From Antennarius striatus (taxonomy: Eukaryota; Chordata; Actinopteri; Lophiiformes; Antennariidae): a DNA stretch of 64,000 bases. Location of the stretch: NCBI RefSeq assembly GCF_040054535.1, contig NC_090780.1:11870501-11934500 (forward strand), written 5' to 3'. The notes under the pieces are model-generated. The model did no database searches. It saw only the letters and a program-made list of their open reading frames with translations, and was not told where the DNA came from. The translations under genes were made by a program, and so were the position numbers. This document shows positions 1 to 64,000 of the stretch, one piece after another. The number at the start of each line of letters is the position of its first letter. Positions within the stretch are counted from its first letter, which is position 1.

Positions 1-18
1 TGAGCGTTCTCACTGCAG

Positions 19-3000
19 GTCCAGGCTTGGCATTCATTGCCTACCCTCGAGCAGTTGCCATGATGCCGTTTCCTCAGCTCTGGGCAATATTCTTCTTTGT
101 TATGATCATCTTTCTGGGATTAGACAGTCAGGTCAGATGACTCCTCTTAACAACTGAAAGAAAAGCCGTACCTACTGTTGAGGTCCTGCTGTCATGATAG
201 TTTCACCGTGTCAGTGCAATAATTGCCTGGAAACAACACTGCAAAAACAAAACACAAAGATCAGACTGTCCTGTCTGATTTCTGGCATTATAGTCTTTGT
301 GTGTCTTGTGATGGGTGGATTGAATTATCTTGTTCTTACTACAAGTCTTTGCTCAACACACTGGTTCTCTGATTTTGTCAACAAACTTTTGTTAAGTAGT
401 GCACAACTGTTAGCTCACTTACGTTCTTCTCCACACATCTGGCAAATAGTTCCTGTGCACATGGCTGTAGGCAATATTTGAAAGACGCTGAGGCTCGAGT
501 TTGCTCTAGGGGATTCAGTGGAATGTCACACTGAAACAGTTTTGAATTGATCTGCATTCTCAAACTTGTGGAGGGCAAAATTCAGATAATGTTTAAAATC
601 ATCTAAGCAGCCAATTGTATAAATTAATTATAAAGCAATAATGCTTGGGAATCAGCTTAAATGCATGTTGCTGTGTGAGGGTTAGGGTTGATTCATCCCC
701 TAATATTTGTTCTCTTTCCCTCTGTATTCACTAATTGTTCTTTCATCTGTGACTGCTCAGTTGTCTCTCCAGTCAATTCATAAAATTTATTTTATTTAAT
801 ACATATTGTTTGATTTTGTATTATTGTAGATTTCAGTTGTAGAAATACCAATTCAACTTCCAGGATGTTCAAGCAGACCATGTACCTTTTTTGCAATCAC
901 ATATCTGTGTGAAAAGCTCTTCTCCACCATGTACTTTAGTAAGTCAAAGTACAGGTCCAGACTTACTGGACGGCTGAGCCAAAGGTGGCTTAGCCGTGTA
1001 AGAGGAAGCATTGCCAGATCTCTGGCAGTAAGGTGAGGGAAGCTTATGTCCTGAAGAACCATTCATGTTCTGAAATATTATAATCCATCAATCTTCATCC
1101 GCTCATTCGTAGTCGGGGCACGGGGGCAGCAGCTTTGACAGGGAATCCCAAACTTCCCTTTCCCCAGCCACATCATCCAGCTCTGACTGGGGGATCTCAA
1201 GGCGTTCCAAAGTCAGTGTTGAGATATAATCCCTCTACCTGGTCCTGAGTCTGCCCCGAGGTCTCCTCCCAGTTGGACGTGCCAGAAACATCTCCCTCGG
1301 GAGGCGCCCCAGAGGCGTCAGCACCAGATGCCCAAACCACCTCAGCTGACTCTCTCACGCAAAGGAGCAAATATTATAAATAAAGTTAGTTTGAATTTGC
1401 ATCAGTTGATTTTTTTTAACTTAAACACTATTTTGTGGCAAACTAGTGTTGTCAACTTCTAACTTTGTATTATTTTAGCTTCTCTTCCTTATCCAGGTTT
1501 ATTTATGCATGGCCTTTATTATCCAGGTTTATTTATTCACGCCCTTTATTTATAAGCCCATTTAGGTCTCTGTATTTGTATATTCCTTTATTTAGTGGGT
1601 TACTTATTATTTATCATTCTCTCTGTCTGGTGGGTTATTATTTATTCCTCTTTCTATTTGGTGTTGGCATTACTTCCTGTGTGTCTTTTCTTTCTGTGTA
1701 CGTACTGCGCTGTGTGTAATGTGACAGAGAAATTAATTTCCCTGATGGAACCTCCTGAAGGGATGAATCAAGTCCTACTCTACTCTCAACTCTACTCAGG
1801 CCCTTGGCGAGGTTGCCATTATAAAAAAGAATTTGTTCTTGGTGACAAACCAGATTAAATAAAGTTGAATAAAAGAAAATAACAAGTTAACATATTTAGT
1901 TATCTGTGTGTCACTTTGGTGGACTCAGCTGCCTGTTCAGTGTGTTGACATAATACAGAGAACCACCATGTTGACCAAAGGGTTGTCCTGAGAACAAGAT
2001 TATTCACTCCGCTCACCCACATGCATATAGACAATGAGGTATGAAGTCAGAGACAGTGATGTTGAGGTTGTATGTCTTTATAACTCAAGTTATTTTAGAC
2101 AAACACTGCATGACTTTTATCTTATGCAGCCTAGAACAAATGCCAAAGTTCATAACTCTCTTTCCCTATTGCTGGGTACATCCATGATTCTATGGTAATC
2201 GTGTTGAACGGTGGCTGTGTGGCTGTCATCATCTGTTAAACCATCTAAAGCAGTGGTTCTTAACCTGGGTTCGATCGAACCCTAGGGGTTCAGTGAGTCG
2301 ATCTCAGGGGTTCAGCAGAGACGGAGGTCAAGACAAAACACCTGACAAAATGTGTCGGGTGTTTTTGCCGAACATACACGAATCACTGTGTGCACTTTTG
2401 ACACATCGTGTCAATTGGTGATGACACGCCCCCCTTGGCCATCACTGGCTGCAGGTGATCACGCTACATCGATTAGCCTACCTGTGCTACATGGGATTTT
2501 GCAAACTCAATATTTGATTTATGGCAGTCATGATGGTACGCCATCTGATTGCTTTCTTAATGTTTTAATTCATAGTAACTATGTTGAGCAAAAAAAGAAA
2601 GTGGTCAGACGAATTGGCCCAAATATAAGATGACCCTGATTATAAGACGACCCCCTCTTTTTCAGTCTTATTTCAATGCAAAAAACACCGTCTTATATTC
2701 GGGCCAATACGGTATGTACAACGGGCGGCCGTGGCTCAATGGTAGAGCGGGTCGTTCAGTGATTCAAGATCAGCGGTTCGATTCCCGCTCCTACCGAGTC
2801 ATTTGTCGTTGTGTCCTTGGGCAAGACATTTTCCTCCCCTTGCCTCCAGTGGGGCACTCGCTGGTGTGTGAATGTGTGTGATTGTTCCGCTGGTGGTCAG
2901 AGGGAACGTAGGTGCAGATTGTCAGCCACGCCTCCATCAGTCTGCCCCAGGGCAGCTGTGGCTACATAGGTAGCTTACCATCACTAAGTCTGAATGAGGA

Positions 3001-5527
3001 GTGAATGAATAATGGATCCAATGTAAAGTGTCTTTGATTGTCCAGAAAAGCGCTATATAAATCTAATCCATTATTATTATTATTATTATTATTAACGTGA
3101 ATGTACATGTACTGTGTAACGGAACGTAATGTGAGTCAGCGTTCTGCGTGATTTGCAATGTCAAGTTGAGCAACTCTAGTCTCGCACTGGCAAGAATAAA
3201 GGAACACTTCCTTAAGCTGCATGGAAAACAACAGAAACAGACTTTGCTGAGAAAATGACATAAGAGTAGCACTTGCCAAGGTGAAGCCACACATATCTGA
3301 ACCGGTCTCTCAATAACAGCAGAAGTCACACTGATTTGCAGGTAGGTCATTTCATGTGAGTTCATGCACTGTCTTAGTTGTTTGTTTGTTTTTTTTACTA
3401 AAGGGTTTGATGAGTGAGTATATGAAACCGGCAGGGTTCAGTACCTCCAACAAGGTTAAGAACCACCGATCTATACAGTATATGAATTATTAATTTGAAC
3501 TGAAGTGAGAAAGTGTCAAAGTAAGAGCAAGCAGGTAAAAAAAGACAGAGTGGAGGCAGAGACACGAGCAATTTTCAGCTCTGTCTGGTTAAATGCAATG
3601 CATACGTGCGTGCAACAAAATAAAACAAACAAGTTCACCAATTAACCTTAAATAGACCGAAATAGAGGCAAGCTGAAGGAAACCTAAGAAGAAGAACGTG
3701 AGCTTCAGTGAAGCCACACACAGAGTCAATGTGTGTGTGTGTGTGTGTGTGTGCGCGAGAGAGAGAGAGTGGGCCAGCGACAACTGCTGTGATGTGTGCC
3801 AATCACAGAGCGTGAAGACAGTTCTGAGGATTTTCCTTCAGCTATGCCAGCTGGGATAGGCTCCAGCTCTCCGTGACCCGCGCAAGCAGATGAAGCGGTT
3901 AGGAAAATGAATGAATGAATGAACAAGCACGAATATTGACAAGTTTAACTCATATCATACTCGTCAAAAATGCATTATCTGTACCGGATACTCATCTGAA
4001 ACAAGTACCCGCCTCAACCCAACTATTTATCCTCATTTTTAGTGATTGACTAATATTTAGAGGCTGCAAGATCTCATTGAACCCTGTTTTTCTCTTCTGA
4101 CACAGACTAGAAGGAATGTAGGCAGGCAAAGTTTGAAAATATATTTGCAGCATGTCAGAAATAGTTGTATAACCGGTACGTCGATGTTTCAGTTTGTAGG
4201 TCTGGAGGCACTCGTAACATCGGTATCTGACATGAATCCATCCTTCTTCCACATTGGCCATCGACGTAAACTTCTTCTTCTTGCCATCAGTATTTTTTGT
4301 TTCAGCATTGGACTTGTGATGGTTACAGAAGTAAGATCAAATAAAATTTCCTAATGTATATTTTAGAAATAATGTTTTTTTATTACATTAGAAGATCCTA
4401 ATGATTACAGCTAACTGAGGTCATGTCTAATACACAGGGTGGACTGTACATCTTCCAGTTGTTTGACTATTATGCCTGCAGTGGCATGGCTTTGCTTCTC
4501 TTTGCCATACTTCAGTCTTTGTGCATCGGATGGGTTTATGGTGAGATCATTAACGAGCAATGTTCTCAATTTTTTTTTCACTGTGAAGTTGATTCCCTCA
4601 CTTCAGCATTTCTATCATATTACAGGTGCAGACCGCTTTTATAAAAACATAGAGGAGATGATTGGATACAAACCTCTTCCCTTGATCAAGTATTGTTTGA
4701 AATACGTCACTCCAGTTATTTGCACAGTGAGTTGTAATCACACTTAAGCAAACTTCTTCCTCTCTTTGTCACTGCTACCAGGTCTGTTAAGATTTCAGTT
4801 TCTCACAGAACATCCATGGCCGTTTAGAATTATGATTGGAAGGATTTATGTTTCTTGAAATTGTGTGATGAGCAGGTGGATAGCATTATGATTTAAAAAT
4901 GCCCTTACTAAAGCTCCATTTGCATACGTTCAAATCTTGACAAATCTTCCAGTGATTTGCTCCCCCTTAAGGATTGGGGTTTGTCTATTGAGGATTGAAA
5001 CTGTTCCATGGCAAAACTTCATGTATTCAACATTTTTTGAGGAGGTTTTGTGATGTGACATTAAATGCAAACCATAAAATGTAAATAAAATAAGGTAATT
5101 GAACTTTTCTTCCAAACACTAATGTCTTTCTCTTTGACTATTTTCAGGGAACATTTGTTTTCTCCTTGATCAAATACACACCTCTGAAATTCAATAACAC
5201 AACTCTGTATCCATGGTGGGGTTATGCTCTTGGTTGGTTCTTCACTCTGTCCTCCACACTCATAGTTCCCATCTGGATGATCTACAATGTGAGCATTACT
5301 CCTGGTACACTACGACAGGTAAGCTGTTTATACACATACGTTTGTCAATAAGAAACTATCTGGTACTATTTTCTTGTTTCTTAGTTTTTGACAAAAACAT
5401 TTTTTTTCCTTTCTGTTAGAGGATTACTATTTTATGTACTGCAGCTGAAGACCTTTCTGGGAACGAGTCTGGAAAACACACTCTTGAGCTGTTGACCTCA
5501 TCTCCCGATAGCAATGTGTCCCTGTAA
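19..5527 (+). CDS. slc6a13: SLC6-family Na+/Cl- neurotransmitter transporter, GAT2 (SLC6A13)-like, 3' six exons (partial)
   Basis: This is a plasma-membrane symporter of the SLC6 family; relatives move GABA, taurine or betaine with Na+ and Cl-. Six exons are visible with GT-AG borders and matching phases: 19-131, 4193-4330, 4438-4540, 4626-4726, 5148-5318 and 5420-5527, ending in TAA. They encode the transmembrane half from the [10 protein letters not shown] helix through [20 protein letters not shown], the [12 protein letters not shown] loop and a last helix around YALGWFF. The segments WVYGADRFY, PLIKYC and FSLIKYTPL match GAT2 better than GAT1 or BGT1 as I know those families, so I call it SLC6A13-like; a fish-specific paralogue is possible. 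The cytoplasmic tail is short and ends NVSL. The 5' exons lie left of the window. An AATAAA at 5724-5729 is a likely polyA signal. Confidence 0.85.
1095..1370 (-). mobile_element. Rex3/RTE-like LINE 3' fragment
   Basis: The stretch is homologous by eye to the 3' part of the larger LINE copy at 51.5-52.2 kb, including the segment encoding a RWFGHL-type C-terminal motif of fish RTE-clade reverse transcriptases. It is short, 5' truncated and has no open frame. It lies in the large SLC6 intron. The clade name is inferred from the motif and the GATG-like tail of the sister copy. Confidence 0.6.
2608..2713. mobile_element. Short internally deleted copy of the GGCCCGAATATAAGACG MITE
   Basis: Both ends carry the inverted motif TATTCGGGCCAATACGGTA seen in the longer copy at 6853-7442, but only about 100 bp remain. 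It lies inside the hAT-like element and its right end abuts the SINE. Confidence 0.65.
2724..3095 (+). mobile_element. tRNA-derived SINE with ATT-repeat tail
   Basis: The head has RNA polymerase III promoter boxes: an A box around 2732-2748 (TGGCTCAATGGTAGAGC) and a B box at 2775-2785 (GGTTCGATTCC). The body has the common teleost SINE text ending in AGCGCTATATAAAT and then an (ATT)n tail at about 3070-3093. The head does not fold into a credible intact tRNA, so it is not a tRNA gene. Confidence 0.75.
3731..3769 (+). repeat. (GT)n followed by (GA)n microsatellite
   Basis: An alternating GT run is followed by GCGC and a GA run, in the large SLC6 intron. A decayed SINE/LINE 3'-end-like piece (GGGATAGGCTCCAGC) follows near 3850-3925. 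Confidence 0.9.
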
Positions 5528-5723
5528 CAGCTGGCCAAAAAGACCTGCTTTAGATGTTAACACTGTGGTGTCAAGGGAAAAGTATGCCATAAAAGCCATG
5601 GTCCCCCTCCAAGTTCTTTTTAAGACAGAAGTTGTCAGTGTTTATGTTGTTAGATGTGATGTACATCACTGTTTATTACTGTCAATCTGACTACTTTTAC
5701 TTTTTTCATTATATGAAAGTCAA

Positions 5724-5729
5724 AATAAA
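5724..5729 (+). terminator. Likely polyadenylation signal of the SLC6 gene
   Basis: AATAAA lies about 200 bp after the TAA stop, followed by AT-rich sequence. This is a motif match plus position; no transcript data were available. Confidence 0.6.
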
Positions 5730-6852
5730 ATCCCTTTTAATATCCCAGATTTCAAGGTTAGATATCTTGTCCAGGTAAAGGGAGAATGGCGGCAATGTAT
5801 ATTAGGATATACTAATAGAAAGAGAATTCCAATTCATGCAAGACCAGCAGTGCCTAATATTACAGATTAATTTTCATGAGAGGAGTCACCCACCGTGGGG
5901 GAGAGACATGCACATGTGTTTTGGTTTTAGATGCTTGTACTTATAATGCAAAACGTAGTGTTGCTGAATGTTGAAGTTTTTATGTACATGAATGAATATC
6001 CTCAAACTGAAATGATTGTTATTTAAATTAATACTTGTGTAAAGTGTCAAATTTTCAAACATATAAGCTTTAGAAGTTTTTTTCTTTTTCATTTTTTTGG
6101 TTTTTGGAGTTTTAATTCGTAATAACTGTTGGGAGCACAATAGTGCCAGATAAGGCAGACTGATCTTCATACAGTCATTATAAAATTAGGTTAAATCAAT
6201 TTTTGGATTCTAAATTTGCTAGTGACATTAAAGAATAATCCTGCAATAAGAAATAAACAAATAAATCAGGTCTGTAAGATACAACATGATTGGAGCAGGA
6301 GATGTTAGCTCTTGATGTAAAAATATACCTATCAAATGCTCTTAATGTAAAAATATACCTATCAAATGTGAAAGCTAAATATAAAAGTAATCCAAACCTC
6401 TAACTTTTGCACAGAAAATGTGTTTTTAATAGTTACACAGATTACATTGTGTCAGATCTGACCTCATGTCCTTTTGAACAATAGGTATTGCAATATTTCC
6501 TTTTAGGGATCCATCCGTTTTTGTAACGTCTGATCCCAGCAGGTTTGCGGAGGAGTTCTGCTCAGTTGTTAAGTTATCAGTTCATCATAAGGGCCATAAT
6601 AATATATATCAATGTTGAGAAATGTCAATGTTAATATACGTGTAAAGCTCAATCAATTTTTTTTTAATTTTTTGTAATATGTTTTCAGAAGATATCTGGC
6701 AGAAATTATGTGCATTAATATTTAAATCGTCTCATTTAATGTTACTGGGTATCAATTGTAAAATTGTGAACAGGTATCTCAAATGTATTAGCTTAATAAG
6801 TGAGGAAGTGAGTATAAGGGCATCAATGATGACTTATCTACTTGTTTTCATG
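5730..6852. other. Intergenic, no gene seen
   Basis: AT-rich sequence between the 3' end of the SLC6 gene and a MITE. A direct duplication of roughly 30 bp is visible near 6310-6365 (CTTGATGTAAAAATATACC and a close copy). No conserved coding stretch or splice-bounded exon was found on either strand. Confidence 0.6.
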
Positions 6853-7442
6853 TACCATATTGGCCCGAATATAAGACGGTGTTTTTTGCATTGAAATAAG
6901 ACTGATAAAGTAGGGGTCGTCTTACATTCGGGGTCTAGACATTATACCCATTCACAACGCTAGATGGCGCCAGCTATCTTTAAAGCGAATGCTGAACTTA
7001 ATTCCCCAGCAAAAGCGAACCCCTGTCACGAAGAAGAAAAATAAAAATAGTGGTAAGAAAGAAAAGAGAAGAAAATAAGGGAAGAGATAGCAGAAAATGG
7101 AGAAACCTAGCGATACTGGAGAAAAGTGGGTCAGTTCTCGGGTGGCAGCAAGGTTAGTGCCACTCACCATTCATTTACAAATGTGATTGCACTTTAGGTT
7201 ACATATTTAAATGTTTAGATATTAAGATATGACAGACAGTTTTTGCATGATTTGAATGAGGCAAAATAACATGCTTTTTCTCGCGAATATATTGTTATAA
7301 TCATTTGTTTCAGATGTACTGTAATTATTTTCTGTATAAAAATTAAATTTGGTGTTCAAAAAGTCTTTTTTCAAACTTTAGTCTTGAAAAAGAGGGGGTC
7401 GTCTTATAATCAGGGTCGTCTTATATTCGGGCCGATACGGTA
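6853..7442. mobile_element. MITE with TACCRTATYGGCCCGAATAT inverted termini
   Basis: The left end reads TACCATATTGGCCCGAATAT and the right end is its near inverted complement, ending GGGCCGATACGGTA, so the terminal inverted repeats are at least 26 bp. Subterminal blocks around GTCGTCTTA also repeat in inverse. There is no transposase frame. A CTCF-like core lies inside at 6958-6973. The superfamily was not determined. Confidence 0.75.
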
Positions 7443-8721
7443 ATTGCTTGGTCGAATAAATTCAAAGTTTCAGTACAGTAACTATCTATACATGAGTATC
7501 ATAGTCACTTTAAAATAAGATTATAGTTATTAAAATATTTATCTATTTATCAGTTACTGAGGTTTGTTGGACTATTCTCTTTTTTGGGGGCGGGGGTGGA
7601 AATGAGTTAGTTCTCAGTCTTTTTTAAAACCCTTTTTAGACTAGCTAAAAGTTGGTGAAATATGAAATTCAAAAAAGCTTTAACAAAAATATGAATAACT
7701 TTTTGGCATTTATTCAACAATGAATTTGTTTTTGTATACAGCAGTTCCCATTGAAAGAGTAACGCTGATGAACTGTTGTCTTTCAATAAACCGCAACATT
7801 TTTCAAATTTCTTACAACAATTTCATACATTCCTCTGCAACAACTTAGCGTAGCTTAGAAAACAAATTAATTCAGCTGTCATGTGAGTTATGCTCAGCTA
7901 ACCTGCTTTTCTCCAAGTGAATTTCTCCGGGTGACATGGTACTATGAAAGTTAAATTTTGTTTGTTTTTGATATGTTGTTTTTAACTTACTGTGACGACT
8001 TCTTGACCATATTGACATAAAGGTGTTTGTGCTGAGTTTTTAATTTTATCACTTTGTCTTCTTTCTTAGATTTTGAAGTAGTAATATTTAACAGTATACA
8101 GCATATGTATGAAGTTAGTTTATATCATGAAATGTTTACTAACTTTGTTGACAGAATGTGGAAAAAATAAAACTTTTGAGTGATGTGTGTAAGAAGTTTC
8201 TGTATATTCTTGCAAAGATCCACATCATACCGACATGCTAACTGCTAACCCTGGCCTGCCAAATTGTACGTTTACAGGTAATAATAAGAGCATAAGCTCA
8301 GGCTGTTTTTTCTTCTGATTTTGTTTAAATTCTGGTCTAACATGAAGTGTTTTACACCACTGGTGTTGAACCCCTCCTTTATCCCACTTCATACTTCTGT
8401 CCATCCTGCCATCTTCTCCTGAGTCAGAGTCCTGAGCAGATCTTCTGTGATTCTCCTTGACATGGTTTCAACACCAATGATCTCTGTTGTCCTGAGCTTG
8501 CAATCTGGAGACACTAGCACCCGCTATTAAAGTCATGAGGGTGGCAGTGGCTTCCATCAACACGTGGGCAAGACTCCATAAAATTGCAAATGAAAAAGGA
8601 GAATTAAAGTTGAGCACTGACAACAGCTCAGCAAACACAATCTTCAAAGGAAATCCATGATTTTTCAGTTTTTCAAAGCATCCACAAGCAGTGCTTTTGG
8701 TGAGACTGTTCTTAGTGACTA
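7443..8721. other. Intergenic AT-rich sequence, no gene seen
   Basis: Only short fortuitous open frames are present, with no recognisable protein motif and no repeat boundary that I can support. Confidence 0.5.
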
Positions 8722-9023
8722 CAGGGAGTGCAGAAGTATTAGGCAAGTTGTATTTTTGAGGATTAAATTTATTATTGAACAACAACCATGTTCTTAATGA
8801 ACCCAAAAGACTCATTAATATCAAAGCTGAATACTTTTGGAAGTTGGGAGTGGGTTTTTTTTAGTTCTAGCTATTTTAGGAGGATATCTGTGTGTGCAGG
8901 TGTTTATTACTGTGCATAATTATTAGGCAACTTCCTTCAGCAAAATGGGTCAGAAGAGGGACTTGACAGGCTTCGAAAAGTCAAAAATATTGAGATATAT
9001 TGCACAGGGATACAGCACTCTCA

Positions 9024-10363
9024 CAGTTCTTTTCAGTCGCTAACAAGCGTTTATCCAAACAGTAGTCACATTTTCAAAACTCTAAACACAATTAGCACAG
9101 CATCGGTCTTTTGTGGCCATACCATTCACACATTTCATGTTGCTTTCACAGAATGTGCAGTCAGTGAACATATTACCACAATGCTTTCATTTTCTTAACA
9201 GACAAGCTATACCTCCCAACAAAATTATGGATTGTTTTTTTATTATTTACGAATGTTAACACACAACATCCCACAATAGTAACAACAATATTCCAAACCT
9301 TAGATACAGTGTAAAAACCTCTGCTGCTGCAATGATATCAGTTCAAAAACAATATTTCGCAGCTGATAAACAATTGAATATTGTGTTTTCATTTTTTATT
9401 GTTTTTATTTTATATACTCAATCCCAAAAGGGAAATTAGTGGCACACTCTAGTGTTAGTAACTCATATGTGCATATATTAGTGTGAACAGGCCCTGAACA
9501 CACACACACACACAAGGCCTGTAGGCATGCAGGTGGAGGTAGAAATGCGGGCAGCTCCTCTATGTGTGCCCAAATGAGCCTTGCTCAAAGTCGCCTCGGC
9601 AGGTGAGCTGACACCTCCCACTGTCAGCTCACACTCCAGGTATTTTTGGGTGGGAGCGAGAATCGAACCGCCAATCTTGGAACATTGGTCTACCACTGAG
9701 TCACTGCCCCCCCATTGACACACAGCTGATCATTGCCAAGGGTGGATCCGGCATACCAAGCGGTTCTATCCCAGGTGCATCGCCTTGGATGATATCAGAG
9801 ATTGTAGAGACTTCTCTTGTGGCTTTCATGGCTATTTTGTTCACTGTAAGCATTTTCTATCATATTGTAAACAGTATTTTTACTGTACCTCCTGTAATAT
9901 ACTGTAAAGGAAAAAAACTGATTTGCTCTTTGCTGGAATGCTTTTGAATGTGAACATTACATGTAGACATAAAGCTCCCAACCAAGAAACTTTGCGTACA
10001 TTTTGCATACCATTAAAACTGAAACATAAAAGTCTATGTAATTTTTCAAACGTCAACAATACCCAGTATTTTGAAACCTGGTGTACTTTGATTGACTGCA
10101 TGTACCTTATGAAGTGAAAACAAGCATTATTGCATAATAATTTCATTTTGAGTCGAATATCCAGTGTTTTGGTGAAGTGTGTGTACAGAAAAAGATATAT
10201 TCTATTTTGAAATGAAGAGTTGGTGTGAATTTAACAAGATGTGTTTTTGAGAAGAAAATTAACCGTTTGGTCAATTGTGCTTTCTAGGTGTGAGTCTGTG
10301 TTAACAGTTTAGAAAAAGTATTTGAAGTATGGGTAAGTGCTGGCTAGCGACTGAAAAAAACTG
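9024..10363. mobile_element. Non-autonomous TA-inserted element inside the Tc1 transposase
   Basis: Inverted ends begin CAGTTCTTTTCAGTCGCTA on the left and read back as CAGTTTTTTTCAGTCGCTA from the right. The right flank is TA and the left flank CA, a TA duplication with one change. Joining the flanks restores a continuous Tc1 reading (STLKMANLLKHD), which proves an insertion at a TA within the coding region. It holds a SINE-like piece at about 9425-9720. Confidence 0.8.
9425..9720 (-). mobile_element. SINE-like retroposon with tRNA-like right end
   Basis: The right end, read on the minus strand, contains a B-box-like GGTTCGATTCTC and an A-box-like ACTCAGTGGTAGACC. The left end carries the AAAGGGAAATTAGTGGCAC text also seen in the rab44 insertion near 46.95 kb. 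Boundaries are approximate. Confidence 0.5.
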
Positions 10364-11696
10364 TAAAATGGCAAACCTTCTGAAGCATGATCACCAAACA
10401 ATCAAGTGTTTCATTCAAAATAATCAACAGGGTCGCAAGAAGTGTGTGGAAAAACCAAGGCACAAAATAACTGCCCATGAACTGAGAAAAGTCAAGCGTG
10501 CAGCTGCCAAGGTGCTTGCCACCAGTTTTGCCATATTTCAGAGCTGCAACATCACTGGAGTGCCCAAAAGGACAAGGTGTGCAATACTCACAGACATGGC
10601 CAAGGCAAGAAAGGCTGAAAAACAACCACCACTGAACAAGACACACAAGCTGAAACGTCAGGACTGGGCCAAGAAATATTCAAGACTGATTTTTCTAAGG
10701 TTTTATGGACTGATGAAATGAGAGTGAGTCTTGATGGGCCAGATGGATGGGCCCCTGGCTGGATCGGTAAAGGGCAGAAGGCTCCAGTCCGATTCAGACG
10801 CCAGCAAGGTGGAGGTGGGGTACCTGTATGGGCTGGTATCATCAAAGATGAGCTTGTGGGGCCGTTTCTGGTTGAGAATGGAGTCAAGCTCAACTCCCAG
10901 TCCTAGTGCCAGTTTCTGGGAGACACCTTCTTCAAACAGTGGTACAGGAAGAAGTCCGCATCCTTCAAGAAAAACATGATTTTAACGCAGGACAATGCTC
11001 CATCACACGCATCCAAGTACTCCACAGCTTGCCTGGCAAGAAAGGGTCTAAACGAAGAAAAACTAACAACATGGCCCATTTTTTCACCTCAACTGAAACC
11101 CATAGAGAACCTGTGGTCCCTCATCAAATGTGAGATTTACAAGAAGGGAAAACAGTACACATCTCTGGACAGTGTCTTGGAGGCTGTGGTTGCTGCTGCA
11201 CACAATTTTGATCGTGAACAGATCTAAACACTGACAGAATTCATGGATGGCAGGCTTTTGAGTGCCCTTGTAAAGGAAGGTGGTTATATTGGTCACTGAT
11301 TTGTATTTGTTTTGTTTTTGAATGTCACGAATGTATATTTGTGAATGTTGAGCTGTTCTATTGGTTTCCCTGGTGAAAATAAGTAATTGAAATGGGTATA
11401 TATTTGTTTTTGTTAAGTTGCCGAATAATTATGCACAGTAATAGTCACCTGCACACACACATATCCTCCTAAAATAGCTAAAACTAAAAAAGCCCCGCTC
11501 CAACTTCCAAAAATAATCATCTTTGATATTAATGAGTCTTTTAGGTTAATTAAGAACATGGTTGTTGTTCAATGATAAAATTAATCCTCAAAAATACAAC
11601 TTGCTAATAATTCTGCACTGCCTGTATACCATCAACAATTAGCTTTTAATGTCAGACAAATGCCTAACTTGTCTATTATAGATTTTACAAGAATTT

Positions 11697-11993
11697 AGCA
11701 AGGAGGTCCTGGGTTTGATTCCTTTCTGTGTGGAGTTTGTATGTTCTCCCTATGTCTGCATGTATTCTTTCCAGGATCTCCAGCTTCCTCTTGCCTCCAA
11801 AAACATGGAGCTTAGGTAAATTGGTCACACCAAATTGTCTGTAGTGTAAGTGTGAGCATGAGTGTTTACAGTATTTGCATTTCATCTGACCCTGAGATGA
11901 GCTAGCATCCTATCAGATGTCACACTTTTTGCCCGTCGCTGGCTAGGATTGGCTCCCGCCGATCCTTGACCTGCGATACGGATAAGCAACGTT
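11697..11993 (+). repeat. L2-type LINE 3'-end-related repeat fragment
   Basis: It shows the widespread teleost text TGTGTGGAGTTTGTATGTTC, a GGTAAATTGGTCACACC block and a closing GGATTGGCTCCCGCC plus GATAAGC block, all degenerate. The family is named from memory of such elements and could be a related SINE. Confidence 0.5.
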
Positions 11994-12167
11994 TGTTAAG
12001 CAATGATCCACTTTGAAAAGAAATTGCTTGTGATTTTTGGAGCATTGCAACCTGTATTTGGTGCTAATTTCCACTTTATCAAGGTCAAAGTCAGCTTTAT
12101 TGTCAAATGTAACATATACGTACGACATACAGTACAGATGAAATTGCAGTCCTCTCTGACCCACGGT

Positions 12168-13013
12168 AAACAGGCAGTACAACAGGCAGTAGTACAACAC
12201 AGACAGGACAACACAGAAGGACAACACAGGCAGGACAACACAGGCAGGACAACACAAGCAGTACAACAGGCAGTACAACACAGACAGTACAACACAGGCA
12301 GGACAACACAGGCAGGACAACACAGGCAGGACAACACAGGCAGGACAACACAGGCAGGACAACACAGACAGGACAACACAGACAGGACAACACAGGTAGG
12401 ACAACACAGGCAGGACAACACAGACAGGACAACACAGACAGGACAACACAGGCAGGACAACACAGGCAGGACAACACAAGCAGTACAACAGGCAGTACAA
12501 CACAGACAGGACAACACAGGCAGGACAACACAGACAGGACAACACAGGCAGGACAACACAGGCAGGACAACACAGGCAGGACAACACAGGCAGGACAACA
12601 CAGGCAGGACAACACAGGCAGGACAACACAGGCAGGACAACACAGACAGGACAACACAGGTAGGACAACACAGGCAGGACAACACAGACAGGACAACACA
12701 GACAGGACAACAAAGGCAGTACAACACAGACAGGACAACAAAGGCAGTACAACACAGACAGGACAACACAGACAGGACAACACAGGCAGGACAACACAGA
12801 CAGGACAACACAGGCAGGACAACACAGACAGGACAACAAAGGCAGGACAACACAGACAGGACAACACAGACAGGACAACACAGACAGGACAACAAAGGCA
12901 GTACAACACAGACAGGACAACAAAGGCAGTACAACACAGACAGGACAACACAGGCAGGACAACACAGGTAGGACAACAGGCAGTACAACATAGACAGTAC
13001 ATCAGACAGTACA
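12168..13013 (+). repeat. 14-bp minisatellite, about 60 units
   Basis: The unit is ACAACACAGGCAGG with frequent GGCAGG/GACAGG/GGCAGT variants. Because 14 is not a multiple of 3, one array is read in all three frames, giving long but meaningless open frames on both strands with a 14-residue period. An irregular block (AACACAAGCAGTACAACAGG) recurs at 12251 and 12473, about 222 bp apart, suggesting a higher-order unit. Confidence 0.95.
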
Positions 13014-16000
13014 GAAATAAATAAACCATATACAGTACCTTCATAGGGGAATGTGAACAGGATCACATGCTGTAGAGTTCAAATGTTCTTATGATGAAAA
13101 AATTAATGACTGAACACACATGATGCAGACCATTAAAATCCATGCAACATGTGTAATTCCATTGTACCATCTATTCCCCGTTGATGGTAGAAATGAAATG
13201 CTGGAATGAAACCTCTCTGAATATGTGTCTCCCAATATACAGTTTTGAAAGAATACAAAGCTGAAATAAAAAAATAATTCTTGCTCAAATATTTAGAATT
13301 CCTTGTGATGTTTCCTCCAATTGTTTCACTGTTGTGTTCGATACATTATGACATACCGGGACATATCATAGATATGGTACAAGCTGAAACTAAAATTTAA
13401 ACTGTTATAACTATAACCTATAACTTGACTAATGGGATCTTTATTAAAAGTTAAATGCTCATTTCCCAAATGCATTTAAAATGCAGAAACTTATAAATTA
13501 TATACTCTATAAATAAGACATTAACAGATTCTTTGCCTGAAAATATTTCTGTTGTATAAATAACGAACACATTGATCCTGTTTTGCTTTACAAACTAAAA
13601 ATGTTCTGAACATGTGTAAGCATTTTGAATGACATACTACTTGTTAATTATAAAAGACTAACATGTCCCTTTTGGTCTGTTTATGTAAAAATCATTCCTG
13701 TAATTTGCATTGATCAATTATAATATTGGAGGTATTATTAATATATAATATTAATATATTGGAGGTCTAAAAAACGCATCTGTGGATAAAAGTTATAAAT
13801 ATTCTATATACGTAGTCTTATTAAACAAGTCATGATTGCATAAAAAGCTTCTGCTTGCTCTTTCCAATATGCAAAATGTGACCGTTTAAAACCATTGCTG
13901 CCTAAAACATGCAGCAACAAGAGGTTTAAGAAATCTCTTAAGAAAATACGTAATTACACACACACACACACACACACAGTGTTGTATTTAATACAGAAAA
14001 AACAACTAAGTTTTTTATTAATAACTAACTACATCAAAAAAAATGTCAAGACTATTCTCAATAGTCCAACATTTATGAAAAAATAACAGTGTTGGCTTTA
14101 CAATCACCAAAATGCTCCATTGTCCACTATTAACAAACATTTGCACATTTTAAATAAGAAGAGATTAAGTGAAATAATGAGATTACTATTTTGGGACTGA
14201 AACAAAGAGATCAGCAATATAGTTGATCACATTACCAGAGCTAAAACATAATGAATGAGAAATTGTTTTATTGTTCTAATAATTTCAATAATTTCAAAGT
14301 TTAATCCCATTGCATCTTTGCTAGCATTTATAGAGTCAACACAAGTGCAAAATTTGCAGTCATTTCCAAAAATTTGTTATGCTTCATTTTTACTCCAGAT
14401 GCATGTCTGAAGTATTTAAATGGATCAACTACACCATCAGATTGACCTAACTGATAGTATTGTACAAGTGTGTGAATAAACCACAAGATATTCACAAATG
14501 TATCGTGCATTTGTTTGTGAGTGCTGACTACAGGAATGACCATCTTTGTCAAAAACAAGGTGCTAAATATGAATCTGTGTCTGAAAACAATCTCTTTTTA
14601 TAGACTTTAGTAACTCAATTGTAACTTGGTTTCAATTGTAAATAGTGAATTCCCCACAATGGCAGACTGTGTCTGCAGTTTGTGCTTTTAATGTATATTA
14701 CTTTCTGCTAATTGAACAGAAGAAGATTCATGTTTGGTAAAGAATATTTTTTGTGAGTTGTGTAATTATTTTGTATTTCTTTATTGTTGGGTTTGATAGT
14801 ACAGTATTAAAATAAAGAATGTAAGTCTTCCTAGATTATTATTTATTATTGAGTAACTCATGACAATAAGGAAAATTTGCTTCTTTTTTTGTGAGAAAGT
14901 GGCAAGTACCTCAGTGCAGACATAAAGGCATAAAGAGGATGTCGGTGGTTTATTAAGGGATATTACAGGTAGCCAGCCTGACAGGCAGCTAGGTGGGTGA
15001 GTGATGGTAAAAATACAAAAAGCAAATGGGTCTGAGTAGAGGAGTGTGGCTGCGCGTGTTTATAGACATGATTGTTTATCATGTTCACTCGTGCATATTT
15101 ACTTTTCTAAATTCTGCTTCTATTGAGTTATTTGTGACCATGAAAGCTAATAAAGTCATAAGAAAGCAAATAAATTTTGGTGGAAAGGAATGGCAATGGT
15201 TTAAGGAAGTAGGAATGATGCAGGAGAAAGGGATAGAGTAAAAAACAAAAGAAGACTTGATCATTTTTTTGTTGACAATACAATTTAGCAAACAGGGTTT
15301 GTTATACTTCTTATCCAAAATATATACATGTATTGCACAATAAAGCGACAAAAGTGCAAAACTTGAGATTTGGCATCCTTACAGTTTTGTGTTGGAATTA
15401 CATGACTGTCGTAAATAAGGACAGCTGTAAACCTGTGATTACATGAAATCAAATCTTAGCAAGTTACCAACACAGCCAAATAACAAGTAATTAACAAGAC
15501 AAGAGACAAGACATAGTAACCCTGCTAACATAACTTCTGAGCCCACCAGCGGGAAGGCCACCCCGGCTTCACTTATAGTTTTTAATTTTGCAAATCTCTC
15601 AATTACAAGTGAACACCAGTCTGAGCCTGAGACCCTAGTCTGGCTTTTGTCACGCTTGCAGTCTTTCTTTTCTGCATCCCCTTCAGTCTCATTATCTCTT
15701 TGATGTTTAGTTTCTTCAACTCTGGTTCAGGGGCTACTCCCTCAATCCTGATATTCCTCTCATTGCAGTGGTCCAAACCTCCTGTGCTTGTTCTGTAAAC
15801 ACAAACACACCCAAGTACTCCAAGCTTACAGTCCATTCTGGGCTGAGTCACCATCTGCTTGTTGGCTGCTACATTTAGCAACACCTAGTTGTCAATTTAG
15901 CAAGTAAAGCTATCTGTCCATCAGGAAACTTGTAAAACAAACAAACTGGGAGTCGAGGCAGAGAAGCTGGAGGACATTTGATGGAAAACCATAAAACATT

Positions 16001-16734
16001 TTCGCCATAAAACCTCAATTTTCAATGACATGGTTGCTGGTGTGTGACTGAGTGCTGAAAGTGATTTGGACTTCATGTGGGAAATTGCGCCTGCTTATCC
16101 GAGTCACATAGGGCAAGAACACGTGTTTGGAGCACAAAGTAGGCATGAAAAAAGATGAAAAAAATTTGTTATTACGGGTCAGTGTACAATCAAAAGGTTT
16201 TCTAAAATGTCATTTTAAGGTAAAATATTCTCCTAATTTGTGTTTAGAAAATATTTTTCAAGTTTCAAGTCTGAATTCCAAACATCATAATAGATACATA
16301 CAGTGGGTCAAGAAAATTCTTAATACCAAAACAAGTTAGATATTTGAGAATTAGGAATATACTGTGGAGGCACATCTCAATGCTATACAGTAACTAAAAG
16401 ATAAATATTTAAAAAAAATCTTTTCTTAGGAAATAAATAATGTTTTTCCAATGCAAAACAGTGGGATAGTGTTTGCCTATCTTAACTCACTTTTCTACAG
16501 CCTTATGTCCACTGGGAGGTCCATCCTAGCAGGTTTATACTCCTTGGAAAGGGAAATACTTCCAAGTATTCCTGCTTATGTTCTGTTTTTACTGCAGGAA
16601 AAGATAACACTGGATAGTTGAATAAGGAGGTTTGGATTAGAGAGTTTTATATGATTCTCTTCCTGCCTCCTCTTCCAGGGCTTGGAAAGCAAAGAGAGGC
16701 ATGTTATTTTTTTTGTCCTTTCCAAATGTCACCA
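13014..16734. other. Intergenic, no gene seen
   Basis: AT-rich DNA with a short (AC)n at 13956-13978 and small chance open frames. A minus-strand frame at 15603-15884 (93 aa) has ordinary composition but no recognised domain and no supporting splice structure, so I do not call it. No gene could be supported. Confidence 0.5.
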
Positions 16735-17352
16735 TTACAATTGACAATCCTGACTCCTCCGTCGTCGTTTAATGACCACTTCGCCATTTATGCCACTCCA
16801 CTTGCCATCATCCCGCCTCCTCTTTGTCTTTCCAGTCTGTTAAGAGAGAGAAAGCACATCATGGAATGAATATAAAACAAACCACTGCTAAAAAGGAAAG
16901 TAATTAGACTGAAAAATTAAAATTATTGACATATATCCCAATTCTCCAAACAAACGTCACAAAAACTGGTTTTTAAATTTTAATTCTGCTAGAAGACAAA
17001 ACAAGCAAACAAACAACCCAACACAGGCAAAATCATTTCAATCTTGGTAGAGGTAACTCAATAAAAAATATAAAATGAACAAACTGAAAGTTTTTATAAC
17101 AGAAGTCTGTACTGTAAATGGATTTACAGTTAAAACAAAACAACTCCATGTGTGAACAGTAGAGGTCAGCAGAGTACTTCAAAAACGATGTTTCATAGGC
17201 AGAAAGTCCCAACAGCTAAACTTCACCATTTAAATGTAACCGAAAAACTTTGAAAAAGTGATAAAATTTTCCTTATGAATGGAAGTCATTTAAATTTTAT
17301 GTCATGAAAATATTTTACAGTCAGTTTCGCTGTCACACAGGGCCTGTAGGCA

Positions 17353-17441
<89 letters not shown>

Positions 17442-20400
17442 ATGTGTGCGTGTGTGTGCGCGCGTGTGTGGGACTGCACTATATACTGTATATATACAGT
17501 ATACAGTATATGCGTGTGCAAATATTTGGAGTGGAAAAAGTAATATCCCTACGGGCAATATTAAAGGATTGATTGATTAATTGACTGATTGATTGATTGA
17601 TTGATTGATTGATTTACGTGTTTGTTTATTTAATTTAACAAGGTTGTAAGGACTCAGATTTTCCTAAAAGTTTCGTTAGAAATTGTCTTTCAAATACCAT
17701 ACAAATTGAAAAGTTGCAGTCCCCAGATTACTCATTACTAAAATTCTTCTTACATGAAAATGAACCAAAATGATGGGTCTTAATTCAGTCATGATGTATG
17801 ATCAGAAAGAAATCAATTGTTTTGTTTTTTTCGGTTCTCTAAAGTTTTTTCACATAAATAACAATGACGGATGATGAAAGTAGTTTTACAATTTGTGTAC
17901 ATGTTTGAGTGTGTTGGTGTGCGTGCATGTGTGCATGCTTTGAGAGAGAAATGTTGGTTCAAATTACATAGCTGTTGTTTTTTAAAATAACTATCAATTT
18001 TAAATAATTGAAAAGAAAAGAATTTTGTACAATATAGTCAAAAATATGGTGATTTGTACTGACCTTGGCATCTCGTTCAGCAAATTTCTGAAACATGTTC
18101 GCATAAATCTTCTTGTCCTGCTCATGATGTTCCTTAATCTTGCTCTGGCAGATGGAAATTTGAGCACGAGCTGCTCGGTTGGAAGGGTGAACATGCAGCA
18201 CATGCTGAAAGTCTGCCATGGCCAGGCTGAACTCATTACGAAGGAGACGTGCTTCCCCACGACGATACAAAGCCTTCTCATTGCTGTCATCCAGCTCAAT
18301 CACCTTATTTATACCAAAAAAATCACACATTAGGTTGTTTGTTAAGACAATATCCAGAACAATCAGAAGCAGAGAGCAAAGTAATGAAATCAACATTTAA
18401 ACATGGACTATCATCAGGGATTTGCACCTCACCTTGTTACAATTCTCCACTACTTGTGAGAATTCTTTTAACCGCAGGTAACACAATGCTAAATTGAGAT
18501 GTGATGTTAAAATGAAATCCTGTATCATTTTTTGTTGCTCTATCCCAGTACCACACTCCATTTCTAGCCAGGAAACAATGCGCTGGTACTGGATGACTGC
18601 CTGGTAGTGCCTCCCTGCCTAATACAGGAAGGAAGCATCAGTGTAATGAAGATGTTAACAGGAAAGTAATTCTTTTTAAAGATAAAAGAACAGTACTGGG
18701 GCCATACCTTAAAATATTGATTCCCTTTATGTTTAACTCCAGTGGCCAAATTCAGCTTTTCATTCAAGTCCATTTCCCAGGATTCTTTAGCCTTTTGGAA
18801 AATACATAGAGACAGATTAAGCCATGTCCCAAAACCAAAGTAAGATATACAACCCACAGCGTGTCCACCCAGTGCTGGAAAAATGTTACTGAAACGCAGA
18901 TAGGAGGGCTTACCCTTTGAAAGTCTTTAAGAGTAACCTCATATATGATGTCTTTCTCTGGTCCAATTCTGTACTCAGGTTTACCTTCACTGCCAAAGCC
19001 ATACCTGTGCAAAAAGAAGAACGAAATGACAGAACAATGGTCAAAAAATATTTTTAAGATCCACATTTAAATATCAAACCACCAAACTAGGTTAACGGGT
19101 GGGAACAGTTGTTGACATTGATTTCAAATCATTTTACTTTTAAACCACAGGTTGTGAAATGATCTGTTACACAAGAAAAAGATCACTGATTTTTTTTTTT
19201 AAATTATTCTTGTCAAATGTATCTGTTGTAATAACATACTCAAAATGTATTAATGATAAAGTACAATTGTACAAAAGTACAATTCATCTCCAGTTTTGAA
19301 GTTCTCTAGTATATATTACACACGTTTGCAGTGTCCACGAGGTGAAGTGACACTTCTCAAACTACCAGTTCTCACTCCATACTGTGGGCCATATGGACTT
19401 CAACCATCCACCATCAGGTTCTCATGACAAGACGGAGCTGTTGCTGTCCTTACTGTTCATGTAAAATGTCCTTAGGTGACTTGAAAGATGTGTACCGTAT
19501 TTTCCGCACTATAAGGCGCACCTAAAATTTTCTTATAAACCCGTAGCGTGCCTTATAATCCGGTGCGTCTTTTATATGGATAAATATTCATATTAATATT
19601 GGTTAAAAACATGATCGCTGAAAAAAATGCGGCAGTCTAGCCGCCAGTCATGCCACACTCCGCCACAAGAGGAGCCCCCTCACAAGGCACTCGGGCCCAC
19701 GCCCCCTAACAACGGTAGTCAAGGGGCGTCACCGAAGTTCCGGCTCTGACTGAGCTGCTCTCAGACTGTAGAGCAGACTGTAGGAATACCGGTGATTACG
19801 TAGCAAAACATAAGGAAGTTTCAACAATTCTATTAATAAGGTTTGACTGACTGACTGATCTCAGTATTTCCTAACTATTTGGCGTCGGAAATAACCCACT
19901 TTAAACTTAATTGGTCTTAAAAATGCCATTGTGCTGTCATCTGGAATCTACTGACGGTCCATTCTATTAGTCTGTGGAAACACACGGAGAAACTGGCATA
20001 AAGGTGAATGAAAGACCCTCAAAGCTGAACTTCCAGCCTTTTCTGAAATTTCAAGAGCAGAGTCACTGCTAGACAAAGGTGCCAACGGGTGTGCTGCATT
20101 GATTTACAAATGTAGTTGATAGGTCTGGGCGGGTGGCGGAGGGGCGCATTCAGACTTGTGTATTCTGTCTGCAGCGACGTGCTGTGAGATTCATGGCGAT
20201 GAGACACCGACGTTAAAGTCAGTTCTAGGAGTAAAACAGCGTCATATTTGCCAGTAAATTAGCACCCTGACATTAAAAACTAGTTAAACAATTGTTTAGG
20301 ACACACAGCAGCAAATAGCTGCACCTCACCTCCGACTGGACTAACGATCGATCGAAACAATATTTCATTAATAAACGAAGACGAACGTCGGAGCTTAAAT

Positions 20401-23400
20401 ATCTGCTTCGAACTTCAGATCAGGAAATAATCCGCTCTGTTCGCACTGACTGCACTCGTAATGAATTTAACCAGTTTTTAATGTCAGGTTTTTTAATATA
20501 CGTGTTGACTTCTTTCTAAAATGGCAAAGTGATCAAGTGATCAGGATTCCTTGGTGAGGCTCAGAATGGCTTATTAACATAACGATAGGGGCCATTCACA
20601 GGTAGTCAGGAAGTCATGAATGCAATCATTACTGCCTGAGCAGCGCGGCTCTGTCTAGTGGACGGATTGCACAACTACAGCCGCTGCAGTTTATCAAATA
20701 AATTTTATTTATTTTTTATTGTGTGCGCCTTATAATCTGGTGCGCCTTATATATGGAATACATTATAAAACAAACAATTATTGAGGGTGCGCCTTATAGT
20801 ACAGTGCGCCTTATAGTGCAGAAAATAATGTAAATGTAATATATGATTATGATTAATATTATTACTAAACTCCTAACCAATCAAAGCTCCTTAAAATTAT
20901 ATAATTTCCACGGGTTCCCACTAGTATTGTCTATGTTCTATCATTCCTTTGTATTTACAGTATTTCTACAATTTATAGTGACATTTGGGTTAATTTCACA
21001 CAAAAATTTCAATTAATCTGTTAAATTTATTATCAAGTCACTCTACTTCAACAGATTGTTAGGGATTTCAAACATTCTGAACCACAACTTATTAATCATT
21101 AAAATACTATACATAATGATTATGGACCACTGTATTATGTCACCAACTGATATCGGAGCCATATCCACTCAGGACTGACAATTTCCATGGTAAGTAGTCG
21201 AAGGTGGAAAACATTCACGTTTACACACTGGCACTCAAAACAACTGGAGAGCTGTTGAGACCTTCCTGACTTCTGACCCCACACACACAGTGTGTGTAAA
21301 GAAATATGCCATGAATAGAAGCATTAACAGAATTGACACAATAATTATTTTACCACTAATATCACTTACTGACAGTAAAATCATATAATATTAGGAGCAT
21401 ACTATAGTTTATGTTGTATAAGCATGCATGCTTATACTGTGTGGTGGTATATGTACCCGTATATGCTTTCCATAACCACCCACTCATATATAAAGTAATA
21501 TGTTATATTATTCACTCAATATTTATTCTTTAGGACTATTTGGTCTAAATTTATAGAAGCATTTGATATACAGTACATAAAGACACTATGTTGGTTGATT
21601 AATCTTTTTATATATACTCTTCACCCACTTGTACGTATATATTACATTAGTTTTAAGCTTATTTTTAAATATCATTAATGAACTTTGCTGTTTTTAATTT
21701 TACATCTAATTCTATCTTCCTCTAAATGTTTAATAAGAAAATTTCTTCTAACTTTCAACCAAGAAAATCGGTTTGCTGAAATCCTGAATCATTTTGGTAT
21801 TGATCTACAAATTAAAAACAGGAACAACATAAGACGCAGGTTAAAATAGCTAAATGATTTGACAGTTATCCTACATAAAGTGTCACAAAATAAAAGAAGT
21901 TTTTGACATGACAATATGACCACAGTAGACATCGCTACAATCCACTGGCACACAGCCAAGGAGGGAGTAAAGATCAAACATAGAAAACTTCACTCACTTT
22001 GGTTTTAAGTAAAGAAAGCAGCATTCTCCTTTCTGCATCTTGTCCATGGCGCGGTCCACTCCGAGAGGAACTCCTTTATCCTCAGCTTCACCAACAATAA
22101 AGCTAACATCCCTGCAGTCGAACAATCTGCCACTACAGCTTCCTTCCAGGTGCACTGGGGACATAAATTGTGACATGATCTATCCTCTCATGTAACAGCT
22201 TAGTGTACTGCTTATTTCGCAAAATGGCCCAATGTCTGCCATCATTAAATATCCATGAGGAAAAGAAGAGGTTTACCATCAACACTCGCTCCGTCATTAG
22301 GGTTAGTGTAGCCATCGCCTTTGACCTTTATCCTCCTTAGGATGCCTCCATCATCTGTGAGTGTCTCTCCTTCAAACTTGAGAAGCTCCATCTGTTTTGT
22401 TACAAATGTTAATTTAAACTTTAAGATAAACAGTGAAAACATAAAAAACAAAAAAAAGAAACAAATTTACAACTTTGCTTCCCTGTATGACCTTATCATT
22501 TTTTTTGTTTTTAATAAAAAGAAAGGACGAATTGATGACTATTGATAAATACCACAACAATTACAACTGATTAGACAGATGCAGTACCATAAGTGTATTT
22601 ATGTTAGTTATATTACTATTTAGCATTGTTTGTGCACAGCATACCTGAAGCATAAATGTCGTCTTGATGACATATCAATTATCATTACAACCGTATTTAG
22701 AAGATTGTCCACAACAAAAACAAGAGCTACAATGACGAGAACAATGTCTTCACTATTCCCTCTGATAAACAACAACATTCCATATGCACTAGTGCCAGTG
22801 ATCAGCTGCATTCCGGAGACATGTCAGCAGCTTAACAGCAAGCAAATAAATCATTACAAACTGCTATGTGTGCTATGCTACACATTTGATCAAAAACAAA
22901 AGCCACCATATTCATGTGAGACAAGTTGGGTGATATAACACTGCAAGAGTTGTTTCAATGACAAATGTTTATCATATTTTGACATATAATGACATCCCGG
23001 CAACCATCACAAGGGAAAAATCTCAGGAAAAAATGACAGAGGCAGATTTAGAGTATAGAAACCAATATTTTAAGAACTGCCCAAATGGATTTCTATTGGC
23101 GGTCAATGTTTCCGTTGTTCATCAAAATTCTCCAAAATATTTCCACACCAGAACAACTGTGATACTTAGCAGAAAGATGGGATGTGACATTGGTGCAGAT
23201 CTATATAAGGGGGCAAAGGCTGTCCTTTTTTCCCATGTGATGCAAACTGGATTTACACAACCCTTTGATGGTAGGGGGGAGAGGAAGGGAACATAAGCCA
23301 AGCAAAATGTCGGATTTCTTGCCTTGGCAGAAGTATAGACTCTGCTGTGTACTATTCTACATAGTTATTATCATTTTCTTCTTGCTGCAAATCTTCAACC

Positions 23401-24978
23401 ATATTATGGCTCTATATTGTTGTAGATGTACAAGGACATTAACTAATCGCATTAGCTACAATACCTCTGTTAACAAAAAAGTAAATAACATCGGAATTTG
23501 TGTGCTTGTGCAGCACATAATGTACGATCCAATGAAACGTTAACACTAAACACTTGATGCTATAGAGTGGTGACAGGACTACTCTGACTGACATGAATTA
23601 AAATGGCCTAGGCCATTAACTTCATAACCAGAGAATTCCACATATGATCCAAAGTCATCAAGGTTTGCAGTAATAATATATGGCACAAAATATTTCTCAT
23701 ACCTCAAACACTACTGAAGAGCTGGGAGGTATTTTGTTGGGATTACCAGCAGTTCCATAAGCGTACTCAGGTTTACACAGTAACGTGCACACCTCACCTC
23801 TCTGCATGGACAACACACCAATATCCCAGGCCTTAAGGACTTGTCCTGTGAGAAAAGACAAGTGGTTTGTATAACTGGCTCAAATATGGTGAAATAATTT
23901 GCAAAGTAATACAAATTTGAGAATTCGGGAAAATCATTTATTCATCTTGTCTAGAAATGGGTAAGGGAAGGCTGGAACAACCACCTTGTGGCTTGTTGAA
24001 TGGGATATACAGTCAGAAGGTACTCAGTTTATTTAGCCCTTCATTTCCACTGATATGGAGGGATAAATCTATCCTTGCTCCAGTCAGAAATCCCACCACC
24101 ACATCTAAATTTAAAATTTAGCAAATTGTAAAAACTTTACTTAACCTACGAACAATAAAGCTGAGAAACAACAAGCTTGGATTTTACATGGATTAGCATG
24201 AGTGTTGCTACAACTCGAGCAACCTGCAGAGATACTAAGTTGTTGACTCCAGCGATTAAGTAGTTTTACACTTGAACATGTAGCTCTGAAAACCCATAGT
24301 TTCAAATTTACCACACATAAATACCACTCTGGTTTAACTTCAGTAAATCAGAATGAATGTCCATTTCCAAAATATCTGTGTAGGTTGTCAGTCATCCAGG
24401 CCGAGGTAAATCAAGAAGAGTCAAAAAGAATGAACTAAACTTGCTTTAGGTTTGTTGAATACATTTCACCTCTCATCCAAGAGACTTCTTCAATACATTT
24501 ATGTAAAAGAATCAGGTTTGATAGTAATGCATGGAGTCACTTACTTACCCTTACCAACATTGAAACAAAAAGGTTCTTTGCGATCTCGACTGCAGTCAAA
24601 CTTCTTGCCATTCAGCAGCCTTCCAGTGTAGTGGATGGTCACTTTGTCCCCAATCATTGGCTGCTCTCCATCCAACCCTTGAAGCTTCACAACCTGTAGA
24701 CAGGAACATTTTTCCAGTTCAAATATTAGACAACTCTGACAAGAAATAAATTATGATATCCAGACAGAACAGACAAAAACCCTGACAACTGCTTTATAAA
24801 TACTGGAACAAGTGAGGCCCACCCATGTTTAAATACTTACTACTATAAGATTCTAAACAATTATAATAAATACCTTGATGACTCCTTTGTCTTTATTTGA
24901 TGTTACATCAATACCCTTTGCAGCAAATAGGGCTGTGGATGGTTGGCCATCTATAGGCAGATCCTGATCAGTGGTCAT
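16735..24978 (-). CDS. fkbp5: FKBP5 (FKBP51) peptidyl-prolyl isomerase and Hsp90 co-chaperone
   Basis: A cytosolic and nuclear Hsp90 partner in steroid-receptor complexes. Ten coding exons, in transcript order: 24978-24874, 24693-24549, 23845-23703, 22391-22277, 22154-21998, 19004-18914, 18791-18708, 18618-18433, 18303-18064 and 16836-16735. Phases agree and give 455 aa (human 457). FK1 spans about residues 32-131 with Y57, F67-D68, F77, V86, W90, Y113 and F130 at human positions (I87 is L). FK2 (about 145-250) has FDCRDV and [13 protein letters not shown], typical of FKBP5 rather than FKBP4. The TPR domain (about 253-400) starts AKESWEMD and ends [16 protein letters not shown]. The last exon, a basic tail with KRRRDDGK and [11 protein letters not shown], is supported by phase and splice site only. 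The loop residue 119 is Pro, as in FKBP52. An upstream 5'UTR part of exon 2 runs to 25006. Confidence 0.92.
17356..17470 (+). repeat. (GT)n microsatellite
   Basis: A pure GT run continues with interrupted GTGCGTGT text, then an AT-rich self-complementary stretch (about 17477-17512, built on ATACTGTATATATACAGTAT). It lies in the last fkbp5 intron. Confidence 0.95.
17563..17612 (+). repeat. (GATT)n microsatellite
   Basis: An array of GATT units with single variants (TAATT, GACT), in the last fkbp5 intron. Confidence 0.85.
19493..20832. mobile_element. MITE-like element with TATAAGGCGCAC inverted termini
   Basis: The left end is TACCGTATTTTCCGCACTAT followed by AAGGCGCACC. The right end reads back as TACATTATTTTCTGCACTAT plus AAGGCGCAC. 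Subterminal GTGCGCCTTATA blocks repeat several times. The interior is GC-richer than the intron around it and has no transposase frame. It lies in the fkbp5 intron between the FK2 exons. The superfamily is uncertain. Confidence 0.7.
24375..24505. repeat. Interspersed repeat fragment (common teleost repeat text)
   Basis: The stretch holds CACCTCTCATCCAAGAGACT and nearby text that I recognise as a frequent fish repeat, here in an fkbp5 intron. The class was not determined. Confidence 0.4.
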
Positions 24979-25006
24979 GTCTACGAGTGGGCATCACACA
25001 GTAACA

Positions 25007-27747
<2,741 letters not shown>

Positions 27748-28180
27748 ATTATCTGTTGACCCCCAAATCAGTGCCTTTCCGAGCAGCGGCCAGCAGCTCG
27801 CAGTGTTTTCAGCAGATGATTGTTAACCGCTTCTGGTTCTCCTTAATCGCGCTTCCAATCCAGAGAACTGGGTGTTGGGGTGTTCTGCCCACGCGGTTAC
27901 TATGTAACTCCCTTTTGCATGGGGGGGGGGGGGGTTTCCCTTTAACTCCTTCCCGACTGGAGGTGATGGACACGCCGGTGAAATGGCCACATGGACTCCG
28001 AATGACGGAGCCGGAGTGAGCGCCGGAGCAGCGCTGAGAGCAACAGACAAGGAGAGCGGCTGTGGGCGTTCAGTGTGAAATGAAGGGGCAGGTCTTGGAA
28101 AGCAGCCACAAAGTAACACAATGTTCCGGCTGTACTGTAGCTGTACCGCGGCTCACAAGAACACTGTGTTCCAACAGACA
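27748..28180 (-). promoter_or_regulatory. fkbp5: Putative fkbp5 promoter and 5'UTR exon
   Basis: The GC content is higher than the surroundings. On the minus strand a good donor (ATAAT|GTGAGTATG) lies at 27747/27748, which could end a non-coding first exon joined to the acceptor at 25006. No TATA box was recognised and the start site is unknown. A run of 14 G lies at 27921-27934. The assignment rests on position and composition, so it is an inference. Confidence 0.4.
28158..28172. promoter_or_regulatory. Palindromic glucocorticoid response element-like site
   Basis: AGAACACTGTGTTCC fits the GR/AR/PR palindrome AGAACAnnnTGTTCY in all 12 contact positions. It lies at the upstream edge of the putative fkbp5 promoter. 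FKBP5 is a classic glucocorticoid-induced gene in mammals. Use in this fish is inferred. Confidence 0.6.
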
Positions 28181-28261
28181 CCCTGATCTGTAACCCGTTC
28201 CCTGCCGAGCTGGTCTGGGAACAGCCTGTACCGCAGCAGGCTGTTCTCTAGCTCAGCTGAC

Positions 28262-28378
<117 letters not shown>

Positions 28379-29187
28379 CCTAAGCAGGATTGTTGAACCT
28401 GCAGCTGACACGCCAAGTGGAAAACACAAAAACCCACTTACACGTGAAGGTGCTCTGGTAGTCAATGAAAACCTTTTGAGATGGTTATTATACAATTGCT
28501 GTGTAGTTTAGTTGAAAGTATAAATTGACAAAAAAATGTGCATAAAAGAATGTTTTCAAGTATTGTATGTTTCTTTTTGATTAGACTAATTGCTACTTTG
28601 CATTTATAGTGATTTTTACTCGGTGTAAATATGTTTTAATACAGTGAGGTGAAAAAAATGAGGCCCAGTTTCCAATCTCCAATTAGGCAGTGGTACAGCC
28701 ATTATAACAGGACTCACATGAAATTGTACATGTTAGTCAGTAAAAGATTACCTCTAGTCCTTCTGTGTTACCACAGGAAACTAAGAGAAAGACAAGATGT
28801 GACTAAACTCCTAAGGTGGTTGTTAATAAAGTGACATGTTTGCAAGAAATCCGCACAAAACAAGAGAAGATATATCTGACAATATCAAAAGACAAACAAA
28901 CGGACGAATGGACTACACACGAACACTGACAATTACAATACATCACCGCTTTGAAGGGGGATGTAACAACAGCCTATTATTCTACAAATGCATGTTGTGT
29001 ATATAATTTGCAACACAAACAAAAATAATATGAGCAGATTGACCGACATGCTGATGCCTATTAGCCCTATTTTTATAAATCACACAAGAACAATAAATAC
29101 TGTATAAACAAAAGCAAAATGAAATACAGTATACTCACCCCTATTTATCGTAAATACTGTACTATATAATTCAAGAGTATTGATTAC

Positions 29188-29640
29188 TTCCCGCTTCAAA
29201 GCGGTGATGTATTGTAATTGTCAGTGTTCGTGTGTTTGTCTGTTGGTCCTTTTGTCTGTTAGTATGTCCACCAAATATCTTCGCAACCGTTGTAGATAGA
29301 AAGATGAAACAAAAAGCACATTACTCGGGCAACAAAGGGGATGTAAATGAGATGATGACCTTGACCTGGAGAAAACTAGGTCAAGGTCAAATTTCGACTT
29401 TTGTAAACTCAGGAACTGGATAAGATAGAAAGACAAGGGAGAAGGCCAATGTAAGGCCATAGATCAAAGCTACTGCTTTGATCTATCTATGCATTAGCTT
29501 TGATCCATGGTCAAAGCTAGTGCATAGCTTTGACCTACCCTGAAAGGTCAAAGCTATGCACTTGTCAGGTACTACTTTCAGGGTACCCTGACCTACCCTT
29601 CGTACCGCAGGATGTTGCAGTCTCTGACCTCCTTGTTTGA
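29188..29640 (+). repeat. Unclassified interspersed repeat, copy A
   Basis: It begins CAAAGCGGTGATGTATTG, continues with a GTTTGTCTGTTGGTCC-like run and AAAGATGAAACAAAAAGCAC, then a hairpin-prone part built on TCAAAGCTAGTGCATAGC, and closes near GTTGCAGTCTCTGACCTCC. The same ordered text occurs at 30352-31160 and, inverted, at 51390-52420. A short inverted piece of its head lies at 28890-28965. No coding capacity was seen. Confidence 0.65.
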
Positions 29641-30351
29641 ACTGAGGGTAAAGGCTGGTTAGGTCTTTTTAAATAAAGTAATTTTTTCAAATGTATCAGC
29701 ATTAACATTTAAGTAAACTTTTGGTCTGCTGTGCATTTGTATTGAGAAGGTAATACATTAGCCAGCACTTTTTGAACCAGATTCAACATTTAATTTTAAT
29801 ACGCAAAGAACATTATGTACATCTTGCACACAATAATATTTTCAAAGCATTAATTTACTTCCTGCCCAACCTATTAGTCTACCCTAAATGCTCCCACCCT
29901 GTCAGGAGGTGCGAGAAAACAATGACAGTACTAGTACTCAGGGCCAAAGTGATGATAAGGTGGTGTAATAAAACTGGATCTGGGCATGGCCTTTTTTTGT
30001 TGCTGTCATTTGATATGTTAGAAAGTATCATAAGCTTTTTTTTTTTTTTTTACAAGTATGTAATCTGCAGAGAAACAGGAAGAGCTGCTTTAGTGAAACG
30101 GAGTAAAAAAAAAAAGAACTAATTTCCATTGAAATGTAGTCACCTAATATCAATAGGTACTACTGCCTATTTTGGCTTCCCATACAATCCACAAAACAAG
30201 TACTGTCATAAATAGAATTGCAGGATTAGATATTTAAAGGTAAAATCCCAATGAAGGCTCAGTGTCTTTACTCGGGTACCACTCCCAATGTGTGAACTGA
30301 CTATTTGAAGTGTGAATATCTGGAAGTACAGTGCATTAATTTTTACATACC

Positions 30352-31160
30352 AAAAGCGGTGATGTATTGTTATTGTCAGTGTTTGTGTGTTCCATTTGTG
30401 TGCCCGTTCATCCGTCCGTTCGTCCATCCGTTTGTTCGTCCGTTTGTTCGTCCATTTGTTCGTCCGTTTGTCCATCAAATATCTTCGCAAGCGCTGCAGA
30501 TAGAAAGATGAAACAAAAAGCACATTACTTGGGAAGCAAAGGGGATGAAAATGAAATGATCACCTTGACCTTTAGAAAACTAGGCCAAGGTTATACACTG
30601 CTTGGCCAAAAAAAAAGTCGCCATCACGAAAAGTCACACCCTCTCATATTTAGCTTTGATTACAGCATGCATTAACTGGGTTATTGTTTTGATAAGTTAA
30701 TGCAATATCACAAGAGTTATTTCCATCCAATGATGCGATATTTTTTCATATATTTCATCAAGATCTTGCATTTATGATGATGGGGTCTGACCACTATGTA
30801 AAGCCATCTCCAGCACTCATTGAGATTCTTCTTTCAAAGAATATAAACGAGTTTAAGGTCTGGACTCTGTGGTGGCCAATCCATGTATGAAAATGATGGC
30901 TAATGCTCCCTGAACCTCTCCCTCACAATTTTAGCCCAATGAATCCTGACATTGTCATCTTGGAATATGCCCGTGCCTTTGGAGAAGAAATAATCCATTG
31001 ATGGAATAACCTGGTCATTCAGTATATTCAGGTAATCAGCTGATCTCATTCTTTGAACACACACTGTTGCTGAACCTAGACCTGACCTGAACGGGCATAT
31101 TCCAAGATGACAATGTCAGGATTCATTGTTGCAGTCTGTGACTGCCTTGGTTCTAGTTAT
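30352..31160 (+). repeat. Unclassified interspersed repeat, copy B, split by a Tc1 remnant
   Basis: The head (AAAGCGGTGATGTATTG through AAAACTAGGCCAAGG) and the closing text (GTTGCAGTCTGTGACTGCC) match copy A. Between them lies a TA-flanked Tc1-like piece starting at 30596. The head carries a degenerate GTCC/GTTC tandem run at about 30405-30475. Confidence 0.55.
30596..31128 (-). mobile_element. Tc1-like transposon remnant
   Basis: The left end follows a TA and reads CACTGCTTGGCCAAAAAA, a typical Tc1-like terminus. The minus strand reads [16 protein letters not shown] and a broken WPPQSPDL-like part, the second and third catalytic blocks of a DDE transposase. A 35-bp block (30942-30976) is repeated inverted at the right edge (31092-31128). 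It is truncated and inactive. Confidence 0.6.
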
Positions 31161-33518
31161 TCATTATGGCATACTTTTATTTTTTTATTTCTTTTATTTT
31201 TTGCTTTAAAAGTCAGATATTTGTGTGTGTTGAATGAGATCTGCAATCAAGGATATACAACATGACCTTCTCCTTCATTGCCAGTTTTTTGTATCCGTTG
31301 AAATAGAATCAGTTTGTTCATATATTGACTATATTGGTAATGTCTCGACTGATAGTGCTTTGAGTAAAGAATTCAGAGGGACAAAAGAGGTTTCAATAAA
31401 GGAAGGCAGAGATGGGCAGACTAATCACTAGTTCTGACAAATTTATGTGGTCACTTGTTAAATACTAAAATATTCACAAAAGAGAGTTGCGTTTCACTAT
31501 GGAGAAAATGTCACAAAATGATCATAATGTTATATGAATAATTCCCACAACTTTTCATTGTTTTAGATTTGAAAAAAGATTGTGGACATCGAGTGGGAAG
31601 ATTTAACATTATCTTGCTGACTGACTGCAGATAAATGCCCTATTGAATGTGTTTGAGATTTATTAGGTTGAAAATTTGAATTTCACGGTGCTTTATCTGC
31701 TATCTAAATATCTGCGGTAGAGTTTGAATAGTAACCCTTTTGATAGTGGTTGCAAACACTGTTGAGGAACACTAGTGTGAAAGATCAGCTAAAGTCCCAG
31801 TAAAAGTCATAAAATATTTTATGCTTTTTTTGTTCTATTTTTATGATGTGAGGACAACAGCATAAGATGCAGGATGTTTACAACACAACATATTTTATGG
31901 CTGCTGCCAACAATAGTGTTCATCGTAATTTTGCATTTAAAAGTATAAAAGCTACAAAAATACAGAATTAGTTCTCATTATGTTTCAAGAAGGATCATTC
32001 AAGTGGAAGTATTAAAACTCTATTAAAACTTTATTTCCTAGGCAAATGTGTTGAGGACACCGACAGAGAGCCACTACTGAAGAGAACATGATGATCCTCT
32101 TAATTATAAAGATGACACAACACAAGGGAACTTGATTCCGCAAACCAACAGGGATGGCATCAACTGGATGAGTAATCGTCTGAGTAATCAGATACAGGCA
32201 GACAGTAGGCTCCACTCACTCATATAATCACATTTGTTCTCAACATGCAAAGCGAAAAAACAAAAAGAAATGTACAGACAGGACAGCTGAATCAAATAAC
32301 ACAAGGACCCACCTGATCTGAACTGACATGCATGAGTAGACATTGTCACATGAGATTTTCTTTCCTTCCTGAAACATCATAAACATCTTGTCTGTTTTTG
32401 GTGAAAAAACAACCTAATAAAAAAAGGAAATTATAATTAAAAAAAGGAAATTATATTTACGATCCGGGAGAAGCTTGATGTATAGGTCATACATATAAGT
32501 CATACATTTATTCTATAGACCCATAATTCTGAGCTTGAACTGTTTATTACTCATAATAAGAAAGATAAGATGATCCCAAAAAAAATGGGTGCTCTTTATT
32601 AAAATAATCAACAAAAGGGCCTTTTGATAATTCCAAAGTTGATAAATTCTGTACAAAAGTACCTAAATCAGATAAACCAGTTGTGAGAGTTTTCCATCTG
32701 AATGAGTGTCTTGGTGTAACCCAGAGTAAATGTGTGAGTTCAATCAGGGATGCATGGTGCACAGTCATCAGGAAGTGAAACAGAACAGGATGTGCTGTAC
32801 TGACCTGAAAAACACTGCTCTGAGTGGTAGCATGAAAATACTATGGCAGCGGGGGATATGGGCAAAGCGACCTTAAATCTTCCTTTAGTGATATAAAAGA
32901 CAAGTGGTGAGCTCAAGGTTTTAGAAACTCTCTAATGTCAGTAGGCACACTGGGACTAAAGTAAAGCTCAACAATGTAATACACTTTGTTTGTATTCTGG
33001 GCATCAGTGTATCTCTGAACTTTTGTTCCCTGAAGAAAGAGTTCACTACATCTGGGTCATGCAAGGAGCCAAAAAGAACCATTTCTCAATGCTGCTGCTG
33101 GTGGTGCTGCTGTTTGGCTTTGTTTTTTTACTTGAAATTGAAAAGCATAACTTGTAGTTTGATCTTTTTGGTAGATAAGTTATGATGGCTTCTGTTTCAT
33201 TGGCTTTCATATTAGGATTTATGAAAGCACAGAGATTACTGAATATACAGCTGAATAGAGGCAATAGTGCATGGATGCATATGAATACAATTTAGTCAAT
33301 TTCATATTTTAAATTTCAAAGGGAGAATACAGAAGTATTTTGTACTAAAATAATTAGAAAATTTGTCATATTTACTATATAACAAGTATGAAAACACAAT
33401 GTCAGTGTTACAGTATTTAACTACAATATAGTGGATTATTAAGTTGCTCATCTAAGAGAAAATGATTTCAAACCATTTAATTTTTATGACTCTTAGACAA
33501 CTTTGTATGATTAAATGC

Positions 33519-33714
<196 letters not shown>

Positions 33715-34735
33715 CACAAAAACATTAATTTTCAAATAGAACTGCTGCCTAATGTTTTCTTTCTGTGACGTCTTCCCCTTCCTATTGTAGAAGTGTGTTT
33801 TTTATTAACTGCCTAAGCACTGGATTGCACTCATGAATGATATCCAAGATGAATAAAACAGTAGAAGAAATACAGCTGTATACCTTTTTTCCCTCAGTGC
33901 TTTAATGTTCAATCCGTGACATTTTATTTTGATAAAATGCATGTTATTTTATTTAAATCCTCCTTATTAAAAAAAATTGAAGAAGACTTCCTTTAACAAC
34001 ATCACAATTCCCAGCTACAAAACATCATGAAAAATAACAACAACAAATCTAAAATGCTGAAACTGAAAAAAGCCATCAACCCAATTTCTAAATAAAATAT
34101 GTAGCCGTTTATTTAACAAACCACATATCATTTCAAATTTGTTAATTCTAGGTTTAGGGTTTTCATGGTAATAAAATAAATAACGGATGAAATGCATCAA
34201 CTAAATGCAGATTTCCACTGCAGCGTGGAACAAAGAAATATTAAATAAATATTTTCCATGTTATATGTTTAATTTATTGATATAATGAGAGACAGGTTAA
34301 ATTACTCTGATCTGATGGGTATAGTGAGTTCTTCCGTTCCGTACTATAAGTTTTATTAGGTTGAAAACACCCAGAGTTTTTTCTCCTGCCTCACGCCCTC
34401 AGTGAGCTGGGATAGAACTCCTGCTCCCTGGGACCTGCGAAGCGGTTGTGAAAATGGATGAATTGATTAATTTGTTTTCCACACTGCTTCTTTATCTAGT
34501 GTAGTGTTTGCATAGAAAACCATTTGATAGTGGTTGCATACACAGCTGATGTGTATTGCGCTGCATATTAAAGTTTAAAGAACTTGAACTGACAATTATG
34601 TTCTAATGTCAAAAACAAATTGCCTATTTTCAAAGGGCATGTGCTCTATATTTTGATTTTAAAGACCATAGGCAATACAAAGATGACTTACTATACTGTA
34701 TTTAGTGCTCTCAGAGGCCGTTGGTCCATTCCCTT

Positions 34736-34749
34736 CCACTAGATGGCGG
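34736..34749 (+). promoter_or_regulatory. CTCF-like motif upstream of srsf3 exon 1
   Basis: CCACTAGATGGCGG fits the CTCF core (CCASYAGRKGGCRS). It is located at the start of the GC-richer srsf3 5' region. This is motif-level evidence only. Confidence 0.5.
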
Positions 34750-34916
34750 TGTGCAAAGTTAAGGTTCATCTTTAGTTCAGGTCATACAAAGAAGAAGGAG
34801 CCGGACCGAGCTGCTTCTGCAACACTACCGGGTTTATACCATCCGAGCTACCGTCAAGAAGGGCGGTGTGGTGATTCGTTTATTTTTAAAAAAAGAAAAC
34901 TCCATATAGTCAACGG
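34750..34916 (+). promoter_or_regulatory. srsf3: srsf3 promoter-proximal region and non-coding exon 1
   Basis: A GC-richer stretch ends at a good splice donor (CAACGG|GTGAGTTG at 34916/34917). This fits a 5'UTR exon joined to exon 2 at 35551. The transcription start is not visible. The upstream boundary is arbitrary. Confidence 0.5.
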
Positions 34917-35599
34917 GTGAGTTGCATAGCTTGTGCATTTCGGCCTGCTTGTTTTTACTTTCACATTAGGTGTTTGTATATGTATTCTGATGGACCATCA
35001 GTTAGTTTTCTTATTGCTTGTTCGTCGTTAAAATGCTAACGCAAAATTTGCTAGCAACCATACCCTTATAGCTAACACAAATCTAATGGTTGTGTAGCTG
35101 CTTTAAAATATCAAACATGAATATTTATTAGCCACGTGAGACTGAAAAATCAGTTTTGTGTTGTAGTTGTGTAAATCGGGCCATTTGTTTTAGAAATAGA
35201 AATATCAAACGTTACTTGGGCCGCTAGTAGGCACAAGCTAACGAATCTCACGCTTGGTTCCACGTTGCTAGCTTACATTTTAGCTTAGCGTGCCATTAGA
35301 ATATAGCTTTATTAGCCGGTTAGCTAACACTAGTTTTAATGGTGTTACGACCGTCACGAATAGCACTTGTGAGCAGGACGTCTGTAGTTTAAGCATACGC
35401 GGCACTCCAATGTTGGTATAAGAGAGACGACCGGTTTTAAATCACAGTTGTTAAATATGTTCGACTCTGAATCAGGTAAAAATAATCACTGTCAATTTTC
35501 ATGTATGTTAAATAGTTATCAGCAGATTACTTAGTGTGATTTCCTTTCAGCGCATCTGTCCGATCATAAGACTTAACCGAGATATCTGGACCTGTTGAA

Positions 35600-37527
35600 A
35601 TGGGAGGTAAGGTATATAGGATGGGCAAACAAAAAAAGTTTAAAAAATTTCCCACTTCATCACTACTTTACCACGTATTTATGAATTTCAATGTGCTCTG
35701 TTTCATTATTTAAAGGGTATTACAACTTAAATAATATTTGGACGATTACTTTTCATTTTTTCTTACATTGAAAGTATTGAACTAATACAACCCATTAAGC
35801 TGTCACTTCATGACAGATGATCTTATCTTACCTGCAGATGTACTGTATTTCAACAATATGCTTATAATTTACAAGTGTCTGCCTTTCTTAAATAGAGTGT
35901 GTCTGAACCCTTCAATATAACCCCTAAAATAGTAATCCCATGGTTTAAAATTTATTTCATTTGTATGAAATAAATTTCCACTGTGTGTTTTTTAACTCAC
36001 AATAACCTGGCAGAAATGTAGAATTTTCAGTTTGCCGTGACCAATTTACATGATATCAACTAAACTCTGGACATTTAAATAAAAATACATATACAGCATG
36101 TAGCTGCAAACCTCAAGGAACCTTAGCTCCTCAGGAAAAACAGGCAGCTCCCTGTACACTTCCCTTCCTGTTAACTGCACATCATCCACAACAGCAGTGT
36201 CATTGAAACATCTCTGAAGTCTGTATCTACAGTGTGAACGAAAATGGAGCCAAAACATTACCCCGTGGAGCTGCTGCACCAAAATGTCCTGGAATGCAGT
36301 AATGCATGAGTGGATGGCTAGATAGTGTTAAATACAAAGATTAAATTAAAGAACATGATCCTAGCCAAAAAACAGACATGTCCAGGTAGGAGTATGTCTA
36401 TTGCAACAAGTAATGGACAGCATCTTCAATACCTGTATGGTCCTGATATGCAAACTTAGAAAGGGAACAAGATCCTTGGCTATCTTGAGTGTTCAACAAT
36501 GGAGAGTCTCCCTGGGATTTTAAATACACAGGATGTTTTCTACAGTGGTGGGACCATCTCCATCCATAGGAATATATTAAACCCTCTGGAGAGGGTGGAC
36601 CTGGACACACCTTCAGTAGCCTTGTGCGTAAACCACTAGGACTCTATGCTTTCCCAAGTGAAAGGCGGCCCATTGACAGCTTCATCAGAAGTGAAAGGTG
36701 CTGCATTGTCAAACCTGTTGTGGAACTGGTTGAACATATCGACTTTGTCCACAATTCCTTCCTCATCCTGGTGGCAGTTACTTTTGTAGACTGTGATGTT
36801 CCTACCCCGTCTACACCTGACTAGCATTCTTGTTCTCAAGTCGTCTGGCCACCATGTTATACAACCCACTTAAAACCTGCCTTAGTTTTTGCTTAAGGTC
36901 TCATTCTACACTAAAGGTCTTAAGGTCTCATTCTACAAAAAATAAGCCTGCCCTTATTCCTCTCTTCGAATGTCATCCATCCATTTTCTTGTAAACAAGG
37001 TGACCACAATCATCTTGCCTACAGCCATTTATTCACCTTGCGGTTGTGCTGGAGCCTATCCCAGGAGGCTGTGAGCACAGCTTGGATGAGAAGCCAGCTC
37101 ATCGTAGAGTGGCAGAAATCTCAGAATATCCTCTTTTCTTAATACAGAATTTAATATAGTCAGTGACTATACTGAAAAGCTTTTTGTGACAATGAATAGC
37201 ACTTTTCGTAAGGACCGTTGTCAAGTTGAGGCAGAGACCAGGAACAGAACATCAAATACTTGTCTAACTGCAAATTCAGATCTAACCTCTATGAATTATT
37301 AAAGAAGTCTGACCAGGGCTGCCCGTTTTTTAATTGGGGACAACATTATTCTTGAGGAAATGATCAGGAGCTTAATTTAAAATTGAGAGAAATATTTATT
37401 CACAAATGGACTGTAAAAAGTGCTGCACATACATTCACACTTTGAAGTTAAATTAAAAGTAATGTTAATGCAAAATGTTTTCAAACCTTAAAAGGACATT
37501 CAGTTGCTTCTGATTTAATTTGTGAGG

Positions 37528-37592
<65 letters not shown>

Positions 37593-40500
37593 TGGACAAG
37601 ATACTTAAGATTTCACTGTAATTTGACAAATATACAAAAAAATATACTTCTTCGAAATGAACTGTCTGAATACTAAGCGCTTCTCAAAAATGTCTGTTGG
37701 GAGTTATTCAGGTTAATGGAAATGAATTAAATCAAAATATTTAGTCAAATTCACACATTTTTAGGGGCATGTGTGACCAAAATGCCTGTCTCACATATTT
37801 AATTTCCACTTGATGATACAGTGGTATGAAAAAGTTTGGGCACCACTGATAATTTTCCATATTTTACATTATAAATCACTGGTTGTTCGGATCAACATTT
37901 TCAGTTAAATATATCATATAGCAGACAAATATAGTAGTAATTGATAAGTGAAATTAAGTTTCTAGAGATTTACAGAAAGTTTGCAATAGTTACTTAAACA
38001 AAAGTAGGCCGGTGCATAAATTTGTGCACCCTTGTTTGTTGATTTGAATACCTTTAGCACTAATTAGTGGTACACAAAATTTTTTAAGCAAGCTCATTGA
38101 CCCTTGACCTGCTTAAAAAGGTGATGCCAATCCTGACAAGGGTATTTATGGTGGCCACTTGTAAGTTGTTGTCCTCTGCATCTTCTCTGAAGAGTGCCAA
38201 CAGGGGAGCCTCAAAACAACTGTCAAATGACCTGAAAACAAAGATTGTTCATCGTCATCGTTTAGGGAAAGAAGGCAAAAAGCTATCTGAGATTTCAGCT
38301 GTCAGTTTCTACTGTGAGGAACGTAGTGAGGAAATGGAAGAACACAGGTACAGTTCTAGTTAGGGCCCGGAGTGGCAGGCCAAGAAAGATCCCAGACAAG
38401 TGGAGGCGACAGGTGGTGAGAACAAAGTAAACTCACAGACCGGCTCCAAAGACCTACAACATCGTCTTGCTGCAGATGGTGTCACTGTGCATCGTTCAAC
38501 TATTCAACACACTTTGCACAAATGGATGCTGTATTGAAAAGCGATTCGGAAAAAGCTTAATGCACATGCCACAAACAGTTGCTTGAGGTTCGCTAAAGCA
38601 CATTTGGAAAAGCCAGTTGTTTTTTTTGAATGAAGTGCTCTGGACTGATGAAACTAAAATCGAGTTATTTGGACATAACAAGGGGTGGTTATGGCAGACA
38701 AAGAAAAAAGTGTTCCTAAACAAACGCTTGCTACCCACAGTAAAATTTGGAGGCAGTTCCATCATGCTGTGGGGCTGTGTGTCCAGTGCAGGTACTGGAA
38801 GTCTTGTGAAAGAGGAAGATTGCATGGATTCCAGTCCATATCAGCAGATTCTTGCAAACAACGTTTAAGAATCGAAGACAAAGCTGAATTTATGCTGGGG
38901 CTGGATACTTCAACAGGACAGCGACCCTAAACGCTGTTCAAATTCTACTAAGGCATTAATGTAGAGGAACAAGTACAATGTTCTGGAATGGCCACCTCAC
39001 TCCCGGACCTGAATATTATTTTTAAAAATTGGTGTGATTTAAAGCGGGCTGACCGCGCTGGCAACCCATCAAACTAACCGAACTGAACAGTTTTTTTAAA
39101 TTCTATAAACTCCAGTTCACTTCTCAAACACCACTGTGTTCATTTGCTACATGATATATTTAACAGAAATTGTTGATCCAAACCACCATTGATTAATAAA
39201 GGAAAATCTAGAAAATTATCAGTGGTGCCCAGACTTTTTCATACCACTGTTTATACAGTAGTTAGGGCTGTGGCTGTATGAGTTTTCAGTGACCGACCAA
39301 TATACTGTATAACCAGAATGGCACTTAACCCTTATTCATAGCGTGCCACAATAAACTGTCATTGAATTCCAGGCCAGCCTGAATGATTTTTAAATATACT
39401 ACAGGACAAGATAATTTCAAAAGGAAGTTGGCTTATCCCAAGTTAAGTCAGATGGAAACCTAATCAGTCAGCTCTTCAGTGGGGATTAAACTGTTAAAAA
39501 AAAAAGTGTGTTACTTGAAACCAAGATTAAAATAAGTTTATGAAATAAACATGGATGCAGAAGACAGGGTTAGATGGAAGCAACTGATTCGCTGTGGCAA
39601 CCCCTGAAGGGAAAAGCTTAAAGGAAAAGAAGATGAAATAAACTCAATGTCAAATAGTTAAGTCATTTTAAGTCAAATTAGGTTACTGATCAGGTTCTTC
39701 AAAGGCACGGACACAGTTAAAACGGTTTTTCCAATACTTGTTAGTGAAGTACAGTACTCCAAACACATGGGAATAAATGAACAGTTTTGAAGCATTCTTA
39801 AGAGAGCTGACCAGGCTAAATGATGTCCTGCTACACAGACTGGATGAGGCACCATATGCACTCCTTTTGCTTTCTAAAGCAAAAACACACAAGTGGTTGA
39901 CACTTCCCTAAACAGGTATAGATTTGAATTTGGACTTGGCAGACAAATGTAAAAGGACATGGAACAAGATCAGGGCCTGCAAGTACTTAAACTGAACTTG
40001 CAGATTTAACATTTTCCTCACTGCATAGCTTGAATTAAATAGCTAAATTTAGTTGGAAAAATAAACCTTAGTTCTTTTGAAACATGTATTTGACGCCAAA
40101 AAAAGTAAAAATGTGAATTTATTATGTTGTTGTAGAATTTAACCAAATTTGTACTGTGTACTTTCAGCTTCAAGTCATAAAGTAATAATGTTTAAGTATT
40201 AAGCAAATTAAATGTAATTATACATATACAACATCCGTTGTATTAATGTTTGTGTCTTATTCTTTTAGACCCTGCTCTTCATAGGGATTGTCCCCTTGAC
40301 TGCAAGGTTTACGTTGGAAATCTAGGAAACAATGGAAACAAGACAGAGTTAGAAAGAGCGTTTGGATACTACGGTTCTTTAAGAAGTGTTTGGGTTGCCA
40401 GGAACCCCCCAGGCTTTGCTTTTGTTGAGTTTGAAGATCATAGAGATGCTTCTGATGCTGTGAGAGAACTGGACGGAAGGTAGTACTCAGTACAATATTC

Positions 40501-43056
40501 CCTTGTTTGCACTTCTTTTAACTGTCCAACTAATGGTAAGCATTTTGTTTAGATCCATCTGTGGCTGCCGAGTGCGTGTTGAGTTATCCACTGGACAAAA
40601 ACGTTCTAGGAGTCGTGGTCCTCCTCCAGCCTGGAATAGACGTCCTCGTGGTGAAGACTTCAGGCGACGTAGTCCTCCAGTCAGACGCAGGTATGCATTT
40701 TCTTGTTAAAAATTTAATTTTATCTTGACAGTGTTTCTCGAACACAGCAGTTATATAGATTATGTACATCCCCTGCAAACCTCAAACATAGATTGTTTTC
40801 GCTTTTTTTTTTAAACCAAATTTAAGTGAGCTTGTCTAAGGTGTTCAAATGTAGGGACCTCTCCTGCGAGCAAAAATAATCTCTACTCTCAGACCTATTA
40901 AAATCTTTCAACCTTCAAACCAAACCAAGTAGGAGGTGAGGTTTAGATTGTTTGAACTCTTTGCTGTAGATCATGTTAGTCAGGTTCTTTTAAGATGAAC
41001 ATGCATTCAAATTTATTTAACCGGTATCTAATTTGTATATCTGTATGCCTAAGGATTTGATATGTTAATGGCACATAATATTCCCATGTTAAGTTGAGGG
41101 ACACATCTTGAACAACTTTGTATGATTTCGGGGTTATTTTGTCAGTGCCAGTTGTTTTCACTGCTAAATCTACAGTCTTATATGATCATATGACTATTTT
41201 TTAAATTCTAATTTTACATCTGTAAAAAGCTCCACAAGACTGACGTTACTTTGCAGCAACATCTTTAAAGGCAGTTAGCACCCGATCATCCATCAAACAA
41301 ATTCTTTCTAGAATTACTTTATGCAGGTATAAACTTTGTTTTCTTTCTGAGTTCAGTTGACATCTATTAATAAAACTGAACCCCGTTGCAGAGTCACCAC
41401 CACGCTTCTCACCATCTGAATCAGTCAACTAGTCCTCTTTCAGCATCATGTGACTGCTGACCAGGCTGGTGTTGTCACATGACCCAGGCGCACCACCAGT
41501 CGTCAGGTTCCACCAACCTATTGGTTCCTGAGCATGCAGTTCCCAGCATCCTCCTCCTCTTCTTCCTCCAACCTTAAACCAATCAACAGCGGTCCACTTC
41601 ACATAATCAACCAGTCAGCGTCTTTACTGTTGTTATTCTCCACACAACTACTGTGTCAACGGGAACAGCCCTTGGCTTACATCCCTACCCATCTTTCCCC
41701 CCAAAAAAGGCAGGGAAAATCTACAACCATCCCTTCCAACCAGCCACCAAGCAACTTCATATCGCCAACATTTGCATCATGTGGCAAATGCTCTCTACAA
41801 TTCGACCTCCCTCACCATCAGTCTGGCTTCCTTGCGCCATTTCTATCTTGTCCAAATCCCCTAAAATAGTAAGTTGCTTTTATCCTGCTCTTTGTAGTAT
41901 TTATGGTTAATTTAGATTTCAAAACTGTTTGACAGTTTGTCCCTCGGCAGTTATGTAACTGAGAAATTTTAGTGCAGAGCTGCAGAAACCTAGAGATTAA
42001 AGGTTGTGGCGAAGGAACTTTGTCATCACTCAATTTTTTTATTTTTATTTTTTATTAAAACTGGTGTTTGTAATTGTGCTGTTGAATGCATTTTCATGAC
42101 TCGACATTAAGTCAACTTGAATGTTAATGATTGGAAATATGCATTTTTTGAATGTTCTCCTATTTTCATTCCTTTCCAAGAAATATCACCTCAAGTGCCC
42201 CAGTTTCCAGCATTCTGACCTAAATATTCAGTTTACCAATGTTTCAGTGATTGACTCAAAAGACCTCTTACCTGAATTTTTTAATCCAGGTTTGTTTGAA
42301 GTGAAAGTTAAGTGAATTACAGTACAAGAGCAACTTATTTTTAGGAGGGTTTTTGTCTGAGCTTTATCACAGGAAAAGGTATTATTGATGGATTTTTTTT
42401 TACCAGTTTGCTATAATTATTTAACTGTAACATATTTTATGTGGTGTTTGTTCCATGCAACCCTTAATGTCGAGCCCTGATTTTGTTTGACCTGAAATCT
42501 GACTTCATGATTGGACAAAGTTTCCTTTAAATGAGTTGGTTCTGATGCAGTTCATGACTGCGTATTATTCCTCTATTAACAGGCAAGGAACTACGTGTAA
42601 TCACGTTTCCATGAGTAACCCATGTTTCTTTAAGGATCACGAATACCAGAGGGTACATTAATGATACGAAGAGTTTAACTGTCTTTTCTTGGTGTTTTTT
42701 TTTTTTAACAAAAAACAAAACATCTACACTCAAGATCCCCGAAGAAGAGGAGCATGAGCCGCAGTCGCAGCAGGTACGCTTTAAACAACAGTTTATGATT
42801 TGCACTGACTTGGATTATCAACAGTATCTTCGATAATTCATTGACATTGTTCTTGACTTTGTTAACCAGGTCTCTTTCAAGAGATAGACGCCGCTATCGG
42901 TCTCTCTCCAGAGAAAAGAATCATAAGAGGTCAAGATCCTTCTCCAGGTCAAGGAGGTAAGTTTAAGCATTGTTGTATAATACAATACTGTATTATAATA
43001 TAATACTGTGCCTTTATTACTCTTTTTTCAGTCGTTCCCCTAGTGACAGGAAATGA
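35600..43056 (+). CDS. srsf3: SRSF3 (SRp20) serine/arginine-rich splicing factor
   Basis: A nuclear RNA-binding factor for splice-site choice, mRNA export and 3'-end choice. Coding exons: 35600-35606 (only ATGGGAG), 40269-40479, 40553-40690, 42735-42773, 42870-42956 and 43032-43056, giving 168 aa (human 164). The start [20 protein letters not shown] matches known vertebrate SRSF3. The single RRM (about residues 12-85) has RNP2 VYVGNL and RNP1 GFAFVEF. Absence of a zinc knuckle separates it from SRSF7. The RS tail carries [22 protein letters not shown] and [10 protein letters not shown] and ends SPSDRK. Exon 2 starts at 35551 with 5'UTR. A 477-bp poison exon lies between exons 4 and 5. AATAAA at 43105 follows the stop. 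Neighbour rab44 lies downstream on the same strand. Teleosts often have two srsf3 paralogues; which one this is cannot be told. Confidence 0.95.
36040..36900 (-). other. Possible degenerate retroelement remnant in srsf3 intron
   Basis: Two minus-strand open stretches (36398-36610 and 36636-36869) have unusual Trp/His/Arg-rich composition and are separated by frame changes. They could be an old LINE or retro-derived piece. I recognise no catalytic motif and cannot name it. Confidence 0.25.
37531..37590 (+). repeat. (CA)n microsatellite
   Basis: About 30 perfect CA units in the srsf3 intron. Confidence 0.95.
37819..39249 (+). mobile_element. Tc1-like transposon, inactivated, in srsf3 intron 2
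   Basis: The ends are CAGTGGTATGAAAAAGTTTG and its inverse (right end reads CTTTTTCATACCACTG). A TA precedes the left end. The transposase is read on + with [13 protein letters not shown] and [10 protein letters not shown], but frameshifts and stops interrupt it, so it is not functional. Confidence 0.85.
39551..39632 (+). mobile_element. 82-bp RTE-2-type LINE 3' stump with 11-bp target-site duplication
   Basis: The insert matches the last codons and 3'UTR of the RTE LINE at 52.8-55.0 kb (GACAGGGTTAGATGGA through GAAGGGAAAAGC). It is flanked by ATGAAATAAAC at 39540-39550 and 39633-39643. It is a complete but extremely 5'-truncated insertion. Confidence 0.8.
41392..41868 (+). other. srsf3: srsf3 poison cassette exon (NMD exon)
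   Basis: Acceptor CCCCGTTGCAG|A at 41391/41392 and donor AAAATA|GTAAGT at 41868/41869 bound 477 bp. Joined after exon 4 it reads RVTTTLLTI then TGA at 41417-41419, far upstream of the last junction, so it would trigger decay. Human SRSF3 has a premature-stop exon of similar length at this place, used for autoregulation by SRSF3 protein. Confidence 0.75.
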
Positions 43057-43104
43057 AGACCCAAAGTGATGATTCATCTGCAGGATCCTGCTGTAGTTTG
43101 GGAA

Positions 43105-43110
43105 AATAAA
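43105..43110 (+). terminator. srsf3: srsf3 proximal polyadenylation signal
   Basis: AATAAA lies about 50 bp after the stop codon and is followed by a T-rich downstream element. Farther ATTAAA-type signals lie near 43.33 kb and could give a longer 3'UTR. Confidence 0.65.
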
Positions 43111-43129
43111 AATTTTTAGTCACTTTTTT

Positions 43130-44074
43130 TTTTTTTTTTTTTTAAGACTAGTTGCCAGGTGAAAACAACCTACTGGCCATGTTACATAAGTTGTCATGGC
43201 AATAATTTCCCAATTTACAGGAACAGTTTTTAATTTGAATTTAATATAAAACATAAAACAAAATCTGTCTTGATATTTTGAATGGGATACTGAATTCAGT
43301 TTTTGCATTACCAACCTGTTTTTTAACTGTTGAATTAAAGTTACTTCAATGTTTTTACTTGTTTATTTCTTTTGTTTTTTAATTAGTAGTTGACTCTTAA
43401 CTTAGTGCCAGATGGTTATGTTAGTACTTTATTCCGGTGACTTGCAAAAATGGTGTAAATACTGGTTCTTTTATTTTTAGGCTACTCTTAAAATGTATAA
43501 CTTCATCTGTAATCAGTATTTTACGTAAATCACTTTTGCAAAAGAAACCATTATATTCCAATATGCTTGCTTCGCCTGACATTTTGTGCTGATGCAGTTA
43601 AACAACTTGATCATTAAATGTGTCTCCATCATGACAGATTCCTCATTGTCCAGATTATTTTCTCTTGAAGAGTTCTGCAGCCCTTACCAAAGATTATAAT
43701 CAGACCTTAATATGAAAAATGTATGTATTTTTTTACTTCTGGTTATATCTGTTAACAAAAGCTGCAAGTGCAACCCACACAGGAAGTTGCAAGTCATAGC
43801 TGCAGAGGAGGAGCAATTTGTGAAATATAGAAGTCGTTGAGGTTGACGTGCAAAGACGTTCGTGCAACATGACAGAGGTGCCAGATTGCAGTGGTAAGCA
43901 CATGCCAAAAAATATTTTATCAAAGGTTAATACTTTTTAATTGCTTTATTTCTGTAATTCCAATATTTACATAGTTTTAAAAGGGAATCAGAATGAATTG
44001 TGTTTTTATTTGAGAACAAAATATTGACTGCGTGTCCTATTTGTAATGTGAGACTTGGTTGACGCAGACATATA
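43130..44074. other. srsf3 3' region and rab44 upstream region
   Basis: Mostly AT-rich. A possible short first coding exon lies at 43869-43893 (ATGACAGAGGTGCCAGATTG then AGTG, donor GTAAGC), reading MTEVPDCS. A matching acceptor lies at 45679/45680 in phase. I cannot confirm that this is the real rab44 start. Confidence 0.3.
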
Positions 44075-45621
44075 CAGGTCTTTTTCAAAAAATTAGCATA
44101 TTGTGATAAAAGTTCATAATTTTCCATGATGTAATGTTAAAAATTAAACTTTTATATATTTTCGATTCATTGCACACCAACAGAAATATTTCAGGTCTTC
44201 TATTGTTTTAATACTGATGATTTTGGCATACAGCTCATGGAAACCCAAAATTCCTATCTCAAATAATTAGCATATCATGAAAAGGTACTCTAAACAAGCT
44301 ATTAACCTGATCATCTGACCCAATGAATTAACTCTAAACACCTGCAAAAGATTCCAGAGGCTTTTAAAAACTCCCAGCCTGGTTCATTACTCAAAACCGC
44401 AATCATGGGTAAGACTGCTGACCTGACTGGTGTCCAGAAGGCCATCATTGACACTCAAGCAACAGGGTAAGACACATTTCTGAGCGAATGGGCTGTTCCC
44501 AGAGTGCTGTATCAAGGCACCTCAGTGGGAAGTCAAAAGTGTGGCAGAAAACGCACAACAGGAAGTGACCGGACCCTGAGAAAGATTGTGGAGAAGGACC
44601 TGTGGAAGCAGTGGACTGAGTCTGGAGTAGAAACATCCACAAGTACCGTGCACAGAAGTGTGCAGGAAATGGGCTACAGGTGCCGCATTCCCCAGGTCAA
44701 GCCACTTTTGAATCAAACAGCGGCAGAAGCGCCTGACCTGGGCTACAGAGAAGCAGCACTGGACTGTTGTTCAGTGGTCCAAAGTACTTTTTTCGGATGA
44801 AAGAAAATTTTGCATGTCATTCGGAAATCAGGGTGCCAGGGTCTGGAGGAAGACTGGGGAGAAGGAAATGCCCAAATGCCTGAAGTCCAGTGTCAAGTAC
44901 CCACAGTCAGTGATGGTCTGGGGGGGCATGTCAGCAGCTGGTGCTGGTCCAGTGTGTTTTATCAAGGGCAGGGTCAATGCAGCCAGCTATCAGGAGATTT
45001 TGGAGCACTTCAATCTTCCATCTACTGAAAAGCTTTATGGAGATGAAGATTTCATTTTTCATCACGACCTGGCACCTGCTCACAGTGCCAAGACCACTGG
45101 TAAATGGTTTACTGACCATGCTATTACTGTGCTCAATTGGTCTGCCAACTCCTGACCCCATAGAGAGTCTGTGGGATATTGTGAAGAGGAAGTTGAGAGA
45201 CACCAGACCCAACACTGGATGAGCTTCAGGCCGACATCAAAGCATCCTGGGCCTCCATAACAACTCAGCAGTGCCACGGGCTGATTGCCTCCATGCCACG
45301 CCGCATTGAAGCAGTCATTTCTGCAAAAGGATTCCCGACCAGTTATTGAGTGCATCACTGAACATAATTATTTGAAGGTTGATTTTTTTTTTGTATTAAA
45401 AACACTTCTTTTATTGGTAGGATTAAATAATTTTTGGAGAAAAGGATTTTTGGTTTTTCTTTACTTTTTTGCAGAAATCATCAATATTAAAACAATAAAA
45501 GGCTTGAACTGCTTCAGTTGTGTGTAATGAATCTAAAATCTATGAAAGTCTCATGTTTATCAGTACATTACCAAAAATAATGAACTTTATTACAATTTGC
45601 TAATTTTTTGAGAAGGACCTG
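44075..45621 (+). mobile_element. Tc1-like transposon, inactivated, between srsf3 and rab44
   Basis: TA flanks at 44073-44074 and 45622-45623. The ends are CAGGTCTTTTTCAAAAAATT and its inverse (AATTTTTTGAGAAGGACCTG). The transposase starts at 44406 (MGKTADLTG) and shows FSDERKF and HHDLAPAHSAK. Frameshifts occur early and near 44795, and a small deletion removes the SPDLNP part before the last catalytic Glu, so it is dead. Confidence 0.85.
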
Positions 45622-46910
45622 TACATCTCTTGAATTCAGGTATGTGATACTGAGCGATGAATGTCAAATTATTTTGCAGGCTCAGTGACTAAATATCTTG
45701 TGCTTTGGGAGAAAGTAAGTCATGTCAGAAAAAAAATTCTTCACATCAACAGCTAGCAAATCAAAATATGGCTCCTGTGGTGGACAACAACCACCGATTG
45801 GGCAGTACCATTGCATCACATTTCGTCCCAGAAGATAGTTCTGATACATTAAATGTATCTGCTGATCATGGAAATTCACAACAGAATCTCAAATTACACG
45901 TTCACCAGAACTCCCAGAGAACAGAAGAAAACTTGGGTTGTCCCTGACTTCTTTGACTTGACCCATCAAGAACGCGGTAGTTGAATCAGACCCTGAACCA
46001 GAGGGTATGATGAAGGAAAGAACAGGGCTTATGAAACTCCCAAAGCAGCACAATCTTCACTTCTGTTACAATCTTACAGGAAGGAAGAGTTCAGGAAATA
46101 CACTAAGCAACGTGTGTCTGCAAAAGACGGCTCTTTGTATACAGCCATTATATCTGATTCTTTTCAGATTCAGAGCAAACTTCAGGCTGATGTAGAACAT
46201 TTGATTTCCAAAAGTGAACATTTACATGCAGACAAAGATAAAAATGACACAGATTATGAAGTAGTAGAGACCAAATAAGTAAGAACAACACTGGAAGCAA
46301 CTGGTCTGATCTTGTGAATGATATAGTTGGTGAGAACCTTGCTGACATCTCAGACTTGTCCAGGTTAAGTTTACTTCCATGTCTTTCAATACATGAACGG
46401 CTTACTGACCAATCAAGTCCTACAGAGATGATTGAAAAAGAACCTTCTGATGTCTATAACAGAAAAAGACAGGAACGCTGAATTGCTGCAGCAGGAAGAG
46501 ATTTTAGGAGGTCCCTATTAGGTGAGTGAATTGGATGTAAAGTCACTCATAAACCAGCGTTCTGTCACAACAGAGCTAATCACTGATGAAAACAAACCCA
46601 GGGAAGTTACTGAACTGAAATACAATGTTAAGCAAGAAATATTTTCAACACCAAATGAGAAGTTGCCGAAAGATGAGGAACAAAGTGGACATATTTTTCC
46701 TGTCAAAGATGGTCAGTGTTCAGAGAGTGTTGTGCACACAGTGAACAGAATTTAAATCGTAGTAACGTGAGTAACACTGCAGCTTTAGACCCTGCAAATT
46801 ATTACAGGTATTCCAGTTTCCATACCAAGAAACTGCAGGTCAGTGTATTAAAAAGAGAATACTCAGGTCAGACTCACAGTGTGTTTTCTGTAACAGAAAA
46901 AGAAAGCACG

Positions 46911-47230
46911 GAGGGGGTGAAGAAGAACAAGAAGTACACTTTATTAATCCCCGCAGGGAAATTACATAGTCACTCAGGTATATTTTTACATGTTCTTTGT
47001 GTTAGTTTTATGGAAATCAGTGCATACACAGGCCCCGTGAAACACAGCACACAGGGGGGCCTGTATGCATGCAGTTAGTACACACATCAAACAACACACA
47101 TAGGGAGGCAGAGTGACGGGCAGCGGCTTCAGGAACGTGCCCCAATTGAGCAGCTTGTAGGGGGGACGGCGCCTTGGTCAAGGGCGCCTCGGCAGTGGCT
47201 GGGAGGTGAGCTGGGAAGACACAGAATTAC
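46911..47230 (-). mobile_element. SINE-like retroposon inside the rab44 exon
   Basis: It contains AAGAAGTACACTTTATTAAT, CCCCGCAGGGAAATTACAT, a CAGGCCC...GCATGCAG block and GCGCCTCGGCAGTGGCTGGG, the same ordered text as the SINE-like piece at 9.43-9.72 kb. The tRNA-like end appears incomplete here. No clean target-site duplication was found. Confidence 0.5.
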
Positions 47231-47931
47231 CAAGGCAGGGTGGCAATACGCAGGACAGCTACATGGTGGAACAATTACTAATTAACATCAGGCGATAAAG
47301 AGTCAGAGAAATGCTGCATCGGTGAGCAAGCAGAACCTGAATGCATTGTTAAGCAAACAACAGTTTCCTAAACAGAGATGGAGATGCCTACAAATGAAGA
47401 ACTAAGTAGTATTTTAAACTTATCTTAAACCAAGGGCTCTTATCAGTTAGTAGATGCTGTACAATTTTTTGACAAACAGGATATTGAGCTGATACCAATG
47501 GATGAGATGCATCAAATCGATTTCTCAATTAAAAACAGCAAACATTCTTCACAAACTCAACTCTCAGAAACATATGCTTCTTTGGACCGTCAACCACAGA
47601 TCAGTTATGCCAAAGAAGAGCAGCCAAGCCAAACAGATGTCAACCCAATCCAGAGGAGAAGAACGATGAGGTCTAGTGTAAGAAATGACAGACAACAGCA
47701 TATAATGGAATCTGATGCTGCATCATTAGAGGAACTCAGAGAAGACATTTTAGTAAATACCAGGGGTAATGAAGTTTTCAAATCAAGACAAGTGGAAGAG
47801 ACTGGAAGGGGAACAAGTCAGGAATTTTTTTAAGAGAGTGAGCATGGAATTTTCATTCATTTCCTGTTGGTAGATTTGATATACAGGCTTTAAAAGAAAA
47901 CTTTTTTTAAAAAAATCATTAGACTACTTAA

Positions 47932-50900
47932 ATGACAAATATCATGATAACAATAAATTACAGATCTGTAGCACTGAAAAAGCTGACACTGCACAACATA
48001 AGGTATGTGAAGGCCAAGTGGAGGACAATAGAAAGCCCTTTTTTGAGCAGGCAACAATCAGTCAGGAGGAGCAATTTGTCTTCACAACAGGGAACTTCTT
48101 CTCCTTTCGGCTTTTCCCTTCAGGAGTCGCCACAGCGAATCAGTTGCCTCCATCTAACCCTGTCTTCTGCATCCTCTTCTCTCACAGGGAACAGCAAGTC
48201 TTATTTTCAAAGACTGCAATCAGAAGAAAACACTTGTTTGCATCTCCAACCTCAGCAGGAGGATGAACACTTCAACTCCAGCAGCGATAGAATAAAAATG
48301 GAGCCTAGCCATCGAGACAAAGGAAGACAGCATGCATGTAGTCCAGTTACTGAACTAGACTACAGACATGAACATGAAATTCTTAAAAAAACCGAGGATA
48401 ATGAACTATTTGATGCTAAAATACCGTCATTAAAAAAAGAGACTGATGTGCAGGAAAAGTCTATGGAAACCATTTTAGAACAAGTGAACTCATTAGCCGC
48501 TGCTCAGATTGCAAGTGTTAGAGGGCAAAGCAAAGAAAATGCACATGATGGCTCACTTGAACAATCTACTCCAGGTTTACAGTTAAGTCCAGAGGACTTT
48601 GTAAATGAAGTATATAAAGATGCAGTTGAAGTTACACAAGAGCAAGAGGTCCATCAAACCCACACATATTCCATCCATAAGAGAAACAGGAGAAAACTCG
48701 GGTCAAACCGGAGAAATAAAGAACGATTCCATGTGAGGGACTCTATTTCCAATCTCAAAATGGAACCTATAGGAAATTCATGTGGTGATGAAGCCCTTGA
48801 CACAACAAAAGTGTTATTTTCAATAAGCAACAATAATGAACAAAATGATAAACAGATTATGAAGACAGGAACAACTGTGACCCAAAACATTGCAGTTAAC
48901 AGCGCAATTGTAAACACAGAGGGCACTTTGAGCACAAACAAAGATGATAAGAAAATCCATGATGAGGAAAAGAATTCCAACAAAGATCCAGCGAATTTAA
49001 GTGGAGGAGATGACGGAGTTAAAATGGACTTCATGCAATCACCAGAAGATGGTGTCAACGCAAAAGCATACACTTTGGATCAAGAAACTTTATCTCATGA
49101 AAAAGTCCAAGCTGGACAAGATATAATTCTGCAACAGAAAGAGGATACCTTAACAGCTGTGAAAGATGTCAGTGACTGTAATGCAGAAGTGTGTAGGTCA
49201 TCAGAGGATTTTGGTCAGAATGTAAAAATATTTGACGAATCCACAGATAGAAACCATGAATTTCAAGAGAAAACCTCGCAGGAGATCACACATGCACAAT
49301 CGTTTTCTGTGATGCACATGAAGCGCCCATCAGATCCAGTTGAAGAAGAGTCACCAGTGTCTTTGACTGCAGAGATGTCAAAAAATGGAAATTTCATGCC
49401 ATCACCGAATCCTGCATGTGACGGACGACAGGAAACTAATGAAACTTGTGTCATTCACAACAAGGGACAAAGAAGCACCTCAGTCTTGCAGAGGCCTACA
49501 GCAGTCCATCCTGGGCAAAGCACCTCCTTCAATGAAGAAGTGGGTAATCCTGATATACTTGTTCAGGCAGGTCAAATAATGGTTAGTGACAGGAATGTTG
49601 ACATTGACATTAAGCCGGCACAGCTGACTGATTTTACAGAGACCGAGCTGCTCGCTGAAAGAACCTTTGATTTGATAGATTCAGTGCAGAATTCAAATAC
49701 GGAAAATATTATAAATAATGCTTTCACAGGACAAAGCCTTGTGGCTTTATGTGAGACAACACAGACTACACAAAACGATGACAAAGGTTTAGAAATCACA
49801 AACTTACCACAGGAAAAAGCATTGAAATCAGCACAGCCACTAGTGATTGTGACACCGTTGGAAATAGAGAAAGCTGAAGTCAGAGGAGCTGAACAAGAGC
49901 ACAACAATGACCAGGAATATACACAAGAGCTGAACAATGGGAATGAAGGAGTTCTCAATAAACATGTTGAGATGAAGAATACAAATACAAATTTAAATTT
50001 GGGCAACAGTAGAAGAAAGATGGGCTCTCTCCGCAGAAATCTTGAATCACAAAGCAAAGGGGAACCTTCAAATCAGCAGAAAAATGGGGATAATGACACA
50101 AAAGAAATCCAAACAAATTTTGGACATGTAGGTTCTGACTCTGGCTCTGAACAAAGTAACAAAACAGTGTTGGAAATAGTCCAGCGCAATTATGCAGGTG
50201 AGTCTCTCTTCTTACCTTCATCTCAACTGTTAAAAGAAAATATGCAGTGTGTAGAAATAAAGCATAACTTATATCCTCTTTCCCTGCATTATCGTTCATT
50301 TTACCAAAACCTGATTAACTGTTAGAAAAAATATCCAGTGGCAGACGAAGAAAACTGGGATCTCACCGGAGGTTACATGGACAGAGGACAAAAGTTAAAA
50401 GTCATTTTGTTGAAAGTTCCATGAAGTCAACTGATGAACAATCTTTGGACAAAAACACAATGTCAGAGGTAAGCAATAAAGTCCTGATGTTTTTGTGCAT
50501 TTTTTAAAATCTCATTTGCATTCAAATCATTTACATTGGGCATCTTTGACTCATTAAGGGGAATACTTAAACTGATCAACAAATAATTGAATAATGATCG
50601 GTTCTTTCTGAACTTTCGAAATGTGTGCAGCTTTTTTCCTTTTGTCATGCAATTGGACTTTTGCAATGTCTTTTCTGACTTAAAGACCATGTTGTGCTGT
50701 ACTTCCCATTTACGTAAAAGCTCTTGGACATTGGTCAAGGTTTTTTGCAAGCAGAATCAAACAACAAAATGAGGAACATGCAGATAAAACTGCATTTTTC
50801 TCACAGTGAAATGGAAAACATGTATATGACTTCTTCTTAATGAAATAGATTTATGTCATTATGATTTATGTTTTTACTTTACTGTGCAGTTTATGAAACC

Positions 50901-53900
50901 TGTCTCCAAAATGTCATGTTTTCGTTTCTGTAGTATAACACCCTTACATTAGTGGAAGTACAAGTAACACACATTCTTGAAAGCTTTATAACATATAGCA
51001 TTTCACCATAGCAAATGTGTCAGAGTGTCAGAGCGTTATTTCCAGGAAACCTGTCAACTGCAATGTGTAATTCTTCAGTTCTTGACGAGAGGATTTCGTA
51101 TAAATAAAGCTAATTTTATCATTTAGCGGGCCAAAGACAAAACCCGTACACTCTACCAGCACAGTTTCATGATTTAGATGTTTTTGTCTTTGCAGGTCAA
51201 TGACAGTGACAGGATATTGTCATGGAACATCAGCTCCTCAAATACAGGAGAGCGCTCAGAACCTGTTAGGTAAGTCCAGATACAATGAATACTTACAAAT
51301 CCAAGGCGTGATGAGCTTGTTTAGGCTGTTCTGACAAAGGAGTCCTAGCCACTATCCTTGTGGTACACCTATCAGTGGAATTATAAATCTTGTCAATCTT
51401 CAATAATCAAAGCTAGTGCTCTGACCTATTGTCTTTGATCAAAGCACTAGCTTTGATCAAATTGGCCTTCTCCCTCGTCTTTCTATTTAATCCGGTTCCT
51501 CCATCCATCCATCTTCCACCGTTTATCTATAGTGGGGTTGCGGGGGCAGGAGCTTCAACAGGGAATCCCAAACTTCCCTTTCCCCAGCTACATCCACCAG
51601 CTCTGACTGGGGGATCCCAAGGCATTCCCAGGCTAGTGTTGAGATATAATCCCTCCCACTGCTCCTGGGTCTGCCCTAAAGCCTTCACCTAGCTGGACGT
51701 GCCTGGAACACCTCCCTAGGGAGGCGCCCCAGAGGCATCCACACCAGATGCCCAAACCACCTCAGCTGACTCCTTTCCACGTGAAGGAGCAGCGGCTCTA
51801 CTCTGGGTCTGAACCCCTCGTGAACAGCAGTGTTTCTCACCTTATCTCTAAGGGAGACACCAGCTGTCCGACAAAGTAAGCCCATTTCCACCACTTGTAT
51901 TCGCGATCTCATTGTTTCGGTCATGACCCATCACTCATGACCATAGGTGAGGGTAGGAACAAAGACTGAATTGTAAATAGAGACCTTTGCCTCTTGGCTT
52001 ATTTCCCGGTTTGTGACAACAGTGCAGTAAAGCGACTGCAATACCGCTCCTGCTGCCCTAACTCTCCGTCCAATCTGACAATCCATTGTCCTTGTGAACA
52101 GGACCCCAAGATACTTAAACTCCTTCACTTGTGGAAGGCAGTCCACCAGCTTCCTGCTAAAGACCATCCCTGACCATCAGGGTCCACCACGGTGTTCGAG
52201 GGTGCCCTTTAGGCACCCAAAACCTTGAGACCTAGTTTTCTAAAGATCAATGTCATCATCTAATTTTCATTCCCTTCGCCGCCCGAGTAATGTGCGTTTT
52301 GTTTCATCTTTCTATCTGCAACGGTTGTGAAGATATTTGGTGGACTAACAGATGGAAGAATGGACTATTGGATGAACACACAAATGCTGACAATAACAAT
52401 ACATCACCGCTTTGGAATGTGATAATTATAACCTCATCCATTAAAAATTACACTTTGGAAAGTCTGATTTTATGTAAATATGTTAATCAGAATCAGTAAA
52501 GTGAGAATTACATGACAGTCTGCTAGTCACAATCCACATAATCACTTAACAACCTGATTAGCATTATGGTCCTGAGACATTGGATTAGCTCACAGAGATA
52601 ATTTAATGTCCAGCGTAACCATACTACAAGGTGAGGAAGAAGCACATTGGTTTGAAACATTTCTCCTACTATTTCTGCAACTCTTTTCTAAAATAAGGAT
52701 CCGTATTTGGCTGTATATTGAGGACTTTCAGTATTGTAGCTACATTTTTCCTGATGTTTAGATATTTTTGCTCCCCACAACCACATTTTTTTAGATTAGC
52801 TTCAACTTTATTGTTATTGCATATGTCACAGGTGCAAAGCAGATCAGTGACTGCAAAGTAGTGGTAGGCGAGAGTGTAGCCAAACAGCATAGGATGGTGG
52901 TGTGTAGGATGACTCTGGTGGTGAGGAAGATAAAGAGGGCAAAGGCAGAGCAGAAGACAAAATGGTGGAAGCTGAAAAAGGAAGAGTGTTGCATGACTTT
53001 TAGGAAGGAGTTAAGACAGGCTCTGGGTGGTCAGGAGGTGCTTCCAGATGACTGGACAACTACAGCTAATGTGATCATCTGGAAGGAAAGTAGATAAGGA
53101 GACTTGGTGGTGGAATGAGGAGGTACAGGGGTGAATACAGAGAAAGAGGTTAGCTAAAAAGGTGGGACACTGAGAGGACTGAGGAGAGTAGACAGGAGTA
53201 CAGGGAGATGCAGCGTAAGGTGAAGGTAGAGGTAGCAAAGGCCAAACAAGGGGCTTATGATAACTTGTATGCTAGGTTGGACAGTAAGGAGGGAGAGACT
53301 GATCTATACAGGTTGTCAAGAAAGAGAGACAGAGATGGGAAGGACGTGCAGCAGGTTAGGGTGATTAATGATAGGGACGAAAGCCTATTGACAGGTGCCA
53401 GTAGTGTGATGGGAAGATGGAAAGAGTACTTTGAAGAGTTAATGAACGTGGAAAATGAGAGAGAACAAAGACTAGAAGGGGTGACTGCTGTGGACCAGGA
53501 TGTAGCAAAGATTAGTCAGGATGAGGTGAGGAGGGCATTGAAGAGGATGAAGACTGGAAAGGCAGTCGGTCCTGATGATATACCAGTAGAGGTTTGGAAG
53601 TGTCTAGGAGAGGTGGCAGTAGAATTTCTGACTGGGCTGTTTAACAGGATCTTAGATAGTGAGAAGATGCCTGAGGAATGGAGGAGAAGTGTGCTTGTGC
53701 CCATTGTTAAGAACAAGGGAGATGTGCAGAGTTGTGGCAACTACAGAGGAATAAAGCTGATGAGCCATACAATGAAGTTATGGGAACGAGTAGTGGAAGC
53801 TAGACTAAGGGTGGAAGTGAGCATTTGTGAGCAACAGTATGGTTTCATGCCAAAAAAGAGTACTACAGATGCAGTATTTGCTTTGAGGATGTTGACAGAG

Positions 53901-56900
53901 AAGTCAAGAGAAGGCCAGAGAGAGCTGCATTGTGTTTTTGTAGATCTAGAGAAAGCTTATGACGGGGTGCCCAGAGAGGAACTGTGGTATTGTATGAGGA
54001 AGTCTGGAGTGGCAGAGAGGTATGTTAGAGCAGTGCAGGACATGTATGAGGACTGTAAGACAGTGGTGAGGTGTGCTGTAGGTGTGACAGAGGAGTTCAA
54101 GGTGGAGGTGGGACTGCATCAGGGATCAGCTCTGAGCCCCTTCTTGTTCGCTATGGTGATGGACAGGCTGACAGACGAGGTTAGACAGGAATCTCCATGG
54201 ACTATGATGTTTGCAGATGACATTGTGATGTGCAGTGAGAGCAGGGAACAGGTGGAGGAGAAGCTAGAGAGGTGGAGGTTTGACCTGGAAAGGAGAGGGA
54301 TGAAGGTTAGCCGCAGTAAGACAGAGCACATGTTTGTGAATGAGAGGGACCCAAGTGGAAGAGTGAGGGTACAGGGAGAAGAGATCAAGAAGGTGGAGGA
54401 TTTTAAGTCCAGAGCAATGGAGAGTGTGGAAAAGAGGTAAAGAAGCGTGTACAGGCAGGATGGTGCGGGTGGAGAAAAGTGTCAGGTGTGATGTGTGATA
54501 GAAGAGTTTCAGCTAAAATGAAAGGAAAGGTGTACAAAACTGTGGTGAGACCAGCGATGTTGTTTGGTCTAGAGACAGTGTCACTGAGGAAAAGACAGGA
54601 GACAGAGCTGGAGGTAGCAGAGATGAAGATGCTGAGGTTCTCTCTGGGAGTGACCAGGATGGATAGGATCAGGAATGAGTACATCAGAGGGACAGCACAT
54701 GTTAGAGGTTTTGGAGATCAAGTCAGAGAGACCACACTGAGATGGTTTGGACATGTCCAGAGGAGAGATAGTGAATATATTGGTAGAAGGATGCTGAGTT
54801 TTGAACTGCCAGGCAGGAGGCCTAGAGGAAGACCAAAGAGGAGGTTTATGGATGTAGTGAAAGAGGACATGAAAGTAGTTGGTGTGAGAGAAGAGGATGC
54901 GAAGGACAGGGTTAGATGGAGGCAATTGATTCGCTGTGGCGACCCCTGAAGGGAAAAGCCGAAAGGAAAAGAAGATGTCACAGGCACAAAGCAACAAAAT
55001 GCACTAGCACCACTATTTATGAATTTAAATTGATTAAATTATAAAACAGTTTAACGGAACACTGCAAATCATTCCTGAGTATCCAATACACACTAAATGA
55101 CATATCCATATATTTTTCCTATTACGCATTCTTTAAAATCTCAACCTCAAATACAAACTTATCTATTGAAAACAACACAACCTAGTCGGTTTGTCTGTCA
55201 CAGAAATACAGATATACAATTGCTGGCATGAAATAGTGATGAATGACCTGAGCATTTAAAGTGGTCTGAATGTGAACAACTTTTTTTGTATTTCTCTATA
55301 CGCTGTGTTTGCTTTGAACTATGTTTGGTTGCCGATTGGGAGGTACATAATGCTAATGGCCCCTTTTAATGCTGTTCATTTATCATTTCATAGTGAAAAT
55401 ACTGTGGTACGAGAAATTCCAATTCATCATCCTTCTGCTGAAATTTCCCACGTTCAAGAGGGTAAGAAGACATTTTATTTGTGTCAACAGAACAGCAATT
55501 ATCTCACATGCAGCTGAATGTAGCTAGTTGTGAAAAGATGAAGTAAAGTATTTCCAGAGGCATTTTCATTGTGTCTGTGGCTATTTCCACAGGAGCAGCT
55601 CAGACATCAAAAACTTACAATGTGATGATGATTGGAGATGGCAGCGTAGGCAAAACCTCCTTCATAAAAAGAGCTGAGAGTGGAACATTTGTGTTTGATG
55701 TACCCGCTACAGTCGGTAAGATACTGGTCTGTATCCTACTGCAATCCCATGAATGTATAAATATCCAAAATAGCATCATATACTTACATTTTTCAGGATT
55801 GGATATTTGCATGTGGACTGTGGCGATTGATGGAAAACCGGTAACACTCCGGTTGTGGGATACAACAGGTCAGGAAAAGTAAGTTTCCTTTTTCCTTTCA
55901 CCATTCATTATTGACACTTCAATTGTTGTAGTTGTGATGAAAATATGTAGACTGTAGATCAAACATTCATTAATTCATTCATTCATTCATTCATACAATC
56001 ATTCATTCAACCAACATACAATTCATCTGCTATTGGATCAATTGGATCTGCTTTCTTTTTCAGGCAAATATTCGGGTGGAAGGCGATTTTATTGCATTGT
56101 TTCATGTAATACAATTAAATGTCAGTCAGCTTTATTGTAAATTTTACTAAATATACAGTACATGCTATTAGTATTTAGTATTAGTATTGAAATTTATAAA
56201 TGAATGAATGGAAAGGCAATGTACTATGATTCGATACTTGCCATTTTTCACTCCTAGGTTTTAAGTCATTTTTCAAAGTTCATACTTACGTAGTCATAAC
56301 CAATCAAAATTTTGCATGAAAATAAGTTCAAAATATTTTGTTATGAGTATAACACCTTTTAAAATAAGTACTAATTGTGGTGTAAAATTGCTAACGCAAA
56401 GTACAAATTGCAAAGAGTACTTACTGTAGTTGATTTTGAATTGACCAAAAAGAAGAAAAGAATTGCTGATCTTGCATTCATTATAGGTAAATCAATGTAA
56501 AGGCAGTGACAGTATAGCATAATGAAATCATGAACTTCTCTATTCTATTTTTTACATAGATGGTCATAGGTCAAGGTTATTTAACCTCTCGGTCTGTCCA
56601 GCAGAGGTTGTAAGCTTGTGAATAAACACTTCTGATGAGCATTGTGGTTTTGATCACATGAGGGACATCCTCTCTACATTTAATGTGAACAGTCAGATGC
56701 TTTGTAAATGTGAGAACCAAGGCAGCAGCCTTCCTGACCTTCTTTGAGCATTGTTCAAACCACTACGTGAACGTGTTGAGAGTTGTCCTTCACGCAAGTC
56801 TCTAATTTTAGAAGTTTCAGAACATTTTTGATACAGACCTGTATCATTTATTTATGCAGTTATTTACTCAGTATCACTCAGAACATTGTACTTTTTGGGA

Positions 56901-58704
56901 ACATTTCCATCACAGTCAGTTACACATTTATATATTGAAACTGAACAGCAGAACCAAATTCTGATCGAATTTCCACTCAGCAGCCCTTCTGGAGTGGTTG
57001 GAGTGAAGTGCCTTGGGCAAGCGCTGCCTTTCACTTTTCTCATTCAGATATACAGTATTGTTATCTGGTTACAAGCATGCTACACTGACTTCTTAGCCAG
57101 TGCTGTCCTCTGCTTGTTATATCCTATAAACAGAGGTAGACATATGACATGTAGCAGTCTTCTGACTGCATACTTAAATCGACAAGGATAACTTATGTGT
57201 CAAAAGATGTTTAGGTTATAAAGTTAAAAAGTATGAAATTCTCCAAAATACAAATGAAAGGACTTCACATTAAAAATAATACACAGATCCGTGCAGTCAC
57301 TTCATATAGCATCAGCCTTTCCAGGAAAGACTGCACAATTTTGAGAAAATTCTTCTTCTTCTTTCTTTTTGAAAAAAGACTTCAGGCAAGTTTTTGCAGA
57401 CTGTGCCTTCATTAAGGGTTTCTGAGCTGAGTTCCTCTTGTTTACAACACAAATGTGTTCAACTTTAAAAGGATAAGTAATTTGAATTGTCTTAAGTAAA
57501 TCTCCTTTCTAATCATACATTTTTTGTCCTACAAAGATATCACAGTATCACAAGGCAATTTATCCATAGAGCCCAGGCCTTTCTATTGATGTATGACATC
57601 ACTTCCCGTAAAAGTTTCTCTGCAGTCAACTACTGGGCGGACTGTATTCAGGTACAGTGCATTAAAGGTTATTTTCAAAATTTATGATACCTGTCTGAAA
57701 AGGCTTCCAGGAAACTATAAATTTTAGATATACAGTATAATAATTGTGAAATTTCTCAATGCTGCAGTAAGTGTACAGCACTGAGAAAGGTTATAGTTAT
57801 AACATACAGTATTTTAATTTTTGTTAGTCGCCACTTTATTGGCTGCGCAATAATTATTTTCTCTTTACTGATATTGAAACTAATTTTTCCCCATGGCATT
57901 CTGTTAAATTTTAAAATTCAATTTATTAACTAGTTGAAAACATTTAATGTCTGAGTTGGTTGACAACATGTTGTAATGAGAGAGATGTTTATTGAGTCTG
58001 GAGTATGGGAATTTCACAAGCCTACTGGCTTCTACCCCTCAGCCCTGTATTTTCCGGATGTTGTTGTTGATGTTGTAAATGTGAGGAAGGTGTGAAGTCT
58101 TCCACATCGAAAAATAAATAAATACAAATAAATTAATTTTAGCAAATTTTTTTAATGTAAAAAAAAAAAATTATTATATTAATGTTTTGCAGGACGGGGC
58201 AATGGAAAATGTGACCGTTTTGCTTCTTGGAAATAAGTGTGATTGTGCAGAGCGGCAGGTTGAAACTCAGGAGGGGAAAATCATTGCTAAGGTATGGATC
58301 TGAAGCATTGACACTATTAATTTATCTAGTGATGACAGAAAAAACCTGGGAAAATGCTTGTGATTATCCAAAAGCTTCATTAAAAGCAGCAGTTTTACCT
58401 CCATAGGAATACAACTTAGTTTTCATGGAGTGCAGTGCTGCAACAGGAAAAAATGTGATTGAGTCTCTGGAAACTGTGGCCAGGTAAAATATTTTGACAA
58501 TGTCACTGAGTTTTCTTTTATCCTGCACCATCTATCACTAGTTTTAAGAAACAGACTTTTAATGGTATGTAATTCTATTAATTGTGCTGACAGGTGTGTT
58601 ATTATGTTGTTCCTAGGGCCTTGAGTCAAAAGGTTGACACAAGAGAGGAAACCATGGCATTACATAAAGAGCCAAAACAGAAAAACACCATGAGATGCTG
58701 CTGA
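47932..58704 (+). CDS. rab44: Large Rab GTPase, Rab44-like, apparently N-truncated
   Basis: A membrane-traffic GTPase with a long disordered N-terminal region. Exons: 47932-50197, 50326-50468, 51196-51269, 55394-55461, 55593-55715, 55797-55878, 57537-57651, 58193-58291, 58407-58483 and 58617-58704. Phases agree; from ATG 47932 they give 1044 aa. The first 55 codons are in a non-ancestral frame because of an LINE insert at 48096-48183; ATG 48298 is an alternative start. The first exon is acidic and has repeats of a RRKLGSxRRN motif. The Rab domain is complete: P-loop GDGSVGKTS, switch I ATVG, WDTTGQEK (Ala of DTAGQ replaced by Thr), NKCD, ECSA, and a CC terminus for geranylgeranylation. The human neighbourhood SRSF3-CDKN1A-RAB44 supports the name. 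CRACR2A-type Rabs are alternatives. AATAAA is at 59197. It may be functional or recently inactivated. Confidence 0.7.
48096..48183 (-). mobile_element. 88-bp RTE-2-type LINE 3' stump inside rab44 exon
   Basis: Reverse complement of the LINE 3' end at 54.89-54.97 kb (GACAGGGTTAGATGGAGGCA, GAAGGGAAAAGCC). Flanked by ACAGGGAAC at 48087-48095 and 48184-48192, a 9-bp target-site duplication. Insert plus duplication is 97 bp, not a multiple of three. Confidence 0.85.
51390..52420 (-). repeat. Unclassified interspersed repeat, copy C, interrupted by a Rex3-like LINE
   Basis: Read on minus, it starts near 52418 with AAAGCGGTGATGTATTG and continues with AAAGATGAAACAAAACGCAC, as copies A and B do. It resumes at about 51490 after the LINE and ends near 51390 with CAAAGCTAGTGC-type palindromic text. 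Confidence 0.6.
51495..52185 (-). mobile_element. Rex3/RTE-like LINE, 5' truncated
   Basis: Minus-strand frames encode KEFKYLGVLFT, IYNSVFVPTLTYGHE and [19 protein letters not shown], the C-terminal half of a reverse-transcriptase protein of RTE-clade fish LINEs. The 3' end has GATG repeats, fitting Rex3. Stops and frame changes break it. It lies in a rab44 intron. Confidence 0.7.
52842..54973 (+). mobile_element. RTE-2-type LINE, 5' truncated, with 19-bp target-site duplication
   Basis: The flanking copies ATGTCACAGGTGCAAAGCA (52823-52841) and ATGTCACAGGCACAAAGCA (54974-54992) differ at two bases. The element encodes the reverse transcriptase: VAKQHRMVVCRM, KAVGPDDIPVEVWK, QQYGFMPKKSTTDAVF, VFVDLEKAYD, GLHQGSALSPFLFA and MMFADDIVMCSES (FADD box). 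A small deletion near 54410 (VEDFKS) shifts the frame and brings a stop at 54438-54440; the tail resumes at 54479 with SLRKRQETELEV and RWFGHVQRRD. It lies in a rab44 intron and is inactive. Confidence 0.9.
55966..56007 (+). repeat. (ATTC)n microsatellite
   Basis: About nine ATTC units with one interruption, in a rab44 intron. Confidence 0.85.
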
Positions 58705-60543
58705 AAAATCAGTCACAAACTTCAGTTTGTGGACGAGCTTAGATGTTCCTATCATTGCATAAGATATGCTGTTTTGAATACAATATTTTTCAAAATGGAC
58801 TTGTACATTTCCCCGGTAGGTTAAGTGTTGCAAGAGTTTTGATGTGTAGTCAGTGAACACCTTACCGTAAATACGATATCGCTGATGCAGACTTTACTGG
58901 TTAGTGGCTGGTTCATAAATTGAAAACAGAAGTCAATTGTTTCAACATTTTGTTTTTTACATTCCATGATTTACTTTTCTAAAAGCATGTGAAAGCTGTA
59001 AAATACCACTATAATGCATTTAACATTCATGTTCAAGAATTACTTTAAATCTAAAAAGGATTTGTGGATTTACATCCAATCAGTGTTTGCACTCATCTTT
59101 TTCTTGCAGCTTCCAGGTTATGAGGAATTTGTATTTGTAAAGCTGTAGAAAAAATAATTTGTGTTTTCAATACCATCTGTCCAGTTTCTTGTAGACAATA
59201 AACTGTAATCTTCTCATCTGCAGCTGCTCATCTGCCTTGTGGGTCACAGGCTACTTTGTGTTTGTCAAATGTCACTAAATATTGAATTCCTGTGCAATCT
59301 TGCCTTCATTAAACCAAACAGAACTGTATTTGCACTCAGTAAATGTGTACCCAAAAGGAAGTTTTATTCTGACTGGTATAAAATAATTTGGCTCAGGTGT
59401 CAAGAAGGGGGATGGGAAGGCAGATTCAGCAGGCGTGTTAAATTCCAGAGTTGCTTTTTTGTTTGTTTTTTAACAATGGTTGCATTTTACATACAATTTC
59501 AAGCAAAAGTAAATTTTCTTTTAATTAAACCAATCTTTAACTCAATGCTCGGGCACATGTTCATGACAGCATATTCTCAACACATCTCTCTCTCCCTCAC
59601 AAGGGTCTGAAACCTAGTCTGCATATAATATGGTACTCCTGAGACTTTTCAGCCTATTCCACACTGAAAAGGTAGTCATATCACAACACTTCTCAGATCA
59701 GGAATGTATCCACTAATAAAACAACTTTCATTACTACTACATTGTCATGCTGTCAATTAAAATGACAGCATGACAATGTAGTGGCAAAAATACCCTCCAC
59801 TTGGTTTGGCCCAGTGCCGTCAGCTATGACATTTCAACATTATGAATACCAGGAAATGCTGGGCAGTTCCCTCAAAAACTCCTGGAGAGAATCCACACTG
59901 GCATGGGGAGAACATACAAACTCAGCGCAGAAAGGCCCCAGGTGGAAGCGAACCAAAAACCTTGCCGTTAGGAAACAGTACCACACACAGTACCATTGTG
60001 CTTCCCAAAGACAAAGATCTTAAGACAGTTCTTAAGACAAGTTAACAAGATAATCTTTGGTGATCTTAATGCTACAAGAAAACAATGGCTATGAAATAAT
60101 TGAAACCAGTGAACATCAACCTTTTTCCACATGGGTATTCAAACCAATAAGACAGATTAATTATCTCATCTAGCCTCACAAGTGTTGCTTTTACAAAAGC
60201 CTATAAATATGGCTGTAACCATGTTTACATAGACTTTCCTCGCTTCTTCAGTCACTGAAACACATTCAATTGGTAGAATAGGTGAACGGAACATAAACTG
60301 TCAATTCATGATAATCCAATTTAATGTTAGGATTTAGAAAAATTTATTACTTTTCCAAAGGTGCAAATATTACAGAGTACAGGACAGAGCTTGATAAATA
60401 GAGACGTCTGCAGGTTAAATAAAAGAATGACATTACAAATTGTGATCATCTGAACCTTTCTGGTTTTAAAAACCAGCGAGGGATCAATTCTGTTGGTCAC
60501 AGAAACAAATGACTGAATTTTAAACACTGCTGCATTGTTGATT
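58705..60543. other. rab44 3'UTR and intergenic gap to trub2
   Basis: The first 500 bp hold the likely rab44 3'UTR with AATAAA at 59197-59202. A short repeat-like piece around 59880-59950 has text like the L2-type repeat at 11.7 kb in inverse. The two nearby genes converge (rab44 +, trub2 -). No other exon is evident. Confidence 0.5.
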
Positions 60544-60549
60544 TTTATT
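60544..60549 (-). terminator. trub2: trub2 polyadenylation signal overlapping the stop codon
   Basis: On the minus strand the text CAATAAAAATC holds the TAA stop inside an AATAAA hexamer. Other AATAAA motifs lie farther downstream (near 60335), so actual use is uncertain. Confidence 0.4.
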
Positions 60550-62921
60550 GATTTGCTGCCATTACACTTGGACCTTGTTCTGTTCCTTGTGCAGATTTTC
60601 TTTTTTTCTTAGAGGAATGGTATTTTCTAATAGCCTGCATAACATCAGAAGCAGTCCAGTGGTGACGGATCAGGGAATCGTGCAGAGTGAAGGGGCCGTC
60701 TCTGGTCCGTCGAACTCCTTTACACGCTGCGGTGCTACGAAGCTCAAGTCCAATCTCATGCACGACTTTGCGCAAATATTTCTGTGTCTCATTCAGACAC
60801 TGCACCTCTGAGTGAAAAGAAGAAGATCACACATAATCAGTCAGTATGCTGCAAATTGGAGAGTTTATGGTGTCAAATGAGAAATTGTGTGTTCAATTCC
60901 TGCCTAAAGTGAAGTTGGGAAGCTGGAAGTGAACACAACGCAGGCCTTTCAGGATGGGTGCTGATTTCCCTTCGGGACCCAGTAAACCTTGTGCAGCCAA
61001 CTCATAAGCTTCCTGTGAGTGCATGTCAACGTTGGAATACCTGTACCAATAAACAAAATGGTCATTTTACTGGAACATTTTACTGGAACCCTGGTGAAAG
61101 TCCTTTGTAGACTGATGTGTTACATAAAAGGCTACATGTCAAAAATTAATGAACACAAAAAACCCAAACCATACCCAAAATTTGTTAAGTTTATGGAAAT
61201 GAATATTAAAGGTCAACAATACGTTAACAAGGCCTTTTGATTGACTCCCTGCAGCATCGCCAAGACTCGTTCCAGCTTATCCAGTGTGATGTGATCTGTT
61301 GAACACAATGTTTTAGGGTTAGTGTGTATGCAGGCATACGCACACACACACACATACGCACATATACAGTATATATAAATCAGTAACCGTAGTTGATATA
61401 ATACTTCACTTATTATGTTAAACTATCAAGTGAATAAAATGATAAAATGCATATTAAAAAAACTGAAGATGTCCTACCGTAGGTGGATTTTTCCAAAACT
61501 CTGCCTGTGTGAGAGAAATCATCTGTTGCAGTCCCAAATTCACCCTCCACTGTGTAATCCTAAAACACATCAAACAGCATTAAATCTATAATCTATCGTC
61601 ACTGCTTCTTAGCAGCATCTGTTATTAGCAGAAATGATAACTTACCCTTGTAACTCGTGTTGAGTACAAATCCTGTAAGGCCCTGTTTCCATTTCCAATT
61701 GCAAGAACTGAAATCAAACAAATAAACAAAACATTAAACAAAAAAATAGACAAAAAACACATTTCAAATACAAAGTGGTCTGAAAAGGGTTTTCTCATAT
61801 GGTCATCTCCAAAACACTCATACCTAGAACACCAGAAGATGGTGCATCCAGACGATGTCCCACTCCAACTTTAACATGCTGGAATTCAGGTCCAGCCACT
61901 GAATCACACAGAAAGGATATTTCTTGTTCATATATGGTCTTCATTGTGCATGTATAACAAATACGTTTTTATCACTATGCTGTCTGTGCAGCTATTACCA
62001 ACCTTTACTAATATGGGAATGTGGGAATGAAGACATTATGAACATGTGTCCACATGTGTAAAATAACAACAGATTACAGTATCCTGTCTTGTTTCACAAA
62101 AAGACCGAGCATCACCAAGAGCAGTATTCTATTTTAATAACAAACTAATCAGTAACAGGTATGAAGAAAAAACAAACAGTTCGACATTGTCTGACCGAAA
62201 ACTGACTTGGCTCCCTCTATAACAAGATCAAGAAATATATTGCGAAAGACACTGCACATGACAATCATGACAAGATTGTTTAAAGATCATCCCACATACT
62301 GCCACCCTGCTAAATAGTCCTACATTTTTAATTACCCTTTCATCTATATTTGTAATGCACACTTTTTACTTATTTTCTGGTCACAATTAATTAGTGTAAT
62401 TTTTTTTTGCACTATATAAGAAATGTTAATAGTTTATAAGTATTCCTGTTCACCACCAGGTTATTATCTGACTTTGTTTGAAGAACACATCTACATGAGA
62501 CTGGAGTTGAGGAGAGGTGGTCGCACAAACCCAGAGGATGCTTGGAGAGAACCGGCAGGGAGACTGCAGACAGCGTCAGTCCTTTCGGGGTGTCGCTCTC
62601 CGTGTCCGAGCCTCCGTGGGTCAAGAAGCGGACCTTCTGTGGAAGTGGGACGGACGGTGTAGCATTCACGCCTGGAAGACGTCACACGCCGAGGGTCAAC
62701 AGGACACAGGACCCACGCTCGACACAACCCGCACTGATATTGCGCTACCGTTTGAAATGTATTTGACATGTATGGACGATGAGGAAACTCTAGACATCCT
62801 TACCTTTCAAAATATTCGTCTCAATGGTGTCCCGTGCGAGTTTCCAGTGGACACCTGGGGGTTTGTACACACAAAACAAACCCTCCAGCCTCCTGAACAA
62901 ACGAACCGCTGGAGTCGCCAT
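60545..62921 (-). CDS. trub2: TRUB2 mitochondrial mRNA pseudouridine synthase
   Basis: A TruB-family synthase that converts uridine to pseudouridine in mitochondrial mRNAs and supports mitochondrial translation. Coding exons in transcript order: 62921-62804, 62671-62531, 61898-61824, 61707-61646, 61559-61478, 61295-61223, 61040-60904 and 60807-60545, giving 316 aa (human 331). The N terminus MATPAVRLFRRLEG precedes VYKPPGVHWK. The catalytic motif GHRLDAPSSGVL supplies Asp104. The C-terminal part reads HEIGLELRSTA and VRRTRDGPFTL. Exon phases agree. Exon 7 ends TTTAG|GC rather than GT, a GC-AG intron. The start is the first ATG in frame with a VYKPPG core. The signal at the stop codon overlaps AATAAA. 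The gene is transcribed toward rab44. Confidence 0.93.
61335..61360 (-). repeat. Short AC-rich repeat in a trub2 intron
   Basis: A short CACACACA run mixed with TACGCACAT lies between two trub2 exons. It is minor. Confidence 0.5.
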
Positions 62922-63110
62922 GATGATTAAAACATCCTCATTTCTGCACGACTGATAAAAATAATCTTATGGGTCAAAAGTGTAGTTCACCTACAGTACC
63001 GATGTGTTTCCCACACCGCATGACCGTTTCACTTGTCTGACTGTACTTATGTGCGCATGCGTCCCTACATGTCTGTCGCTTGGTAGCTCTATTTGAATAT
63101 ACCGCCGCCT
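62922..63110 (-). promoter_or_regulatory. trub2: trub2 upstream region with an NRF1-like motif
   Basis: TGCGCATGCG at 63052-63061 matches the core of the NRF1 palindrome. Positioned about 130 bp upstream of the start codon on the minus strand, it fits a nuclear gene for mitochondrial translation. Start site and TATA box were not identified. Confidence 0.6.
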
Positions 63111-64000
63111 GCCGGTTCGGAGGTGTACTAGACCACAACTACCGTATTAAGAGAGGACTGAAGGTGCTTGTTAGCAAACTACAGTATAAGAAAAAGGTGG
63201 ACTTTTTTTTTGTTCAAATTGTTGAATAAGTCAGGACGGGGTTGACAATAAAATTGTTCAGACAAACTAACCATCAGAGACCAAAAATTTCTGAACTGAA
63301 TAGCCCCTCTATTATCTCATTATGCCTAGTCTTGTGATATGTCTCCCTTTCTCTTACCCTGTCCTTATCTTCCTATCAGGGCTCGAAATTTACCTTTTTT
63401 TCTTGGTAGCACTGGTGCTCCCAAATTTATAAGTTAGTAGCACAAGCAAAGACTTTTGGATCACCTACCCAAAAGCAAGGCAGTGACGGAGCGACAGAGA
63501 CGCTCCGTCCATCTCCGTTCCGCGCGCCTCTCTCCCTCGCCCAGGAGAGGGGCCGCAACTGCGCTCTCACTGTTTTGTGGTAGGAGCGCAGGAGCGCGGT
63601 CCTGCTCAGACTGTTTCGCGCACATTCTCCGGCAGCTCCACACTCACGTGTCCGCATCAAACAAACTGTCGCGGTAGTGCGTTCGAGGGTACACACTCGG
63701 CGCCTACGCGTTTTCCCCACACAAAACGGTATGAGAGACGCTCACCTGAGGATGATGCGTTGGTCCGCCTCCGGGTCAGGGGCCAAACCGAGGCACTATC
63801 TGGGTGCGGGTTAAATAGTGCATTGTGGCGCGCTGTCAGGCCAGCCCGGTACCTGGACTGAACCATTTTGGTTATTATTGGATTGTTTTGTATTTTAAAA
63901 CATCACTAAAATATGTTTTATGTTGCCCCAAACTCCACCATGCCTTTAGTGAACATTCTTTTGCATTTCTTGGTCACTTTGCCCTCAGCTCGGACTTAAG
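63111..64000. other. Right-edge GC-rich region, no gene supported
   Basis: From about 63380 there is text (GGGCTCGAAATTTACC) resembling the left end of a fish interspersed DNA element, followed by a GC-rich stretch rich in CG. Open frames on both strands are Arg-rich and show no known domain. The right edge cuts this feature. Confidence 0.4.

Follow-up and report, generated by a model that had tools for sequence, protein, structure and literature searches.

The rab44 locus and its gene model

The window, meaning the whole 64,000-nucleotide stretch of DNA that was analysed, carries a gene for a large Rab GTPase whose features are collected in Table 1. As predicted from sequence, the gene has a start and a stop, one uninterrupted frame of 967 residues and 11 exons with matching phases, and all ten introns of this model are GT-AG. 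The nine exons downstream of the giant exon were confirmed to splice in phase to a complete GTPase, as the initial annotation had proposed: their ends are GT-AG and the Ras/Rab domain is full (Pfam PF00071, 3.1e-46, positions 2-160 of 162), with the nucleotide-binding motifs present in translation, DTTGQE standing for DTAGQE, and with prenylation cysteines at the C-terminus, where the protein ends in MRCC. A stretch at approximately 56064-56160, considered as a broken switch II exon that would make the GTPase dead, was ruled out by the intact exon at 57537-57651. The name rab44 is that of the initial annotation, made from the sequence alone, and the scores obtained here do not separate Rab44 from Rab45/RASEF or Rab46/CRACR2A; among the 60 best examined of 906 solved relatives, Rab26, Rab3B and RASEF lead with near-equal scores. 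The motif RRKLGSNRR is one that we take to resemble the N-terminus of human RAB44. No EF-hand was found by Pfam on the 967-residue model, nor in the six frames of the window by an EF-loop pattern, which a divergent EF-hand could escape. A genome search in which 47 of 168 candidates were scored did not find the giant-exon part a second time, and the viral sequence collection held no relatives of the gene.

Table 1 Features of the rab44 locus (positions in the window)
Feature	Position	Strand	Description
Exon 1	43869..43893	+	Inferred first coding exon, MTEVPDCS plus 1 base (phase 1); donor GTAAGC
Proposed present-day intron 1	43894..48187	+	Inferred; 4,294 bases; now contains what was the 5′ half of the giant exon
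Tc1-like DNA transposon	44066..45630		In old intron 1; inverted ends of ~200 bases, 78% alike
Decayed 5′ half of giant exon	45712..48086	+	12-15 frame breaks, not counting the SINE; ancestral acceptor 45712 or 45680
SINE	46919..47213 (about)		295 bases, within the decayed half
Degraded RRxLGSxRR repeat motif	47657..47692	+	RRRTMRSSVRN
Target-site duplication, left copy	48087..48095	+	ACAGGGAAC
LINE 3′ tail	48096..48183 (about)	-	88 bases, antisense to the gene; a few bases at its ends also belong to the duplication
Branch-point-like site	48154..48158	+	CTAAC in LINE tail; its A (48157) is 30 bases upstream of the acceptor
Target-site duplication, right copy	48184..48192	+	Contains the AG (48186-48187) proposed as acceptor
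Exon 2 (proposed present)	48188..50197	+	Intact 3′ half of giant exon
Exon 3	50326..50468	+	Intact RRRKLGSHRR motif
Exon 4	51196..51269	+	
Exon 5	55394..55461	+	
Exon 6	55593..55715	+	G1 motif GDGSVGKTS
Exon 7	55797..55878	+	G3 motif DTTGQE
Exon 8	57537..57651	+	Remainder of switch II and LLMYDIT
Exon 9	58193..58291	+	G4 motif NKCD
Exon 10	58407..58483	+	G5 motif ECSAA
Exon 11	58617..58704	+	Terminal MRCC and stop

Frame breaks in the two halves of the giant exon

Some 670 stop-free codons had been noted in the 3′ half of the giant exon, and the count bears this out, since 48188-50197 (2,010 bases) holds 0 stops in the gene's frame, while the two remaining forward frames hold 39 and 73. Among Markov sequences of matching composition (2,000 of each order), open stretches reached at most 206 codons at first order and 207 at second order, and frame tracking placed no break in this half under either training. 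The 45.7-48.1 kb region was likewise found to contain the frame changes, stops, SINE and LINE stump previously described. When the frame tracker was trained on the intact half, it placed 8 breaks in 45713-46918 and 6-7 in 47214-48086 across three priors; training only on the downstream exons gave 7 and 5, respectively. Some of the breaks adjoin A or T runs (e.g., at 47831), as they would if they were sequence errors in a gene whose long protein is intact, but four to five of them are in-frame stops, and the frame is also interrupted by a SINE of 295 bases and a LINE insertion of 97 bases, each a member of a family that recurs across the genome, which makes sequence error very improbable. Compared with the majority sequence of 10 aligned copies, of which it is one, the SINE shows 7 substitutions and a 7-base deletion over ~300 columns, and no target-site duplication was found for it in a searched stretch that left out 47214-47229. 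The DDE_3 match of the Tc1-like transposon in old intron 1 falls below the Pfam cut-off.

An ordinary intronic origin for the broken stretch, with the retained part as the whole ancestral exon, would fit the modest coding signal seen against dinucleotide-level controls (z 2.5-3.6); under the strictest prior, the low break counts observed (8 and 6) were equalled in at least one of 100 such controls. The proposed start of the giant exon at 45712 also proved to be one of two candidate ancestral acceptors seen by eye, the other being 45680, and both score low, neither ranking among the best 20 AGs of the region. Against an intronic origin, the 5′ half has about half as many breaks as chance would give, whereas two introns match the chance level; upstream of the empty LINE site the frame stays open for 68 codons and then runs on across the site; and a degraded RRxLGSxRR motif survives at 47657. 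When the flanks of the LINE tail are joined, a continuous open frame results (...EEQFVFTTG|NSKSYFQ...), which suggests that coding sequence once ran uninterrupted from one side of the tail to the other, and we regard the purely intronic origin as highly unlikely. An earlier repeat scan, in which the second piece began at 47290, gave 8+4 breaks and z of 8-21 (introns up to 5); its base-shuffled controls overstate z, and the dinucleotide-level controls with downstream-exon training are preferred. A hidden-state scan with a noncoding state called 45933-48751 noncoding, and the 5′ half alone noncoding as well, and it was discarded for a faulty transition order; it had also swallowed more than 500 bases of the intact 3′ half.

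The distribution of breaks is one-sided, with 0 in ~2.9 kb of retained coding sequence versus 12 in ~2.0 kb. Under even decay, all 12 would land in the 5′ half with a probability of 2.5e-4 if the giant exon alone is considered and of 2.2e-5 if all coding sequence is, and the probability of zero breaks in the retained coding sequence at the 5′ rate is 3.5e-8. Because the breaks are confined to the 5′ half, the retained part is probably under selection. The alternative that the whole gene is a recent pseudogene, its 3′ half open by luck, draws on the youth of both insertions and on the DTTGQE of the Rab domain, where three of three aligned relatives have DTAGQE; it is nevertheless unlikely given this one-sidedness and the fit of all later splice sites. 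Lesions throughout, or loss of an essential domain, would mark a pseudogene, and what was found is 0 lesions in 48188-50197, a full domain and nine later exons in phase. Of the very recent inactivation suggested by the initial annotation, the recency stands, the change being young, while total inactivation is disfavoured by the one-sided breaks.

A LINE tail at the boundary supplies a candidate splice acceptor

The boundary between the two halves is a LINE tail, presumably of an RTE-like element, which together with its target-site duplication added a net 97 bases and so shifted the long reading frame; a transposable element with a target-site duplication appears to lie within a former reading frame. 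Judged by 0-1 private changes in 88 bases, this insertion is young; at base 48125, 25 of the 29 fetched relatives of the tail differ and the other 4 share it. The divergence implied by the 5′ breaks at an assumed lesion rate is ~4%, versus 0-1.1% for the LINE tail, with wide intervals on both, and the slightly higher break-based value hints that decay of the 5′ half may predate arrival of the tail.

Immediately upstream of a host AG, the tail contributes a pyrimidine tract and a branch-point-like CTAAC. With approximate splice weights, which apply to all acceptor scores given here, the acceptor at 48188 scores 9.6 with the LINE tail versus 3.24 at the empty site, so that, at the level of sequence, the insertion brings in a splice site or makes one stronger. 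This acceptor ranks first among the 527 AGs in 43.9-50.2 kb, its score is reached by 2 of the 4,198 forward AGs in the window when it is counted too, and the nine other acceptors of the gene range from -4.6 to 7.5. A rival AG within the tail, acceptor 48124, scores 8.8 and is out of frame, and it could compete. The predicted junction 43893|48188, joining the short exon 1, itself predicted from sequence, to the 3′ half of the giant exon, is in phase; a phase match by itself is expected one time in three. The initial annotation had set its proposals against a transcript splicing around the broken part to an upstream coding exon, and an in-phase splice of just this kind, into the LINE/host junction, is what the sequence offers.

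A switch to a shorter protein had also been proposed, and this is supported, while the translation starts then suggested, 47932 and 48298, are not. In that version transcription would start from a new site or promoter in 45.7-48.3 kb, with translation at 48298 or 47932 and the LINE acceptor left unused. No stop interrupts the frame between 47932 and 50325, and the ATG at 48298 is in the retained frame, but in an unspliced message from the old promoter 46 and 50 ATGs would precede 47932 and 48298, respectively; the start at 47932 would add ~85 residues, of which those before the LINE tail are out of the ancestral frame; and the strong in-phase acceptor would be left unexplained. We consider a new start improbable.

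Proposed origin of the shorter protein

We favor, with a probability of roughly 0.6, the reading that the LINE insertion in the giant exon created an acceptor and that the gene persists as a shorter protein, with its skipped half decaying as an intron. A Rab44-like large-Rab gene would have had an ancestral giant exon from ~45.7 to 50.2 kb, into which the LINE tail landed antisense at ~48.09 kb, shifting the frame and setting its pyrimidine tract and CTAAC before the host AG to form a strong 3′ splice site. Splicing from exon 1 to 48188 would then skip the rest of the old exon, and the product would be 967 residues, made up of the C-terminal part of the giant exon and the Rab domain. The skipped ~2.1 kb of former coding sequence would have become intron and decayed without constraint, with the retained part still selected. 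Two orders are possible, in that the insertion may have triggered the decay or may have saved a gene in which loss of the 5′ half was already under way.

Because the acceptor is the strongest in the region and the 967-residue frame is in phase, one young insertion probably both broke the frame and intronized its broken half. More tentatively, at somewhat less than even odds, the young 88-base tail would have broken the giant exon and rescued the gene in a single step through a phase-correct 3′ splice site, in a LINE family that could be reshaping exons elsewhere. Since the antisense tail carries CTAAC and a pyrimidine tract, any antisense copy truncated beside a host G would be a ready-made acceptor, and with such acceptors in an abundant family, exons elsewhere in the genome could be reshaped. 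If true, this would be a gene that survives a large break in which the insertion that ruined the frame also supplies the bypass, and a coding-sequence case whose skipped half is still readable would make timing and selection measurable. Before half-open, half-broken genes are labelled pseudogenes, they should be examined for newly arisen splice sites.

Comparison with known systems

Intronization through transposable elements is a known mechanism, and rab44 would be a large instance of it within coding sequence. A published study reportedly deals with elements by which whole introns are inserted. Loss or shortening of fish rab44 appeared in no title among the matches listed for Rab44, Rab44 with zebrafish, or Rab44 with teleost. 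Zebrafish rab44 is reportedly one of the genes of neutrophils (PMC11505477). Four cases of Alu intronization, all in the 3′-UTR of last exons and alternatively spliced, are described by Sela et al. 2007 (PMC2394776), and the transposable-element cases known from that source lie in untranslated regions. As in those cases, a retroelement in an exon of rab44 would supply splice signals by which former exon is spliced out; unlike them, the skipped stretch would be ~2.1 kb of former coding sequence with the frame kept, and the acceptor of an existing intron would move rather than a new intron form. In Caenorhabditis and Cryptococcus, intronization arose mostly via point mutations (PMC3443670), and the intronized exonic sequences are short, ~50 bases (author's reply in PMC3257199). 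The passage from exon to intron through a new splice site is shared with these cases (PMC3443670, PMC3257199), whereas rab44 would involve a single insertion and a sequence ~40 times longer. In human SMOX, part of a coding exon was intronized and 53 residues were lost via a new donor, in a study of human-specific splice-site changes that left out repeat-derived sites (PMC3538075); there, too, coding exon sequence is spliced out after a new splice site, but in rab44 ~690 codons would be lost through a LINE-made acceptor. The predicted product resembles the short form of mouse Rab44, an N-terminally shortened large Rab that keeps its Rab domain and is also without an EF-hand (PMC8303950), although the mouse form is a regular isoform of an intact gene with no loss by insertion.

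Openness of the two halves of the giant exon

The window, which is free of N and spans 11,870,501-11,934,500 of contig 5 of a 548-Mb assembly of 42 contigs, carries a large-Rab gene on its + strand, with GT-AG introns throughout and all phases compatible by an exon-by-exon junction check. The repeats and genes of the window agree with the fish origin given in the initial annotation. The nine exons downstream of the giant exon, a large coding exon that probably once spanned ~45.7-50.2 kb, had been proposed in the initial annotation to form a complete GTPase, and this was borne out by their junctions and by a complete Rab/Ras domain (Pfam Ras, 3.1e-46).

Features of the window (local coordinates)
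Feature	Position	Strand	Basis or remark
Exon 1 (putative)	43869-43893	+	phase 1 end, donor GTAAGC
Exon 3	50326-50468	+	exon-by-exon junction check
Exon 4	51196-51269	+	exon-by-exon junction check
Exon 5	55394-55461	+	exon-by-exon junction check
Exon 6	55593-55715	+	exon-by-exon junction check
Exon 7	55797-55878	+	exon-by-exon junction check
Exon 8	57537-57651	+	exon-by-exon junction check
Exon 9	58193-58291	+	exon-by-exon junction check
Exon 10	58407-58483	+	exon-by-exon junction check
Exon 11	58617-58704	+	exon-by-exon junction check; stop at 58704
Tc1-like transposase remnant	10326-11227		by eye; Pfam DDE_3 above cut-off
Tc1-like transposase remnant	38088-38868		by eye only
Tc1-like transposase remnant	44066-45630		by eye; Pfam DDE_3 below cut-off
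TruB-family pseudouridine synthase gene	about 60550-62920	-	Pfam TruB_N 1.3e-26, exons joined by eye

The reading frame was tracked with a break-permitting model, which places breaks approximately, under two trainings, on the intact half or, as a guard against circularity, on the nine downstream exons alone, with dinucleotide-level controls. Across three priors, training on the intact half placed 8 breaks within 45713-46918, another 6-7 within 47214-48086 and none within 48188-50197, compared to control means of about 17-18, 12-13 and 28-31. Downstream-exon training gave 7, 5 and 0 against 15, 11 and 24, with two introns at chance numbers (21 vs 22, 10 vs 9). Because break counts in the 5′ half fall below the controls while the introns do not, this half has the appearance of a once-coding frame that has since acquired 12-15 breaks; its coding signal is modest (z 2.5-3.6 under dinucleotide-level controls), and under the strictest prior some controls had break numbers as low as observed. 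The 3′ half reached z = 10.6-11.2 (5.8 with downstream training) and is free of stops in the gene frame, against 39 and 73 stops in the two other forward frames; open stretches in 4,000 Markov sequences reached at most 207 codons. Leaving out the two insertions (a SINE and a LINE tail), 12 evenly falling breaks would all lie in the 5′ half with a probability of 2.5e-4 within the giant exon, or 2.2e-5 over all coding sequence. The one-sided openness of the 3′ half is unlikely to be due to chance; the retained part is probably under selection, and the old 5′ half of the protein has probably been lost.

A LINE insertion and a probable new splice acceptor

The LINE tail, an 88-base antisense 3′ end, lies between copies of the target-site duplication ACAGGGAAC (48087-48095 and 48184-48192). 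Positions 48095-48186 match, at 93% identity and in the reverse orientation, a stretch of the window at 54883-54974 that comes after a reverse-transcriptase frame, and they match at least 39 further genomic places at 97-99% identity (40 of 947 candidates scored). At position 48125, 25 of 29 fetched copies differ from it and 4 share its base, leaving 0-1 private changes in 88 bases. The insertion added a net 97 bases, shifting the frame, and the reconstructed empty site is open across the join, suggesting that the LINE landed within coding sequence.

In the gene direction the tail reads ..CTAACCCTGTCTTCTGCATCCTCTTCTCTCACAG, directly followed by GGAAC, and supplies a branch-like CTAAC, its A 30 bases ahead of the AG, and then a pyrimidine tract, the AG being completed by the host. 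Scored with approximate, literature-based acceptor weights, the site at 48188 reaches 9.6 (3.24 without the LINE) and ranks first among 527 AGs in 43.9-50.2 kb, the nine other acceptors of the gene scoring -4.6 to 7.5; its chief competitor, at 48124 within the tail, scores 8.8 and would be out of frame. One other copy (L027) likewise has CACAG at its border, a second case of a ready-made AG beside the pyrimidine tract, unlike the remaining 28 of 29, which run on into common sequence.

Exon 1 joined to 48188 encodes MTEVPDCS-G-NSKSYFQ..., open to the stop at 58704 (967 residues). Chance alone would give this phase match one time in three, and its weight comes from coinciding both with the best acceptor and with the point where broken sequence gives way to intact sequence. 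Judged from sequence, 43869-43893 is probably the first exon and 48188 is probably used in splicing. The initial annotation instead suggested a shorter protein starting at ATG 47932 or 48298; an unspliced message would first pass 46 or 50 ATGs, respectively, and the sequence would allow the in-phase splice from 43893 to 48188, of the kind that annotation had itself named as contrary to its suggestion.

Timing

The SINE in the decayed 5′ half shows 7 substitutions in about 300 columns (roughly 2.3%) and one 7-base deletion relative to the majority of ten copies, itself and its nine best matches, which range from 0 to 9. LINE tail divergence is 0-1.1%, with a wide interval, and at an assumed rate of one break per about seven substitutions, 12 breaks in 2 kb would take about 4% neutral divergence. 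The LINE may either have begun the decay or have saved a gene whose 5′ half was already being lost; on any reading, the change is recent.

Identity of the gene and its neighbours

The protein is large, with a C-terminal Rab domain and an MRCC end; the name Rab44 is that of the initial annotation. No EF-hand was found by Pfam on the 967-residue model or by an EF-loop pattern in six frames of the window. Searching the genome with this protein gave 48 matches (47 of 168 candidates scored), among which the giant-exon part matched its own locus alone, with no second copy, and matches elsewhere were confined to the Rab domain, from residue 758 on, with identities of 22-39%. The G3 motif in exon 7 is DTTGQE, compared to DTAGQE in three aligned solved relatives, at the position of Ras A59T; GTPases hardly vary at this residue, so the change is unusual and perhaps reflects altered hydrolysis or relaxed constraint. 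A basic motif, RR(K)xLGSxRR, occurs at 47657, 48688, 50011 and 50346, degraded in the decayed half and intact in the three retained copies.

The TruB-family gene adjoins the Rab gene tail to tail, the Tc1-like element at 44066-45630 has inverted ends of about 200 bases that are 78% alike, and 12000-13000 holds a minisatellite-like repeat of DNTGRTTQTGQHRQ-type units with several frames open on both strands.

Comparison with known intronization

In mouse, a shorter form of Rab44 that lacks the EF-hand occurs naturally (PMC8303950). Intronization through point mutation has already been described (PMC3443670), and one author puts introns of such origin at ~50 bases (PMC3257199). Transposable-element-induced intronization is known from four human Alu cases, all alternative and in 3′-UTRs (PMC2394776), and in human SMOX part of a coding exon was intronized through a new donor (PMC3538075). 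At the fish locus, a single insertion appears to have converted the entire 5′ half of a coding exon while preserving the frame.
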